Assembly (NCBI GenBank): GCA_902539235.1
Contig: CACBIC010000003.1
Coordinates: 1 to 64,000 of the forward strand
DNA: 64,000 bases
Source: an uncultured Pelagibacteraceae bacterium
Lineage (GTDB): Bacteria; Pseudomonadota; Alphaproteobacteria; Pelagibacterales; Pelagibacteraceae
Reading direction: 5' to 3'
Shown here: positions 1 through 64,000 of the stretch, piece after piece
Layout: each line of letters opens with the position of its first letter
How positions within the stretch are numbered: position 1 is the stretch's first letter
The notes under the pieces: generated by a model
The model's input: only the letters and a program-made list of their open reading frames with translations
The model's database searches: none
Told to the model about the DNA's origin: nothing
Made by a program: the position numbers and the translations under genes

Positions 1-423
1 ATAAACTCTTTTAAAGAAACATCTTCTAAAGAAATTATTTTAGTCTCTGATAATGATAAAAATAAAATCAAAATTCAAAGATCAGCAGAAATGATTTATG
101 GTTTAAGAAACTTTATAGGCAATGCTATTAAATTTTCAAAGAGTAAAGTTAATATATTTTTAACGAGTGACGATAAAGAAATTAAAATCTCAGTGAATGA
201 TGACGGACCTGGATTTCCCAAAGATATAATTAAAAATTTAGGAGAGCCATATATAAAATCAAGTTCATTAGAAATAAACTCTAATTCAGGTTTAGGCCTA
301 GGAACTTTCTTAGGTAAAACTTTATTAGAGAGACAAAATGCAAAACTATCCTTTAAAGATGATAAAAATTTAGGTGGTGCTTCTGTTGTAATTAGTTGGT
401 CTCCTAAAAACATTTTACTATAA
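1..423 (+). CDS. Sensor histidine kinase, C-terminal HATPase fragment (truncated by window start; possibly RegB/PrrB-like)
   Basis: Frame 1 open from base 1; NDDGPGFP (G1) and SGLGLGTFLGKTLLE (G2) HATPase motifs. Confidence 0.8.
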   Translation: MNSFKETSSKEIILVSDNDKNKIKIQRSAEMIYGLRNFIGNAIKFSKSKVNIFLTSDDKEIKISVNDDGPGFPKDIIKNLGEPYIKSSSLEINSNSGLGLGTFLGKTLLERQNAKLSFKDDKNLGGASVVISWSPKNILL

Positions 424-432
424 AAGTAAAAC

Positions 433-1479
433 TTACTTTGGTTCCTGTTGCGTTAAACAATGAATTGCTCCAAAACCCCAAATTAATTCAGAACAATCAA
501 TTGGAATAATTTTTCTATTTTTAAACTCCTTTTTAAAAATTTTGATTACTATCTTATCTTTTGGATCTTTGAATATAGGCAACAAAACTGATTTATTTAA
601 TATATAAAAGTTAAGATATGATGCTGGAACTCTCACTTTATTTATATAAATAGGTTTGGGCATTGGAATTTTTCTAATTTTTATCTTTAGGAAATTAATT
701 TTAGTTCTTTTTAAAATTTCAAAATTTTCATTGAGATTTTTATAATTTTTATCGTTCTTATTATTTTCGTAAGCAAGAAAAACTTTATTAAATTTTACAA
801 ATCTAGCGATATCATCAACGTGACCGTGAGTATCATCTCCCTCTATCCCTTTATTAAGCCAAATAATCTTTTTTGCCCCAAAAAACTTTTTAAAGATATG
901 ATTATAGTCCTTAATTTTTAAAAAAGAATTTCTTTGTTGAATTTTACTTAACAAGCATTCTTTTGTTGTAAGCAATAAACCCTTTCCATTTACATCAATA
1001 GACCCCCCTTCAAGAACTATTGATTTCTTATTAAACTTTGGACTAATGATTCTTCCTTTGTAATGATTTTTAATCTTCAAACTGACTTTATTATCTAATC
1101 TATAATTTTTGTATTTAGCCCAGCCATTAAACTTCCAATTTAATAAAATATTTTTATTTTTTTTATCTTTAATAAATATTGGCCCTGTATCTCTCATCCA
1201 TACTCTATCAGTTTTACAAATTATAAATTTTACATTACATATTTTTGCATTATTTTTCTTAAGTAATTTTTTTATAATATTCTTAGATGTAGAGTTTTTT
1301 ATCAAAAGATTTACCTCTTGAGACTCGGTAATTTTAGAAATTATTTTAGCAAACACATTTGGAATATTTTTAAACTTACCTGGCCAATCATTTTTATTGT
1401 AAGGCCATCCTATTAATGTAGATTGTTGTTTTTCCCACTCAGCGGGCATCCTGAAAAGGGAATTAATTTTTCTACGCAT
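433..1479 (-). CDS. aguA: Agmatine deiminase (peptidylarginine deiminase family)
   Basis: MPAEWEKQQSTLIGWPYN, RVWMRDTGPIF, EGGSIDVNGKG, GDDTHGHVDDIARF, WGFGAIHCLTQQEP motifs. Confidence 0.93.
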   Translation of the reverse strand: MRRKINSLFRMPAEWEKQQSTLIGWPYNKNDWPGKFKNIPNVFAKIISKITESQEVNLLIKNSTSKNIIKKLLKKNNAKICNVKFIICKTDRVWMRDTGPIFIKDKKNKNILLNWKFNGWAKYKNYRLDNKVSLKIKNHYKGRIISPKFNKKSIVLEGGSIDVNGKGLLLTTKECLLSKIQQRNSFLKIKDYNHIFKKFFGAKKIIWLNKGIEGDDTHGHVDDIARFVKFNKVFLAYENNKNDKNYKNLNENFEILKRTKINFLKIKIRKIPMPKPIYINKVRVPASYLNFYILNKSVLLPIFKDPKDKIVIKIFKKEFKNRKIIPIDCSELIWGFGAIHCLTQQEPK

Positions 1480-2347
1480 CCCTTGGATTTTTAAGAAGTC
1501 CCTTATAATAGTCTATTCTTCTATCCCTAAAAAAAGGCCAATGTTGTCTGGATGTCTCTACCTTTTTGAAATCAATTTCACAAATTAAAATATTTTCTTC
1601 TAAATTTGCCTTTTTTACTATGTTACCACTTGGATCAAACATCACACTATTACCCCAGAACTCTATCTTTTTGTTACCTTGTTTTTCAGTTCCTACTCTA
1701 TTTATTGCAGCAACATAAACACCATTGGCTATTGCGTGAGATCTCTGAATTGAAAGCCATGAGTCTAGCTGCGACTTGCCAAATTTCTTTTTTTCTTTTG
1801 GATGCCATCCAATAGCAGTCGGATAAAAAATAATTTCTGCTCCCTTAAGTGCAGTTAATCTTGCTGCCTCAGGAAACCATTGATCCCAGCAAATTAAGGT
1901 TCCTAAATTTCCTTCTGAAGTTTTAAAAGATTTGAAACCTAAATCTCCGGGAGTAAAATAAAACTTCTCATAAAATTGTGGATCATCAGGAATATGCATT
2001 TTTCTATACTTTCCTAAAATTTTGCCTTTTTCATTAATCACAATACTACTATTATGATAAAGCCCAGAAGTTTTTTTTTCAAACAGTGAAATCATTAAAA
2101 TAATTTTGAGTTCTTTAGCAAGCAAAGAGAAAAAATGACTGTTTGGTCCAGGTATTTTTTCAGCTAAATTAAAGTTTTTATGATTTTCAACTTGACAGAA
2201 ATATTTTGTTAAAAATAACTCTGGTAGACAAATAACTTTAGCTCCTTTTTTTGCTGCAATTTTAATTTTATTTGTTGCATTTTGGATATTTTTTTTTGGA
2301 TCAGACGACATTTTCATCTGCACTAATGCTATCTTTGTTTTACTCAT
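1472..2347 (-). CDS. aguB: N-carbamoylputrescine amidase (nitrilase superfamily)
   Basis: Glu-Lys-Cys nitrilase motifs (CLPELF, YRKMHIPDD, GTLICWDQWFPEAARL); start probably at MSKTKIALVQ inside the longer ORF 1472..2398. Confidence 0.92.
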   Translation of the reverse strand: MSKTKIALVQMKMSSDPKKNIQNATNKIKIAAKKGAKVICLPELFLTKYFCQVENHKNFNLAEKIPGPNSHFFSLLAKELKIILMISLFEKKTSGLYHNSSIVINEKGKILGKYRKMHIPDDPQFYEKFYFTPGDLGFKSFKTSEGNLGTLICWDQWFPEAARLTALKGAEIIFYPTAIGWHPKEKKKFGKSQLDSWLSIQRSHAIANGVYVAAINRVGTEKQGNKKIEFWGNSVMFDPSGNIVKKANLEENILICEIDFKKVETSRQHWPFFRDRRIDYYKGLLKNPRDA

Positions 2348-2352
2348 TTTTT

Positions 2353-3399
2353 TTAATTGAATAAATTTTGGAAATTTCTTTTTTGTCTTGCCTGCCAATG
2401 CTTACGATGATACGCATCGCTTGCTATAAGGGGTAATACACTTGTGGCTTCAGCAAAAACCATTTGTTCCTTCGTCACATCTACTTTACCCCATGAGCTT
2501 GCCTCTTTAAGAGTAGAACTGCTGCAGGCACCGTCTCTTGTATCTGCCACAGTTATTTGAATAGCGTACTTATGCATATCTACTTTTTTACCCAATAACT
2601 CTGCACAAACCACTGTATCTTGAATAAAATTTTTAGGGACTCCACCTCCAACCATCAATAATCCTGATTGTTTAGATTTGAGTTTAATTTCAGTTAACTC
2701 TCTAAACTCTCTTATAGAGTCAATAGTAATATGATCTTTAGGATTCTGTTCTTGGTGCATTACAAGTCCAAATCCCGCAGAACTGTCAGTAAAAGCTGGG
2801 CAAAAAATTGGAACATTGTTGTCATAAGCCGATTCTATTAATGAGTCTTTCTTTTTTGCATTTTTTTTTAAGTATTTTCCAAGTTCTTTTATAAACTCTC
2901 GTGATGTGTATGGTTTTGGTTTAAGCGAATTAGCAATTTCACATATAGTTTTATCACATGCTTGTAACTCCTCCTCATCTATGTATGTGTCATATATTCT
3001 ATCAATATAGTTATTTCTTAATTCAGTATCATCTTGAAACTGAGATCCTTGATAATGTTTAAAACCTAGAGCTTCAAAAAAGTCCATATCAATGATTGAA
3101 GCCCCTGTAGCCACAATAGCATCAACCATATTATGTTTGACTAAATCGGTATATAAATCCATACATCCGCCTGCAGAAGTCGATCCTGCTATTGTTAAAA
3201 AAATTGAACAATTTTTATCCTCAAGCATCTCATTATAAATGCCTGCTGCTCTAGCTGTATCTCGTGAGGTAAAAGACATTTTACTCATTCCATCAATAAT
3301 TTTACGAGCATCAAAAGATTTTATATCAATATGTTCAATAGGAGAATTGAGTAGAGATTTTTTATTGTGTCCGATATTTGGACTATTTTTTTTATTCAT
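2353..3399 (-). CDS. Deoxyhypusine synthase-like protein (probable homospermidine synthase)
   Basis: LTIAGSTSAGGCMDLYTDLVKHNMVDAIVATGAS and GGGVPKNFIQDT; DHS fold in a bacterial polyamine cluster. Confidence 0.85.
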   Translation of the reverse strand: MNKKNSPNIGHNKKSLLNSPIEHIDIKSFDARKIIDGMSKMSFTSRDTARAAGIYNEMLEDKNCSIFLTIAGSTSAGGCMDLYTDLVKHNMVDAIVATGASIIDMDFFEALGFKHYQGSQFQDDTELRNNYIDRIYDTYIDEEELQACDKTICEIANSLKPKPYTSREFIKELGKYLKKNAKKKDSLIESAYDNNVPIFCPAFTDSSAGFGLVMHQEQNPKDHITIDSIREFRELTEIKLKSKQSGLLMVGGGVPKNFIQDTVVCAELLGKKVDMHKYAIQITVADTRDGACSSSTLKEASSWGKVDVTKEQMVFAEATSVLPLIASDAYHRKHWQARQKRNFQNLFN

Positions 3400-4577
3400 T
3401 AAGCTACTAAAGAACCGACTTTATCATTTGTATCATCGTACATAGATATAATTGGTTTGTCACTTAATTCGTGAATTTCATTTGAGTAAAAACCATTAAA
3501 GTTTGTTCTGAAAGTAAGGCTGTATGCCCCAAGCTGACCCAACTCAATATAGTCTCCTTCTTTAATATTATTAGGTAACAAAAAAGGACCTTTCATATAA
3601 TCTAAACCATCACATGTTGGTCCAAAAAAACTGAATGCAGTCAATTTTTTAGACTGGATTCTACCATCTGTTATCATTTTCGTCGGTAAAACAAAATTTG
3701 GCCCACCTGCATCAAATAAAGATCCGTAAGTTCCATCGTTAATGTAAAGATTATTCTTTTTTCTTAAAATAACTTTAACAATTGTAGAACCGCTTTCTGC
3801 CACTAGCGCTCTCCCTGGTTCACATATAATTTCAGGTAACTTACTCAGTTTCAGATTATTTAGTTCCTTTTTAATTTCATTCATGTAATTGATTAATGGC
3901 TCAGGATTTAGATCTGGGTATATTGATGGAAAACCTCCACCAACATTAATAGTATTAGGAATTATTTTTGTTTTTTTAATTATGTTTCCGATCTCTCGAA
4001 TTCCTTTTGAGTAAGAAATTTTATGCATACATTGAGAGCCAACGTGAAAACTTATTCCAAGCTTTTTAGAATGCTCTTTGCACAATCTCACCAAACCTAA
4101 AGCCTCTGAAGGAAGAGCACCAAATTTTCTTGACAGATCTATTTCTGCATGCTCATTTGAAATTGCAATTCTAACAAATAATTCTAAATCTTTTGCTTGA
4201 TTAGTTGCCTCTAAAATTTTTCTCAATTCATCTTTACTATCTAAGGAAAAACTTTTAACTCCGTAATCTAAGTATGCTGATGCTATACTCTCTTTACTTT
4301 TGATAGTATGCATAAAATGTAATTTAGCTTCAGGTTTTATTTTATTGATGAGTTTAATTTCATTCAAGGAGGCAACATCGAATTCATCAATTCCGTTATT
4401 AATAATTTGTTTGATAATTTTCTCGTTCGGATTTGTTTTCACTGCATACAGAACTTTACCAGGAAAATTATTCTTGAAAAATTTTACGGATTTTTTAATC
4501 TCGTTAAGCCGTATGCAATATACGGGGTAATCTGGTTGTATAGAGTTAACTAATTCGTTAACTGTTTTAAATTTTCC
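3399..4577 (-). CDS. Ornithine/lysine decarboxylase, alanine-racemase fold (PLP fold III)
   Basis: YAVKTNP PLP-Lys motif, HVGSQ, EPGRALVAESG, FFGPTCDGLD; upstream in-frame extension to 4610, start likely at MGKFKTV. Confidence 0.88.
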   Translation of the reverse strand, partial: GKFKTVNELVNSIQPDYPVYCIRLNEIKKSVKFFKNNFPGKVLYAVKTNPNEKIIKQIINNGIDEFDVASLNEIKLINKIKPEAKLHFMHTIKSKESIASAYLDYGVKSFSLDSKDELRKILEATNQAKDLELFVRIAISNEHAEIDLSRKFGALPSEALGLVRLCKEHSKKLGISFHVGSQCMHKISYSKGIREIGNIIKKTKIIPNTINVGGGFPSIYPDLNPEPLINYMNEIKKELNNLKLSKLPEIICEPGRALVAESGSTIVKVILRKKNNLYINDGTYGSLFDAGGPNFVLPTKMITDGRIQSKKLTAFSFFGPTCDGLDYMKGPFLLPNNIKEGDYIELGQLGAYSLTFRTNFNGFYSNEIHELSDKPIISMYDDTNDKVGSLVA

Positions 4578-4631
4578 CATTTCATGTGTCCCTCGCGTTA
4601 AATTACACAAAGATTTTTTAAAAAATTTAAT

Positions 4632-4670
4632 AAAAAAAACCTTATTTATTTCGCGTTTAAGGTTTTTTTT
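4632..4670. terminator. Bidirectional intrinsic terminator-like hairpin
   Basis: AAAAAAAACCTTA ... TAAGGTTTTTTTT inverted repeat flanked by A/T tracts, between divergent genes. Confidence 0.6.
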
Positions 4671-4741
4671 ACTTTATGTAAAGGAAAAAAGGACATTTTT
4701 GTCGTGTTGAAATTTTGTCAACAGTACCTATATGAGGTCTC

Positions 4742-5314
4742 ATGAGGTCACAAAAAAACGTTCCAGAGCAGCTAAAATTAGCAGACTTTGCTGATAAATC
4801 GCTTCTTATTCTTGATGATGACGACCCGCTCAGAGGAAGACTTGCCAGAGCTATGGAAAAGAAAGGTTTTCAGGTTAAAGAGGCTAAAACCGTTGCTGAA
4901 GGACTTAACATAGTTAAAACGGCTCCGACAGCCTTTGCAGTGGTGGACTTAAGATTAGAAGATGGAAGCGGTCTGGACGTAGTAAAAGAACTTTACAAAA
5001 ACAGAAAAGAAAGCAGAATTGTAATGCTAACGGGTTACGGGAATCTACCTACAGCTGTAGCAGCTGTTAAAGATGGAGCTATCGACTATATAGCCAAACC
5101 TGTTGATGCAGATGATGTTGAGGCCGCATTGTTAGCCTCGCCCCAATCGAAAGCAAAACCTCCAGAAAATCCAATGTCAGCTGATAGAGTAAAGTGGGAG
5201 CATATCCATAGAGTTTTTGAATTATGCAATAGAAACGTTTCAGAAACAGCAAGAAGACTTAAGATGCACAGAAGAACATTACAAAGAATTCTCTCTAAAA
5301 GGTCTCCAAGGTAA
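4742..5314 (+). CDS. regA: Response regulator, RegA/ActR/PrrA type with Fis-like HTH
   Basis: Receiver domain (DDDDPLRGRL, VVDLRLEDGSGL, MLTGYG, IAKP) plus C-terminal NVSETARRLKMHRRTLQRIL. Confidence 0.85.
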   Translation: MRSQKNVPEQLKLADFADKSLLILDDDDPLRGRLARAMEKKGFQVKEAKTVAEGLNIVKTAPTAFAVVDLRLEDGSGLDVVKELYKNRKESRIVMLTGYGNLPTAVAAVKDGAIDYIAKPVDADDVEAALLASPQSKAKPPENPMSADRVKWEHIHRVFELCNRNVSETARRLKMHRRTLQRILSKRSPR

Positions 5315-5316
5315 AT

Positions 5317-5868
5317 TTAAATAAATTTCCTAAGTCTTTTAAGTTGTTTTACCATTAGAGTTGCAATTAAAACTTTTAATAACTCAGCTAATAAAAAAGG
5401 TTGAGCTCCAAGCTCAAATATTGGTTTTTCCCAACCAATCAAACTTCCTAACCAAAGCATACCTAAAATATAAATAAAACTTGTTGCTAAACTTAGTTTT
5501 AAAAAAGTTTTGATTAAGTTGTTATCGTAAATAAATTTACCGGCTAAATATCCTGTAACAATAAAACCAATTAGGTAACCCATTGTAGGTCCTACAAAAT
5601 ATACTAAACCAACTCCTTTTTCAGGTGTGCCCGAAAAAACTGGTAAGCCTATAATACCTTCAAACAAGTATAATGAGATTGTAGCTACAGCAAGTTTCCA
5701 ACCTAAAGTGATACCTATCAGCAATACAACAAATGTTTGCATTGTCATCGGCACAGGATAAAAAGGGATTTTAATTTTAGAAGATATTGCCAAAAGTATT
5801 GAACCAATCAAAGCAACAAATATATATTTTATAAATTTTGCTTGTTTTAAACTTTTTACAAATTCCAT
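5317..5868 (-). CDS. bioY: Biotin transporter BioY
   Basis: BioY signature: PFYPVPMTMQTFVVLLIG, GxxLG, GPTMGYLIGF. Confidence 0.9.
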   Translation of the reverse strand: MEFVKSLKQAKFIKYIFVALIGSILLAISSKIKIPFYPVPMTMQTFVVLLIGITLGWKLAVATISLYLFEGIIGLPVFSGTPEKGVGLVYFVGPTMGYLIGFIVTGYLAGKFIYDNNLIKTFLKLSLATSFIYILGMLWLGSLIGWEKPIFELGAQPFLLAELLKVLIATLMVKQLKRLRKFI

Positions 5869-5899
5869 TAGCTTAATTTAGCTTTTTTTAAACTAAAAT

Positions 5900-6830
5900 C
5901 TAGTGTTTTGTTAATTGTACAAAAACATCTTCTAAATCGCCATCTTCAGTGGAAATATCCTTAATTTCAATATTATTTTGATTTAGATAATCAACTATCT
6001 CGCTAAAATCTAAAGAATTTTTTTCATATGTAACTGAAACTGTATTTTTGTTTATTATTTTAAACTTTGCATCTTCTATAAATAATTTTCTTTCTAAATC
6101 AATATTTTTTACTTTAAAATTAATTTTTTTAGTTTTAATTCGCTCTAGCAATCTTTCAGTAGTGTCTAATGCAACTAAATTACCTTTATCTATAATAGCT
6201 ATTCGATCACACATTTCTTGAGCTTCGATAAGATAATGTGTAGTTAATATTATAGTAACACCCTCATTATTGAGTTCTTTAACATTTTCCCATAAGTTAT
6301 TTCTAAGTTCAACATCCACGCCAGCGGTGGGTTCATCTAAAACTAGAATTGGTGGTTGATGTACCATTGCTTTAGCAATAAGCAATCTTCTTTTCATACC
6401 TCCAGACAAGCTTCTAGAATAAGCATTAGCTTTATCCTGGAGCGATACCATTTTAAGTATCAAGTCAGTAATTCTATTTTTTCTTGTTACTCCGTATAAC
6501 CCAGCTTGAAGTTCTAATAATTTTTTTGGGACTAAAAAAAGCATCTAGATTTACTTCTTGAGGAACTATTCCTATTGATGCCCTTACCTGACGAGGATTT
6601 TTATCTAAATCAAAACCCCACACATTAACTTTACCACTTGTCTTTGTAACAGCGCCACCTAGAATACTTAAAAATGTTGTTTTTCCTGCTCCGTTGGGAC
6701 CAAGCAGCCCAAAAACTTCACCTTGTTTAACATTAAAATTTAATTCATTTAATGCTTTGTTTTGTTTTTTGTTTTTAGAGTTGGAGTATATCTTTGTAAG
6801 ATTCTCAACAGTTAAGGCAAATTTATTCAT
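5900..6830 (-). pseudogene. ABC transporter ATP-binding protein, split into two frames by an apparent 1-nt indel
   Basis: ORF 6474..6830 carries Walker A (GLLGPNGAGKTT); ORF 5900..6544 carries signature (SLSGGMKRRLLIAKAMVHQPPILVLDEPTAGVD) in another frame; the frames join at CCCAAAAAAATTATTAG near 6530. Confidence 0.8.
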
Positions 6831-6872
6831 TCTTTTTTATAAATAGATTAAAATTCAATGTAATATGTATAT

Positions 6873-9638
6873 ATGAGTACAATAAAAAAAACAGATCATT
6901 TTTATTTGGTTGATGGCTCAGGATATATTTTTAGAGCTTATTATGCTCTACCTCCTTTATCAAGAAAGAGTGATGGACTTCCAACTGGAGCGGTAAGCGG
7001 ATTTTGCTCTATGTTATTCAAGCTTTTAGAAGATGTCAGGTCTGATGACTCAGAAAATAAACCATCACATTTTGCAGTAATTTTTGACTCAGCAAGGAAA
7101 AATTTTAGAAATGAAATTTATAGTGAATATAAAGCTAACCGTGCCGAAGCACCAGATGATTTAGCTCCTCAATTTGAGTATATAAGAAAATCAGTTGAGG
7201 CTTTTAATCTTCCATCAATAGAACTTCTAAATTATGAAGCTGACGACTTAATAGCTACATATTCAAAAAAGATTATTGATGCTGGAGCAAAAGTCACAGT
7301 TATTTCTTCTGATAAAGATTTGATGCAATTAGTTTCAAAAAAGATCAGGTTATTTGATCCAATGAAAAGTAAAGTTATTGGAGAGAAAGAGGTTGAAGAA
7401 AAGTTTGGTGTGAAACCCAAGCAAGTAATAGATGTCCAGTCACTCGCAGGAGACTCATCAGATAATATTCCAGGAGTACCAGGAATTGGAGTTAAGACTG
7501 CTGCAGAGCTTATCAATAAATATAAAGATTTAGATACTCTACTTGATAAAGCATCTGAAATTAAACAAAATAAAAGGAGAGAAACTTTAATAGCTAATAA
7601 GGATAAAGCTTTACTTAGTAAAAAATTAGTAACTTTAAAAGATGATGTTCCAATAAAAAATAATCTAAATGAATTTTTGATAAAAGAAATTGATAAAGAC
7701 AAACTTTACACTTTTTTGAGAGATATGGAGTTTAATAGATTGTTAAGTCAAGCGATCAGTTTTTATGGTGAACCTGGAGAAAAAAAATTTAGTTCAGAAA
7801 ATAAATCAACAAAAGGAACAAAAATTAGTACAAAACAATATAAAAAAATAATCTTAGAAAAAGATCTAGACAAATTGATAAAAGATTTAAACACAAAAGG
7901 CATTATTTCAGTAGACACAGAAACATCTTCATTAAACCCTCAAGAGGCCGAACTTATTGGTATTTCAGTGAGTTATGCCCCTAATAAATCTTTCTACATA
8001 CCTGTAGGACATAAAAAAAATAAATGTTTAAGTAAAGATTTAGTCATTAAAAAAATGAAACCAATTTTGGAAGATCCAAGTATTAAAAAGGTGGGCCAAA
8101 ATATAAAATATGATTATATAATATTTAAAAAATCTGGTGTCGAGCTGACTTCGATCGAGGATACAATGTTGCTTTCATATACATTAGATGCAGGAAATAA
8201 TCGGCACAACATGGATACTTTATCAGAATTACATCTTGGCCATAAAACCATTTCTTACAAGGATCTTGTGGGAACCGGAAAAAAACAATTAAAATTTTCA
8301 GAAGTGGATTTGGATAAAGCTACAGAATATGCAGCTGAAGATGCAGATGTAACTTTGAGATTATATCAAATTTTGTCTGAAAGAGTAGAAAAGGAAAAAC
8401 TCAATAAAATTTATGAAATTTTTGAAAAACCTATGATTAAGATACTCTCTAAATTAGAGACCTGTGGAGTCAAGGTAGATGATAATTATTTAAAAGTATT
8501 ATCAAAAAAATTTGAGGCAAGATTGATTAAAATAGAAAAAGAAATTTTTAAAATCTCTGGAAAAGAATTTAACATTGGATCTCCTAAACAACTTGGTGAA
8601 ATAATTTATAATGATCTTAAAATTGCAAAATTGAAAAAAACAAAAAAGGGCAGTTTGGCTACGAGCGCTAAAATATTAGAGGATTTAGCTTTGACAGGCC
8701 ATAGATTTCCTAATTTAGTATTAGAATGGAGACAAGTCTCAAAGTTAAAAAGTACCTACACTGATGCTCTTCAAGACCATATTAATAAAGATACAAATAG
8801 AGTTCATACGTCATTTCTTCTAGCAGCTACAAATACTGGTAGATTAGCTTCTAGTGATCCAAACTTACAAAATATACCAATAAAAACTTCTGATGGAAAA
8901 GAAATAAGAAAGGCATTTGTTGCGGAAAAAGATAATATTTTAATTTCTGCTGATTACAATCAAATTGAAATGAGAATTCTCGCTGATATGGCAGATGTCA
9001 AAGAATTAAAAAAAGCTTTTAAAGAAAATCAAGATATCCATAACCTTACAGCAAGCCAAGTTTTTAACTTACCAATGAATAAAGTTTCAGAGGATCAAAG
9101 AAGGAAAGCTAAAGCAATTAATTTCGGAATTATTTATGGCATTACACAGTATGGTCTTGCTAAACAAATATCAGTTTCAAATGATGATGCACAACAATTT
9201 ATAAATTCTTATTTTAAAAAATTCCCTGAAATAAAAGATTATATGCAAACAACTGTTAAAATTTGTAGAAAGCAGGGATTTGTTACAAATATCTTTGGCA
9301 GAAGAATTCATTTAAGAGGCATTAATGATAAAAATTTTAGTGTAAGAAGCTTTCAAGAAAGAGCTGCAATTAATGCTCCGATACAAGGTTCTGCAGCAGA
9401 TATAATTAGACTTGCAATGATAAAGATAGATAATACTTTGGGACAAAACAAAATAGCAAAAATGTTACTTCAAATTCATGATGAACTAATTTTTGAATGT
9501 TCTAGGAAAGATGAAAATAAAGTAAAAAAATTAATTAAAGATGCAATGGTTTCGGTTTCAAGTTCTGAACACCATATGTTTTCTATTCCTTTGGAGGTAA
9601 GTATTAATTCTGGCAATAATTGGGGAGAAGCACATTGA
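6873..9638 (+). CDS. polA: DNA polymerase I with 5' and 3'-5' exonuclease domains
   Basis: 921 aa; GVPGIGVKTAAELI (5' exo), SVDTETSSL (3'-5' exo), DPNLQNIPIKT, RRKAKAINFGIIYGI, QIHDELIFE. Confidence 0.97.
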   Translation: MSTIKKTDHFYLVDGSGYIFRAYYALPPLSRKSDGLPTGAVSGFCSMLFKLLEDVRSDDSENKPSHFAVIFDSARKNFRNEIYSEYKANRAEAPDDLAPQFEYIRKSVEAFNLPSIELLNYEADDLIATYSKKIIDAGAKVTVISSDKDLMQLVSKKIRLFDPMKSKVIGEKEVEEKFGVKPKQVIDVQSLAGDSSDNIPGVPGIGVKTAAELINKYKDLDTLLDKASEIKQNKRRETLIANKDKALLSKKLVTLKDDVPIKNNLNEFLIKEIDKDKLYTFLRDMEFNRLLSQAISFYGEPGEKKFSSENKSTKGTKISTKQYKKIILEKDLDKLIKDLNTKGIISVDTETSSLNPQEAELIGISVSYAPNKSFYIPVGHKKNKCLSKDLVIKKMKPILEDPSIKKVGQNIKYDYIIFKKSGVELTSIEDTMLLSYTLDAGNNRHNMDTLSELHLGHKTISYKDLVGTGKKQLKFSEVDLDKATEYAAEDADVTLRLYQILSERVEKEKLNKIYEIFEKPMIKILSKLETCGVKVDDNYLKVLSKKFEARLIKIEKEIFKISGKEFNIGSPKQLGEIIYNDLKIAKLKKTKKGSLATSAKILEDLALTGHRFPNLVLEWRQVSKLKSTYTDALQDHINKDTNRVHTSFLLAATNTGRLASSDPNLQNIPIKTSDGKEIRKAFVAEKDNILISADYNQIEMRILADMADVKELKKAFKENQDIHNLTASQVFNLPMNKVSEDQRRKAKAINFGIIYGITQYGLAKQISVSNDDAQQFINSYFKKFPEIKDYMQTTVKICRKQGFVTNIFGRRIHLRGINDKNFSVRSFQERAAINAPIQGSAADIIRLAMIKIDNTLGQNKIAKMLLQIHDELIFECSRKDENKVKKLIKDAMVSVSSSEHHMFSIPLEVSINSGNNWGEAH

Positions 9639-9677
9639 TCGCCTAAATTTTGACATTAAGATTATGAAAATAAACGT

Positions 9678-10376
9678 ATGGCACACACAATAGCTTTAGT
9701 TGACGATGACAGAAACATACTTACTGGAATAAGTATGGCCCTAGAAAGAGAGGGTTTTAAAGTTCAAACTTATATCGACGGAGAATCTGCTTTAATTGGT
9801 TTAACAAGAAATCCTCCGGATTTAGCAGTTTTAGACATTAAAATGCCAAGAATGGACGGTGAGGAGCTCTTAAAAAAATTAAAGAAGAAAATGTCAATTC
9901 CAATAATTTTCTTAACATCAAAAGATGAAGAAGTGGATGAATTACTGGGGTTAAAACTAGGAGCAGACGACTTTGTGAAAAAATCTGGAGGATTTTCAAC
10001 TAAAGTCTTAATTGAGAGAATTAGGGTTCAATTACGAAAAAAAAATAATGTTACTGATGATACAAAAAATATAATTACACATGGAAAACTAAAGTTAGAC
10101 CCAGCTCAATTAGAGTGCGAATGGGGTGGAAAACCTTTGCCAGATAAGTTGACAACTACAGAATTTTTAATAGTCAAAGAGTTAGCAAAAAGACCAGGAG
10201 TTATTAAAGAACGAGCACATTTAATGGACATCGCATATAAAGAAAATACTGAAATAGAGGACAGAACTATTGATAGTCACGTAAAAAGAATTAGAAAAAA
10301 GTTCAAAAAAGTAGATGAAAAGTTTTCAGCAATTGAAACTAGATATGGAAGCGGGTATAGATGGAATGTTAGTTAA
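9678..10376 (+). CDS. chvI: Response regulator ChvI-like (OmpR family)
   Basis: Receiver plus winged-helix domain; directly followed by a ChvG-like kinase. Confidence 0.85.
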   Translation: MAHTIALVDDDRNILTGISMALEREGFKVQTYIDGESALIGLTRNPPDLAVLDIKMPRMDGEELLKKLKKKMSIPIIFLTSKDEEVDELLGLKLGADDFVKKSGGFSTKVLIERIRVQLRKKNNVTDDTKNIITHGKLKLDPAQLECEWGGKPLPDKLTTTEFLIVKELAKRPGVIKERAHLMDIAYKENTEIEDRTIDSHVKRIRKKFKKVDEKFSAIETRYGSGYRWNVS

Positions 10377-11896
10377 TGAAACCAAAAAAAACAGCATCAA
10401 TTCTTAAAAAATTTTTATTATTTAACTTAACTACATTTTCTATACTAGGATTATTCACAATATTTTATCTAAAAGCTATTCAACCAAACTTAGTAAAAAA
10501 AAGAGCAACTGATCATAAAATTATTATTAGCAATACAGTAGACCACTTAAAAAGACTTAATGTAAATTACAGCGAAGATGGAATTCGAACATTTTTACTG
10601 TCCACAAGATTTCTATTTCAAAGTTTAGATAGAGTACAATTTTACGATTTATCAGGAAAACTCATTGGAGATACAAATATTCTAGATTTAGATCAAAATG
10701 TTTTTTCAAGATCTGACGTTATTATTGAGGAGACTATTGGTGGCAAAAAGTCAACTAATGAACCTTCTTTTGAAAAATCTAATGAAAAAAGTGACGACTC
10801 TCTCAAGAAAATCTTACAACAGTATAAGGGCACTCCACTCACATTATCTGAGGTTAACAAAAATGATTTTTTTGTAAAAACTTTGAGTGAAATTAATCTT
10901 AAAGATCAAAATATTGGTTTTATATTAGTTTCAGAACAAGCAAACGATATAATTAATGCTGTTAAGGAGAGGAAAGATTTTATTATAAGAACTGTTTTTG
11001 CAGTAGCACTTGTAATTTTAATTTTTTCAATGTTTCTTAATAAATATATTCTTAAACCTATCGGTCTTCTGGTTAAATATAGTGACTCTATTAAAAAAAA
11101 GTCCTCCGAGAGTATTAGTATAAAGAAAGTTTTTGTTAGAGATGATGAAATAGGAAAGCTTACAATGTCAATTGATGAAATGACAAAAGAATTGCAACAT
11201 AGAACAAACAGAGCTGAAACATTTTCAAATGATCTAGCGCATGAGATAAGAAATCCCCTCGCATCTCTTAAAAGTGCTTCTGAACTTCTTGATAAAACAA
11301 CTGAGAAAAACGAAAGTGAAAAACTTTTAAAAATAATTAATCATGATGTAGAGCGAATAGAAAGATTGATTACTGACTATTCTCAAATGCTAAAAGATGA
11401 AGCTTCTTTATCAAGAGAAAAAATGAGTAAAATTAATTTAATGGAAGTAATTAATAACGTCGTTGAAGATTTTAAACAAGATTTGAGCAATCAAAATAAA
11501 AAAATTGAAATAAAGATTAAAGAAAAGATAAGTTCAAAAAACGGAAAGTTTATTTTGGGAATAGAAAATAGGTTAGAACAGGTAATAGCAAATTTATTGG
11601 ATAATTCTATTTCTTTTAGTCAAAATAATCAAAAAATTGAAATCAGTATAGCTGAGACAACAAAAAATCTCGTTATGACAATTAAAGATGAAGGACCTGG
11701 ATTTTCAGAGACCTCTCCTCAAAAAATATTTAAGAGATTTTATAGCAATAGACCCAAAAGCTTTGGAAAACATTCAGGGCTTGGACTAAATATTGTGAAG
11801 AATATTGTCGAACTGCATAAAGGCACTATAGCCGCATCAAATAGAATAAATACTAAAGGAGCTCAAGTAGAAGTATTGCTTCCAAAATTTTCTTAG
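10376..11896 (+). CDS. chvG: Sensor histidine kinase ChvG-like
   Basis: TM segments, HAMP, DLAHEIRNPLASL H-box, DEGPGFSE/GLGLNIVKNIVE; overlaps chvI by 1 nt. Confidence 0.85.
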   Translation: MKPKKTASILKKFLLFNLTTFSILGLFTIFYLKAIQPNLVKKRATDHKIIISNTVDHLKRLNVNYSEDGIRTFLLSTRFLFQSLDRVQFYDLSGKLIGDTNILDLDQNVFSRSDVIIEETIGGKKSTNEPSFEKSNEKSDDSLKKILQQYKGTPLTLSEVNKNDFFVKTLSEINLKDQNIGFILVSEQANDIINAVKERKDFIIRTVFAVALVILIFSMFLNKYILKPIGLLVKYSDSIKKKSSESISIKKVFVRDDEIGKLTMSIDEMTKELQHRTNRAETFSNDLAHEIRNPLASLKSASELLDKTTEKNESEKLLKIINHDVERIERLITDYSQMLKDEASLSREKMSKINLMEVINNVVEDFKQDLSNQNKKIEIKIKEKISSKNGKFILGIENRLEQVIANLLDNSISFSQNNQKIEISIAETTKNLVMTIKDEGPGFSETSPQKIFKRFYSNRPKSFGKHSGLGLNIVKNIVELHKGTIAASNRINTKGAQVEVLLPKFS

Positions 11897-11944
11897 TGAT
11901 CTTTCTTGATAAGATAGGTTTATATTGATATTAACAATTTCAAA

Positions 11945-13234
11945 ATGGAACAAGATTATAAAGTAAAAGATATAAATTTAGCAGATTTCGGCAGGAAAGA
12001 AATTTCTTTAGCTGAAACCGAAATGCCTGGTTTAATGGCATTAAGAAAAGAATATAAAGGAAAAAAACCATTAAAGGGTGCTAGAATTTTAGGTTGTCTA
12101 CATATGACGATCCAAACAGCTGTACTAATAGAGACATTAGTTGACCTTGGTGCCGAGGTAAGATGGTCATCATGTAATATTTTTTCTACACAGGATCATG
12201 CTGCTGCTGCAATAGCTAAGGCAGGTATACCAGTATTTGCTTGGAAAGGTGAAACAGAGGATGAATATTGGTGGTGTGTAAAGCAAACAATTGAAGGTAA
12301 GAAAAATTGGAAACCAAACATGATTTTAGATGATGGAGGAGATTTAACAGGTTTAATGCATAAAGATTATAAGGACATGTTGAAAGAAGTTAAGGGTGTT
12401 TCTGAAGAGACGACTACCGGCGTGTTAGCATTAAAAAAAATGGAGTCTAATAATCAATTACTCATACCAGCATTCAATGTGAACGACTCAGTAACAAAAT
12501 CAAAATTCGATAATCTATATGGCTGTCGAGAGAGTTTAGTTGATGGTATTAAAAGAGCGACAGATTTAATGATGTCAGGTAAAGTGGCGATTGTTGCAGG
12601 TTTTGGAGATGTAGGAAAAGGAAGTGCTGCTTCTTTGCGTCAGGCAGGCGCTAGGGTTATGGTTACCGAAACAGATCCAATATGTGCTTTACAAGCAGCC
12701 ATGGAGGGTTACGAAGTTGTCTTAATGGAAGATGCAATTAAACAAGCAGATATTGTTGTCACGGCTACTGGTAACAAAGATATTGTTACGGCTGACCATA
12801 TGAGAAATATGAAGGACAGAGCTATTTTGTGTAACATTGGTCACTTCGATAATGAAATTCAAGTCGAGGCATTAAAAAATTACAAATGGGACGAAATTAA
12901 ACCTCAAGTTCATGAAATTGAATTACCTAGTAAGAAAAGAATTATCCTTTTGGCCGAAGGCAGACTAGTTAATTTGGGTTGTGCTACAGGACATCCTAGT
13001 TTTGTTATGAGTGCTTCATTTACAAACCAAGTAATCGCACAAATTGAGCTATGGAATAATTCAAATAAATATGAGAATAAAGTATATGTTTTACCGAAAC
13101 ATCTTGATGAAAAAGTTGCAATGCTTCATTTAGAAAAAGTTGGTGCAAAACTAACAAAAATGTCAAAAGAACAAGCAGATTATATTAGCGTTAAACCATC
13201 AGGACCTTTTAAGCCGGATACTTATCGCTACTAA
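11945..13234 (+). CDS. ahcY: Adenosylhomocysteinase
   Basis: [41 protein letters not shown]-terminal KPDTYRY. Confidence 0.98.
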
Positions 13235-13243
13235 TAGTAGCTA

Positions 13244-13696
13244 ATGATTGTTAAATCCTTAGAGCATTTAAAGCAAATATCAAAAAAAATTTCACAAAAA
13301 TTAAAAAATGGTGATTGCGTTTTTTTAATTGGTGAAATTGGTGTAGGGAAAACTACGCTCACAAGACATTTAATTAATAACATACAAAGCCAAAAAGGAC
13401 TTAAAGAAACAGAGGTGCTGAGTCCCACATTCAACTTACTTTACGAATATGAAATTAAAGATCTAAAAATTATGCATTATGATCTTTATCGAATAAAAAA
13501 AACCGAGGAATTAGAACATCTTGGTATTTTTTCTGAAAATGAAAAAACAATTAAAATTGTAGAATGGCCAGACTTAATTAAAACACCATTGACTAATAAA
13601 CTTGAGGTTCATTTAGAGTATGTAAAAAACGATAATGAAAGAAAAATGAATATTCATGGACTAGGTAAATGGAAAAATTTTGAAAATGAAATATAA
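13244..13696 (+). CDS. tsaE: tRNA threonylcarbamoyladenosine biosynthesis ATPase TsaE
   Basis: GEIGVGKTTLTRHL Walker A, SPTFNLLYEY, HYDLYRI. Confidence 0.92.
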   Translation: MIVKSLEHLKQISKKISQKLKNGDCVFLIGEIGVGKTTLTRHLINNIQSQKGLKETEVLSPTFNLLYEYEIKDLKIMHYDLYRIKKTEELEHLGIFSENEKTIKIVEWPDLIKTPLTNKLEVHLEYVKNDNERKMNIHGLGKWKNFENEI

Positions 13697-14648
13697 TTTG
13701 AAAAAAATTTCAGGAGATGCTTCTTTTAGAGAGTTTTATAGATTAAAAAAAAATAACAAAACTTCAATCATTGTCTCAGCTAAAAAGGAAAAATTTAAAA
13801 ATCTTGCGGTATATGCAGTGATTAATAATGTGCTTAACAATAACAAGATTAATGCTCCAAAATTATTAAGTAATCACTATAAAAATGATATGATAGAAAT
13901 TTCTGATTTAGGAGAAAAATCTTTCTACGATCATGTAATTTCAAAAAAAAATAAACTTAACAGCTATAAATTACTGATAAATTTATTAATTAAGATACAA
14001 AAAATAAAAGTTAAAAAATATTATAAATTTGAAAAACTTAAAATCAAAATACCAAAATATACAATTTCAAATCTCCATAAAGAGTCAGATTTGTTCTTTG
14101 ATTGGTACTTAAAATATTTTATAAGCAATAAAAAAATTTATAAAATTAAAAAGATTCTAAGATCTGAATTAAATAAAGTTTACAAAAAACTTAGTTATAA
14201 AAATGATACTTTTGTACATAGAGATTTTCATATTTCAAATGTAATGATTAATAAAAATAATTTAGGAATAATTGATAGCCAAGATGCAATTATTGGAAAT
14301 CCTTTGTACGATGTATCATCTTTAATTGATGATGTGAGGATAAAATTATCAAATAAACTTCAAAATCAACTTTTTAATTTTTATCATAAGAATTCAAAAT
14401 TGAAGGATGATCAAATTAAAAAATTAAAAAATGACTTTGATATTTTGTCGGTTCAAAGAAACTTGAAAATATTAGGAATATTTGTGCGTTTATACAAAAG
14501 AGATAATAAAGATAATTATCTTAAGTTTTTACCTCACACATGGACGCTTATTGAGAAAAGATTACAAAACCCAGCTCTTAAGAATTTAAAAACCTTATTT
14601 TACAAACACTTATCAATCAAAAAATTAAAAAAATTTAATAATTTATGA
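13680..14648 (+). CDS. Aminoglycoside-phosphotransferase-family sugar kinase (AmgK-like)
   Basis: FVHRDFHISNVMI and GIIDSQDAIIGNPLYDVSSLIDD kinase motifs; sits between tsaE and a MurU-like gene. Confidence 0.8.
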   Translation: MKMKYNLKKISGDASFREFYRLKKNNKTSIIVSAKKEKFKNLAVYAVINNVLNNNKINAPKLLSNHYKNDMIEISDLGEKSFYDHVISKKNKLNSYKLLINLLIKIQKIKVKKYYKFEKLKIKIPKYTISNLHKESDLFFDWYLKYFISNKKIYKIKKILRSELNKVYKKLSYKNDTFVHRDFHISNVMINKNNLGIIDSQDAIIGNPLYDVSSLIDDVRIKLSNKLQNQLFNFYHKNSKLKDDQIKKLKNDFDILSVQRNLKILGIFVRLYKRDNKDNYLKFLPHTWTLIEKRLQNPALKNLKTLFYKHLSIKKLKKFNNL

Positions 14649-15343
14649 GAATTAAATACGGAATGATCTTAGCGGCGGGATTAGGTAAGAGAATGCAGCC
14701 TTTAACACTTAAAACTCCAAAACCATTATTAGAAATAGGAGGCCGCACTCTCCTTGAAAGGGCAATTAATCTTTTTATCAATCATGGTGTAGAGGAGATA
14801 ACAGTTAACGTTCATCATCTTGCTAATCAAATAGAAGAACTTATCTCAGATCTTAAATCAGATGTTAAAATTAAAATATCAAATGAAAAAGATTTATTAT
14901 TAGATACTGGTGGTGGTGTGAAAAAGGGGGCAAAAGATTTTAAGAATAATCCTTTTTTTGTAATTAATCCAGATACGCTTTGGAGTGATAAATATTCTGA
15001 AGAAGTAAAATCTTTAGAAAAAGAGTATTTCAAAAATAAAAGACCCTGTTTATTACTAGTTAGAAAAGAATTATCATTGGATAATTCTTTTAAAGGTGAC
15101 TTTAATTTAAAAAATAATTTAATTTCTAAAGATGAACATAACCAATTTATTTTTACTGGCTTACAAATAATGAAAAATGATAATTTAGCCTTTTTAAATA
15201 AAAATGTTTTTTCTATGAATGAAGTTTGGACTAAATTAATGAGTGAAAATAATCTTGGTGGATTGGAAAGTAATCAAAAGTTTTATCATTTAAACACCAT
15301 AGAGATGTTTGAAAAAATATCTACCTTAAGTTCTATTGATTAA
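14645..15343 (+). CDS. Nucleotidyltransferase family protein (MurU-like)
   Basis: MILAAGLGKRMQPLTLKTPKPLLEIGGRTLLERAI. Confidence 0.85.
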   Translation: MRIKYGMILAAGLGKRMQPLTLKTPKPLLEIGGRTLLERAINLFINHGVEEITVNVHHLANQIEELISDLKSDVKIKISNEKDLLLDTGGGVKKGAKDFKNNPFFVINPDTLWSDKYSEEVKSLEKEYFKNKRPCLLLVRKELSLDNSFKGDFNLKNNLISKDEHNQFIFTGLQIMKNDNLAFLNKNVFSMNEVWTKLMSENNLGGLESNQKFYHLNTIEMFEKISTLSSID

Positions 15344-16052
15344 ATATTATTTTTTTTGCCCTAGAAGCATCTAGATATAAATATTTTTGAATTTTTAATT
15401 GATTATCAAATTCGATTATTAGTGGATTTCCTGTTGGAATTTCTAGTTCATTAATCTTTGTGTCTGAAATCTTAAAGAGATACTTACACAATGCTCTCAA
15501 TGAATTTCCATGAGCTGATATCAAAATATTTTTTCCATTTTTCAAATTCTTATTTATTTCAATATCATAAAAAGGAACAACTCTTTCGTAAGTATTCTTT
15601 AGGGATTCTGTCAAAGGAATTTTATTTTTGGGTATTCCGCTGTTTAAAGGGCTGAAATTTTCAAGGTAGTTACTATCTTTAGCTAGGAGAGGAGGTGCTA
15701 CGTCCCAAGATCTTCTATACTTTTTAAATTGTTCTTCACCAATTTTCTTTCTTGTTTCCTCCTTATTTAAACCTGTCAATGAACCATAATGTCTTTCATT
15801 TAATTCCCAAGAAGTATTAAACTTCATGGGTAAATTCAAAGTTTTTAAGACAATTGTGAGCGTTTCAATTGCTCTTTTAAGGTAAGAAGTATAACTAATA
15901 TCTATTTTGATATTCAATTCTCTTATTAACTCACCTGACTTTTTAGCTTCTTCTTTGCCTTTCTCTGAAAGATTAACATCTACCCAGCCCGTAAATCTAT
16001 TTTCAGCATTCCAGGTACTTTGGCCATGTCTTGTTAAGATTAGTTTACTCAT
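15333..16052 (-). CDS. gpmA: 2,3-bisphosphoglycerate-dependent phosphoglycerate mutase
   Basis: LTRHGQSTWNAENRFTGWVDVNLSEKG, NERHYGSLTGLNK, SAHGNSLRALCKYL. Confidence 0.95.
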   Translation of the reverse strand: MSKLILTRHGQSTWNAENRFTGWVDVNLSEKGKEEAKKSGELIRELNIKIDISYTSYLKRAIETLTIVLKTLNLPMKFNTSWELNERHYGSLTGLNKEETRKKIGEEQFKKYRRSWDVAPPLLAKDSNYLENFSPLNSGIPKNKIPLTESLKNTYERVVPFYDIEINKNLKNGKNILISAHGNSLRALCKYLFKISDTKINELEIPTGNPLIIEFDNQLKIQKYLYLDASRAKKIIFNQ

Positions 16053-16092
16053 ATAATTTAATTAAGTTATTATGTACTATATAAAAATCTAA

Positions 16093-16485
16093 ATGAAAAA
16101 TATTTTCTTCTCCACTTCGAAATATTTATTCTATTTTTCATTTATAATTCTATTAATTCTTTATCTGTTCCCAGGAAGTTTAATTGGTTACTTTTTATAT
16201 GGAAATTTAGGTAAACAACCTGATTTTATTTCAAATCCAATAGGAACTTCTATTAATCACCTAGTATTCTTTTTCTACCTAAGTATTTTAGGTTTTATAT
16301 TTCGATACAATCAAAAAAAATTTATAAATAGCTTTCCTTTTTTATTCTTGATTTCAATAATTTTGGAATTATTTCATTATCTTATTCCTAATAGAGCATT
16401 TGAACTTAATGATTTATATGCAAATAGCTTGGGAGTATTATTAGCTTATTTTATATTAAAACTTTTAAGGAAAACTAGGAACTAA
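16093..16485 (+). CDS. VanZ-like membrane protein
   Basis: Multi-TM; HYLIPNRAFELNDLYANSLGVLLAY resembles the VanZ motif. Confidence 0.6.
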   Translation: MKNIFFSTSKYLFYFSFIILLILYLFPGSLIGYFLYGNLGKQPDFISNPIGTSINHLVFFFYLSILGFIFRYNQKKFINSFPFLFLISIILELFHYLIPNRAFELNDLYANSLGVLLAYFILKLLRKTRN

Positions 16486-16983
16486 ATGAATTTACGTATT
16501 ATTATTTTATTTTTGATTTTTTTTTCTAATACAATAGCAGAAGAAATATCTGGTATTCCAAAAATTATAGATGGAGATACTGTTCATATAAATGAAAATA
16601 AATTCAGATTAGAAGGTATAGACGCTCCAGAAATGAGACAAAAATGTAAAAAAGAGTCTTTAAAAATTTCATTTATAATTGGTTTCACATTTTACAAAGA
16701 TTATAACTGTGGGAAAGTTTCAAAAGAAAAGTTAAAAAGCATAATTCGTGGATCAGAAATAAAATGTATATTTACAACTAAAGACAGATACAAAAGATAT
16801 ATTGCTACATGTTATAAGGAAAAAACAAACTTAAATCAGTGGATGGTAAGAAATGGATATGCAATAGCATATAGAAGATACTCAAAAAAATATATACTAG
16901 ATGAAGATTTTGCTAAAGAAAACAAACTAGGATTATGGCAAGGGAAGTTTATGAGTCCAGAAAAATGGAGAAAGCTTAACTAA
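16486..16983 (+). CDS. Thermonuclease (SNase) family protein, secreted
   Basis: IDGDTVHINENKFRLEGIDAPEMRQKC; signal peptide; ENKLGLWQGKFMSPEKWRK. Confidence 0.9.
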   Translation: MNLRIIILFLIFFSNTIAEEISGIPKIIDGDTVHINENKFRLEGIDAPEMRQKCKKESLKISFIIGFTFYKDYNCGKVSKEKLKSIIRGSEIKCIFTTKDRYKRYIATCYKEKTNLNQWMVRNGYAIAYRRYSKKYILDEDFAKENKLGLWQGKFMSPEKWRKLN

Positions 16984-17002
16984 TTTTTAGTATAACTACT
17001 AA

Positions 17003-17602
17003 GTGATTCATTTTAAAAAAATAATATTAATTTCAATTTTTTTTATTTTAGGTGCCTGTTCGTCGATTCCAAAAAATACTCAAAATAGTTGTGCTATCTT
17101 TGAAGAAAGATATTTGTGGTACAAACATTCCAAGGCTTCCTACGAAAAATGGGGAGCGCCTATTCATATACAACTAGCATTTGTAAAAAAGGAAAGTGAT
17201 TTTAATTGGCTTGCAAAACCTCCAAGAACTAAATTATTTAAAGTAATTCCATTTAAAAGACCCTCATCTTCATTTGGATATTCCCAAGCAGTTAAAGGAA
17301 CTTGGGAACAATACAAAAGAGAAACAAATAATCCACTAGCTACAAGAGCAAGATTCAAAGATTCGGTAGATTTTATTGGATGGTACATCCATAAAACAAA
17401 TAAAATTTTAAGAATTTCAAAAAAAGATCCTTATCGACAGTATTTGGCTTATTATAAGGGTTGGGGAGATTATAAAAACTATTCCAAAGATAAAAAAGCA
17501 ATAATTTATGCAAATTCAGTGAAGGACATGGCAAGCAAATATAGAAAACAATTGACGCTTTGCAAAAAAAATCTAGATAAAAACAAATATATTATTTTTT
17601 AA
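17003..17602 (+). CDS. Putative lipoprotein with lytic-transglycosylase-like domain
   Basis: GTG start, lipobox ILGACSS, KKESDFNW...SFGYSQAVKGTWEQYK, YLAYYKGWGDY. Confidence 0.65.
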   Translation: MIHFKKIILISIFFILGACSSIPKNTQNSCAIFEERYLWYKHSKASYEKWGAPIHIQLAFVKKESDFNWLAKPPRTKLFKVIPFKRPSSSFGYSQAVKGTWEQYKRETNNPLATRARFKDSVDFIGWYIHKTNKILRISKKDPYRQYLAYYKGWGDYKNYSKDKKAIIYANSVKDMASKYRKQLTLCKKNLDKNKYIIF

Positions 17603-20600
17603 GTTGCTTCTGTAACTCAATTTCAACAGCATCAATCCTCTTGGTTCCTTTTCCAACAATTGTATAAACAGTAGGAATTACGTAGAGAGTGAAAAATGTT
17701 GAGAATAACATTCCACCAAAAATTGTTATACCAACAGTTAATCGACTTGCAGCACCAGGTCCAGTTCCAAGAATAAGTGGTAAAACTCCAATAATTGTTG
17801 AGATGCTTGTCATGAGAATAGGTCTTAGCCTGATTGCGGCAGCTTCAAAAACTGCAACTTCTAAATTTTTTCCTTCCTTTCTTAACTGATTAGCGAATTC
17901 TACAATTAGGATACCGTTTTTAGCTGAGAGACCGATCAAAATAATTAATGCTATCTGGCTATAAACATTCAATGAAGACCCAACTACTAGTAAACCAATT
18001 AATCCACCAAGAATAGCCATAGGCACAGTTAACATAATTGTTAGTGGATGCCTCCAGCTTTCAAATTGAGCACTCATGGCCAGGTATGCAGTAATTAATG
18101 CTAAAGCAAATATTACATAAAGTTCAGTGTTAGTTTTTTTATACTCTTCACTTTCTCCTTTATAAGCAATTTTTGCTTGAGGTGTATTTTGTTCTACAAT
18201 ACCTACTAAAAACTTTAGAGCCTCATCAAGTGAATAATCTCCAACAAGTCTTGCCGAGATAGTAACTGCTTTTTGTCTATTGTATCTTGCTAAGAACGGT
18301 GACTGTCCCTCTTCATCATATGCAACTAAGTTTGATACAGATACAAGCTTTCCATTGTTTTTAGATCTCACAAAAACTTTACTTATACTATCTGGCTCTT
18401 GGCGATCTTTGATATCACCTTGCAAAATTATAGAATATTCTTTTCCATCTCTTGTAAAGTTTGTAACTCTTTTTGAACCAAAAATTGTTTCTATAGTTTT
18501 CCCTATATCTTCTGTAGAAACTCCTAGATCAGCAGCTTTTTTTTGATCTATTTTTACATTTAATTGAGGTTTGTTCAGATCAAAATCATCTTGAATAGAG
18601 GTAAGACCAGGATTTTTTCTTGCTTCTTTTTTAATTATCTCTTTCCACTCAATCAATTGTTCATACGTGTTACCCAAAACAACAAATTGAACAGGACTTT
18701 CTATACCGCCAGTCCTTATTCCCTGAGGCATTATTGGAAAAGCCAAAACACCCGGTACTCTCGCAATTTTTCCAAAAGACTCTCTCATTATCTCGACTCC
18801 ATGACGATCTCTTTTAGCCCAAGGTTCTAAAAGAACAATTATAAAACCACTATTTACTTGTTTAGCTGACTTTCCAAAACCTGGAACTCGCATGATTAGT
18901 TTTCTATATTCACCTTTACCTACACTTGGAAGCAACAATTCCTCAATTTCTTCTGCTCTATCTTTGGTAAAATTAAAACCAGATCCTTGTGGAGCTTTTA
19001 CGATTACAAAAAATGCTCCCCTATCTTCAGGAGCAATTAATTCTTTCTTAGCAAAATTAAAAAAGAATATTGTTAATGCAAGAGTACCCAACAAAAAAAT
19101 AGTTATTGTTTTTCTTTTCTTAATCCAATTTAATAGTGAAACTTTATAAAGATAAGTGAGATCTTTTAAAAACTTCTCAAATTTTAAAACAATTTTTGAT
19201 TTTTGCATATTTTTTTGTAAAAATTTACTAGCCAACATTGGACTTAATGATAAAGCAACAAAGCTTGAAATAATTACAGCTGACGCAAGAGTAATTGCTG
19301 TTTGAGTAAAAAGAACTCCTGTAATTCCTTTAATAAAAATTAGAGGAACAAATACTGCTACTAATACAACAGTTGTAGCTATTATTGCAAAAGATACCTG
19401 TTTAGCACCTTTGTAAGCTGCAACTAAAGGTGTATCTCCTAACTCTATTCTTCTCACTATATTTTCAAGCATTACAATGGCATCATCAACCACAATACCG
19501 ATAGCTAATACTAAGGCCATCAAAGTAAAAAGATTAATTGAAAAATCAAAAATATAAATTGATAAAAAAGTTGAGATTAATGAAACAGGCAAAGCTATTA
19601 AAGGGACAACCAAGGCTCTAAGGTTGCCTAGAAATAGATAAATAATAATAGTCACCAGTATTAATGCAATGATCAGCGTTTTATAAACTTCCTTAATAGC
19701 AGATTTTATATAATTACTTCTATCAAATGAAACCTCTAACGTAGTGCCTGGTGGTAAGCTAGGTTTTAGTTCTTTTATCTTTTTTTTGATCCCATTAGCT
19801 ACCGCGATGGTGTTCGCATCAGATTGTTGATAAATCCCTATTCCAACAACTTGCTTACCGTTACCTTTAAAAAGAGTTCTTGTGGACTCAGCTCCTAATT
19901 CAATTCTTGAAACATCTGACAACGTTATGATTGAACCGTCCTTAGCTCTTTTTAGTGGCAGATTTTTATAATTATCAACCTCTTTATAAGCTTTATCGAG
20001 TTTTATAGTTAGATCAATATCCCTTGACTCAATTCGCCCAGCTGGGAACTCTGTATTTTCTCGTCTAAGAACTGCCTCAACTTCTTGAGTAGTAAGATCT
20101 CTTGCAGCTAAAGCTATTGGATCTAACCAAACTCTTAGTGAGAGCTCTCTTTGACCACCAAGGCGAACTCTGCCTACGCCATCAACAGTAGAAAAAGTAT
20201 CAGTTAAATATCTATCGGCGTAATCAGTTAATTCTAAATCAGTCATCGTTTCAGAGTTGAATGATAACCACATAGTAGTTCTCATACCTGCACTTTGTTT
20301 AAAAATTTCAGGTTGTTCCGCACCCTCTGGTAAATTATCAAGCACTCTAGATACAGAGCTTCTTACATCGTTAGCAACGTCATCTAAATTTAAACTCGTC
20401 TCAAATGTGAGTGTAATTCTTGAACTTTCATCTTCACTAAATGAGTCTATTGTTTCTAGTCCGGGTGTTCCTCCAACAAAGTCCTCAATTTTTTGAGTTA
20501 TTTGAGTATCAACAATTTCTGCCGATGCACCTCTGTACTCAGTTTGAATAGTTACCACAGGAGGTTGCACATCAGGTAGTTCATCAGTTGGAATTTCTTG

Positions 20601-20687
20601 AAAAGTTACAAGACCAAATATCACTAATACTAAGCTCATTACTGAAGCCACGACAGGTCTTTTGATAGATAGGTCTGTTAAAAACAT
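17592..20687 (-). CDS. RND efflux transporter permease (AcrB/MexF type)
   Basis: 1031 aa; SIKRPVVASVMSLVLVIFGL, AIGIVVDDAIVMLENI, IGLSAKNGILIVEFA. Confidence 0.96.
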   Translation of the reverse strand: MFLTDLSIKRPVVASVMSLVLVIFGLVTFQEIPTDELPDVQPPVVTIQTEYRGASAEIVDTQITQKIEDFVGGTPGLETIDSFSEDESSRITLTFETSLNLDDVANDVRSSVSRVLDNLPEGAEQPEIFKQSAGMRTTMWLSFNSETMTDLELTDYADRYLTDTFSTVDGVGRVRLGGQRELSLRVWLDPIALAARDLTTQEVEAVLRRENTEFPAGRIESRDIDLTIKLDKAYKEVDNYKNLPLKRAKDGSIITLSDVSRIELGAESTRTLFKGNGKQVVGIGIYQQSDANTIAVANGIKKKIKELKPSLPPGTTLEVSFDRSNYIKSAIKEVYKTLIIALILVTIIIYLFLGNLRALVVPLIALPVSLISTFLSIYIFDFSINLFTLMALVLAIGIVVDDAIVMLENIVRRIELGDTPLVAAYKGAKQVSFAIIATTVVLVAVFVPLIFIKGITGVLFTQTAITLASAVIISSFVALSLSPMLASKFLQKNMQKSKIVLKFEKFLKDLTYLYKVSLLNWIKKRKTITIFLLGTLALTIFFFNFAKKELIAPEDRGAFFVIVKAPQGSGFNFTKDRAEEIEELLLPSVGKGEYRKLIMRVPGFGKSAKQVNSGFIIVLLEPWAKRDRHGVEIMRESFGKIARVPGVLAFPIMPQGIRTGGIESPVQFVVLGNTYEQLIEWKEIIKKEARKNPGLTSIQDDFDLNKPQLNVKIDQKKAADLGVSTEDIGKTIETIFGSKRVTNFTRDGKEYSIILQGDIKDRQEPDSISKVFVRSKNNGKLVSVSNLVAYDEEGQSPFLARYNRQKAVTISARLVGDYSLDEALKFLVGIVEQNTPQAKIAYKGESEEYKKTNTELYVIFALALITAYLAMSAQFESWRHPLTIMLTVPMAILGGLIGLLVVGSSLNVYSQIALIILIGLSAKNGILIVEFANQLRKEGKNLEVAVFEAAAIRLRPILMTSISTIIGVLPLILGTGPGAASRLTVGITIFGGMLFSTFFTLYVIPTVYTIVGKGTKRIDAVEIELQKQLKK

Positions 20688-21560
20688 TTAATTTCTTGGA
20701 TTTATAATTTTGATTTTAGCATTATTTCTTACTTTCGAGACTCCTTCAGTAATAACAAGATCGCCTTCATTTATTCCTGAGACAACAGAAACTTTTCCAA
20801 AATTTCTTTTACCAATTTTAATGTTTTTTTTTTCGGCAGTTTCGTCTCTTACTGTGTAAACAAAAGCTGTACTTCCTTGAATAGTGACAGCGCTTTCAGG
20901 AACTCCAATTTGGTTTATTTCATCATATATAATTTTCACTGTCATTAATTGCCCTGGAATGATATCGAAATTAGAATTATCTACTATAACTCTAGATAAA
21001 ATCGATCTCGTTGAGGGATCTATTCTTGAGCTAATAGTTTGAATTTTTCCCTTAAAAGCTTTCTTAAATGCTGAACTTGTTATTTCTGCTTTTAATCCTG
21101 GTTTTAATATACTTACATAATTCTCTGGAACTTTTATATCTATTACTATTTTTTTTAAATCATCTAAAGTTACTATTAAACTCTCTGAACCTAAAACTCC
21201 TTGAGCAATTTCTCTTTTACCTAATTTCCCTTCAAAATCTGCAACAATCTCCTCTCCACTTACGAGCCTAAGGATTATTTCACCTTTTTTTACAAATCTA
21301 TTGTCAATGTTTAATTTTCCAGAAACTTCATTAGTTTTTATTCTGTAAGTTTTTGAATTTTGTGCTATTGCGGTCCCAAAAGTTTCTATACTTTTGTAAA
21401 ATAAAGATTTTTCAACTTCTTCGACGATTACACCCGGTGCAGGCCTTACGCTGAATTTTTTCTTAAAATGCAAACCAATAAAATGTCTAGCAGCAATAAT
21501 TGCAAAAATAGCAATAAAGAAAATGATTAGAAAAGCTTTTAATTTTGATGATGCTTTCAT
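20688..21560 (-). CDS. RND efflux periplasmic adaptor (membrane fusion protein)
   Basis: N-terminal TM plus HlyD/AcrA-type repeats (VPESAVTIQGSTAFVYTV, INEGDLVITEGVSKVRNNAKI); start probably MKASSKLK rather than 21587. Confidence 0.88.
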   Translation of the reverse strand: MKASSKLKAFLIIFFIAIFAIIAARHFIGLHFKKKFSVRPAPGVIVEEVEKSLFYKSIETFGTAIAQNSKTYRIKTNEVSGKLNIDNRFVKKGEIILRLVSGEEIVADFEGKLGKREIAQGVLGSESLIVTLDDLKKIVIDIKVPENYVSILKPGLKAEITSSAFKKAFKGKIQTISSRIDPSTRSILSRVIVDNSNFDIIPGQLMTVKIIYDEINQIGVPESAVTIQGSTAFVYTVRDETAEKKNIKIGKRNFGKVSVVSGINEGDLVITEGVSKVRNNAKIKIINPRN

Positions 21561-21562
21561 TT

Positions 21563-22375
21563 TTAATCTAATCCGTACTCCGACCATGAGCCATCATAGA
21601 TAATAGGTTTTTTACCACTTATAATAGAATTAGCTAGTCCTAAAATACATGCCGTAACTCCAGATCCGCATGTAAAAGCAATATCTTTATTTTTATCTAT
21701 TTTATTCGCATCAAAAATCTTAATTAACTCCTCTTTTTTTTTTAAAGTTCTATCCTCATTTAAAAGCAATTGAAAAGGTAAATTAATAGATCCTTCAATG
21801 TGACCACTTTTTAATCCTTGTCGTGGTTCAGGCTGTAAACCTAAAAATCTATCGTTGCTTCTTGCATCTATTAATTGAAATTTTTTATTTAATATGTTTT
21901 TTTTTACTTGAGCTTTACTTATTACCATAGATAAATTTTCTTCAGCTTCGTAATTAGTTTTAGAAATTTTTGCTATTTCTTTTGATACAGCTCTATTTTC
22001 TTTTTGCCACTTTATAAAATTTCCGTCTAAGACTGAAACTAGATCAGTATTATGTCCAAAGTAAATAAAAGTATACCAAACTCTGCATGAACTAAAAATA
22101 TTTGAATTGTCATAAATAATTACGTGATCAGAATTATTTATGCCCAAATTAGAAAGAATATTTTCCCATTCTTTATTTGAAGGTAGCATATGCGGTAATG
22201 AGGAGTTTTGACTCGAATTTTTATCGATATCAAAAAATATTGAGTTCTTAATATGATTTTCTTTAAATTCATTCTCAGCATTTCTACCTGAATTAGGTAA
22301 ACACCAAGTGGCATCTAATATTTTCACTTTATTAATATTTTTTTCTAGCCATTCTGTAGTAACAAGCTGTCTCAT
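21563..22375 (-). CDS. sseA: Thiosulfate/3-mercaptopyruvate sulfurtransferase (two rhodanese domains)
   Basis: LIDARSNDRFLGLQPEPRQGLKSGHIEGSINLPF, catalytic loop TCGSGVTACI. Confidence 0.92.
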   Translation of the reverse strand: MRQLVTTEWLEKNINKVKILDATWCLPNSGRNAENEFKENHIKNSIFFDIDKNSSQNSSLPHMLPSNKEWENILSNLGINNSDHVIIYDNSNIFSSCRVWYTFIYFGHNTDLVSVLDGNFIKWQKENRAVSKEIAKISKTNYEAEENLSMVISKAQVKKNILNKKFQLIDARSNDRFLGLQPEPRQGLKSGHIEGSINLPFQLLLNEDRTLKKKEELIKIFDANKIDKNKDIAFTCGSGVTACILGLANSIISGKKPIIYDGSWSEYGLD

Positions 22376-22821
22376 TATCTATTTTTTTCTAAGTATTTTT
22401 GATGATACTCCTCAGCCTTACAATAATTTTTGAGTTGAGAAATATTAGTTTGAATTTTCCCATTTAGCTCTTTGTTAAACGTTTCTAAAATTTCTTTAGC
22501 TTCAGCTTTTTGACTATCATCCTCATAAAATATTTCACTTCGATATTGAGTGCCAACATCTGGATATTGCATATCTTTTTGAGTCGGATCGTGCATTTTA
22601 AAAAATAAATCTAAAATTTTTTTAAACGAAATTACTTTTTCATCAAAAGTCAGTCTAACAACTTCTGCATGACCAGTGTCTCCTCTACATACTTCTTCAT
22701 ATGTAACTTTATCGGATAATCCACCAGCATAGCCGACCTCTGTTTCGATTATACCTGGCTTGTTTTTGAAGTTTTCCTCAGGTTTCCAAAAACAACCAAG
22801 AGCAAGTGTACATTTCTTCAT
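22375..22821 (-). CDS. msrA: Peptide-methionine (S)-S-oxide reductase
   Basis: ALGCFWKPEENF, VGYAGG, GDTGHAEVV, DVGTQYRSEIFY. Confidence 0.95.
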   Translation of the reverse strand: MKKCTLALGCFWKPEENFKNKPGIIETEVGYAGGLSDKVTYEEVCRGDTGHAEVVRLTFDEKVISFKKILDLFFKMHDPTQKDMQYPDVGTQYRSEIFYEDDSQKAEAKEILETFNKELNGKIQTNISQLKNYCKAEEYHQKYLEKNR

Positions 22822-22854
22822 AAAGTAATTATATAGAATTGTGAGGATATTAAA

Positions 22855-23733
22855 TTGTTAACACGAAATCAATTAGGCGTATTGTACGGGGTTGCATCTG
22901 TGGCATGTTTTGCCATGATGGATGCTTGCGTTAAATGGCTAGACCAGTTTCCTGTAGGTGAAGTGTTATTTGCAAGATTTTTTTTTGGTTTGATACCAAT
23001 TTTAATGCTTGTACCTAGGAGTGAATTTAAAACTTTTTATAAAACTACAAGACCTAAATTACATGCTTTCAGAGCTGTAACAGGCACCCTAGCAATTGTT
23101 GCACTTTTTATTGCTTTGAGAGAGATACCTCTAGCAGATGTTGTAAGCTTAACTTTTGGAGGTCCAATTTTCGTTACGTTAGGTTCAATATTTTTTTTAT
23201 CTGAAAAAGTAGGTATTAGAAGATGGTCTGCAGTTTTGATCGGATTTATTGGAATGTTAATGATTGTAAAACCGGCTTACGATGAATTAAATATTTATTA
23301 TTTATTTCCAATAATTTTTTGTATTTTCTTTGCATGTGTAGCCTTAAGCATTAGAAGCTTATCATCTACAGAGCCTAATTATAGAATTGCTTTATACTTT
23401 TCTTTACTAAGTATGATAGTTGGTTTAGCAACACTTCCTTTTGGTTGGATTATGCCATCTAAATTTGATCTGTTTCTTTTAATTTTTACTGGCATAATTG
23501 GTTCAGTAGCAAATATTTTACTTACAGTATCACTAAGAATAGCTGAGGCATCATTAGTTACACCAACAAAATATTTAAATTTAGTATTTGCAATATTATT
23601 AGGATATTTCATTTGGGGTGAAATACCAAAAGTACTGACTCTTTTGGGCGCTGGTTTAATCATTGTAAGTTCTGTAATTATTTTTATGAGAGAGTCTCAA
23701 CTTAAAAAACAAGTTGTAAGTCCGAGACCGTGA
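22855..23733 (+). CDS. DMT superfamily transporter (EamA domains)
   Basis: 10-TM pattern, two EamA repeats; TTG-type start. Confidence 0.88.
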   Translation: MLTRNQLGVLYGVASVACFAMMDACVKWLDQFPVGEVLFARFFFGLIPILMLVPRSEFKTFYKTTRPKLHAFRAVTGTLAIVALFIALREIPLADVVSLTFGGPIFVTLGSIFFLSEKVGIRRWSAVLIGFIGMLMIVKPAYDELNIYYLFPIIFCIFFACVALSIRSLSSTEPNYRIALYFSLLSMIVGLATLPFGWIMPSKFDLFLLIFTGIIGSVANILLTVSLRIAEASLVTPTKYLNLVFAILLGYFIWGEIPKVLTLLGAGLIIVSSVIIFMRESQLKKQVVSPRP

Positions 23734-24353
23734 GCAAATATCCAAGTTATTGGTCAAAAGCAATTAAAACTTTATCTAAAAGAGATAAAGTTTTAAAAAA
23801 ACTTATCATTAAATACAATGATAAATTTTTGACTACTAGAAAAGATATTTTTTATTCTTTATGCAAAAGTATAGTTGGACAACAGATAAGTATATCTGCT
23901 GCTAATTCAGTATTTAAAAAATTTCAAAAGAAAACTAAAAAAATTAATCCCTTAAAAGTATCAAAATTATCAATTTCACAACTTAAATCCTGTGGTCTAA
24001 GTAGACAAAAAGCTTTAGGAATAAAAGAATTATCCATAAAATTTATAAAAAAAGAATTTGATCCTAAATTAATCAAAAACATGAATGACGAGGAAGCCAT
24101 TCAATACTTATCATCTTTAAGACAAATAGGTAGATGGAGCGCAGAAATGATTTTACTATTCACTTACAATCGATCTAATATTTGGCCTTTACAAGATATT
24201 GGTTTATTAAGAGCAATATCAAACAATTATAAGAAAAAATACTTTCCTCCAAAAAGTTTTTTAAATAAACTTTATAAAAAATTTACACCTTATTGTTCAG
24301 TTGCAACGTGGTATCTCTGGCGTAGCATTGATGATGAGCCAATCCAATATTAA
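23730..24353 (+). CDS. DNA-3-methyladenine glycosylase II-like (HhH-GPD)
   Basis: IVGQQISISAANSVF, LRQIGRWSAEMILLF, WPLQDIGLLRAI. Confidence 0.88.
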   Translation: MSKYPSYWSKAIKTLSKRDKVLKKLIIKYNDKFLTTRKDIFYSLCKSIVGQQISISAANSVFKKFQKKTKKINPLKVSKLSISQLKSCGLSRQKALGIKELSIKFIKKEFDPKLIKNMNDEEAIQYLSSLRQIGRWSAEMILLFTYNRSNIWPLQDIGLLRAISNNYKKKYFPPKSFLNKLYKKFTPYCSVATWYLWRSIDDEPIQY

Positions 24354-24637
24354 GCACCTTCAATTGTTTGATGTTGACGTTCTGCGTATCCCTCAAGAAT
24401 AGAATGTGCATCTTGATACTCTTTTGAATTGTAAAAGTTATTAGCTTCATCATAGGATGGAAACTCAATTACAACTGTTCTTGGAGATTTATCGCCTTCA
24501 TTAGATTTAGATCTTCCACCCCTAATTAAAAATTTTCCTTTATATTTTTCAACTGCTGCTCTAGCTTTGACAGCGTATTCTTTTAACTTTTCCTCATTAC
24601 TTATACTTTTATAAACACAAACTACGTATCCTTTCAT
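24350..24637 (-). CDS. DUF1330 family protein
   Basis: KFLIRGGRSKSNEG..RTVVIEFPSYDEANNFYNSKEYQDA. Confidence 0.85.
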   Translation of the reverse strand: MKGYVVCVYKSISNEEKLKEYAVKARAAVEKYKGKFLIRGGRSKSNEGDKSPRTVVIEFPSYDEANNFYNSKEYQDAHSILEGYAERQHQTIEGA

Positions 24638-24670
24638 TTACAACTCCTTTGAAATAAATTAACTTTTTTC

Positions 24671-25198
24671 ATGGCAGATAAACTTATTATTGATTGGAAA
24701 GAGTATAATCTAATCGTTGAAAAATTAGCAATACAAATTCATGAAAGTGGTTTTAAACCTAATTTGCTTATTGGTATTGCAAGAGGTGGCCTTCCAATCA
24801 CTGATGTCTTAAGCCGAGTTTTTAAATTAAAATGTGCTTATCTTGCCGTAGAATCATACTCTGGAGAGGGCACAGAGGATCAACAAGGGGATTTGGTTTT
24901 CTCAAGAGAAATGAGCTCTACTGTTCAAGACATGAAAGGTAACATTCTTTTATGTGATGACTTATCTGATACCGGGGTAACGCTAAATAAAAGTATTGAT
25001 TGGTTAAAAAAATATCCACCCCTCAAAGGCAATATAAAAGAAATTAAAACTGCTGTGCTCTGGAAAAAAAAAGACTCAACATTTGAACCTGATTTTTGTG
25101 CTCAAAGATTAGATAGTAATCCATGGATTGTTCAGCCATTTGAGCATTATGAAGAAATAAAAGTTCAAGATTTAATTAAGAAACATCAGAAGAATTAA
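24671..25198 (+). CDS. Phosphoribosyltransferase (purine salvage type)
   Basis: LIGIARGGLPITDVLS and LLCDDLSDTGVTL PRPP motif. Confidence 0.88.
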   Translation: MADKLIIDWKEYNLIVEKLAIQIHESGFKPNLLIGIARGGLPITDVLSRVFKLKCAYLAVESYSGEGTEDQQGDLVFSREMSSTVQDMKGNILLCDDLSDTGVTLNKSIDWLKKYPPLKGNIKEIKTAVLWKKKDSTFEPDFCAQRLDSNPWIVQPFEHYEEIKVQDLIKKHQKN

Positions 25199-25225
25199 GG
25201 GCCAGAAGTTTACTGGCCCTAAAAT
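25198..25225. terminator. Intrinsic terminator between convergent genes
   Basis: AGGGCCAG-aagttta-CTGGCCCT followed by aaaattttt. Confidence 0.8.
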
Positions 25226-25227
25226 TT

Positions 25228-26538
25228 TTAGGCTACGTAAAAACTAATTACGCTAAATACTGCAATTACCCAAATAGCAGGAGAGGTTTTTCCAAATTTT
25301 CCTGTAAATATTTGAATTAATGCATATGAAATAAATGCAAGAGCAATACCATTACTGATACTATACGTTAACGGCATTGTTATCATTGCAACTACTGCAG
25401 GGCCTGACTCAGCTATATCATCCCACTCAATATCAGTGATATTTCTTACGAATAATATTGCTACGTACAACAACGCTGCACCATCTATTTCTTTTGGTAA
25501 ACTTGTAGCGAGCGGTGAAAAGAATAAACACGCTAGGAATAACACTCCTATTACAAGCGAAGTCATTCCAGTTCTGCCTCCGGCTTTTACTCCCGCACCT
25601 GACTCAACATAACTAGTTACAGTTGTTGTCCCCATCATTGCTCCAGCAACTGTTCCCACACTATCAGATAACATTGCTTTGTTGATGTCTTGCACTTTAC
25701 CTTTTTTATCAACTTTACCCGCCACGTTAGCAACAGATGTTAATGTTCCTGCTGTATCGAAAAAGTCTATAAACAATAATGTAAAAACTATTGAAGCCAT
25801 ACCTGCTGTAAGCGCTGCTTTAAGATCAAAATCAAATAAGTATGTCATTGGTGGTATTGAACCAACAACGCCATTAAATTTTGCTAAACCAGTCGCCCAA
25901 GCTATTATACTAAATAAAAGGATACCAATTATAATGTTACCTCTTATCTTCATCTTTTCTAAAACAATCATAAAGACAAAAGTTAAACAACCAAGAAGCA
26001 CTAAAGGATTTTTAATGTCACCTAAAGTAACTAATGTGACTGGATGATCTCCTACCACTCCCATAATTTCTAAACCGATAATAGCTAAAAATAATCCTAT
26101 CCCAGCACCGATTCCTAGTTTTAAACTTCTTGGAATCGAATTTATCAACCACGCTCTTAAAGGTGTGAGTGATATAGCTAAGAAAATAATTCCAGCAACC
26201 AATACTGCACCCAATGCTGCTTGTGGTGTGTAACCCATTCCTGCAACTACTCCGTATGCAACAAATGCATTTATACCCATACCTGGCGCCAAACCTATAG
26301 GCCAAGTTTTTCCGTAAAATGCCATGATGAAACACGCAACAGCTGTAGCTAATATTGTTGCAGTAAAAACTGCACCAAAATCAAAAAAACCTTTTTCTGT
26401 TCCGGCAAATTCGCCAGATAAGATAAAGGGATTTAAAAACATAATGTATGCCATTGTAAGAAAAGTAGTTACACCAGCTATTACCTCAGTTTTAAAATTT
26501 GTTTTATGTTTCCTATACTCAAAATATTTATCCATCAT
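25228..26538 (-). CDS. NCS2 family permease (guanine/hypoxanthine/adenine type)
   Basis: EVIAGVTTFLTMAYIMFLNPFILS, GLAPGMGINAFVAY, SYVESGAGVKAGGRTGMTSL. Confidence 0.93.
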   Translation of the reverse strand: MMDKYFEYRKHKTNFKTEVIAGVTTFLTMAYIMFLNPFILSGEFAGTEKGFFDFGAVFTATILATAVACFIMAFYGKTWPIGLAPGMGINAFVAYGVVAGMGYTPQAALGAVLVAGIIFLAISLTPLRAWLINSIPRSLKLGIGAGIGLFLAIIGLEIMGVVGDHPVTLVTLGDIKNPLVLLGCLTFVFMIVLEKMKIRGNIIIGILLFSIIAWATGLAKFNGVVGSIPPMTYLFDFDLKAALTAGMASIVFTLLFIDFFDTAGTLTSVANVAGKVDKKGKVQDINKAMLSDSVGTVAGAMMGTTTVTSYVESGAGVKAGGRTGMTSLVIGVLFLACLFFSPLATSLPKEIDGAALLYVAILFVRNITDIEWDDIAESGPAVVAMITMPLTYSISNGIALAFISYALIQIFTGKFGKTSPAIWVIAVFSVISFYVA

Positions 26539-26673
26539 AAAATAAAACCTCCGTTAAAAGTTTATTACTCTATATAATCGCTAAAATCTTAACTAAATCC
26601 TTCATATCTACCTTGATTCAACCAAGAGTAAATATATCTGTTTATAACTTTTCGTTATAAAATAAGGATAAGA

Positions 26674-26979
26674 ATGAAAAGATTTTATTTTACGCTTTTA
26701 TACACATTATTTTTAATTTCATTAATTGGTTGCCAAACTGTCTCAAAGAAAATTGAAGATACGACAACTAAAGAAGAGCAGGAATTAAGCAAATGGTTAA
26801 ATAAACCTGAAGAAGATCTTAAAAGTTTTTATGGCCAACCTGATAAAGTTGAATTTTTAAAAACAAGAAATAGAAATTACGTCTATATAAATGAAAAATA
26901 TAAAATTAAGTGTGAGCGTAAGTTTGAGGTAAACCCAAGGAATATTGTGGTTGGTTTTAGTAGCAAAAATTGCTTTTAA
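26674..26979 (+). CDS. Putative lipoprotein
   Basis: Signal peptide with lipobox LIGCQ; 101 aa. Confidence 0.65.
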   Translation: MKRFYFTLLYTLFLISLIGCQTVSKKIEDTTTKEEQELSKWLNKPEEDLKSFYGQPDKVEFLKTRNRNYVYINEKYKIKCERKFEVNPRNIVVGFSSKNCF

Positions 26980-26984
26980 TTACC

Positions 26985-27004
26985 TGCGGAGTAAATACTC
27001 CGCA
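26985..27004. terminator. Terminator-like hairpin between convergent genes
   Basis: TGCGGAGT-aaat-ACTCCGCA perfect 8-bp stem; no clear U tract. Confidence 0.5.
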
Positions 27005-27016
27005 AGTAAGGTAAAC

Positions 27017-27460
27017 TTATTTAATTTCAATAAGTCTTTTTTTCTTAATTTCAGGGATAATTTTTTCACAAGAAATAGTCAGTAAACCATCTTTAAGCTC
27101 AGCATCATTCACTTTTACATCATCTGCAATTGTAAATGATCTAGCAAAAGATCTTTGTGATATTCCTCGATGAATAACTTCATCTCCTTCTTTTTCTTCA
27201 GTTCTTTTAACGTCCTTTGTTTTTACAGTTAAAAGATTATCTTCATATTCAACTTCAACATCATCTTTGTTAAAGCCAGCAACTGCTACTTCAATAGCAT
27301 ACTTATCTTTGCCTGCCTTTCGGATGTTATATGGTGGATAATTGGTTTTTACACCAAGACTACCATTCCCTAACATAGACTCGAATTGATCAAACATGTC
27401 ATCGAATCCAATGCTAAAAGGTCTAAGTGAATTAAAGATCGATAGATCCTTACTTGTCAT
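27017..27460 (-). CDS. Small heat shock protein Hsp20 (IbpA-like)
   Basis: Alpha-crystallin domain (YAIEVAVAGFNKDDVEVEYEDNLLTVKT, GISQRSFARSFTIADDVKV, GLLTISCEK); start at 27460 preceded by AAAGGAGG. Confidence 0.95.
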   Translation of the reverse strand: MTSKDLSIFNSLRPFSIGFDDMFDQFESMLGNGSLGVKTNYPPYNIRKAGKDKYAIEVAVAGFNKDDVEVEYEDNLLTVKTKDVKRTEEKEGDEVIHRGISQRSFARSFTIADDVKVNDAELKDGLLTISCEKIIPEIKKKRLIEIK

Positions 27461-27464
27461 ATGT

Positions 27465-27500
27465 CCTCCTTTGTTAGCAAGGTTAATGTCAGCCCCACTT
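27465..27500 (-). promoter_or_regulatory. Candidate ROSE-like RNA thermometer over the hsp20 SD
   Basis: Minus strand CCTTGCTAACAAAGGAGGACATATG: CCTT..AAGG pairing next to the SD, with the UUGCU typical of ROSE elements. Confidence 0.45.
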
Positions 27501-27516
27501 GGCAACCGACAATTTA

Positions 27517-27545
27517 TATATGGGAATTATTTTTATTTTTTCAAG
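27517..27545 (-). promoter_or_regulatory. RpoH (sigma-32-type) promoter of hsp20
   Basis: Minus strand CTTGAAA-N14-CCCATATA, close to the sigma-32 consensus CTTGAAA...CCCCAT. Confidence 0.75.
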
Positions 27546-27549
27546 ATTG

Positions 27550-29634
27550 TTATTTTAAAATTTTTGCAGATTTTAAAATAAAAGAATATTCTTCTGCTAG
27601 TTCTGTGATCGCATTGTCGCGGCCAGACATTCCTCCATGACCTGCTGCTTCCATTTTGCATTTTAATAATTGAATATTATTATCTGTTTTTGTCTCTCTA
27701 AGTTTCGCAATATATTTTACCGGCTCAGAGTAAAGGACTCTGTTGTCAAACAGTGAAGTTGTAATAAGCATTTGGGGGTAATCTTTTTTCTGAAGATTAT
27801 TATAAGGGGAATAAGATAAAATATATTCAAAGTATTCTTTACTTTTAATTGGATTTCCCCACATCTCCCATTCTCCTGGTGTTAAAGGTAATTTTTCATT
27901 TAACATAGTTGTCATTGTATCTACAAATGGAACTAACAAAAGCATTCCAAAAAATAAATCTGGAGACAAATTAGCTACCGCTCCTCCGGTTAATCCACCT
28001 GCCGAACCTCCATAAAAACAAATTCCACCCTTATAAGTATATCTTTGTTCTATTAAATGATTTGCACACGCTACATAATCAAAAAAGGTATTTTTCTTTA
28101 ATTTTTTTTTTCCTTCAGTATGCCAGATGTCCCCCATGTCTCCGCCGCCTCTTATGTGAGCTATTGCAAAAGTAATACCCCTGTCGATTAAACAAAACCT
28201 AGAGGCACTAAAAGATGGTGAGATGCTATGTTTATAAGCACCATAAGCATAGAGTAAGACTTTTGACTTTCCATCTTGTTTTGAGTCTTTTAATCTTACT
28301 AAACTAATTGGAACCATACGACCATCATGTGATCGAGCTTTAATTCTTTCCACTACATATTTGTTAGGATCATGACCAGATGGTATTTCTGTTTCTTTGA
28401 CTAATTTTTTTTCTTTAGTAACGATATCATACTCATAAATTCTTCCCGGAGTTGCCATACTTTCCCAACCCACTCTTATCATTGAAGTATTTGTATCTTT
28501 TTGCATTAAAGAAACACCAGGCACACCTATTGGTTCATCCGAGATTTTAATTTCTTCTTCTTTATTAGTTTTAATATTTCTTACAAAAAGTTTTGGTATA
28601 GCATCAGACTTTTCTGATCTAATGATATAATCATCTAAAAATTCAAATCCACCAATTACAGTCTCTTTTTTAGCGGGGATAAAAACTTCTAATTTATCTA
28701 TTTGATTAGTTTTACATCTAAGCACCTTATAATCCCTAGCCTCTTCGTTGGTATGAATATAAAAATAACCTTGCCAAGAGTCTATTGAATAACGAACATC
28801 ATTTTTTCTTTTCTGAAAAAGAGTGGGTTTAATTTCTTTAGAGTCCGTGGGAAAAAAATATTCTTCAGTTGTGATATGATCAGAAGTTCCAATAATGAAA
28901 TATTTTTCATCAGAAGTAACGCCAATACCACAAGTAAAAGTTTCATCTTTTTCCTCAAATATTAGTTGATCTTGATCAGTCGATGTTCCAAGGACATGTT
29001 TAAATATCTGTCTTGGTCTATGATATTGATCTAATTTCGAATAAAAGAAACTTTTATTATCCAAGGCCCAAGTCACACTGCCACTGGTATTTTCAATTGT
29101 ATCTTTTTCATTTTTTCCGGTTCTAAGATCTCTTAAATAAATCGTGTAATATTCTGATCCTTTTAAATCTAAAGAATAAGCAATAAAATTATCACAGTAA
29201 GAAGTGCTTACAGTTCCAACCCCAAAATATTCTGAACCAGATTTCTTCTTCTCCAAATCCCCATCAAAAAATACCTCTTCAGGTTTAGAACCATCAATGA
29301 GTTGCCTCATTCTTTTACCATAATTACCCTTAGCTTCTGTTTTTGCCCAATAATAATATCTTTTATCTTTATATTTTAATCCAGTATCATCTAATTTAAT
29401 TTTCCCTTTAATTTCGTTAAATAAATTTTTCTGTAATTCTTTTACGTCTGCAAAGTAGTCTTCAGTAATTTTGTTATTAGCTTCTATGTAATCTTTGACT
29501 TCAGTATTCAACTTTTTTGGATCCTTTAAAACTTCAAGGATATTTGACTGATCAACCCACGAATAATCGTCTTCTAGTGGAATCCCGTGATAATTTTTCG
29601 TAGTCTTTATTTTTTTAAGTTTTGGTATATTCAT
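27550..29634 (-). CDS. ptrB: S9 family prolyl oligopeptidase / oligopeptidase B
   Basis: 694 aa; CFYGGSAGGLTGGAVAN (GxSxGG), YAYGAYKHSISPSFSASRFCLIDRG, AGHGGMSGR. Confidence 0.93.
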   Translation of the reverse strand: MNIPKLKKIKTTKNYHGIPLEDDYSWVDQSNILEVLKDPKKLNTEVKDYIEANNKITEDYFADVKELQKNLFNEIKGKIKLDDTGLKYKDKRYYYWAKTEAKGNYGKRMRQLIDGSKPEEVFFDGDLEKKKSGSEYFGVGTVSTSYCDNFIAYSLDLKGSEYYTIYLRDLRTGKNEKDTIENTSGSVTWALDNKSFFYSKLDQYHRPRQIFKHVLGTSTDQDQLIFEEKDETFTCGIGVTSDEKYFIIGTSDHITTEEYFFPTDSKEIKPTLFQKRKNDVRYSIDSWQGYFYIHTNEEARDYKVLRCKTNQIDKLEVFIPAKKETVIGGFEFLDDYIIRSEKSDAIPKLFVRNIKTNKEEEIKISDEPIGVPGVSLMQKDTNTSMIRVGWESMATPGRIYEYDIVTKEKKLVKETEIPSGHDPNKYVVERIKARSHDGRMVPISLVRLKDSKQDGKSKVLLYAYGAYKHSISPSFSASRFCLIDRGITFAIAHIRGGGDMGDIWHTEGKKKLKKNTFFDYVACANHLIEQRYTYKGGICFYGGSAGGLTGGAVANLSPDLFFGMLLLVPFVDTMTTMLNEKLPLTPGEWEMWGNPIKSKEYFEYILSYSPYNNLQKKDYPQMLITTSLFDNRVLYSEPVKYIAKLRETKTDNNIQLLKCKMEAAGHGGMSGRDNAITELAEEYSFILKSAKILK

Positions 29635-29647
29635 AATAGGAAATTAT

Positions 29648-30160
29648 ATGAATTTATTTTTGTTGGGAATTATCATTTTCGTCGTAATCTACCTTTTTCT
29701 AAATTGGTTCGCTAGGGCTAGTTCAAAAAAGATAGCTACAACCATTAAAAAAATTGCAATTTATATATCATTAATTCTAGCTGTACTATTTACAATTGGT
29801 GGTAAATTCATCTTCAGTCTTCCAATGTGGTTGATATTGTTATCTGGACTAAAGATTAAAGGATTTACTGCTCTGCAAATGTATCAATTATGGAGATTGA
29901 TTCAATTTATGAAAAATAATGCTGGGAGGTTTTCACAAGGGCAATTTGGTCAAACTCAAGGATCATCAAGCCTTACATCAGAAGAGGCTTATAAATTACT
30001 AGGATTAAAAAAGGGTGCGAGCAAAGAAGAAGTTTTGAGAGCTGCTAACCAATTACAAAAAAAAATCCATCCTGACATGAACCGTAATGTGGATAGTTCC
30101 AGATTGAGTCAGTTAGTAAATGAAGCTAAAGAGAAAATAATAAAAACTGATTTTAGTTAG
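29648..30160 (+). CDS. Membrane-anchored J-domain protein
   Basis: N-terminal TM segments; C-terminal SEEAYKLLGLKKGASKEEV...KIHPDMN (HPD). Confidence 0.85.
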   Translation: MNLFLLGIIIFVVIYLFLNWFARASSKKIATTIKKIAIYISLILAVLFTIGGKFIFSLPMWLILLSGLKIKGFTALQMYQLWRLIQFMKNNAGRFSQGQFGQTQGSSSLTSEEAYKLLGLKKGASKEEVLRAANQLQKKIHPDMNRNVDSSRLSQLVNEAKEKIIKTDFS

Positions 30161-31115
30161 ATAAAAGCTCAATACATTTATTATAAACTTTATCAAAAGA
30201 GATTTTATCAGCACCTAGAGTATCGTGAGTTGTTGATTCCTCAGTTTCACCTTCTGGAATTATTGCATTAATATTTTTTGAATATTTTCCATACGCAAGA
30301 ACTGGACTATCCATAAATAAAGCTACAGTTTTTAAATTAAGAGCAGCGCTAATATGCATAAAACCGGTATCATTTCCACAATACAAATTACAATTTGCTA
30401 TTATAGGAAGCATCGCATTTATCTTTAAATTATTTAAAGAAATACAATTAGATCCTATATGAGAGTTTAATATTTCATCTATCAATTGTTGATCATTTTT
30501 CCCAGCAGCTAAATAAAATTTAGAAGGGTACTTTTCATTTATTTTTTCAATTAATCTTATAAAATTTTTAATTTCCCAAATTTTCGTTCGGCCTGATGCT
30601 GCAATTCCCAGAACTATATTTTTGTGGCTTTGAGATATATCTTTTTTAGCTTTTAAAATTTTGTCCTCACTGATTATAAGTTTTGGTTGCGTAGATACTA
30701 TTTTATTAAGTTCATTCTCGGTAAAAATTTTTGCAGTATTGACTACGTGTTGACCCTTTTTTTTAAATAAAGGGTATTGAGCAATTTTTTTTATACCTGC
30801 AAATTTACAAATTAAAAAATATCTTAGAGAACTGTTAAAGATGAATACTTTATCAAATTTTTTTTCTTTTATATCTTTTACTAACCTGAAAAATCCACTT
30901 AGACCATCATGACTACCCGAACTATCAGTTGATCGGTCTAATGTGACCACCTCATCAATATGAGGATCATCCAGAAACAGATCTTTTGCTCTTGTATTTT
31001 CTTTAGCTAGTATTGAAACTGGTTTTCCGTATTTTTTTGAGATTTCATGTATGTAATTAATGTGAATTATACAATCTCCAAGGCCTACTTTATTTATGAG
31101 AATCAGAACTTTCAT
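30153..31115 (-). CDS. Glycosyltransferase family 9 (heptosyltransferase-like)
   Basis: NKVGLGDCIIHI.., YCGNDTGFMHISAALNLKTVALF. Confidence 0.85.
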   Translation of the reverse strand: MKVLILINKVGLGDCIIHINYIHEISKKYGKPVSILAKENTRAKDLFLDDPHIDEVVTLDRSTDSSGSHDGLSGFFRLVKDIKEKKFDKVFIFNSSLRYFLICKFAGIKKIAQYPLFKKKGQHVVNTAKIFTENELNKIVSTQPKLIISEDKILKAKKDISQSHKNIVLGIAASGRTKIWEIKNFIRLIEKINEKYPSKFYLAAGKNDQQLIDEILNSHIGSNCISLNNLKINAMLPIIANCNLYCGNDTGFMHISAALNLKTVALFMDSPVLAYGKYSKNINAIIPEGETEESTTHDTLGADKISFDKVYNKCIELLSN

Positions 31116-31162
31116 TTCTAAAATTTATATTATATTTTATTTCAATAAATTGGGACAATAAG

Positions 31163-32050
31163 ATGTTAAAGCGAGGAGTATACGCAGCTAGTTTAAGTGT
31201 TTTAAACAAAGACTTAACGTTGAACGTTGAGGCTACCCTTTCGCACGGAGAAAATTTAATTAAAAATGGTTGCATGGGAGTTTTCTTCATGGGGTCCACT
31301 GGGCAAGCACAATTATGTAGCCTCGAGTCAAAAAAAGAACTTATATCTAAAATAGCATCTCATAAACTAAGAAAAAAATTTTTTATTGGCTTAGGTGTTA
31401 ATAGTCTTTCTGACTCGATTTCATTAATTAAATATGCAAATGAATATGAAATTAATAAAGAGATATTAATCGGAGCCCCAGCTTATTATAGAAATAACTC
31501 AGATCAAGGTGTTTTTAATTTTTTTAAAAGAATAATTTCAGAGTGTCCCAAAGTAAAGATAGTAATTTACAATTTTGAAAAATTATTTCATTACAAATTT
31601 TCTGTCGAAGCTGTTACAAATTTAGTGAAATCATTTCCAAAGCAGGTAGTAGCTGTTAAAGATAGTTCATATAATCTATATGAAAACTTAAAAATTAAAG
31701 ATTTTTTAGTTTTTCCTGGAAGCGAAGCAAAACTTTTAAAAGGTTTAGAGCATGGCTGCGCAGGATGTATTTCTGCAGTAACTAATGTGACCCACTCTCT
31801 AGCTAGAAAAGTGTTTGATGATTTCGAAAATAAAACACCGCAGACCAAAAATGAGCAATTAACAAGGGTTAGAGAAACCTTTGATGGCTATAATCTGATA
31901 TCAGCTTTGCATAGTTATCATTCGATTAAAGACGAAAATTATAAGAATATATTGCCTCCACTTACTTTATTAAGTGAGGAAAAACAGAAAGAACTTATTG
32001 AAAAATTAAATAAACTTAAATTTAATAACGAAAAAAACTTAGCGGCTTAA
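31163..32050 (+). CDS. Dihydrodipicolinate synthase/N-acetylneuraminate lyase family protein
   Basis: GVFFMGSTGQAQLCSLESKKELI, VVAVKDSSYN, GCAGCISAVTN. Confidence 0.85.
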   Translation: MLKRGVYAASLSVLNKDLTLNVEATLSHGENLIKNGCMGVFFMGSTGQAQLCSLESKKELISKIASHKLRKKFFIGLGVNSLSDSISLIKYANEYEINKEILIGAPAYYRNNSDQGVFNFFKRIISECPKVKIVIYNFEKLFHYKFSVEAVTNLVKSFPKQVVAVKDSSYNLYENLKIKDFLVFPGSEAKLLKGLEHGCAGCISAVTNVTHSLARKVFDDFENKTPQTKNEQLTRVRETFDGYNLISALHSYHSIKDENYKNILPPLTLLSEEKQKELIEKLNKLKFNNEKNLAA

Positions 32051-32052
32051 AT

Positions 32053-33255
32053 ATGTTATTAGCAAGAGTCTTATCAAAAATTTATAAAGAAGACGGTATA
32101 ATTTTACAAGATGAAAAAAACGTTAAGTATGTTATTGGTAAGCCAAACTCCGAAAAACCTGTAACTGTTAAACTATTAAACAAAAAACTAAAATATTTAT
32201 TATTAGTGGAGCCGGAATATTATTTCCCCGAAGCATTTATAAATGAGGAAATAATAATAGAAAATGCAACATTGCATGAATTTCTGATGGTTTTTGTAAA
32301 AAATCTTGGGCGAGGTGAAATTACTTTCTATAGCGATTTGGTAAAAAAAATGTTTGGTGTTTGGAGATATATTTCAAATTTTAATACAAAATCAAAATCA
32401 AAACAGCAGATATCAAGCCATTATGATTTGGGGGGCAAGAAAGGAATAAAACTGTATACAAATATGCTTTGCAGTAATATGCAATATTCTTGTGCTATTT
32501 GGAAAGATGATACAAAAACATTAGAAGAAGCTCAAATAAATAAACTCAATCATATTATAAAAAAACTAAAAATTAAAAAAGGAGATAAAATTCTAGATAT
32601 CGGTTGTGGTTTTGGAACTGCTGCCGCATATATAGCAAAACAAACTGGATGTGAAGTAACTGGTATAACGTTGAGTAAAAACCAACTAGATTATGCCGTG
32701 CAAAATGCAAAGGAATTAAATTTAGATAATCAAGTTAGTTTTGAGCTTAAAGATTATAGAGATATGGGTGGTAAATTCGATAAACTTTACTCAATTGGCA
32801 TGTTCGAGCACACGAGTCTGAAGTACTATAATACATTCTTTAAAAAAACTTACGACCTATTAAAAGACAATGGAACTTTTTTACTTCACACAATTGGTGT
32901 CGTTGGACCACCGTCAGCGCCATATCGTTGGATAGGCACTCGTATTTTTCCAGGTGGAAGATGTCCATCTTATAGTCAAATCATCAAACCAATTGAAAAA
33001 TCAGGTTTTATAGTCAATGATTGTGAAACTTTAATCAAACATTACGATTTAACTTTGGAAGCATGGAGAGAAAGATTCTTAGCTAAAAGGGCAGAAATGA
33101 AAGATTTATTTGATGAAAAGTTCTGTAAAATGTGGGAGTTTTACTTAAGTTCCACGAGTGCCGCTTTTAGATACCGAGATCTACTTGTTTTTCAAATTCA
33201 ACTTGTTAAGAACTTTTCAACTGCCTCTAGAACTCGAGATTACATTTACAACTAA
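32053..33255 (+). CDS. cfa: Cyclopropane-fatty-acyl-phospholipid synthase
   Basis: ISSHYDLG..LYTNMLCSNMQYSCAIW, ILDIGCGFGTAAAYIAKQTGCEVTGITLS, SIGMFEH. Confidence 0.93.
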   Translation: MLLARVLSKIYKEDGIILQDEKNVKYVIGKPNSEKPVTVKLLNKKLKYLLLVEPEYYFPEAFINEEIIIENATLHEFLMVFVKNLGRGEITFYSDLVKKMFGVWRYISNFNTKSKSKQQISSHYDLGGKKGIKLYTNMLCSNMQYSCAIWKDDTKTLEEAQINKLNHIIKKLKIKKGDKILDIGCGFGTAAAYIAKQTGCEVTGITLSKNQLDYAVQNAKELNLDNQVSFELKDYRDMGGKFDKLYSIGMFEHTSLKYYNTFFKKTYDLLKDNGTFLLHTIGVVGPPSAPYRWIGTRIFPGGRCPSYSQIIKPIEKSGFIVNDCETLIKHYDLTLEAWRERFLAKRAEMKDLFDEKFCKMWEFYLSSTSAAFRYRDLLVFQIQLVKNFSTASRTRDYIYN

Positions 33256-33281
33256 AAACTGTTATTAAATAATATAACAGT

Positions 33282-34493
33282 ATGAAAAGGAAGAAAAAAA
33301 AACTTAAGAAAAATAAGTCAATTAAATCAAAAAGACTTAAAACCAGAAAATCTACTAAAAAAAGAAAAAAAGTTTTAAAAAGAAAAACAAAAATAAAAAG
33401 ATCATTCAAAAAAAGAAGAAAGAAAATTAAGACTCGAAAAAAGAAAATTGTTACATCAAGATCAAAATATAAAAAAACTCAAAAAACAAGAGCAGTAGTT
33501 TCAGGAATTCTAAGGTTAAGTGACAAAATTAAATCAATGCTAAGATTTAATTTGAATCTAGATAAATCTCTTCAAAATTTTTTTCAAGGCATTTCTAACC
33601 GGGTTTTAAATATTAAAAAAGTTATTCAAGAAGAAAGAGTTAAGCAAAAACAGAAAAAAATAAAAGAAATGGAAAGAGAAAAAGTAGAGGCAAAGAAACG
33701 CTTCATGCAACAAGAGGAAATAGCATTAAAGGCCAAAGCTCTTGAATTAAAAGAGGAGAAAGAGTTAAGCCGGCAATTATCAATTGATCTGAAGAGATTT
33801 ATACGTGAGGACCAAGCTGAACTTAGAAGAGAACGAGCAGAAAAACAAAGGAAATTTTTAGAACAAATTAAATTAGAGAAAAAAATAAAAAGTTTCATTC
33901 AAAGAGAGGAAAAGGAAGTCCAAGCCCTTTCTAAATATGTTTTAAACCAACAAAGAGAGTCTTACGAAGAAGTCAAGCTGCGGATAGATAAGATTAAAGA
34001 AAAATATAAAGCTCTTAGACAACAAAAAATTGAAGAAGCAATTAGAGAGAGACTTACTCAGTTTGGTGTCGATGTAAAAGATAGTGATACAAAAGAAATT
34101 TTGTTAGAAAAAGAGAGAATTTTTAACGAGGAAAGAGAAAAAGTAGAGTATGCACTCATATCATATTATAGAACGAGTCTTTCACTTTGTTTTAACATAA
34201 ATAAGAAATTTTTAAGTAAACATCTTCCTTTAATGAGGTGCATAGATAAAAGGATAGAAGAGTCAGCTATATATATTAAATGGGATGACACTCCTGAAGA
34301 TGAGTGGCTAATTTGCATTTATTTAAAAGACGATACTCCTACTGAAGGGATAGTCATCGAGGACAAGACTGATCCAGAAAAAAATATTTCAAAAGAATTT
34401 AAGAGAGACCAGATCTTTGATGCCTCAGATTTTATGGTAGACTCTCTTACTGCTTTACTTGAGAGAGAAAGAAATAAAAGAAAAGCTAGTTGA
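33282..34493 (+). CDS. Hypothetical protein: very basic N-terminus, long charged coiled coil, globular C-terminus
   Basis: 403 aa intact ORF; first ~70 aa mostly K/R; good spacing from cfa. Confidence 0.75.
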   Translation: MKRKKKKLKKNKSIKSKRLKTRKSTKKRKKVLKRKTKIKRSFKKRRKKIKTRKKKIVTSRSKYKKTQKTRAVVSGILRLSDKIKSMLRFNLNLDKSLQNFFQGISNRVLNIKKVIQEERVKQKQKKIKEMEREKVEAKKRFMQQEEIALKAKALELKEEKELSRQLSIDLKRFIREDQAELRRERAEKQRKFLEQIKLEKKIKSFIQREEKEVQALSKYVLNQQRESYEEVKLRIDKIKEKYKALRQQKIEEAIRERLTQFGVDVKDSDTKEILLEKERIFNEEREKVEYALISYYRTSLSLCFNINKKFLSKHLPLMRCIDKRIEESAIYIKWDDTPEDEWLICIYLKDDTPTEGIVIEDKTDPEKNISKEFKRDQIFDASDFMVDSLTALLERERNKRKAS

Positions 34494-35589
34494 TAAGATC
34501 ATTTAATTTTTTAATCTCACCAATTTTAAATATAATTGCCTCGTCTTTTTTGTATCCAAACTTTTCAGCGTTTTCTTTAAACCTTACAGGAGGTTCCATG
34601 ATCGGCTCTAAACTTAATATTGCTGTTCCCCAATGCATTCCTATAACTTTTTTTACCTCTAAGTCTCTCATTAAAGATAAAAGTTCTTCAGGATTTGCGT
34701 GAGCTGTAGATTTATCCTTTACCGGTACAATCGGGTAGAAATTGTAGGCGCCCATATTTCCAAAACCCAAATCTATAGGACCAAATTTTTTTCCTAATTC
34801 CTTATAAAATGGTGCTGGTCCAGTATCACAAGCAAAAAAGATTTTTTTATCTTTGTATTCAATTAAAAAACTGCCCCAAAGAGTTCTATTTGTATTTCCA
34901 TCGCCCCAAATCCAACGTTTACTCCAGTGATTTGAACTTAGCATCGTTACGGAAATATCATCATTTATTCTAATCTTATCAAACCAGTCCATCTCTTTAA
35001 CGTTATCTTTTTTATATCCATTTCTCGTGAAATACTTACCAAGCTTGAGAGGCACAAGCACTTTAGCATTCTTATAGGGAAAGTTTTTTATCGTACGTAT
35101 ACTCATATGATCATAATGATTGTGTGTTAGCAAAAATAAATCTATTTTGGGAAGTTCTTTAAGAGTCAAAGGAGACTCTATGTATTTCTTGGGACCAAAT
35201 ATCATAGGTCCATAATTTTTTTCGAAAACTGGATCAGTAATAATTGTAGTTTTTCCAAGTTTAATTATAAAGCTAGCATGATCAAGCCACATCACATACG
35301 AGTCAGATTTATGTTTTTCTAGATTTTTTAAAACTATTTGTTTATCAATAACATGTTCAGGTGGATAATTAATCTTAAGTTTTTTCTTTTCCTCCCTAAA
35401 GACTTTCCAATTCCATTTAAAATTAGGATCTCTTTTAGGTACTCCTTCTAGGTTTCTAAAAGCATATAATTTTCCGTCTTTATAAATATGATGATAAGGT
35501 TTTTTTTCCATAGCATTTAAACTAATACTTAATGAAAATAATATACACAGAATAAGGGGTATTCGCATACCCCTTATTAGCACAGACAA
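34486..35589 (-). CDS. MBL-fold metallohydrolase (NAPE-PLD-like), secreted
   Basis: LLTHNHYDHMSI (HxHxDH), DHASFIIKLGKTTIITDPVF, ACDTGPAPF; N-terminal signal. Confidence 0.88.
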   Translation of the reverse strand: MSVLIRGMRIPLILCILFSLSISLNAMEKKPYHHIYKDGKLYAFRNLEGVPKRDPNFKWNWKVFREEKKKLKINYPPEHVIDKQIVLKNLEKHKSDSYVMWLDHASFIIKLGKTTIITDPVFEKNYGPMIFGPKKYIESPLTLKELPKIDLFLLTHNHYDHMSIRTIKNFPYKNAKVLVPLKLGKYFTRNGYKKDNVKEMDWFDKIRINDDISVTMLSSNHWSKRWIWGDGNTNRTLWGSFLIEYKDKKIFFACDTGPAPFYKELGKKFGPIDLGFGNMGAYNFYPIVPVKDKSTAHANPEELLSLMRDLEVKKVIGMHWGTAILSLEPIMEPPVRFKENAEKFGYKKDEAIIFKIGEIKKLNDLIN

Positions 35590-35606
35590 TTAAATTTAAA
35601 AGGAAA

Positions 35607-35810
35607 TTAAATATCTGAACAATTAGATTTATTTATTCTCTTATCAAATGATTTAAGCGCTTCTTTTGAAATGACCCAAACATACGAGCTTTCTTTTAAA
35701 CCATTCTCATCGGCAGCTGTACATCTTTTGCCAAATTTTACTTTGGCCATGTTGCTTCCAGCACAATTAGTCAACATAAGCAACAACATAAAAGTAGATA
35801 ATATTTTCAT
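35607..35810 (-). CDS. Small putative lipoprotein
   Basis: 67 aa; lipobox LTNC. Confidence 0.55.
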   Translation of the reverse strand: MKILSTFMLLLMLTNCAGSNMAKVKFGKRCTAADENGLKESSYVWVISKEALKSFDKRINKSNCSDI

Positions 35811-35882
35811 GATTAAAATTTAAAGTTAAAGTCTGTGCTTTGCTTGGCATAATTTGGACCAAAAAAAGAAATTGAAACTTTA

Positions 35883-36311
35883 TTGAATAAGATAAACTTT
35901 AGCCTTATGATTGAAATTATGTCCAAAAGCCACATTTATAAATTGAAAGTTTTTGTTGAAGATGTTGACTTTGGTCGAGTGTATTATTCAAGATATCTTC
36001 AGTATATCGAGAGAGCTAGAACGGAGCTAATACACGAAAAATTTGGTCTTACTTTAACTCAATTAATGAACGAGCACGATATTATGTTTGTAGTCAGAAA
36101 CTGTAATATTAAATATGTAAGACAAGCTGTTTTTGAAGATAATTTAAGTATTGAAACAACTATTTTAAAAAAAACTAACGTTAGACTAAATTTGCTTCAA
36201 GAGGTTAAAAGAGATGGGGAAGTTCTTGTTAGCGCAGAAGTAGAACTAGCAGTAGTAGATCGAAGTGGGTCAATAAAAAAACTTCCTAAGGATTTATTTG
36301 TAAAAATTTAA
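35883..36311 (+). CDS. ybgC: YbgC/FadM-type acyl-CoA thioesterase (hot dog fold)
   Basis: VFVEDVDFGRVYYSRYLQYIERARTELI; start could be internal. Confidence 0.85.
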   Translation: MNKINFSLMIEIMSKSHIYKLKVFVEDVDFGRVYYSRYLQYIERARTELIHEKFGLTLTQLMNEHDIMFVVRNCNIKYVRQAVFEDNLSIETTILKKTNVRLNLLQEVKRDGEVLVSAEVELAVVDRSGSIKKLPKDLFVKI

Positions 36312-36424
36312 ATTTGGCCAAAAAACGCCTAATATCTGCCTAAATTTTCGTTATAAACTACGTACAACTCAAGTTTGCAAATTCAGCAATACTCACTGAG
36401 TTTAAAATAAACTAAAAAGAAATT

Positions 36425-36547
36425 ATGAGAATCAAACGACTAAAAAAAAACAAGTTAAAGACAAACATTAATAAGAAATTCAAAAAAATCTCTCTTTTCG
36501 AACTTCAAAATAGTCCAAAATTTCTAAATTTTAGAGTTCGAGCATAA
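36425..36547 (+). CDS. Possible small basic protein (40 aa)
   Basis: ATG..TAA in an intergenic gap: MRIKRLKKNKLKTNINKKFKKISLFELQNSPKFLNFRVRA; weak SD. Confidence 0.3.
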   Translation: MRIKRLKKNKLKTNINKKFKKISLFELQNSPKFLNFRVRA

Positions 36548-36569
36548 TCTTTCCTCCTAAATAAATCAG

Positions 36570-36602
36570 TGGCTTAATCTAATTAGGCCATTGTTTTTAT
36601 TT
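36570..36602 (+). terminator. Intrinsic terminator
   Basis: TGGCTTAAT-cta-ATTAGGCCA (one wobble) then TTGTTTTTATTT. Confidence 0.65.
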
Positions 36603-36623
36603 CAATAATTGCTAAACTAATTT

Positions 36624-37127
36624 GTGAAACGAATTAAAGCCAAAAAAGTTCAGCCTAAAGTAAGTATCATTATTGGATCTCGCAACGATTACTCTACTAT
36701 AGTTGAGGCTGAAAAAATCTTAAAAGAACTCAAAATTAAATTTGATACTAGAGTTGTGTCTGCACACAGAACTCCAAAGAGAATGTATGAGTGGGCAGAA
36801 AATGCACATTTAAGAGGATACAAATGTATAATAGCTGCTGCGGGGGGCAGTGCTTCGCTTCCATCGGTATCGGCTGCAATTTCTGAGTTGCCTACAATAG
36901 GAGTGCCAATTGAAACTAAAAAACTCTTTGGCATAGATTCGATTTTATCCATGGCTTCTTGTCCAAAAGGAGCTCCACTAGCTACTATGCCGATCGGAAA
37001 AGTTGGAGCAGTCAATGCAGCTTTATTGGCAGCTGAAATTATTAGTACATTTGATGATAAAATAAGATTCAATTTATCAAAATGGAAAAGAAAACAAACT
37101 AAATCAGTAAAAATAAAACCTAAATAA
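36624..37127 (+). CDS. purE: N5-carboxyaminoimidazole ribonucleotide mutase
   Basis: SIIIGSRNDYSTIVEAEKIL, VVSAHRTPKRM, AAAGGSASLPSVSA; GTG start. Confidence 0.95.
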   Translation: MKRIKAKKVQPKVSIIIGSRNDYSTIVEAEKILKELKIKFDTRVVSAHRTPKRMYEWAENAHLRGYKCIIAAAGGSASLPSVSAAISELPTIGVPIETKKLFGIDSILSMASCPKGAPLATMPIGKVGAVNAALLAAEIISTFDDKIRFNLSKWKRKQTKSVKIKPK

Positions 37128-38180
37128 ATGTCGAGAGATATAACGCTTGGAATTTTATATAGCGGGCAATTAGAAACTCAGCTTATAAAATCTGCAAAAA
37201 AAATTGGTGGTATTAAAACTGTAGTCCTTACTAATGATAATGATGGGCCCGCAAAACATGTAGCAGATGAATTTATATGCGCTGATTTAAATGATAAAAA
37301 TGTAATTGAAAATTTTATAAAAAAAATAAATATTTGTACTTATGCTTTTGAGAATTTATCTTACGAAATTTTAAAATCTATCGCTGATGTAAAAGAAGTT
37401 CACCCATCACCAAATACTTTAAGAATTGCCCAAAACAGAATATTAGAAAAAAAATTTGCAAATGATCTCGGCATAAAAACTACCGAATGGAAAAGTATAA
37501 AATCATTAGAAGAATTAAAAGAAGGAGTAAAATCTTATGGCAATTGTATATTAAAATCTGTTTCTGGAGGTTATGACGGTAAGCAGCAATATCGATTTAA
37601 GACTTCAGAGGATATCGATAAGAATATAGACTTTAGCAAAGAGTACATTTTAGAAAAATTTCTTAAATTTAAACAAGAAATTTCGGTAGCAGCAACAAAA
37701 TTTAAAGACTCTAAAATTTCAATTTTTGAGCCAACGGAGAATCAACACGCTAACGGCATTTTAAGGCATTCTAAAATACCAGCAAACATAAGCAAAAAAA
37801 TATTTGATGAAGCTCAAGCTGTTACGATAAAGTTTGCAGAGAAACTAAACTATGTAGGAACTTTAAATTTAGAATTTATGATTGATGATGAAGACAATCT
37901 TTATTTTAATGAATACGCGAATAGGGTTCACAATGGGCAGTGGCATTCTGTAAATAGTTATATGCATTCTCAATTCTGTACACATATAAGAGCTGTTTGT
38001 GGATTAGAATTCATTGAAAATAAAAAGATATCAAATGCAGAAATGTTTAATATTATAGGCGATGAGATAGAAAAGTTTAGAGATAAGAAATTTAAAAAAA
38101 ATGAATTCTTTTTTGATTATCTAAAGACAGAGACAAGACCTGGAAGAAAGATGGGACATCTAACCATTTTAAAAGATTAA
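37128..38180 (+). CDS. purK: N5-carboxyaminoimidazole ribonucleotide synthase
   Basis: ATP-grasp; VHPSPNTLRIAQNRILEKKF, SVSGGYDGKQQY, NEYANRVHNGQWHSVN; adjacent to purE. Confidence 0.95.
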   Translation: MSRDITLGILYSGQLETQLIKSAKKIGGIKTVVLTNDNDGPAKHVADEFICADLNDKNVIENFIKKINICTYAFENLSYEILKSIADVKEVHPSPNTLRIAQNRILEKKFANDLGIKTTEWKSIKSLEELKEGVKSYGNCILKSVSGGYDGKQQYRFKTSEDIDKNIDFSKEYILEKFLKFKQEISVAATKFKDSKISIFEPTENQHANGILRHSKIPANISKKIFDEAQAVTIKFAEKLNYVGTLNLEFMIDDEDNLYFNEYANRVHNGQWHSVNSYMHSQFCTHIRAVCGLEFIENKKISNAEMFNIIGDEIEKFRDKKFKKNEFFFDYLKTETRPGRKMGHLTILKD

Positions 38181-38978
38181 TCATTGAATTGTTATTCTAT
38201 ACATTTTCCTATCACCATTAAAAGCTGTTGCAGCATGGAGAATTGATTTATTAGCCCAAATAGCTATATCTCCTTTTCTCCAACTAAAACTAAAAGAAAA
38301 ATCTTTTTTTGTTTGATGAGAAATTAAAAAATCGATTAATTCTTTCTGATCTGAATTTTCATTAGCAAATCCTACTATATGTCCGGGTGAACAATAAATT
38401 GTTTTTCTTCCTTCAATAGATTGAACCAATCTATGTTCCGATTTTATTTCCTTTGTGTCGCTAGTCCCATGTTCTGCTTCCCTTAAAACTCTAGTTTGGG
38501 CTATTTTTCCTTTAGAAGAAAAAATACCTTTTAAATTTTCAATTTTATATTTTATGTTTTCTGGAAGAGCATCGTACGCGAGAAATTGATTATAAAATAA
38601 TGTATTTCCCTGTCCTTCCTTTGGTACATTAATAGCTTGCAACATAGTATAACTTGGAGGTTTTGATAAATATGAACTGTCGGTATGAGGGCCTTCTCCA
38701 AAACTCATTCCCGTGTCAGTTTTTTTCCTCTCGATGACATAAATGTCTTTGAAGTCTTTATGCGGTTTGAGCATAGGGTACTCAGCAGGTTTACCAAAGT
38801 GTGAGGCAAAACTAATATACTCTTCAGGACTTAAATTTTGATCTTTAAAGAAAAGAACTCCATGTTTATTAAGAAGTTTTTTAATTTCTAGCGTTTGTTC
38901 TTCATTTATATTTTTTAAGTTGGTATTAATATAACAACCAACATTATTTTCTGATAGTTTTAGCGAAAGTTTATTCAT
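38181..38978 (-). CDS. TauD/TfdA-family 2-oxoglutarate dioxygenase
   Basis: GVLFFKDQNLSPEEYISFASHFG, GEGPHTDSSYL (HxD), ANKSILHAAT. Confidence 0.9.
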   Translation of the reverse strand: MNKLSLKLSENNVGCYINTNLKNINEEQTLEIKKLLNKHGVLFFKDQNLSPEEYISFASHFGKPAEYPMLKPHKDFKDIYVIERKKTDTGMSFGEGPHTDSSYLSKPPSYTMLQAINVPKEGQGNTLFYNQFLAYDALPENIKYKIENLKGIFSSKGKIAQTRVLREAEHGTSDTKEIKSEHRLVQSIEGRKTIYCSPGHIVGFANENSDQKELIDFLISHQTKKDFSFSFSWRKGDIAIWANKSILHAATAFNGDRKMYRITIQ

Positions 38979-39607
38979 TCTACAGGATTTATAAGTGCTG
39001 CATCATTTTTAGAGGGATTATTCACATCAGTAGACACCTTGTGAAACTTTAACTTAGGTGCTTTAACAGAGTTTAAAAATTCAACAGCATTGTTGTTTAG
39101 ATTAAAATAATTATTAATTTGAGATTTTGAAATTATTACAGGTTGTCTGTGATGTACTCTTGCATTTTCGTCATTTGCTGCCTCTCGCGTAATGATTGTG
39201 AATTGCCCATTGTTATCATGAATTCCGGCCAAGAAAATTTCTTGATCGTCTGTTCTAGTAAAATAGTGAGGAATTTTTTTTTCACTTACTTTTTGCCACT
39301 CGTAAAAACCTGTAATTGGAATCACTGCTCTTGAATTGACTATTAGTTTTTTAAAACTGACTTTGGTTTCTATTCCCTCTAATCTAGCATTGTGAAGTCT
39401 CCTAAAATCAGGTTTGGCCCACGACGGTAAAATCCCAAACAAAGTCATTTCAAGGTACTTACCGTTAGTAGCAGATTTGATACATGGGTATTTTCCTCCA
39501 GGTGCGCAATTAAAATTATCTTGCTCAAGATCTACATTAATATTTTTTTTAACCAAACCATTAGCTACTAGTAAAGTTTTTTTCTGAACACTATATCTTC
39601 CGCACAT
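38975..39607 (-). CDS. SRAP (SOS response-associated peptidase, YedK/HMCES) protein
   Basis: MCGRYSV catalytic Cys2, NARLEGIETKVSF, GFYEWQKV, HHRQPVI. Confidence 0.95.
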   Translation of the reverse strand: MCGRYSVQKKTLLVANGLVKKNINVDLEQDNFNCAPGGKYPCIKSATNGKYLEMTLFGILPSWAKPDFRRLHNARLEGIETKVSFKKLIVNSRAVIPITGFYEWQKVSEKKIPHYFTRTDDQEIFLAGIHDNNGQFTIITREAANDENARVHHRQPVIISKSQINNYFNLNNNAVEFLNSVKAPKLKFHKVSTDVNNPSKNDAALINPVE

Positions 39608-39609
39608 AA

Positions 39610-39720
39610 TTATTTATTTCTTTTCTCTCTTTTAAGTCTTCTTTTTTCTTTAAAACTCATCTTTGCCTTTTTTTTAAAACTCCTAGCTTTCCACGATTTT
39701 CCATTGTAACGCTTACTCAT
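39610..39720 (-). CDS. Small basic protein (36 aa)
   Basis: MSKRYNGKSWKARSFKKKAKMSFKEKRRLKREKRNK; GAGG SD, start overlaps the stop of the upstream gene. Confidence 0.45.
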   Translation of the reverse strand: MSKRYNGKSWKARSFKKKAKMSFKEKRRLKREKRNK

Positions 39721-40549
39721 TTATAACCTCATATTTTTGTTCGCCTAAAAAATCAGCCTTTAGGTGCAATTTATCTCCTGCTTTCAAGAAAATAGGATTA
39801 TCAGATTCAAATAATGTATTTTCACTTGTACCAGTAGTTATAAGGTGTCCAGGATACAACGTAAAAAATTGACTTATATAAGAAATTAAATAATTAAAAT
39901 TAAAAATCATATCTTTTGTATTACCAGTTTGTTTTCTTTCTCCATTTAGATCTAACGAAAAATTAATATTATTAACATCCTCAATTTCATCTTTAGTGAC
40001 CAGATAGGGACCAGCTGGTCCAGCAATACTCTTACCTTTGATCCATTGTCCTCCACGCTCTTTTTGCCAAGATCTTTCTGATATGTCATTTACTATACAA
40101 TAACCAAAAACATAATCTTGAGCATCGCTTTCTCTTATGTATTTACCTTCTTTTGATATTACGACACATATTTCACATTCATAATCCATTTTATTTGCTG
40201 AACTTGGTTTTTTAATTGGATCTTTAGCTCCTTGAATACAGCCTGAGCTTTTATTAAAAACTATAGGCTCTGTTGGCTCTTTAGACTTACTGCCAAAAAT
40301 ATGATTCCGATAATTCAATCCTATTGCTAAAAAATCAATAGGATTATTTACACAACTTCCAATTCTTGTCTTAGAATTAATTTCTTTTAAATTAGATAAA
40401 TCTATTTTTTTAAGTTTGATTAATGTTTCTTCATTTAAAGTTTTAGGATTTAGATCATCAATATAATCAGATAAATCTCTTATTTTGTTGTTTGAGTCTA
40501 AAGCGGCAACAGTTTCTTTACCTAGTTCACCTACTCTCAATAATTTCAT
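39713..40549 (-). CDS. Fumarylacetoacetate hydrolase family protein
   Basis: IGLNYRNHI, DYECEICVVI, GYCIVNDISERSWQ, GTSENTLFES. Confidence 0.92.
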   Translation of the reverse strand: MKLLRVGELGKETVAALDSNNKIRDLSDYIDDLNPKTLNEETLIKLKKIDLSNLKEINSKTRIGSCVNNPIDFLAIGLNYRNHIFGSKSKEPTEPIVFNKSSGCIQGAKDPIKKPSSANKMDYECEICVVISKEGKYIRESDAQDYVFGYCIVNDISERSWQKERGGQWIKGKSIAGPAGPYLVTKDEIEDVNNINFSLDLNGERKQTGNTKDMIFNFNYLISYISQFFTLYPGHLITTGTSENTLFESDNPIFLKAGDKLHLKADFLGEQKYEVINE

Positions 40550-40573
40550 GAAGTAATTTTAGATAAGAATTAT

Positions 40574-41020
40574 CTATTTTACAAACTCTTTAATGCGCTC
40601 AATCGTAGTTTTTTTCGGACCTTTATATTCAATTGAATAGCTATTCGTCCTATTCAATAAATCTATTCCTTTTGTAAAGATAAAAATAAAAAATATTACA
40701 AAAAAAATTAAAAAGATTTTTACAGGATTAAAATTTTTTTCTTCAAAAACACTTTTCTTCTCTTCTTTTGCAGTATGAAAACTTTTAAAAGTTAAATAAA
40801 CAGCAATTATCAAGCCAATGTGAGCTAAAAATAATGAAGCCCAAGCCGTTGCAAAATTAGCCATACTAAAAACGTACAAGCTAAAAACGGTGGTCCAAAC
40901 TGCCGAGAGAGTCACTAATATTTGTAATCTTACAGTTTTTGGAAGCGATCTCAGGTCATTGGACGAATCGTCAAACATAATATTCGCAGTATTTGTTAAC
41001 CAACTTTTCAATTTTTCCAT
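40574..41020 (-). CDS. Hypothetical membrane protein
   Basis: 148 aa with three hydrophobic segments. Confidence 0.6.
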   Translation of the reverse strand: MEKLKSWLTNTANIMFDDSSNDLRSLPKTVRLQILVTLSAVWTTVFSLYVFSMANFATAWASLFLAHIGLIIAVYLTFKSFHTAKEEKKSVFEEKNFNPVKIFLIFFVIFFIFIFTKGIDLLNRTNSYSIEYKGPKKTTIERIKEFVK

Positions 41021-41054
41021 AACTTATTTATATACTTTTTGAAAAAAAAATAAA

Positions 41055-41663
41055 TTATTTTAATGTTCTAGCTAATTTTCTTACTCTTTCCATATGTTTA
41101 TTAAAAATTTTCTCTTCCATATTAGGCAACACGGAAAAAAAACGTAAATATTGGCATCGCATTCCGCCTAATTGAAAAACAGATTTTTTGATTCGGCGAT
41201 ATGGAATATTGTCGAAAAAAGAGAAATTAGAATAAGCAAGCATCGGTCCACCGTATGCAATCGCAAGAAGACCCAATTTCCCTTTCATAGCTCCTGGTTT
41301 ACTCCACCCATAATTTTTAAAATACTTATTTCCAGGTATAAGTGATTTGTATTCAAAAAACCAGCGCGGGTGCAAAATCCAATCGACCCATGACTCCGTT
41401 ATACTTGTCAGCCTTAAATTGTGGCATGGACTTATGATAAACATCACATCACTCTTCTCTAATCTTTTTCTATAATCCAAAACTAGTTTAGGTGGAGGGT
41501 TGACATTACGATAGTATGGTAATTGTTCTTTCTCTTCATACAAATTAATTAAATCTATTTCATTGCCAATTTTTTTGGACTCTTCAATGAAAGTATCCCT
41601 TACAGCGCTGCAAAATGAAGTTTTAGTATTGTAATGGCCAAATATAATACAAATTCTTTTCAT
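41055..41663 (-). CDS. NAD(P)H-dependent oxidoreductase, flavodoxin-like fold
   Basis: FGHYNTKTSFCSAVRDTF, SDVMFIISPCHNLRLTSITESWVDWILHPRWFFEY. Confidence 0.8.
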   Translation of the reverse strand: MKRICIIFGHYNTKTSFCSAVRDTFIEESKKIGNEIDLINLYEEKEQLPYYRNVNPPPKLVLDYRKRLEKSDVMFIISPCHNLRLTSITESWVDWILHPRWFFEYKSLIPGNKYFKNYGWSKPGAMKGKLGLLAIAYGGPMLAYSNFSFFDNIPYRRIKKSVFQLGGMRCQYLRFFSVLPNMEEKIFNKHMERVRKLARTLK

Positions 41664-41812
41664 TAATCTTTTTTATTTTTAGATGGGAAAAAATATAAAC
41701 CTGAACCAACTCCCACACAAACAGCACTAACAATCATTTTTCCCTCCTGATTAGAATATAAAACAAGCCCTCCAAATATGATTAATAAAATGCCTAAGAT
41801 TTTTTGGTTCAT
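41663..41812 (-). CDS. Small membrane protein (49 aa)
   Basis: MNQKILGILLIIFGGLVLYSNQEGKMIVSAVCVGVGSGLYFFPSKNKKD; two TM segments, abuts the downstream gene. Confidence 0.45.
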   Translation of the reverse strand: MNQKILGILLIIFGGLVLYSNQEGKMIVSAVCVGVGSGLYFFPSKNKKD

Positions 41813-41912
41813 ATAACCTTATAAACTTGGAGATTTTTTGATCAAATAATATGTTGCAGAGCTGTGAATTATAAATTAAGATTCTTATTACCATAGAGCA
41901 TGGATAAAAAGC

Positions 41913-41951
41913 TCCCGCGTACTCACGCGGGACACTTTCTGTAAAAAGTGT
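41913..41951 (+). promoter_or_regulatory. Tandem GC-rich hairpins in a 5' leader
   Basis: TCCCGCGT-ACTC-ACGCGGGA followed immediately by ACACTTT-CTGTAA-AAAGTGT, upstream of a perfect SD. Confidence 0.6.
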
Positions 41952-41980
41952 TGCAAAGAGGCTGAACAAAAGGAGGTGTA

Positions 41981-42175
41981 ATGATTGGAAGATTTACACA
42001 TTTATTGAAGAGTTTCAGCTTGGCACGCAAGAAAGAGCGACTTCTTCAAGAAATGAACAAAGCGCAAGTAACCCCGAGTGCTTATGACAATGGCAGCGCA
42101 GGTCTAAAATTGTCTGAGGGCAATAGGAAGGGTGAAATAATCGCACATCGAAGAAAACATAATAATTCGTTGTAA
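41981..42175 (+). CDS. Small protein of unknown function (64 aa)
   Basis: Preceded by AAAGGAGGTG, complementary to the canonical 16S anti-SD; followed by a strong hairpin. Confidence 0.65.
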   Translation: MIGRFTHLLKSFSLARKKERLLQEMNKAQVTPSAYDNGSAGLKLSEGNRKGEIIAHRRKHNNSL

Positions 42176-42186
42176 TCTTTTTATGG

Positions 42187-42212
42187 AGAGAGGGATTGTT
42201 TAATCCCTCTCT
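42187..42212 (+). terminator. Strong terminator-like hairpin
   Basis: AGAGAGGGATT-gttt-AATCCCTCTCT perfect 11-bp stem; short U-poor tail. Confidence 0.6.
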
Positions 42213-42233
42213 ATCATCTTATATTAGCAAGTT

Positions 42234-43319
42234 ATGAAAAGTTTTTTTGATCTCACGTTTAATCAGTTAAAAGAATTTTTAATTGATAAAGTTGGTATTG
42301 CTGAAAAGCAAGCTAAGATGAGATCTCAGCAAATGTTCAATGCTATTTACAAAAAAAATATCAAAAGTTTCGATGAATTAACAACTTTTAGTTTAGATTT
42401 AAGAGAAAAAATAAAAGATTTAATTAGCTTAGAAAGATCTGCGAAAATAATTGAAATTCAAAAATCAAAAAATGATGGAACAATTAAATTTTTATTAGAG
42501 TTAAATAAGGATAAACGACAAACAGAAACAGTTTTAATTCCCAACAAAAGTAAATCTAAATACACAATTTGTCTTTCAGTAAGTGTTGGTTGCTTCCTGA
42601 ACTGCCAGTTCTGTGCTACAGCTCAAATACCTAAAAAACTTGTCAGAAATTTATCCGCTTCAGAGATTATGTCTCAAATAATGATTTGCAAAGAATATTT
42701 AAATGATTGGAAGACAAGTAATAAATTAGTTAAGACACAAGTTTTGATGGGGTCTGGGGATTTTGCCTTAAACGCTGAAAATGTTCGCACTTATATTCAA
42801 AATGCAAAACACAAAGACTCGCTAGATTACGGTAGAACTCGAATTACTGTCTCAAGTGTAGGTCTGGGTAATAAGATAAAAGATTTAAGTGTTATAGAGT
42901 GGGCGGCTAGGGAGCTTGATGTTTATTTTGCTTGGAGTTTACATAATCCTATAAACAAACAAAGGTTAGAGATGATGCCTAACGGTAATTATTCAATAGA
43001 TGATTTAATTCCTAAATTTAAAAAATATTATCAAATAACAAAATTACCAATATTCATAGAGTATGTTGCGTTAGAAAATAATATTACTAAAGAACACGCT
43101 AACGCTTTGGTTTCATTAATGAAAAAAGTACCAAGCAAATTGAATTTGATTGAATATAACCCTTTAGATAATCGAGATTTTAAACCTGCAACACAAGAAA
43201 ATATCGATATTTTTTCTAAAATTATTCAAGATAATGGTTTCTTAGCTTTATTTAGAAAATCAAAAGGTAGAGATATCAATGCCTCTTGTGGTAGCCTAGC
43301 ATTAAAAAGAGTTACTTAA
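42234..43319 (+). CDS. rlmN: 23S rRNA (adenine2503-C2)-methyltransferase
   Basis: SVSVGCFLNCQFCATAQ radical SAM CxxxCxxC, VLMGSGDFALNAENV, SLHNPINKQRLEMMPN. Confidence 0.9.
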   Translation: MKSFFDLTFNQLKEFLIDKVGIAEKQAKMRSQQMFNAIYKKNIKSFDELTTFSLDLREKIKDLISLERSAKIIEIQKSKNDGTIKFLLELNKDKRQTETVLIPNKSKSKYTICLSVSVGCFLNCQFCATAQIPKKLVRNLSASEIMSQIMICKEYLNDWKTSNKLVKTQVLMGSGDFALNAENVRTYIQNAKHKDSLDYGRTRITVSSVGLGNKIKDLSVIEWAARELDVYFAWSLHNPINKQRLEMMPNGNYSIDDLIPKFKKYYQITKLPIFIEYVALENNITKEHANALVSLMKKVPSKLNLIEYNPLDNRDFKPATQENIDIFSKIIQDNGFLALFRKSKGRDINASCGSLALKRVT

Positions 43320-44269
43320 TGTTTCAAGACTTGAATATTTTCTTAGGTGCTGTTGTGGCAGACGCAGCCGCTCGCCCTCTTCATTGGGTATATGATCCTA
43401 AGAAGTTAAAAAGATATATTAGAGGCAAAAAAGAAATTGCTTTTCTAAAAGAAAACAAATCCCCCTTTTATGCTTTGGAGACGGGCTTTACATCAGGCTA
43501 CGCAGACATGGGATTAGTTATGTTCCAAACAATAATTAACTCTCAAAAAAAATCAGACATACTTTCAAATTTTAAAAAAAATATAGTTCAACATTTTGGT
43601 CCTTCTTCTAATTACTGGAAAAATTTAAAAGAGAGAAAAAAATATAAAAAGATTAAATGGAAGCGTCCGTTACAGGGCAACTGGTTGCACCAGAATACAC
43701 TTGAGACCATTCAGAACATTAAAGAAAAAAAAAGGATCACAGGAGGTACAAAAGTTCAAGAAACAGACGGATTTAATGCGGCATTACCATATTATTTTTT
43801 AGTAAGCAAAGAAGATAGAGAAATTAAAAAAGTCATTAGAACTTGCGCAAATACTGATAAAAATGAACTTTATGGATTGGCAAGACTAAAGATTATAGAT
43901 TTAGCTAGCAAAGGGGAGGAAAATCCTATTCAAAAATTTATTAAATTAAATATTAAAAATAGATATTTTAAAAATGTAATCACAGACATTAAGAAGGTAT
44001 TAAAACTTAAAAATCAAAATCATACTTACGTTACAAGAATGCTGGGGAAAGCATGCTCAGATAATTCGAACTTTATGAGTTCAATTCATTGCATAATTAC
44101 TTCAAGCAATTATGAGTCTGCAATCATTAAGACAATTAAAGCTGGAGGATGTAACTGCAGCAGAGCTATTTTTTGTGGATCTTATTTTTCAGCGTTAAAA
44201 AAAAGGAGTATCCCTTTAGCTTGGATTAAAAAAACCAACGCAGCACAAAAAATTTTAGAGTATCTTTAA
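43319..44269 (+). CDS. ADP-ribosylglycohydrolase superfamily protein (divergent, J1-crystallin/SelJ-like)
   Basis: GAVVADAAARPLHWVYD; C-terminal GGCNCSRAIFCGSYFSALKKRSIPLAWI. Confidence 0.75.
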   Translation: MFQDLNIFLGAVVADAAARPLHWVYDPKKLKRYIRGKKEIAFLKENKSPFYALETGFTSGYADMGLVMFQTIINSQKKSDILSNFKKNIVQHFGPSSNYWKNLKERKKYKKIKWKRPLQGNWLHQNTLETIQNIKEKKRITGGTKVQETDGFNAALPYYFLVSKEDREIKKVIRTCANTDKNELYGLARLKIIDLASKGEENPIQKFIKLNIKNRYFKNVITDIKKVLKLKNQNHTYVTRMLGKACSDNSNFMSSIHCIITSSNYESAIIKTIKAGGCNCSRAIFCGSYFSALKKRSIPLAWIKKTNAAQKILEYL

Positions 44270-44270
44270 T

Positions 44271-44474
44271 TTATTGATAACCCTTATTAATCTTTTCTCT
44301 TAATTTTTTTTCGTAATACTTCTTAGCTAAATCTGAAGAAGAAAAAGATTTACTTTGTTTAGCAGGATTTTCAATACCAATTCTACCATAGCAAATATTT
44401 ATCGATTTACCTTTTAGTTCAATCTCCCAGAACTTATTAGATTTAGCGTCAGTATATTCTAAATGTTTTTTCAT
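44271..44474 (-). CDS. Stand-alone WGR-domain protein
   Basis: 67 aa; SNKFWEIELKGKSINICYGRIGIENPAKQSKSFSSSDLAKKYYEKKLREKINKGY. Confidence 0.8.
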   Translation of the reverse strand: MKKHLEYTDAKSNKFWEIELKGKSINICYGRIGIENPAKQSKSFSSSDLAKKYYEKKLREKINKGYQ

Positions 44475-44510
44475 ACATCTGCCTTAATTGAATTATTGAA
44501 AAGATTAAAG

Positions 44511-47500
44511 TTATTTGACTTTATAATCAAGCAATTTAAAAAAATTATTCATTAATTTTATCTGATTTATATTTTTAGGGGAAAATTCTAAAAGTTTTGG
44601 ATTAAAGAGTATTATTGATGCTACTTGTGCTCTTGATATAGCTACATTCAATCTATTTTTATCAAAGAAAAATTCTTTATTTCTTGGCAATGTTTCGCTA
44701 TCCGATGAAGTCATTGAAATAATATTTACAGGCGCCTCCTGACCTTGAAATTTATCTATTGTACCAACTCTAGCATTTTTAATTTTTTCCTCCTCCAATT
44801 TAGCTATCATTAGATTAACCTGTGTATTGTAGGGACTTATTATTAAAAAATCTTTAACATTGAGTTCTCTTTTTTTACCATTATCGTTGAATTCGCTACC
44901 TATCATTTGTTTCATTAAATCAATGACTGTATCAATTTCTTCTAAACTTGTTTGAACATTGTTTTTATGGTTCATTTCTATGTAATGAATACCAGGATTT
45001 TGAATAATACATTTTTTATCAAATTTAATAATTCTTTTTTCTGTTCTCTCATCACAATTAAGCCTTCCTTCGTAAAAATTAGATGATATAAATTTATTAA
45101 TTTTTGAGTGCATCCGATAAGTTTTATTTAAGAATATTCCTCTATTTTCAGGGATTGTATCCCGACCCTCTAGGAGATAATCCAATATAGATTGACCGGA
45201 CTCGTTTGGGTGAGTTCCTTTTATTGGTTGTCCTAACTGGTTTTGATCTCCGATTAAAACAATATTTTTAGCTATATTACCAATACTAATTAAATCTGCT
45301 AAACTTACCTGTCCAGCTTCATCAATAAATAAGTAATCGATTTTGCTATCGTAATAAGAACTCGCTAAGTGATATTTTGTACCAGCAAAAATTTGACCTG
45401 CATCTTTTATTTTTAATGCATTCATGAAAACCGGATCTTTTTCATGAGTTTTAATAAAATCTCCATTAAATATTGTATCTTCATCCTCAAGGTTTCCCCG
45501 TTTATATCCAATGATTGTTAATTGTTTCTCCTTTGCCATATCTTCGACTTTTTGCAATAGATTATGAATTACTTTATGAGACAAACCTGTAATTGCGATC
45601 TTCTTTTTTTGCTTCAATAATTCTATAATTGCGTTTGAAGCTTGAAACGTTTTTCCAGTGCCGGGTGGCCCCTGAATATAGATATAGCTATTATTTAAGT
45701 TTAAAATAATCTTCGGAATTTCTTTAATAAAATCATTTGATTGAATAATTTTTTCTCCAGTTTTTATACCCGTTATATTTGGATATTTTTTTTCTAAGAA
45801 ATCAATTAATGAGCTATATTTTTTCTCTTTATTTATTAGAGAGTCTATAAATTTATATGTATTTGAAACTAACTTTGTATTAGGTCTTGGTTTATCCGGA
45901 CCTATTGATAAAATTTTAGGCAAAATTCCTTGAGAGGTTCCTCTTTTTATTAAAATATCTTTTTTTTTATAATCGATTTCAATAATTGTCCCTGCATAAT
46001 CTTTTTGCTCAATATCTTGATTATTTGCAATCACAGTTTTTTTACTTTTTCTAAGCTTAAAATCTTGATCCTCAAATTTATAAGAATACAGCAAAGATTT
46101 TTTATCTGGTTTGGGCTCACCTTCTAACTTCATATTTCCTATACATTCTGGATCTTCAATTAATTCTTCATCAGATTTAGTTCTTCTTTCAAAAAACTCA
46201 CGCCAAGCAGGCTTATCTTCACGATTATAAAAACCTATTATGTCTGACATTAATTGTTTAATTTTTTTATTTTCAATTTTAGATTTTTCAACTTTTTCTT
46301 GATATGTGATCATATCAATTTCAAAATCTCTTAACTCCATTTCTCCATTTTTCTTCGGAATGAACCAAGAAGTTTCTTTAGGTTTTTTATCTAATAACCA
46401 TTTATGTAGTTCATAAGTAGAATGACAGTCTTGTTTGTTGTAACTTTCTATTTCTTCTAAAAATTTTTTATCGTTTGTTTCTAGCCATTCAATATAATAT
46501 TCTTGCGATATATCCCCTCTTTGTACATCGCCCTCTCTTTCAAAGTTATAAAATTTTTCCGTATTTTTTAAAGAATTACTATTCTCAGAAATAAAAAGTC
46601 CTTGTCTATTAACTTCCAATAAATTTACAAATTTATCCAAGTTAAGATAATGGTCATATTCAATACCTTTTACTTTATGGAAAGAGGATAGTTTTAATAA
46701 TGCTGTTATTTCATAACTGCCGTAATGATAAATTTTTGAATTTGGGTATTTTTCAAAATGTTGTTTTGTAAAATCAAAAAACTTAATTAAGTTTTTTTTT
46801 TCTTCACTCTTGTTGTGAGACCATAATGCTTTGAAATTTTCTTTTCCATTTTCAATATAAAAAATTCCAAATAAATATTCCAAACCTCCGGGATATATAT
46901 GATCTTCAACACTTTCGATATCAAAGTATAAATCACATTCAGAGGGTTTAGGTAACAAGTTAAAACCTTTTGATCCATTTAAGTTATAAGGATTTGGTTT
47001 ATATATTGGAATACCTGTCTTCTCATATTCTTTTTGTAGCTTAGCTTGCGTAACTAATTTGTAAGAAATTTCTTTTCTAAAACCCTTTAAAGGTTTATTT
47101 TCATCTTGTTTTGATAATTTAGTCGCTGTATCCATTTTTATATTGAGTAATTTTTTTAAGTGCACTTTTGTCAATCCACCTACTTGATTGAGATTATCCT
47201 CTTTTTTCCAAATATTTTCACACCGATCTAGCCATTCACAAGTTTCACAGGCGCTACATTTCTCCGGTTTTGTTTTATTTACTAAAGTTTCAATAAATTT
47301 TTCGTAATTTTCTCTAGTTTTTTTAAAAAATTGATTTACCTGATGTACTTGCACTTCTTCTTGAACCATATTCTTCAAAACTATGATGAATTTTTTCGGT
47401 AAAACTCCTTGAGTTGCCTCTAACATAAATGTGTATGAACCCAATTGTATGATATGATCTGGTTTAGGTTTATTAGAGTATTTTGTATCTATTACTTCAT

Positions 47501-47873
47501 AACTATAGTCTCCAAATTTAGATTTTTGATCTTTATTAATAATTAAGAAATCAAATTCACCACTCCATTTATCTCTTTTTAACCACCCACCAAAAATAAT
47601 CTCAAAACCTTCTTTCATTGCCTGAACGGTTTTTGAGATTTTTTCCTCTTTGGTGAGTTTTTGGTCCTTTAAATTAAGTGTTTTCTTAAACTTTTTCTTT
47701 AATTCCTTAAAATATTCTTTTTCATGAATATTTCCTCTTTCAATTCTGAGCTTGTCATTTGTTTTTAGCTCAATTCTTTTGAGTTTGAGCTTTTCTTTGT
47801 TTATTTCATTAAATATTTTATACTTACAACTCAAGTATCTTCTAAGCATCGTAGGAGAAAAAAGATTTTTCAT
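44511..47873 (-). CDS. TM0106-type RecB-like nuclease fused to DNA2-like SF1 helicase
   Basis: 1120 aa; CSACETCEWLDRC cysteines, DLYFDIESVED RNase H-like, IQGPPGTGKTFQ, YLFIDEAGQVSLADL, GDQNQLGQP, GTIDKFQGQEAPV. Confidence 0.88.
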   Translation of the reverse strand: MKNLFSPTMLRRYLSCKYKIFNEINKEKLKLKRIELKTNDKLRIERGNIHEKEYFKELKKKFKKTLNLKDQKLTKEEKISKTVQAMKEGFEIIFGGWLKRDKWSGEFDFLIINKDQKSKFGDYSYEVIDTKYSNKPKPDHIIQLGSYTFMLEATQGVLPKKFIIVLKNMVQEEVQVHQVNQFFKKTRENYEKFIETLVNKTKPEKCSACETCEWLDRCENIWKKEDNLNQVGGLTKVHLKKLLNIKMDTATKLSKQDENKPLKGFRKEISYKLVTQAKLQKEYEKTGIPIYKPNPYNLNGSKGFNLLPKPSECDLYFDIESVEDHIYPGGLEYLFGIFYIENGKENFKALWSHNKSEEKKNLIKFFDFTKQHFEKYPNSKIYHYGSYEITALLKLSSFHKVKGIEYDHYLNLDKFVNLLEVNRQGLFISENSNSLKNTEKFYNFEREGDVQRGDISQEYYIEWLETNDKKFLEEIESYNKQDCHSTYELHKWLLDKKPKETSWFIPKKNGEMELRDFEIDMITYQEKVEKSKIENKKIKQLMSDIIGFYNREDKPAWREFFERRTKSDEELIEDPECIGNMKLEGEPKPDKKSLLYSYKFEDQDFKLRKSKKTVIANNQDIEQKDYAGTIIEIDYKKKDILIKRGTSQGILPKILSIGPDKPRPNTKLVSNTYKFIDSLINKEKKYSSLIDFLEKKYPNITGIKTGEKIIQSNDFIKEIPKIILNLNNSYIYIQGPPGTGKTFQASNAIIELLKQKKKIAITGLSHKVIHNLLQKVEDMAKEKQLTIIGYKRGNLEDEDTIFNGDFIKTHEKDPVFMNALKIKDAGQIFAGTKYHLASSYYDSKIDYLFIDEAGQVSLADLISIGNIAKNIVLIGDQNQLGQPIKGTHPNESGQSILDYLLEGRDTIPENRGIFLNKTYRMHSKINKFISSNFYEGRLNCDERTEKRIIKFDKKCIIQNPGIHYIEMNHKNNVQTSLEEIDTVIDLMKQMIGSEFNDNGKKRELNVKDFLIISPYNTQVNLMIAKLEEEKIKNARVGTIDKFQGQEAPVNIISMTSSDSETLPRNKEFFFDKNRLNVAISRAQVASIILFNPKLLEFSPKNINQIKLMNNFFKLLDYKVK

Positions 47874-47959
47874 GAAATTAATCTAATTAAACGCTCTACT
47901 AGTTTCAATTGATTACTCAAATATCTTTTCTAATGTTGTTTTAATTTTAAAATTAACTA

Positions 47960-47988
47960 TTGACATTAAAATTACTTTGATTTATAAG
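47960..47988 (+). promoter_or_regulatory. Consensus sigma-70 promoter of the 48108-53355 operon
   Basis: TTGACA-N17-TATAAG. Confidence 0.75.
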
Positions 47989-48013
47989 GGAATTGTTAAG
48001 AATTATTAGATAA

Positions 48014-48076
48014 CCTTGTAATGTAGTCGAAGTTGTTCTTAATATCCTTTCGAAGAATATTTCCTATATTACAAGG
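48014..48076 (+). promoter_or_regulatory. Structured 5' leader (long-range stem)
   Basis: CCTTGTAATGTAG ... CTATATTACAAGG, 13 bp with one G.U, enclosing an inner TTCTT/AAGAA pairing; lies between promoter and first ORF. Confidence 0.55.
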
Positions 48077-48107
48077 CTATAAGACTTAAAACTAAGGAGT
48101 TTTTGTT

Positions 48108-48329
48108 ATGAATTGTAATAAACCTAAGGAATATATTAAATATTTCTCGTGTTATAACTGCAACTGTCTCGGTTTTTTTCAGGAAACTAGAGGACTTTTA
48201 ACAGTTTTAGGGTGGAAACTTTCGCTTAGCAAAACTCGACCTTGTTATATGTGTTCTGGCAAGGGTTTTGTGGCATCTAAAAAAATAATAACAAAAAAAA
48301 ATAATTACAAATCATTTTTGACTCACTGA
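48108..48329 (+). CDS. Small zinc-ribbon protein (DnaJ-type CxxC knuckles)
   Basis: CYNCNCLGFF and CYMCSGKGF in 73 aa. Confidence 0.7.
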   Translation: MNCNKPKEYIKYFSCYNCNCLGFFQETRGLLTVLGWKLSLSKTRPCYMCSGKGFVASKKIITKKNNYKSFLTH

Positions 48330-48331
48330 TA

Positions 48332-49915
48332 ATGACACTAGAAGATAAAAAAATAGAGATTTACAAAAACTTGTTACTCGGTATTTCAGGAGTGACAGAG
48401 GCTAAATATCTAAAAACAGTCGAGTCTTCCGTTACAACATCCTGGGGCGTTAATTGGGATCACGATTACATTGCTCGAGACATTTTACAAAATTTTAGAG
48501 ACGCCAATCTTAAAGAAATTGATAAAATTGATATAAAAGTTTATGACGATCAAATTCTGGTCTCTGCTAAAAATTCATTCGATATACGAAAATTATTTTA
48601 TATGGGCTCAAATAAATCTGGAGACGATGAAACAATAGGTGAATATGGAGAGGGATTTAAAGCAGCTTGCGTATCCATGATTAAATTAGGTATTAATGAC
48701 CCGATTTCTATTAGTGGCGATAATGCAATAATAATCTCAGTAGGCAAAGCGGTGGTAGAAAATATGAGGCCACTTATCTACCATTATTTTAAAATTAACA
48801 AACAAAACTCAACAATTTTCAGCGTAAATACCTATGACGAAAAGCTCAAAAAAGCTTTTAAATTCGGGATGAATCATTTTTGGTATGAAAAAAATGATCT
48901 AGTTGGTCAAAAACTCTACGACTATAACGAAATAGCAGCTTATAAATCTAAGAAAGCCAAAGAAGGTTATATTTTTTATAGAGGTATTATGAGGAACACT
49001 ATTCCTCATATACCGATAGTAATTAATATTTCAAAAAAGTATGCGGCAATTGAGAATAAAATAAAAGCTGATCGAGATAGAAATTCATTTTCAAGTAAAC
49101 TCACTCAAACTTTTTTCTCAATTTACGCTAGATCAGGTTTTTACTGGGGTGGGATGAAAAACAATCCTGCAATCCATTACATCTTAAAAACATCGAAACC
49201 GATCTGGCCAAAAGGGCATCAGTTATTGAGTGCTATTGGAACATATTCTAGAAGCTTACATGAAGATCTGGTTATTAAAAAAATGTTTGCATCAAAAAAA
49301 TATTATTGTGAAAGCACTTATAATTATACATCTGGAATAACTTGGTCTGATTGGTACGATACTAAGACACAAAGCTTTGTTTTAAGACGTGATAATAAAT
49401 TTAAAAAAGATGGAAGAGTAAAATTACCAAGCTATTTTTCTAGCTTTGGCGTTTTGAGTTCTTTAGGACAGTTTGTGAAGAAAAAAAAAGCTGCTGAGGA
49501 AAGAGTTAAAAAGACTAAAACAGCATCGCTTACAACAAAACAAAAGAAAGCTGTAAATCTTGCTTTAGATTGTATTAGAAAAGTAGCTCCGACTTTTTCA
49601 AAATTATACAAAAACCATATTGAAGATGAGGGAATTTATGATTTGAATATTAAAATGTGTGAGTCGAAAGATCTTCTGGGGCAATTAAAAGATAATCGGG
49701 AATATAATGATAAAACTATTTTTCTTAATAAAGAGTTATTTAAAAGTAGTTTTGGAAAATTTTTTAGCACGTTAGCTCATGAAATGAGCCATGTATTTGG
49801 TCAAGACGGACAAAGAGAATTTTCTGATGTATTGACTCATTTACTAGAGCAAGCCGTGCAAAGAAATAAAATTTTAAATCAATATGCTAAAAAATGGAAG
49901 GAATTAAAATTATGA
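48332..49915 (+). CDS. GHKL ATPase domain fused to HExxH zinc-peptidase-like domain
   Basis: RDILQNFRDAN (N-box-like), GEYGEGFKAA (G2); C-terminal LAHEMSHVFGQDGQREFSDVLTHLLEQ. Confidence 0.75.
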   Translation: MTLEDKKIEIYKNLLLGISGVTEAKYLKTVESSVTTSWGVNWDHDYIARDILQNFRDANLKEIDKIDIKVYDDQILVSAKNSFDIRKLFYMGSNKSGDDETIGEYGEGFKAACVSMIKLGINDPISISGDNAIIISVGKAVVENMRPLIYHYFKINKQNSTIFSVNTYDEKLKKAFKFGMNHFWYEKNDLVGQKLYDYNEIAAYKSKKAKEGYIFYRGIMRNTIPHIPIVINISKKYAAIENKIKADRDRNSFSSKLTQTFFSIYARSGFYWGGMKNNPAIHYILKTSKPIWPKGHQLLSAIGTYSRSLHEDLVIKKMFASKKYYCESTYNYTSGITWSDWYDTKTQSFVLRRDNKFKKDGRVKLPSYFSSFGVLSSLGQFVKKKKAAEERVKKTKTASLTTKQKKAVNLALDCIRKVAPTFSKLYKNHIEDEGIYDLNIKMCESKDLLGQLKDNREYNDKTIFLNKELFKSSFGKFFSTLAHEMSHVFGQDGQREFSDVLTHLLEQAVQRNKILNQYAKKWKELKL

Positions 49916-50820
49916 TTTATAACCTTAAAATTTCAACACCTATTCAAAAAAGCAATATAGTTGTGTTCTTTTTAAAAAACCATGAAATGGAGGAACACAC
50001 TTATTTGAACTTAAATGAAGGTTTAAGCAAAAATAAAATTAGCATCAAAGAATATGAAGAAGTGGGTTATAGAGATTTGCTAAATATTAAAAATTTATCA
50101 AACGAAAGTTTGTTACTTTTAAACGGTGAACAAATAATTGGTCACAAGATAAAACAAAATAGAGTAGTAGCAAGCTCAGCATTAATAGAAAAAAATTCTG
50201 AAGGAATAATAAGAGTATCCTGTGGTGAAAAAAATAGATGGTCGGCATTAACCAACGAGGATATCAGCACATCTGACTCAATGTTTTTCTCACGGCAAAC
50301 ACTTCATAAACAGAACCTATCGTGGGGACAGATAGATAGCTATCTTTATCAAAATGGCATTAAATCTCTTACTAAAGACTCATCAATAGTTTACAAGAAG
50401 AATAAAATAACTGTAGATAATATCGTTGAGTCGTTTAAAACAGAGGCTAACGTAATTGGTTTAGCGATAGGAAATCATTTTGGTATTACAAGCTTAGATG
50501 TCTTTTCAAACCCTTTACTATTTCAGCATTACTACAAAAAAATTTTAAGAAGTTACGTACTTGCAAATTTAAGTAATAATAAAAAAATAATAAATTTAAA
50601 TGAGCAAGACGTGAATATTTTTCTTCAAAATGTATACGTTGCAAGAAAAAGAAAAATTATGAATTTAAAAGGACAACACGGTGAAAAATACTCTCTGCAA
50701 AGCAATAAAATTGTAGGTAATGTTTTGTATGATAAAGCTAAAGTAGTTCATTTTACTGCGTTACTTAAAAATGATTTGAATGAACTTCCAGACAAAAATA
50801 AAACAAGAAAGGCAGCTTAA
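49912..50820 (+). CDS. ARPP-1-like domain protein (PF20208-type)
   Basis: LLNIKNLSNESLLLLNGEQIIGHKIKQNRVVASSALIEKNSEGIIRVSCGEKNRW; ATGA overlap with the upstream gene. Confidence 0.7.
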   Translation: MIYNLKISTPIQKSNIVVFFLKNHEMEEHTYLNLNEGLSKNKISIKEYEEVGYRDLLNIKNLSNESLLLLNGEQIIGHKIKQNRVVASSALIEKNSEGIIRVSCGEKNRWSALTNEDISTSDSMFFSRQTLHKQNLSWGQIDSYLYQNGIKSLTKDSSIVYKKNKITVDNIVESFKTEANVIGLAIGNHFGITSLDVFSNPLLFQHYYKKILRSYVLANLSNNKKIINLNEQDVNIFLQNVYVARKRKIMNLKGQHGEKYSLQSNKIVGNVLYDKAKVVHFTALLKNDLNELPDKNKTRKAA

Positions 50821-51926
50821 TGACATTTGAAATGAATTATTTGATATTTTCTATAGTTTTTCTAATTATAGGAGCTTTAGTGGGGTATTTTATTTATTCA
50901 AGATTAAACAAAGATAAGATTGATCAAAACAAAGATTTAGAAACATTAAAAACAGAAGTTGAAGACACTTTTACAAAATTACTTAACGATTTAAATAAAA
51001 AAGTCGAGTCATACCATGCTAAATCTGATCAAGATCGGGGCTCTTTAACACAAGTCCTAAAAGATATTCGTTCTATTGGTAGTGGTGTTAGTTCTGATAT
51101 TAATACCTTTAAAAATGTCTTAGTTTCAGGAGGCGCTAGAACACAAGGTCCTTGGGGACAAATGGTTCTAGAAAAAATTTTAGAAAAGATGGAGTTTACC
51201 GAAGGAACTGAATATGAAAAACAAAAATCAATTAAAACTGATGATGGACGTAAAATTCCAGATTGTATCGTTCATCTCCCAAATGACTCAGGCGATAGAA
51301 GAGATATTGTCATTGATGCTAAAGTAAGTTTGCAAGCATGGTCAGAGCACGAGGAAAGTGATGATCCAATTGTAAAAAAAGAAGCACTCAAAAGACATAT
51401 TCAATCTGTTAAAAATCATATTCGAGATTTGGCCAGCCAGAATTATCAAAATATTCCTGGTATAGAGAGTTTGGACTCAGTTATAATGTTTTCTCCAAAT
51501 GAGCAGGCAATTTTTGGTTTAGGAAAGGAAAGTAGAAATATTTTAGATCTAGCTTTTGACAAAAAAATTGTACCTGTTGGACCAACTATGCTTTATTTTG
51601 TTTTGAAGTCTGTTGCTGATAATTGGAGCAAGTCAAAACAATCAAAGAATATGCAAGAGGTAATTAAGATAGCTAATCTAGCATGTTCTCAGGCTACTGA
51701 AATTTATCATTCAGCCAAAAAATCAAAAGAAAATATTAACAAAACTCTTGAAAATTTAGATGATGTATTGGATCAAATACAAGACGGTAGAGGAAGTTTT
51801 TTAGGAAGAATTCAAAGAATGACTAAATTGGGCGGATTAAACCCTAAAAGCATTCCTGACGAGGCAATTAAAAATATTGAAAATGCCGAGGTTAGTAAAA
51901 TAACAAAATCAAAAAAGACCGAGTAG
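50820..51926 (+). CDS. rmuC: DNA recombination protein RmuC
   Basis: GARTQGPWGQMVLEKILEKM, IPDCIVHLPN..DIVIDAKVSLQAW, VGPTMLYFVLKSVADNW. Confidence 0.92.
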   Translation: MTFEMNYLIFSIVFLIIGALVGYFIYSRLNKDKIDQNKDLETLKTEVEDTFTKLLNDLNKKVESYHAKSDQDRGSLTQVLKDIRSIGSGVSSDINTFKNVLVSGGARTQGPWGQMVLEKILEKMEFTEGTEYEKQKSIKTDDGRKIPDCIVHLPNDSGDRRDIVIDAKVSLQAWSEHEESDDPIVKKEALKRHIQSVKNHIRDLASQNYQNIPGIESLDSVIMFSPNEQAIFGLGKESRNILDLAFDKKIVPVGPTMLYFVLKSVADNWSKSKQSKNMQEVIKIANLACSQATEIYHSAKKSKENINKTLENLDDVLDQIQDGRGSFLGRIQRMTKLGGLNPKSIPDEAIKNIENAEVSKITKSKKTE

Positions 51927-51948
51927 TTTCCTCTCATTATAACTTAAA

Positions 51949-53355
51949 ATGGACTATATATTTATAGATACTGAAAGTACAGGATCAAGCACAGTTTGGG
52001 ACCACATAACGGAGATTGGAATGATCCGAACTGATTCTAATCTCAACATAAAAGATACTTGGGAAATGAGATGTAGAATTAAGGATGGTGTTGTCCCAAA
52101 TTTGGGCGCCCTCGAGGTCACAAATTTTACTATAAAAGATTTAACTGAGTCAAATTACTCCCATTTACAAATGGTTGAGGCAATAGAAAAAAAATTCAAA
52201 GAATGGGGAAAAGTAATAGTCTTTGCATATAACGGGCAAAATTTTGATTATCCTCTTATTCAAAAGACGATGTACAAGAGTTTAAAACCACCTTATCTTT
52301 TAAATACCGAGGGAAATAAACAAGGTGATATCCTTAATGTTATTAGAGCAGCCAAACTAGTCAACCCTGAAGTAATTGAAACTCCAATATCAGACTCAGG
52401 AAATCCTGTATTTAAATTAGACAAATTGATGAAACACGAGGGTGCACACGGAGCATTAGCAGACAGTCGCGCTATGTTATCTGTTGCACAAAAGGTGTAT
52501 GAAAAATCTAATTCTGTTTGGAAATGTTCTCTTCTTACTCTCAGTCGAGCTGATAGCACTAATGTTATCATTAAAAATAAAATGTTTTGTCAACTGCAGT
52601 GGTTTTATGGACGATTAAGAAAATATTTAGTTCATCATTTTACATTTCATCCAATATTTGAAGCTTGGAGCCAGTGTTGGGATTTGAGGTGGAAGCCCGA
52701 AGATTATTTTGAATTAGACGATGAAAACTTAAAAAAAGCATTAACAAAATCTCCAAAAATTTTACGTAGTTTTAAAACAAATAAAAGTGAAGTTATCCTA
52801 AACTACAAGCACGCTTTAGATGAAAATCCCTATAAAGAAATTGGCATTGAAGAGCTAAAAAGAAGGGTGGAAATTTTAAGCAATAACTTAGAATTTAAAC
52901 AAAGAGTAAATAAAATTCTACAAGAAATTCACGATGAAAAAATCTCACTTGATAAAGAAATTGACAAAAAACTCTATCCAGAAGAAATGCTTTACACTAA
53001 TTTTCCTAAACCAGAGGATAAAAATTTAATGAAGATATTTCATCAATTTAATTGGGAGGATAAAATTGATGTTATTGATAAATTTAAAGAAGAAAGATTT
53101 TCCAGATTAGCCGAAAAATTAATTTATGAGGAAAAACCCGAGGTCCTTCCTGAAAGTACATTAAAAAAAATTAAAAGAGAAATAGCCGAAAGGATTTTTT
53201 CAACAGAAAAACAGAATTGGACAACTTTACCAGAGTTTTATAGGCAAATAGATGAGAAAAGAAGCAAGTACGAAAATGATGAAATAAAAATGAAATTATT
53301 AGATGAATATGACAAATTTGCACAAGCTATAGAGAAAAAATATGAATCTGCATAA
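51949..53355 (+). CDS. Exodeoxyribonuclease I-like DEDD exonuclease
   Basis: FIDTESTGSSTVWDHITEIG, FAYNGQNFDYPLIQKTMY, HGALADSRAMLSVAQ. Confidence 0.85.
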   Translation: MDYIFIDTESTGSSTVWDHITEIGMIRTDSNLNIKDTWEMRCRIKDGVVPNLGALEVTNFTIKDLTESNYSHLQMVEAIEKKFKEWGKVIVFAYNGQNFDYPLIQKTMYKSLKPPYLLNTEGNKQGDILNVIRAAKLVNPEVIETPISDSGNPVFKLDKLMKHEGAHGALADSRAMLSVAQKVYEKSNSVWKCSLLTLSRADSTNVIIKNKMFCQLQWFYGRLRKYLVHHFTFHPIFEAWSQCWDLRWKPEDYFELDDENLKKALTKSPKILRSFKTNKSEVILNYKHALDENPYKEIGIEELKRRVEILSNNLEFKQRVNKILQEIHDEKISLDKEIDKKLYPEEMLYTNFPKPEDKNLMKIFHQFNWEDKIDVIDKFKEERFSRLAEKLIYEEKPEVLPESTLKKIKREIAERIFSTEKQNWTTLPEFYRQIDEKRSKYENDEIKMKLLDEYDKFAQAIEKKYESA

Positions 53356-53396
53356 TAAAAATTATAAACAGGTTTAAAGTTAAATTATTACAGAGG

Positions 53397-53425
53397 TTGA
53401 CATATTTAAATAAAATAATTATTTA
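53397..53425 (+). promoter_or_regulatory. Promoter of trxA, near-leaderless
   Basis: TTGACA-N17-TATTTA; predicted start ~53432, ATG at 53433, no SD. Confidence 0.6.
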
Positions 53426-53432
53426 ATCATTA

Positions 53433-53801
53433 ATGGCAACCATAAAGTCTACTGACGAAACTTTTGAAAAATTAAAAAAAGAAAATAAAAATCTTTTAAT
53501 AGATTTTTGGGCACCATGGTGTCGATGAGCCCACTCACATCTTGTGGGTGGGCTCATCGATACAAACCCACGTGGTCCATGCGTTCAAATTTCTCCGGTG
53601 TTAGAGCAAATCTCTGAAGAGATGAAAGATGTAACTATTGCTAAACATAACATTGAGGAAGAATTAAATCTCCCTGTTCAATTTTCTGTGAAAAGTATAC
53701 CGACCATGATTCTTTTTTGTAATGGCGAACAAAAAGCTGTTAAAGTAGGTGCATCTAGCAAAGAAGATCTAGTGGAATTTCTTAAAAAAAACAAAATTTA
53801 A
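53433..53801 (+). pseudogene. trxA: Thioredoxin interrupted inside WCGPC by a 51-nt hairpin insert with in-frame TGA
   Basis: MATIKSTDETFEKLKKENKNLLIDFWAPWC | insert | GPCVQISPVLEQISEEM...SIPTMILF...; the halves are in the same frame. Confidence 0.9.
53523..53573. other. 51-nt GC-rich palindromic insert
   Basis: CGATGAGCCCACTCACA-TCT-TGTGGGTGGGCTCATCG + ATACAAACCCACGT; 28/51 G+C; deleting it restores TGG TGT GGT CCA TGC. Confidence 0.85.
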
Positions 53802-55051
53802 TTTTTATTCAAAATATTTGAACAAAAATAAAGACTGCCGAAACAGCAGATAATTTTTTTTTCATTACTACTAATTTTTTTTAACGCTTCTTTAAAATTC
53901 TGTGCTGTCTCAGACTTAATTTTATTGTTATTAGCTATCTTGTTGAGTTCTTTAGCAGAAACTGAACTTTCGTTTTCTATAGGAATGGTAACTATCTTTT
54001 TAAATATACCTTTCAAATTTTTAATAAATAATTCTGGCTCTTTATTCTTAGACATGGCCCAAACACCATATATGGGCAATTTTATCTTTTTAAGATAGTT
54101 GAACAAATTTAACGAGTCCGTGGGTGCATGAGCACCATCTATCATTATCATTTCATTTTTATGCAACATTTTTTTTATGTTACCTTTTTTTAAATAATCA
54201 TATCGACCTGGAAAAGATAGGTTGGGAATAGTTTTTTTTATTACTTTTTTGCTGATATTTAAATCTAAAGCTATTTTGATAGCATGAGCAATATTACTAA
54301 ACATGCCCTCGCTATGTACATTTTTAGCATTAAGCTTTATTTTCGCTGACTTATCTTGGTAAAAATAAAGATTATTTTTTTTTATTAATCTCCAAGAACT
54401 TGGATAATGGATTATACTTTTATTTTTTTTCAAATAAAGTTTAGCCCTCTTTAATACATAGGGGGTTTGTTTTGCTATATATATGTTACTAAAGCTGGAT
54501 AAATACCCTGTATCCTCTTTGATTATTTCACTTAGAGTTTTTTTTTTAAGAAAGTTTTTATGTTGCAGATTAATATTTGTAACGACTTGAGCGAGGGGGA
54601 AAGAAAAGATATTCGAGCAATCATTTTTCCAAAGAGCTCCAGTCTCTATAATAAAGTAATCTACATTTAGTTTAGACGCATTTATTACATAAACCAAAGT
54701 AAGAACTTCGTACACAGTTAAGGGAATTTTTAATTTTTCAATCTTTTTAATAGTCTCTTTAATTTCTCTATAAGATAAATATCCTTTTCCCATATAGTAT
54801 CTATCTCGAATATCAAAAATTGACGGCGAAGTGTAAGTTGACACAGTTTGATTGTTAGCTTCTATGAAATTTTTTAATGACCACAGCGTAGTGAATTTTC
54901 CTGACTCACCAAGTACGCTAATAACGTTATTAAGTTTCCTTTCTGGATTTCCTAATAAATTGAGAGCAAGTTTGATTCTTTTAAGACCAAACTTTACAGA
55001 TTTATTAAATAATTTATGACGCGTTAGATGCTGGTATATCAACTTTGACAT
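53798..55051 (-). CDS. folC: Dihydrofolate/folylpolyglutamate synthase
   Basis: NVISVLGESGKFTTLWSLKNFIEAN, MIDGAHAPTDSLNLF. Confidence 0.9.
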   Translation of the reverse strand: MSKLIYQHLTRHKLFNKSVKFGLKRIKLALNLLGNPERKLNNVISVLGESGKFTTLWSLKNFIEANNQTVSTYTSPSIFDIRDRYYMGKGYLSYREIKETIKKIEKLKIPLTVYEVLTLVYVINASKLNVDYFIIETGALWKNDCSNIFSFPLAQVVTNINLQHKNFLKKKTLSEIIKEDTGYLSSFSNIYIAKQTPYVLKRAKLYLKKNKSIIHYPSSWRLIKKNNLYFYQDKSAKIKLNAKNVHSEGMFSNIAHAIKIALDLNISKKVIKKTIPNLSFPGRYDYLKKGNIKKMLHKNEMIMIDGAHAPTDSLNLFNYLKKIKLPIYGVWAMSKNKEPELFIKNLKGIFKKIVTIPIENESSVSAKELNKIANNNKIKSETAQNFKEALKKISSNEKKIICCFGSLYFCSNILNKN

Positions 55052-55970
55052 TTGATGTTGACTCAGCTTTTGCCTCTTTTTCTGATTTTTTGAGAAGCAC
55101 TCTTATTAGACTTGTAATTCTCTCTCTAATTTCAATTCTTGATTTAAAAACACCATCAATCATACCTAACTCTTGTAAACTTGATGAAACACCGAAGTTT
55201 TCAGGTAGTGCTTGCCCTTTGTTAACAGATGCTGAAACTCTCTTCCCAGCAAAAAGCTGCGATTGGTTACCGGGATTGGTAGAAAATAAAAAATCATTAC
55301 CGTATGTGTTGCAAAACGTTCCGCCGGTAATTTTAGCTTCCAAAATTCCGATTGTGATGATGCCTGCTTTTCTTAATTCTCTCATCGCAAACATTTGCTT
55401 TGGCATTGTGCTGAGTCCGTGGATATTAGTCGCTACCGACATCCCACCGCTTTGATATATTGAGATTACTCCGTCAACTTTTTCATCTAATGCTTTTTGT
55501 ATACCACTTAAGAGTTGCTCATTTTCTCGGGGTGTCATAGCAGATCCGCCGAATGCAAAATTGTAACCAAAAGCAACTATTTTTAATCCATTAACTGTCC
55601 CTAAACCTGCTAGGATCGCTGAGTCTTGATTAGTTTTTTTAACATTAGCATTATATTTATCTATATATTTTGTTTCACCAATTTTGAAATTTAAAGGGTC
55701 TGGGTTAGCAGGAGGGCAAGGTATTCTCTCCCACTCTCCGTCATCAAATAAAAGTTCTGTAAATAAAATTTTTGGATCAAGGTCAAAGTGATGAGTACAT
55801 TCGCAGACATTAAAGTTTTTTTTAAGATCATCTCTTAATTTCATTTGATTGCAACCGGGGCAATTAACCCAAGTACTATTTGCTTGCTCGGCTTTTGAAG
55901 GTCTTTTTCTTTTAAAAGTTTGTTTTGCTTTTTCTACAAAGCTTTGTAATTTTGCTTGAATCCAATTCAT
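55014..55970 (-). CDS. accD: Acetyl-CoA carboxylase carboxyltransferase subunit beta
   Basis: WVNCPGCNQM zinc ribbon, GSAMTPRENEQLLSGIQKAL, SGGMSVATNIHGLSTMPK. Confidence 0.95.
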   Translation of the reverse strand: MNWIQAKLQSFVEKAKQTFKRKRPSKAEQANSTWVNCPGCNQMKLRDDLKKNFNVCECTHHFDLDPKILFTELLFDDGEWERIPCPPANPDPLNFKIGETKYIDKYNANVKKTNQDSAILAGLGTVNGLKIVAFGYNFAFGGSAMTPRENEQLLSGIQKALDEKVDGVISIYQSGGMSVATNIHGLSTMPKQMFAMRELRKAGIITIGILEAKITGGTFCNTYGNDFLFSTNPGNQSQLFAGKRVSASVNKGQALPENFGVSSSLQELGMIDGVFKSRIEIRERITSLIRVLLKKSEKEAKAESTSNVKVDIPASNAS

Positions 55971-56770
55971 CTCAATTCTTCTACAAAAGTTTTGATTATA
56001 TTTCCAACATTTTTTGGCAATTTAGTGTCATTTAAATTTTTTCCAATGTATTCAACTATACTAGAGCCAACAATAACACCATCACAACCAGTCTGGGTCA
56101 TTTTTTTTGCATCTCCGGGTGTTTTGATGCCGAATCCTGAGCAAACAGGTAAATCGGTATAAGTTTTAATTTTTTTTATCATATTTTTAACGTCTTCTAA
56201 ATTAGCTGATTTAGAGCCTGAGATACCAGAAAAATTTAGACTGTAAACCCAACCAGAAAATAAATTTGATAATTTTTTAAGCCTTTCTTCTTTAGTTGTT
56301 GGAGCCACTAATTTTATCAAAGAAAGATTTTTTTTATTCATCAAGTTTCTAAGCTCATTCTCTTCTCGTAATTCATGTGGTGCATCAACAACTAAACAAC
56401 CATCAGCGTCTACTGAAGCTAAGTCACTCACAAAGTTTTTAATAGGATATTTGAAAATATTAGACATATAGCCCATTAAAATGATGCCAACATCATTGTT
56501 ATAGTTTCTGACAGCTTTTGCCAATTTTATAGTATCTTTTAAAGTAACATTTCTTTGTAAGCAATGATCATGAGCATTTTTAATAATTATTCCTTCACCA
56601 CTTGCCTCCTGTGTAGGAAAACCAATTTCACAAATATTAACTCCAGCATCTATTGATTTCTTGATTATTTCTAATGATTTTTCAAAATTAGGATAACAAG
56701 CAACAAAGTAAGCTATCATTTTTGTTTTTTGTGATTTATTGGAGAAAATCTTTTTAAATCTATTACTCAA
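55967..56770 (-). CDS. trpA: Tryptophan synthase alpha chain
   Basis: EIGFPTQEASGEG, ILMGYMSNIFKY, CSGFGIKTPGDAKKM. Confidence 0.95.
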   Translation of the reverse strand: MSNRFKKIFSNKSQKTKMIAYFVACYPNFEKSLEIIKKSIDAGVNICEIGFPTQEASGEGIIIKNAHDHCLQRNVTLKDTIKLAKAVRNYNNDVGIILMGYMSNIFKYPIKNFVSDLASVDADGCLVVDAPHELREENELRNLMNKKNLSLIKLVAPTTKEERLKKLSNLFSGWVYSLNFSGISGSKSANLEDVKNMIKKIKTYTDLPVCSGFGIKTPGDAKKMTQTGCDGVIVGSSIVEYIGKNLNDTKLPKNVGNIIKTFVEELR

Positions 56771-57953
56771 AATCTTTACCTATTAAGCGTTCAATTACAT
56801 CAAGGTCTTTTTCTACTCTTCCACATGCTGTGGCACAGATAATATAGTCCTTAGGTTTACCTTTGGCTCTTTTCAAAGCTTCAGTGACTGCCGCAGCAGG
56901 TTCAAATGAAATTCCTATACCTTCGTTTTGTGCGACAAGCTTATAAGTCTCTAAAAGTTCCTTATCATTTGCAGTGGAGGCTTCTATTGCACCAATATCT
57001 TTAAGATGTGCTAACTGAGGAGATATTCCATAGTACATAATTCCAGCTCCGAGTGAACTTCCGCCAAGTGACTTTGATCCATCATCTGATTGAAGAAATT
57101 TCGTTACCATACCTTGCTGAATTCCTTTTGTACCATTAGTTAGAGCAGCAGTCTCTTCAGCTTCAACAACAACTTTTTTAATTTCAGGCTCATCCAAAAA
57201 TTCAAAAATTGAACCAGTAAAATTACTACCCGCTCCAGCACATGCTATTATTTCATTTGGAAGTTTTCCTTCAAGTTCCATAAACTGCTCTCTCATTTCT
57301 TTTCCAATGATGCTTTGAGCGTATCTTACGATATCAACAAATGGTGAAGAGGAACATGTGGAACCAATTAAATAGTAATAATCTGGATTATTAGACCATT
57401 CTTTTATAGCCGCTGTTATAGCTTCACGAAGTGAGCCTTCAACAATTTTGAGCTTTCCCCCATAATGTTTAGCTTTTATTAAATTTTGATTAACCCGTGC
57501 GCAATCAATTTTTCCCATCACTCCTACTATTGGCATACCAAACTTAGCAGCAGTAGCAGCAGCTGCAGACCAATGTTGACCTGCTCCAGATTCACAAATA
57601 ATTTTTTTCTTACCCATTCTTTTTGCAAGTAAAACTTGAAACAAAGTATTTGTAGGTTTGTGACTACCTGTATGATTTAAATGTTCTTGTTTGAAATAAA
57701 TTTTTGCTCCACCAATTTTATTTGTTATTCGTTCGGCAAAATATATCGGGCTTGGCCTTCCAATCCAATGTTTGCAGTAATAAGCAAATTCATCTAAGAA
57801 TTTTTTATCTTTAATTGCAGCCTCAAAAGCTTTTTTAAGCTCTTCAAGATTATTCATTAAATTCTCTCCAGCTGCTATTCCTCCATATTCACCGAAATAG
57901 CCATCTTTATCAGAACCAGTTTTTAAAGAATTTTTAATTTTTTCTGTGCTCAT
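56763..57953 (-). CDS. trpB: Tryptophan synthase beta chain
   Basis: GRPSPIYFAERIT, EHLNHTGSHKPTNTLFQVLLAKRMGKK, CAGAGSNFTGSI. Confidence 0.97.
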   Translation of the reverse strand: MSTEKIKNSLKTGSDKDGYFGEYGGIAAGENLMNNLEELKKAFEAAIKDKKFLDEFAYYCKHWIGRPSPIYFAERITNKIGGAKIYFKQEHLNHTGSHKPTNTLFQVLLAKRMGKKKIICESGAGQHWSAAAATAAKFGMPIVGVMGKIDCARVNQNLIKAKHYGGKLKIVEGSLREAITAAIKEWSNNPDYYYLIGSTCSSSPFVDIVRYAQSIIGKEMREQFMELEGKLPNEIIACAGAGSNFTGSIFEFLDEPEIKKVVVEAEETAALTNGTKGIQQGMVTKFLQSDDGSKSLGGSSLGAGIMYYGISPQLAHLKDIGAIEASTANDKELLETYKLVAQNEGIGISFEPAAAVTEALKRAKGKPKDYIICATACGRVEKDLDVIERLIGKDFE

Positions 57954-58554
57954 TGAATTCTTTGATTTTATTCATAAAACTTTTGATTTTTAAATGATCT
58001 TTTTGTCCTAATTTAGATTCTAAACTAGACGATAAATCAAAAAAGTTAACCCCTAATTTTACAAGGTTTTCAACATTATTTTCACTGATTGAACCAGCTA
58101 AAGCAAATCTATTCCCTTTAGGAAGTTTTGAGATTAAATTTTTAGGAAATTCAAAAGATTTTTCCATCCCAGGAGTATCAAATAAAATTATTTCAGCGCC
58201 ACCAAAATTTTTATAATTATCGATATCTAATTCACCTTTTACCTTAATAGCTTTTATTACTTTTAATCCCATAGATGTGATTTCTTTTACTCTTTCTGGC
58301 TTTTCAGAACCATGAAGTTGTATGTAATCAAAATTTCCTAAAACTGTTTTTTCAATAAACTCATCACTTGGGTTTACGGTTACAGCTACAAACAAGGAAT
58401 TCTTTTTTTTATAAGATTTTAATTTTTGGACTTCTTGTAAATTCAAGTTTCTTGGGGATTTTTTGTAAAATACAAAACCTAAAAAATTTACTCCAAGGTC
58501 AATACAAATTTGAACATCTCTGGCAGGATGTAAGCCACAAATTTTTAATTTCAT
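57934..58554 (-). CDS. trpF: Phosphoribosylanthranilate isomerase
   Basis: KICGLHPARDVQICIDLGVNFLGFVFYKKSPR, LAGSISENNV. Confidence 0.93.
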   Translation of the reverse strand: MKLKICGLHPARDVQICIDLGVNFLGFVFYKKSPRNLNLQEVQKLKSYKKKNSLFVAVTVNPSDEFIEKTVLGNFDYIQLHGSEKPERVKEITSMGLKVIKAIKVKGELDIDNYKNFGGAEIILFDTPGMEKSFEFPKNLISKLPKGNRFALAGSISENNVENLVKLGVNFFDLSSSLESKLGQKDHLKIKSFMNKIKEFNEHRKN

Positions 58555-58555
58555 A

Positions 58556-59233
58556 TTAATTTAATTCTTTTATAAGTCTTTGAATATTTTTTTTAAGCGA
58601 GCCATTAATAAGACTGCGCCCCATAACTAAAGCGCTTGCCCCATTTTTAAAAGCTTGCTTGGGAGTCATCACTCTCTTTTGATCTCCCTTGCTATCTCCA
58701 GATAATCTTATCCCTGGAGTAATTATTTCCTTTTTAAAAAATTTTTTTACAATTTTTATTTCATGAGGGCTACAAACTATTGCATCTAATTTTGCTTTAG
58801 ACGCTAATTTAGCTTGAGTTGATACTATTTTTTTTACATCTCTATTGTATCCAATCTCTTTCAAAGATTTGTTATTAAGCGAAGTAAGTATACTGACTCC
58901 AACTAGTTTTGTAGTTTTGCCTGAAACTTTTTTAGCAGCTCTTAAAGATTCTAAACCTGCACTTATATGAATAGTAATATAATTAAATTTTAAATCTTTA
59001 ACTGCTCTCATAGCTGAAGCACAAGTGTTAGGAATATCTGACCACTTATAGTCACCCCATGTAGTTTTGTTTTTGAGATTTGATACAAATTTTCTCCCAT
59101 TTTTTGAATTTAAGAATTCTAAACCAAATTTATATCCAAAAGGCAGCTTTGAATTTTTTGTCTCTTTAATTATTTTTTTAACTTTATTAAGGTTAGTGGT
59201 ATCACAGGCAATAAAGATTTTTGGTTTTTTCAT
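58556..59233 (-). CDS. pyrF: Orotidine-5'-phosphate decarboxylase
   Basis: IACDTTNLNKVKKI, ITPGIRLSGDSKGDQKRVMTPKQAFKNGASALVMGRSLI. Confidence 0.9.
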   Translation of the reverse strand: MKKPKIFIACDTTNLNKVKKIIKETKNSKLPFGYKFGLEFLNSKNGRKFVSNLKNKTTWGDYKWSDIPNTCASAMRAVKDLKFNYITIHISAGLESLRAAKKVSGKTTKLVGVSILTSLNNKSLKEIGYNRDVKKIVSTQAKLASKAKLDAIVCSPHEIKIVKKFFKKEIITPGIRLSGDSKGDQKRVMTPKQAFKNGASALVMGRSLINGSLKKNIQRLIKELN

Positions 59234-59511
59234 TTGTTAATCAATTTTAAAAGTTTTTTACTTGCTCTAAATCTTACTTTATTTTTTTCTGGAACATAAA
59301 TTATTTCTGCTGTTTTAGGGTTTCTCGCTGAGTACTTGGCTTTTATTCTTTTAATAAAAAAAGTTCCCCATCCATTTATCCGGACAGTTTTTCGATCTAA
59401 TAGAGCTTTTTTAATTCCGTTACAGAAGATATCTAAGATATTTTCAATTTCAAGTTGGTTGAGTTGTGGGTTTTTTTCTTTAAGTTGTTTGATGAGTAAG
59501 GGTCTTGACAA
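59230..59511 (-). CDS. IHF/HU family DNA-binding protein (IHF beta-like by context)
   Basis: VRINGWGTFFIKRIKAKYSARNPKTAEIIYVPEKNKVRFRASKKL; immediately downstream of rpsA. Confidence 0.9.
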   Translation of the reverse strand: MSRPLLIKQLKEKNPQLNQLEIENILDIFCNGIKKALLDRKTVRINGWGTFFIKRIKAKYSARNPKTAEIIYVPEKNKVRFRASKKLLKLINK

Positions 59512-59520
59512 TTATTTTTC

Positions 59521-61275
59521 TTATTTTCCTTTTTTTTCTTTTTTTCCTATTGCTTTATCGAATATGGAACGAAGCGTCTGGCCCGATTTTGCTGCCCCTT
59601 CACCAAACTTTTTAATAAGTGAATCTTGTTCTTTTTTCTGGGCAGCCTTAGGGCTTAATATAATTTTGCGTTTCTCAAAATCTAATTCTTCTATCAAAGC
59701 GTCGGCCATAGTATTTCCCACATTATAGATCTCTGGGCGGCAGTCAGCAGGTTCAACTGCTAGCAGGTTTTTTCTAATCATAACGATAATTTTCTTTTCT
59801 GGATCCACAGCAACCTTAACTCCAGAATTCAAAACCTCTACCACCTTCGTAGAAATTACTGATCCTACTTTCTTATTATTTTCTTTAAACCAGTCATAAG
59901 GATCTTTTTCCAAAGCTCTTTTTGAGAGTTTTATCTTATCATTTTTTATATCTGTAATTTTAACGCTTATGATTTCGTTTTTCTTAAATTTTTTTAATTC
60001 TTCAATATTTTCAGAAAATGAGATTTCTTTATAATGCAAGTAGCCCGTCAGCCCAATGTCAACTATCTCACCGAATAGGCCTTTGTCAGTAATATTTTTA
60101 ATCTTGATTTGAACTTCTTTTCCTAAATTAGCTTTCACTTTCTCCCATGGATTTTCTGCTCCAGCTCTATCTTTATAAGAAAGCGCAATTCTTTTTGCGT
60201 CTTTTTCAATAGATTGCACTTTCACAGAAATTTTCTGTGAGACAGATAAAACTTTTGAAGGTTTTATATTTTTATCGGCGTGATCCAGCATAGACTGGTG
60301 CACAAGCCCTTCCGCAGAAACATTATCAGAATTTGTTATAAGGCAGAACGCGCCATATTCAGTAATTTTAACTACTTGCGCAGGGTATGTTTCACCCACT
60401 AAAAATTTCTTCTCAATATTTTCAAAGGGACTCTCACTTAATAATTTAATTGAGGCTGACAGACGGTTTGTTTCTTTATCAATTTTTGAAATGACAACTT
60501 TAGGTATTTTTTGACCGACACTTAAAATATCAGTTATACTGGAAATTCTATTATGTGAGACATCACTCTGGTGCAGTAAAGCAGTAACGTCATTACCTAA
60601 ATCCAAAAATGCCCCCCACCGGCCATCGGGGATTGCCTTCACGACTGCATTCTTGACGATGTCACCTTCTTTAAAATTCTTTAACGCTTCTGATAATATT
60701 GCGTTCTTACTCCTCGTTAAAATTTCTCTACGTGAAACCGATCCATTCGCTCTAGCACGATCACAACGAACGGGTAAAACTTTTATTGGAGTATTGAATA
60801 AATGATCAACTTTTTTTAGCGGGCGATCCGATAACTGGCTGCTTGGGAGAAAAAGTGGAAGGGTTTGGTCAAATGCGTAAAAAATATATCCACCTTTGAT
60901 ACGCGTTTTTATGACACCGGTTATTTCTTCTTGGTTTTCGAAGGCAGTTACGAAACGTTTCCATGCACTTAATCGTTTAGCTTTGTCCCTAGAGACAATT
61001 ATCTCACCCTTGAAGCTCTCGAGACGTTCAATGAAAATTTCTGTAGTTACCCCTACTTTAATTTTAGAGAGTTCGTCCTTATACTCCTCAATAGGTACCA
61101 TCCCCTCCATTTTTGCGTTTTTAATATCTACAATTACATAATTTTTAGTGATTTCGGATATAGTAGCTTTTATGATTTGATTTTCTTTAGGCAGGTCTTT
61201 AAAATCTTTTTCTAAAAGATTTTGAAATTCTTTTTGAGAGGTGCTAATGCCTTTTGGTTCTTGCTCAGTTGGCAT
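59521..61275 (-). CDS. rpsA: 30S ribosomal protein S1
   Basis: Multiple S1 repeats, 584 aa; cmk-rpsA-IHF order. Confidence 0.97.
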   Translation of the reverse strand: MPTEQEPKGISTSQKEFQNLLEKDFKDLPKENQIIKATISEITKNYVIVDIKNAKMEGMVPIEEYKDELSKIKVGVTTEIFIERLESFKGEIIVSRDKAKRLSAWKRFVTAFENQEEITGVIKTRIKGGYIFYAFDQTLPLFLPSSQLSDRPLKKVDHLFNTPIKVLPVRCDRARANGSVSRREILTRSKNAILSEALKNFKEGDIVKNAVVKAIPDGRWGAFLDLGNDVTALLHQSDVSHNRISSITDILSVGQKIPKVVISKIDKETNRLSASIKLLSESPFENIEKKFLVGETYPAQVVKITEYGAFCLITNSDNVSAEGLVHQSMLDHADKNIKPSKVLSVSQKISVKVQSIEKDAKRIALSYKDRAGAENPWEKVKANLGKEVQIKIKNITDKGLFGEIVDIGLTGYLHYKEISFSENIEELKKFKKNEIISVKITDIKNDKIKLSKRALEKDPYDWFKENNKKVGSVISTKVVEVLNSGVKVAVDPEKKIIVMIRKNLLAVEPADCRPEIYNVGNTMADALIEELDFEKRKIILSPKAAQKKEQDSLIKKFGEGAAKSGQTLRSIFDKAIGKKEKKGK

Positions 61276-61276
61276 C

Positions 61277-61921
61277 TTAATTTTTTAATACTTTCTCAAC
61301 GTGTTTAGACATTTTTTTTAACATAGCTTGTTTATTCAATTTGTCGGTCAAGATTTCTATCGAATCTCTATGTTTAAGTAAAGGGGAGTTTTTTCTTTTT
61401 GAGTCTGCTAAATTTCTTATTCTAAGGGCTTTTTTGACATCTTTCAATTTTATTTTGGAATTTATTTTTTTTAGTTCCTTGTACCTTCTTAATGAAGCTG
61501 TACTCAGGTTACATTTAAAAAAAAATTTTAAATCTGAATTTGGAAGAATTTTTGTTGAAATATCCCTCCCTTCAATACAACAATTTTTATATTTTATAGC
61601 AAAATTAGTTTGATATTTTTTTAAAATTTTTCTTATATTATTATTTTTAGCAATAATAGAGGTATATTCTGAAATTTCTGGTGTATGTAAATTATTTTTC
61701 TTTATTTTTGAATAAACTAAATATTTAAATTTTTTTTTAAGGAATTTAATCTTATTCTTGGGATTGTATCTTAACAATAAAAAACCAGCGTATCTATATA
61801 GTAAACCAGAAGAGAGAAACTTTAGTCCGTACTTTTTTGAAATAAGTTTTGCCCCAGTTGATTTTCCTGTCGCTGCTCCACCATCACATGATATCTGTAT
61901 ATTTTTATTTTTGTATTTCAA
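61277..61921 (-). CDS. cmk: Cytidylate kinase
   Basis: ISCDGGAATGKSTGAKLISKKYGLKFLSSGLLYR, CCIEGRDISTKILPNSDLKFF. Confidence 0.95.
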   Translation of the reverse strand: MKYKNKNIQISCDGGAATGKSTGAKLISKKYGLKFLSSGLLYRYAGFLLLRYNPKNKIKFLKKKFKYLVYSKIKKNNLHTPEISEYTSIIAKNNNIRKILKKYQTNFAIKYKNCCIEGRDISTKILPNSDLKFFFKCNLSTASLRRYKELKKINSKIKLKDVKKALRIRNLADSKRKNSPLLKHRDSIEILTDKLNKQAMLKKMSKHVEKVLKN

Positions 61922-63251
61922 ATTTTGATCCTAATGTTTTCATTATTTTTAAAAAAGACGGTGAAGAGGTAAAAACAGTTTCAAAATTTTTTATGTTAGT
62001 TTTTGCTTTAGTAAGTATTGCAATTATAAAAGCACACATAGCCACACGGTGATCACCGAGGTTACCAACATTAATTTTTTTATCACTAGCATCAATCATT
62101 CCCTTTCCAAAGATTTTCATTTCATCTTTTTTTAAGATACACTTAACTCCAATTTGGTTAAGGATCTTTTTCATTTCATAAGCGCGTGAGCTCTCTTTGT
62201 TAGAAAGATCAGAAATGCCGCTAAACACAGAAATACCTTTAGTTAAAGCTGCAATAACAAATAAAATTAAATATTCATCAGTTGTTCTTGAATAAAATTT
62301 AGACGATACTTTTATCGATCTTAGGATACTACTTTTAACAAATATGTCTCCACTAATTTCATTATTTTTCTTTTTAATATTTAACAATCTAATTTTTGCC
62401 CCTTGTTGTTTAATGATATCATAAAATCCAGTCCTTGTTGGGTTTAGGCCTACATTTTTTATTTTTAAAGATGAGTTTTTATTTAGCAAAGTTAGTGCGG
62501 TAAAAAATGCAGCTGAAGATGGATCTCCTGGGACATTGATATTTATTGAGTTTAAATATTTTTTTCCAAACACAGTAATTATTCTTTCTTTTCCATTTTT
62601 AATTTTTATCGCTTGATGATTTCCAGACAAAATATTTTCCGTATGATCTCTGCTTTTATTTTTTTCGATAATCTTTGTGTTTCCATATGAGTTTAACCCA
62701 GCAAAAATGACAGCACTTTTTAATTGAGCTGACACTCCTGCTTTGTATTGGATACCAACGGGCATATCAGTTGAAACTAGTGTTAAAGGAAAATGATATT
62801 TATTTTTTGGTAAAAACGTAGCGCCAAATTCTGACATTAATTCAATTAATGCTTTCATACTCCTTTTATTTAAAGAGCGATCCCCTTTAATTTTTACTTT
62901 AATATTTGGTGTTGTAGATAATATTCCAACTAAGGTGCGTGCAGCTGTTCCCGAATTGCCAAAATTTAATTCTGTAATTGCTCTTGCATTTAAAGATCCA
63001 AGGCCTTTTCCGTAAACTAAATAATTACCTTTAGATCTTTTTATAATTTTAACTCCCAATTTTTTAAGGCAGTTAATTGTTGAAAACACATCCTCAGACT
63101 CCAAGACATTCTTGTTTGATGAAATATTTTGACTTATAGAACCTATCAAGAAACTTCTGATTGAAATTGACTTATCAGGATCAACTTTAATAGTTTTATT
63201 AAAAGGTTTTATTCTATTTTTTATTTCAATAGAAAAACTTTTTTGAGACAT
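61905..63251 (-). CDS. aroA: 3-phosphoshikimate 1-carboxyvinyltransferase
   Basis: DKSISIRSFLIGSIS, NFGNSGTAARTLVGIL, GDPSSAAFF, LGDHRVAMCAF. Confidence 0.97.
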   Translation of the reverse strand: MSQKSFSIEIKNRIKPFNKTIKVDPDKSISIRSFLIGSISQNISSNKNVLESEDVFSTINCLKKLGVKIIKRSKGNYLVYGKGLGSLNARAITELNFGNSGTAARTLVGILSTTPNIKVKIKGDRSLNKRSMKALIELMSEFGATFLPKNKYHFPLTLVSTDMPVGIQYKAGVSAQLKSAVIFAGLNSYGNTKIIEKNKSRDHTENILSGNHQAIKIKNGKERIITVFGKKYLNSININVPGDPSSAAFFTALTLLNKNSSLKIKNVGLNPTRTGFYDIIKQQGAKIRLLNIKKKNNEISGDIFVKSSILRSIKVSSKFYSRTTDEYLILFVIAALTKGISVFSGISDLSNKESSRAYEMKKILNQIGVKCILKKDEMKIFGKGMIDASDKKINVGNLGDHRVAMCAFIIAILTKAKTNIKNFETVFTSSPSFLKIMKTLGSKFEIQK

Positions 63252-63254
63252 TAT

Positions 63255-64000
63255 TTACTTGGAAAAATCCAGTCCAAAATAGCTTTTTACCGCTTCAGAA
63301 TTTTTCAGCAACTCACGCTTTGTACCTTCCGCAATTATATGCCCATCGTTAATCAGATAGTTTCGATCTGTAATTTTAAATAAATTATCTAATCCGTGCT
63401 CGCTCAAAATACATGCAACGCCTAATGATTGTATTCTCATTATATACTTTTGCATTTCTTGCACATGGATTGGATCAATATTAGAAAAACTTTCATCTAA
63501 TAAAACAATTTTTGGATTATTAATCATAATTCTAGCCAAAGAAATTCTTTTGGCTTCCCCACCGCTGACATTTCCTGCTTTTATTGAACGCAAATGAGTT
63601 AGGTTGAACTGCTCTAAAAGCAACTCACATTTTTCTTTTGCTTTTCTATTATTCTTTTCAAATAATTGAATCAGCCCCATCAGATTATTAAAAACACTTA
63701 GATCATTAAAAAGTGATCTAGCTTGAGGCATGTAACCTAAGCCTAGCTTTGCCCTCAAATGAATTGGAATTTGAGTTATTTTTTTTCCGTTTATATAAAC
63801 TTCACCTTCATCAGCGTCTTCAGCACCTATAGCGATATTAAACAACGTACTTTTTCCAGCTCCATTGGGACCAAGCAAACCTACGATTTCGCCTGGGAAG
63901 ACTTTTAATGAGAGCTTTTTAAGAATGGGCCTTCCATCGAAGCTTTTTGAAAGATTTTTAACCTCAAGAACTGGAGATGATTTCTTAAATTTTAATATTC
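63255..64000 (-). CDS. lptB: LPS export ABC transporter ATP-binding protein (truncated by window end)
   Basis: GEIVGLLGPNGAGKSTLFN, VSGGEAKRISLARIMINNPKIVLLDESFSNIDP; frame stays open to base 64000. Confidence 0.9.
   Translation of the reverse strand, partial: ILKFKKSSPVLEVKNLSKSFDGRPILKKLSLKVFPGEIVGLLGPNGAGKSTLFNIAIGAEDADEGEVYINGKKITQIPIHLRAKLGLGYMPQARSLFNDLSVFNNLMGLIQLFEKNNRKAKEKCELLLEQFNLTHLRSIKAGNVSGGEAKRISLARIMINNPKIVLLDESFSNIDPIHVQEMQKYIMRIQSLGVACILSEHGLDNLFKITDRNYLINDGHIIAEGTKRELLKNSEAVKSYFGLDFSK

Follow-up and report, generated by a model that had tools for sequence, protein, structure and literature searches.

The window, a 64,000-nucleotide stretch of DNA from an uncultured Pelagibacteraceae bacterium, carries five open reading frames in a row on its forward strand (48108-53355). 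They encode a small zinc-finger protein, a GHKL ATPase with a predicted C-terminal HExxH metalloprotease domain, an ARPP-1 domain protein, an RmuC protein and an ExoI-like exonuclease (Table 1). When the reading frames were re-read, their coordinates and spacings (in order a 2-nt gap, an ATGA overlap, a TAATG overlap and a 22-nt gap) agreed with the five co-directional genes reported in the preliminary description of this DNA. The consensus promoter claimed there, TTGACA-17 nt-TATAAG, was also present. Alignment showed that the site is kept in two related strains (L011 and L012; the latter has TATAAT as its -10 box), and in a scan alone promoter-like sites in the region were no commoner than in shuffled sequences (25 vs 26.4). 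Between promoter and first gene lies a leader of which ∼90 nt are nearly invariant between the window, L011 and L012. It folds into a long stem (CCTTGTAATGTAG / CTATATTACAAGG; fold z = -2.2) and is possibly a regulatory RNA; a search of the operon, leader included, against Rfam gave no match. The leaders of L013 and L017 differ from that of the window and resemble each other. A WGR-domain gene upstream was absent from the preliminary description.

Table 1. Features of the locus, in window coordinates.
Feature	Position	Strand	Basis and remarks
ADP-ribosylglycohydrolase	43319..44269	+	PF03747, E 1e-15; resident neighbour in the genus, not module-specific
WGR-domain protein, 67 aa	44271..44474	-	PF05406, E 3e-15; accessory, in most GHKL loci
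TM0106-family RecB-like nuclease with SF1 helicase, divergent	44511..47873	-	TIGR03491, E 8e-69
Promoter TTGACA-17 nt-TATAAG	47960..47988	+	read directly from the sequence
5' leader with long stem	47990..48107	+	alignment with L011/L012, fold
DnaJ-type zinc-finger protein (CxxC...CxxCxGxG), 73 aa	48108..48329	+	motif; L017 homologue, PF00684
GHKL (MORC/topoisomerase II type) ATPase fused to predicted C-terminal HExxH metalloprotease	48332..49915	+	motifs, AF2, Foldseek
ARPP-1 domain protein	49912..50820	+	PF20208, E 4e-44; homologues in GHKL loci; start at the ATGA overlap
RmuC: N-terminal TM anchor, coiled coil, PD-(D/E)XK-type motif (IPDCIVH...IVIDAKVS)	50820..51926	+	PF02646, E 2e-64; alignment
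ExoI/SbcB-like DEDD 3'-5' exonuclease with Exonuc_X-T_C	51949..53355	+	Pfam, alignment, PDB relatives

Proteins encoded by the operon

The first gene, described earlier as a Zn-ribbon, has the CxxC pair of a DnaJ-type zinc finger, and its L017 homologue matched PF00684 at E 0.0064, a match too weak to pass the cut-off. The second protein had no Pfam match and only a weak match to the sacsin N-terminus. A Foldseek search with its AF2 model (pLDDT 82) retrieved the T6 topoisomerase II ATPase (E 2e-4), MORC2, HSP90 and MutL, and the N-box, the G2 box and the Bergerat fold that define GHKL proteins were all recognized by alignment and in the model. The motifs D/ExxxNxxD (N-box), GxxGEG and HExxH were conserved in 21 homologues with 40-99% identity to the window, and H483, E484, H487 and D492...D499 were invariant in the 21 sequences. 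The proposed fusion of an ATPase and a peptidase was thus upheld, its C-terminal domain being a predicted HExxH metalloprotease. The protein is not among the models of PADLOC 2023.

The assignment of the third protein to the ARPP-1 family also held, with 151 bits against a gathering score of 27 for PF20208. Its AF2 model (pLDDT 69) had no significant match in the PDB, literature searches on ARPP-1 found nothing, and searches of PDB sequences with profiles of GHKL, ARPP-1 and RmuC returned nothing but matches that look spurious. RmuC and the DEDD exonuclease were both confirmed by their domains, the latter by Exonuc_X-T_C (5e-15) and RNase_T (9e-10). Relatives of the exonuclease were found among PDB sequences at ∼2e-17, and its DEDDh residues D7, E9, D100, H167 and D172 were invariant in five sequences, as in the SbcB family. 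The PD...DxK motif of RmuC was kept in all aligned GHKL loci except L015 and L016, where it reads VE...DAH. These degenerate copies (L015, 3128-4156; L016, 12505-13533) take the place of the active allele beside a GHKL protein of 98% identity, and their loss of the catalytic lysine implies that RmuC catalysis is not always needed. Literature searches on a defence role of RmuC together with SbcB or ExoI, and on RmuC in Pelagibacter, found nothing.

The RmuC-ExoI site in Pelagibacterales

Of 147 Pelagibacterales genomes, 136 had RmuC and 130 had the C-terminal domain of ExoI, each in one copy; GHKL-HExxH was present in five of an equal sample of 147 from the same order. Where GHKL carriers are 92-99% complete, they too have a single RmuC; the genome of the window itself is a 71%-complete assembly. 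The single-copy RmuC and ExoI genes adjoin trxA-folC, which places the locus of the window within this core locus. Among 40 further loci, the ordinary order in the genus of the window was ADP-ribosylglycohydrolase-RmuC-ExoI-trxA followed by folC-accD-trpA-trpB, and outside the genus it was hisG-RmuC-PD-(D/E)XK-like nuclease-ExoI-trxA. That RmuC-ExoI-trxA is the ordinary gene order of the lineage had not been recognized in the preliminary description. In the window, the WGR, TM0106, zinc-finger, GHKL and ARPP-1 genes are inserted between the glycohydrolase and RmuC. The glycohydrolase also adjoins RmuC in four loci without GHKL (L124, L127, L129 and L130), and the ADP-ribosylglycohydrolase context mentioned earlier for ARPP-1 was not supported as a feature of the module. 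An ADP-ribosylation circuit as the core idea was rejected, because genus mates lacking GHKL also carry the glycohydrolase and not every GHKL locus has ARPP-1.

The window RmuC is only ∼14% and the ExoI ∼36% identical to the copies of genus mates; between those genus mates the identities are 83% (RmuC) and 88% (ExoI). Two of the five genes are therefore foreign alleles in a core locus. The window holds a replaced version of the SAR11 RmuC-ExoI locus whose alleles came with the GHKL-HExxH protein, and our tentative reading is that the whole forms an anti-phage module. Because RmuC and ExoI are nearly universal at this site, the novelty lies in the exchangeable GHKL-HExxH/ARPP-1 part and in the RmuC and ExoI alleles that stand in for the resident ones.

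The same near-universal pair at a fixed site, one RmuC and one ExoI per genome, would fit a housekeeping role in DNA-end processing or recombination, with the GHKL-HExxH protein, whose fold resembles those of MutL, topoisomerase and MORC, as a lineage-specific regulator of repair rather than of defence; PD-(D/E)XK and TM0106 nucleases nearby would suit such a role. On balance we consider this unlikely, since the GHKL gene is sparse (5/147), travels with its own RmuC and ExoI alleles, has partners that diversify fast and sits among defence genes.

Genes of restriction-modification, DISARM-like, Mza and Pbe systems recur at the site. At or beside GHKL loci we found type II methylase and restriction genes (L018), HsdR (L017), MzaB/C (L027) and a Z1/MzaC-like helicase (L033). 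Other loci carried, at or beside the same site, DrmA/DrmB (L132 and L145), a methyl-directed restriction mREase (L145), an MTase (L126), an MzaB-like protein with a NERD helicase (L123) and PbeA/C (L142). In another proteobacterium (L225), ARPP-1 adjoins what appear, read by eye, to be type I restriction-modification and ADP-ribosylglycohydrolase genes. The L142 site (2810-6033) also holds an inserted DUF2130 protein and a 694-aa leucine-rich-repeat-like protein.

Directly downstream of ExoI, trxA (53433-53801) carries a 51-nt insert (53523-53573) after its first catalytic Cys codon (WC^GPC), with an in-frame TGA as the second codon of the insert and a 17-bp hairpin. The same insert with 2/51 changes was found in L011 (15178). 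For the part after the insert, the window and L011 differ by a dS of 0.52 and a dN of 0.02 (dN/dS ∼0.04), which points to purifying selection beyond the stop. Unrelated hairpin inserts occupy the same position in L194 (374), L031 (12847), L126 (5390, -), L205 (318, -) and L195 (627, -)/L196. The inserts are 41-52 nt long and their second or third codon is an in-frame stop, those of L194, L031, L126 and L205 shift the frame, and removal of each gives W-C-G/S-P-C. Most trxA genes are uninterrupted, and no tRNA-Sec passed its cut-off in the genus. Translational bypassing is known from T4 gene 60 and mitochondrial byp; the trxA inserts resemble these bypassed segments or a tiny excised element, and programmed bypassing, excision of a tiny element or other recoding are candidate mechanisms.

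Comparison of 25 GHKL loci

The window was compared with 24 fetched GHKL loci. In every Pelagibacteraceae locus long enough to judge, GHKL occurred together with RmuC and ExoI, always inside their cluster and most often immediately before RmuC or ARPP-1-RmuC. Co-occurrence in homologous loci, on which the preliminary description had made its candidate operon depend, was thus found. The arrangement zinc finger-GHKL-ARPP-1-RmuC-ExoI was present in 8 of the 25 loci, making ARPP-1 an optional component. In a second arrangement ExoI-S24-like is divergent from F13-WGR-F12-GHKL-RmuC-F8, with the S24-like protein in place of ARPP-1, and L033 has a distant form. The TM0106 nuclease-helicase is accessory (15/25).

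Pairwise distances of GHKL co-varied with those of ExoI (Mantel rho 0.88) and RmuC (0.74); for the flanking genes rho was 0.64 (FolC), 0.38 (AccD), 0.36 (TrxA), 0.06 (TrpA) and -0.23 (TrpB). GHKL presence changed six times on the RmuC tree and five times on the ExoI tree, against ∼20 and ∼19 after shuffling (0/500 shuffles as low; quick trees with long branches). We regard the linkage of GHKL, RmuC and ExoI as well supported because the distances co-vary and changes are few despite heavy recombination in the region, with the caveat that RmuC was swapped under a nearly constant GHKL between L013 and L015 (GHKL 98% identical, RmuC alleles unrelated at 16%). GHKL is the conserved part, and ARPP-1, RmuC and ExoI diverge faster. 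As to the earlier claim of a five-gene unit, the coherence stood, but RmuC and ExoI are nearly universal at the site and not special partners.

Recombination in the region also reaches housekeeping genes: even close strains have exchanged folC, accD, trpA, trpB and trxA for alleles that are deeply divergent (window 53798-57953; L011, L012, L027 and L028), and TrpB is no more than 29% identical between strains whose GHKL proteins are 99% identical. The window and L011 are 29% identical in TrpB and 94% in FolC, and the window and L012 96% and 32%, respectively. Such swaps, together with the many unrelated cargoes at the site, would be expected if the surroundings of RmuC-ExoI-trxA were an insertion hotspot and GHKL and ARPP-1 unrelated cargo on a shared transcript. 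The constant position of GHKL within the RmuC/ExoI cluster, the co-varying distances and the distinct alleles of carriers make this explanation highly doubtful.

No relatives of GHKL or ARPP-1 were found in viral contigs, a profile search found no RmuC, ExoI or ARPP-1 neighbours of the GHKL relatives in Gastranaerophilales, and neither RmuC nor ExoI lies on the short contig that carries a GHKL-HExxH homologue from a proteobacterium (L059).

Proposed function and known systems

We tentatively propose that the locus is an anti-phage module of GHKL-HExxH with replaced RmuC and ExoI alleles; surveillance of DNA ends is the alternative role for the same module. The GHKL ATPase would clamp abnormal or foreign DNA and change shape with ATP, and this change would switch on the fused protease, which would cut another protein, be it RmuC at its membrane anchor or a repressor. 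RmuC, freed or licensed, would then cut DNA and ExoI would degrade 3' ends, with ARPP-1, or the S24-like protein in the other variant, perhaps acting as a variant-specific sensor or antitoxin. The comparisons show the linkage, the replacement of alleles, intact motifs, the folds and a setting rich in defence genes; the trigger, the protease target, the order of the steps and phage as the target are what we infer. Against the anti-phage reading, the near-universal RmuC and ExoI in the order fit housekeeping repair, the distances of FolC, too, follow those of GHKL (rho 0.64), RmuC is swapped between L013 and L015 and has no catalytic lysine in L015/L016, GHKL is not in PADLOC 2023 and the window genome is 71% complete. 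The sensor/effector module acting on DNA ends put forward earlier is retained as a coherent unit among known defence genes, but its novelty is limited to GHKL-HExxH/ARPP-1 and the replaced alleles.

A wider reading, which we hold to be somewhat unlikely, is that the single RmuC-ExoI pair serves SAR11 as an immune locus, polymorphic and nearly universal, and that its effector nucleases are exchanged as alleles along with interchangeable sensor modules; the GHKL-HExxH/ARPP-1 form would then be a new defence system, with an ATP-gated protease that licenses a nuclease tethered to the membrane. SAR11 ranks among the most abundant groups of bacteria in the ocean, is under constant phage pressure and has poorly known defences. 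If true, exchange of the sole RmuC-ExoI pair and its partner modules at a fixed site would offer a testable explanation of how immunity stays variable in streamlined genomes, and a GHKL-gated protease would be added to RmuC-based defence.

In ICEBs1 an HExxH protease, ImmA, acts as a switch with ImmR and has no GHKL domain. The likeness lies in the protease as a proposed switch; the window protein differs from ImmA in having a GHKL domain, and the window operon has no clear repressor. Regulation of this kind, in which the HExxH domain would cleave a repressor (the S24-like protein in one variant, the ARPP-1 or zinc-finger protein in the window) and derepress the nucleases instead of cleaving RmuC, would accord with the conserved promoter, the structured leader and the S24-like domain encoded by the divergent F11 gene (E 0.001, too weak to pass the cut-off). 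We judge it improbable, as that match is weak and the ARPP-1 variant has no recognized repressor or HTH.

Returning to the proposed anti-phage module, the window RmuC and ExoI matched PADLOC RTasRmuC (2e-50) and RTasSbcB (1.5e-67) of reverse transcriptase (DRT) systems, which ordinary RmuC and ExoI relatives would match too. No defence reverse transcriptase, which DRT-associated systems have in the operon, was recognized among the operon, the flanking proteins and the GHKL-locus families scanned. Mza and other GHKL defence ATPases share a GHKL ATPase in a defence operon, and MzaB/C occur at the same SAR11 site, but the window GHKL does not match MzaB, is fused to the HExxH domain and partners RmuC and ExoI.

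The closest parallel is Shield (ShdA/ShdB), reported only in Pseudomonas, in which a membrane RmuC is an anti-phage nuclease that appears to be toxic without its anchor; the operon also encodes a metallopeptidase-like regulator, and several subtypes differ in their accessory genes (PMC10270631). The window shares a membrane-anchored RmuC as putative effector, a metallopeptidase-like operon partner, variants with different accessory genes and a defence-island setting, and its RmuC has the hydrophobic N-terminus and the IPD...DAK motif of ShdA. This parallel suggests a GHKL-gated protease controlling RmuC. ShdB (types II and III) resembles M15 peptidases; the top Foldseek matches of the window protein were GHKL ATPases, with no M15 peptidase among the matches listed. 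Shield is moreover an accessory system, whereas the window RmuC replaces the only copy of the host. Because the module has a different type of protease and Shield lacks GHKL, ExoI and ARPP-1, we conclude that the module is not a member of Shield and would, by analogy, work like it.

Follow-up and report, generated by a model that had tools for sequence, protein, structure and literature searches.

How can a gene that is broken between the two cysteines of its active site, with a stop codon close behind the break, encode a thioredoxin? The question is raised by the trxA gene of this Pelagibacteraceae genome (G000), found in the 64,000-nt stretch of DNA that was analysed as a whole and is called the window here. 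Direct reading of the sequence gives the layout of the original prediction, with the ATG at 53433, TGG TGT ending at 53522, the insert, and GGT CCA TGC from 53574; the stop codon of the gene lies at 53799-53801. The insert consists of 51 nt (53523-53573, CGATGAGCCC...CACGT), follows directly on the TGG TGT of the active site and, as had been claimed, has TGA as its second codon. The hairpin, described earlier as 17 pairs extendable to about 20, is real and longer, with 21 bp and a 3-nt loop; it is by far the strongest in the window, where the runner-up has 12 bp, and RNA folding of the insert region gave z = -6.6 relative to shuffles. The features of the locus are as follows:

53397-53425, forward strand: sigma-70-like promoter TTGACA-N17-TATTTA of trxA, read from the sequence, with identical boxes in G083
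53433-53522, forward strand: first half of trxA (MATIKSTDETFEKLKKENKNLLIDFWAPWC), matching Pfam PF00085 at 26.1 bits, within-group dN/dS mostly ≤0.2
53519-53563, forward strand: hairpin of 21 bp with a 3-nt loop, its 5' arm containing the proposed take-off codon and the stop
53523-53525, forward strand: CGA, proposed take-off codon (position X of CXPC), immediately 5' of the stop
53526-53528, forward strand: TGA stop, proposed A-site codon at take-off; an early stop is common to all 11 genomes
53564-53573, forward strand: unpaired linker from the hairpin to the proposed landing triplet, 9-13 nt long across the 11 genomes
53574-53576, forward strand: GGT, proposed landing triplet; GGT, GGA, GGC or AGC stands at the equivalent position in all 11 genomes
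53577-53801, forward strand: second half of trxA (PCVQISPVLEQ...LKKNKI), stop included, matching Pfam PF00085, dN/dS 0.03-0.15
53798-55051, reverse strand: folC (TIGR01499), convergent neighbour and marker of the orthologous trxA locus, next to trxA in relatives with and without the insert

Taken separately, the N-terminal piece scores 26.1 bits and the C-terminal piece 55.6 bits with the Pfam Thioredoxin model, both above its cut-off, and when joined they reach 102.3 bits with TIGR01068, the NCBIfam equivalog model for thioredoxin, whose cut-off is 96.8. The predicted promoter was found upstream, and similar boxes precede trxA in the other insert-bearing genomes except G069, where the start of the contig is too near. 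The -10 box ends 7 nt upstream of the ATG (53397-53433) and no ribosome binding site intervenes, a spacing which suggests that the trxA mRNA may be leaderless. The folC product matches TIGR01499 at 154.3 bits, slightly below the cut-off of 162.65. Also adjoining trxA, at 51949-53355 of the window, is a gene for an exonuclease I-like protein, matched over its length by PRK11779 at 133.5 bits against a curated cut-off of 260, and such a gene is found upstream of trxA in another insert-bearing genome too (G000, G083). A small ORF (..DTGxRIEVGxSKTKPQCYKQ..), for which an NCBIfam search gave no match, lies upstream of trxA at L034:1162-1362 and also in G187, G162 and G023.

Comparison with the trxA of relatives, a course already pointed to in the original prediction, placed an insert at the identical site in 10 further genomes of the genus. 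Searching relatives with the hairpin revealed it in G083 and G067, then in G191, G174 and G069, and when 169 genomes of the genus were searched for thioredoxin at the protein level, five more were added (G023, G070, G187, G162, G165) whose matches start just past the first cysteine; these bear another type of hairpin at the same point. The interrupted form thus amounts to 11 genomes from as many species, about 8% of the trxA genes of the genus. Since trxA adjoins folC both in insert-bearing genomes and in intact relatives, the interrupted gene is the orthologous locus. The gene order, with trp genes, accD, folC and trxA, points to a bacterium that is probably a SAR11-type alphaproteobacterium.

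The inserts fall into two types without evident sequence relationship. Group 1 (n = 6: G000, G083, G067, G191, G174, G069) runs TGG TGT, CGA or GGG, TGA, a 19-21 bp hairpin, 9-11 nt, and GGN CCN TGY. Group 2 (n = 5: the genomes found by the protein search) starts with TGG TGY GGT, followed by TAA in G187, G162 and G165 or reading GGT NTT TAG in G023 and G070, and continues with a 10-bp hairpin, 9-13 nt, AGC or GGY, and CCN TGT. The order of parts is common to both: candidate take-off codon (CGA or GGG in group 1, GGT in group 2), stop, hairpin, linker of 9-13 nt, landing triplet, CCN TGY. The early stop, which may be TGA, TAA or TAG, is at codon +1 in nine of the genomes and at codon +2 in two (G023, G070). 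A hairpin is present in every gap, with stems of 10-21 bp and compensatory changes; its start relative to the 5' junction is X-4 in one type and X+9 in the other, and its distance from the landing triplet is constant at 9-13 nt. When the count starts after codon X and includes the landing triplet, gap lengths are 51 (n = 5), 49, 46, 46, 45, 43 and 41 nt and so occupy all three frames, near relatives differing by a single nucleotide (46 vs 45); reading through in frame therefore cannot be a conserved property. The frame-preserving insert of 17 codons, to which the original prediction drew attention, is true of G000 and accidental, as homologous inserts have 41, 43, 45, 46 and 49 nt. It is only by omission of the gap that a thioredoxin would be restored in every genome.

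The sequences argue that the gene is in use. Within clusters dN/dS is 0.03-0.15 in the second half (dS 0.3-1.5) and, over few sites, mostly ≤0.2 in the first, values mostly between 0.03 and 0.15 which point to strong purifying selection on both halves. In the group-1 stem 99.2% of cells are paired and 3 of 20 pairs have changed on both sides, 15 pairs being invariant and hence uninformative for covariation; in the group-2 stem there are compensatory changes at positions 1, 7 and 8. That trxA is decaying or inactive, its function provided from elsewhere, would find some encouragement in the in-frame stop and in the incompleteness of the insert-bearing genomes (60-95%), and is nevertheless extremely unlikely given selection on both halves, covarying stems, persistence of the insert across large divergence, and the outcome of a search for a second TrxA in all 11 genomes, one of them 95% complete, which found none. 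The other thioredoxin-family matches in these genomes are frames of 174-178 aa, TlpA/DsbE type by size, and, supposing that each genome did have an intact trxA, the chance of incompleteness hiding it in all 11 would be about 5e-8, as the product of (1 minus completeness) with genomes treated as independent. The intact trxA elsewhere that had been considered at the outset was thus not borne out, the interrupted gene being the sole TrxA found, and the view that this is not ordinary decay holds. Two of the options raised at the outset, an assembly artefact and a very recent palindromic insertion, are refuted by the diverged, covarying hairpins at one identical site in 11 genomes. Programmed excision from the DNA, or phase variation that leaves part of the population with an intact trxA, would agree with the patchy and apparently mobile character of the hairpin element; we regard it as very unlikely, since all 11 assemblies contain the inserted form, the ends of the element have no conserved direct repeats, and both the placement of the stop and the 5' stem-loop described below would be left unexplained.

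The other readings have the insert dealt with in the message or on the ribosome. Translation of the gap as additional residues, by stop-codon read-through or selenocysteine insertion, is suggested in group 1 by a TGA with a hairpin behind it and by 51-nt gaps that keep the frame, yet it would leave the second half out of frame with gaps of 49, 46, 43 and 41 nt, meets further zero-frame stops in G023, G070, G187, G162 and G069, and has to contend with TAA and TAG in place of TGA; we give it almost no credence. A selenoprotein with a bacterial SECIS was rejected on the same grounds, the UGA being neither conserved nor consistently in frame. Two separate polypeptides, the first ending at the stop and the second initiated independently, which then assemble, could draw on GTG or TTG codons in the gap of several genomes; this too is most improbable, for G023 has no ATG, GTG or TTG in the frame of the second half ahead of the second cysteine, G174 has no start codon in the gap, and the split would fall between both active-site cysteines. 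Removal at the RNA level, in which the hairpin segment would be excised from the mRNA and the ends joined by a minimal splicing system not yet recognised, deserves more weight and is still doubtful. A junction TGY|NGN would yield an in-frame thioredoxin in all 11 genomes, the product being WCGPC (group 1, G023, G070) or WCSPC (G187, G162, G165), and for G000, joined at TGT|GGT, the expected junction peptide would be WAPWCGPCVQIS. The intact trxA of G003 and G163 (L028, L179) encode WCSPC and WCNPC, so that glycine is not obligatory at X of CXPC in the genus and WCSPC is natural there; WCRPC was not among the intact relatives sampled. Group I and group II self-splicing introns have catalytic cores of more than about 200 nt. 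The inserts, at 41-51 nt, are far under the size of known self-splicing introns, and Rfam gave no match above threshold, none for group I or group II coming near the gathering score. A tRNA-type (bulge-helix-bulge) mRNA intron finds no RtcB-type ligase, which was missing from all 14 genomes tested while the controls worked. Removal from the RNA moreover leaves unexplained why a stop of variable identity stands one or two codons in, and the position of the hairpin relative to the 5' junction differs between the two types. RNA-level removal, one of the options raised in the beginning, is less likely than bypassing; an unrecognised minimal system of this kind, improbable as we consider it, would provide the smallest known bacterial protein introns, inside a thioredoxin active site.

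Programmed translational bypassing accounts for the stop, the hairpin, the freedom of frame and the gap length together, and a coding gap like that of phage T4 gene 60 is the best supported of the options originally put forward. We consider it probable, from comparative sequence evidence, that trxA is a core bacterial chromosomal gene decoded in this way, with alleles that have spread by recombination. The gene would yield a functional thioredoxin from an mRNA that includes a non-coded gap. A ribosome would translate up to the codon that follows the first active-site cysteine (CGA in G000), meet there the stop codon in the A site together with a strong hairpin, release the codon, and traverse the gap with its peptidyl-tRNA held, to re-pair at an in-frame GGN-like triplet just 5' of CCN TGC and resume with a ...WC-X-PC... 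thioredoxin; from take-off at CGA the junction peptide of G000 is expected to be WAPWCRPCVQIS. The hairpin may refold behind the ribosome and drive it forward, and the constant 9-13 nt from hairpin to landing would suit refolding at the exit side of the ribosome when the landing triplet enters the P site. A stem start that varies (X-4, X+9) with a constant hairpin-to-landing distance would be easier to reconcile with a ribosome than with an RNA nuclease that is specific for structure. The anatomy, its conservation, covariation and selection can be read from the sequences; that omission takes place on the ribosome and that codon X is the take-off codon, we infer.

In G070, G023 and G174 the take-off and landing codons agree at all three positions, either exactly (GGT to GGT) or through wobble (GGG to GGA, GGT to GGC); the other eight share the middle G and wobble only, with a first-position mismatch (CGA to GGT or GGA, GGT to AGC). 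Take-off at the cysteine codon, with landing on the triplet before NGN, was rejected, the landing triplets having no pairing except in G191. It also counts against bypassing that the proposed A-site codon is a sense codon in G023 and G070, where the stop comes one codon later, and that the WCRPC predicted in 5 genomes is absent from the intact relatives sampled. A 5' stem-loop immediately upstream of take-off exceeds synonymous-codon shuffles in all five group-2 genes (z -2.5 to -4.6), against a mean z of -0.2 by the same measure in intact relatives, and was not significant by such shuffles in group 1. In the group-2 thioredoxins (L184, L185, L186, L182, L183) KFEA replaces the usual DFWA before WC, at the position of this stem-loop, and the protein sequence may have been bent to suit the RNA structure.

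The resemblance to T4 gene 60 extends to most of its parts. There, bypassing uses a GGA take-off codon, UAG in the A site, a take-off stem-loop, a 5' stem-loop, a gap of 50 nt and a GGA landing site (PMC5009743, PMC11194080, PMC8211752). The trxA genes similarly have an immediate stop after the take-off codon (nine of 11, codon +2 in the others), a hairpin at take-off, a gap of about 50 nt linking two ORFs whatever their relative frame, a landing triplet immediately before the resume codon and, in group 2, a 5' stem-loop upstream (PMC5009743, PMC11194080). Ribosome sliding in T4 is processive for gaps under 56 nt, a range that includes the 41-51 nt of trxA and was counted in favour of bypassing (PMC11194080). 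Unlike the phage gene, trxA is a cellular core gene that occurs in two sequence types and many species; its hairpin is longer and landing lies 9-13 nt beyond it, its first half has 31-32 codons rather than 46, and its codon match is often two of three. The Shine-Dalgarno-like GAG 6 nt before landing is absent from most of the 11 linkers, and in gene 60 it has a modest effect only (PMC5009743). The byps of Magnusiomyces capitatus mitochondria likewise are short inserts that are skipped with imperfect codon matches tolerated and with apparent mobility, but there are 81 of them in one mitochondrial genome and they employ an unused A-site codon, whereas trxA has one site in one gene and a stop codon (PMC5009743). 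Bypassing has also been claimed for bacterial and phage genes in the 29-nt hop of Prevotella loescheii and the Streptomyces phage Hau3 candidate, each an isolated case for which comparative support is slight or absent; the Hau3 candidate relies on UUA and not on a stop (PMC5009743).

How the interrupted form came to be distributed can be judged in part from the trees, as those of trxA and FolC are discordant: the FolC of G174, of G069 and of the G000 group are each nearest to that of an intact genome, and the trxA of G069 belongs to an intact-type lineage that bears a group-1 element. The discordance indicates that insert-bearing alleles, or the element alone, have most likely moved between species, by recombination. 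A search for the elements in other genes with models R1 and R2 gave strong matches in trxA only. In a class-level thioredoxin search, 32 weak matches were on re-examination uninterrupted or shortened without an active-site split, and 397 genomes of the family, scanned with a pattern that misses the TAG or codon +2 types, showed only chance-type matches outside the genus. Viral contigs contained no group-1 element patterns and, among the best 80 loci, no related thioredoxin gene split by a group-1 element. A scan of genome contigs turned up no close relative.

Rickettsia palindromic elements are palindromic inserts in bacterial protein genes that keep the frame and are translated, unlike the trxA inserts, which carry stops and alter the frame. 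To our knowledge, phage T4 and yeast mitochondria are so far the only systems in which ribosome bypassing is firmly established, and in the literature, covered through open-licence papers, no comparable case was found. If bypassing is true, trxA would be the first evolutionarily conserved case found among the core genes of cellular bacteria, and it would add 11 sequences in two separate natural designs to a mechanism that had rested on one phage gene, so that rules for take-off, hairpin placement and landing become testable by comparison. It would also mean that an essential gene is mis-annotated by gene finders in such bacteria, and it raises the question of why the active site of thioredoxin should retain a gap, whether as a burden, as a selfish element or as a means of regulation.
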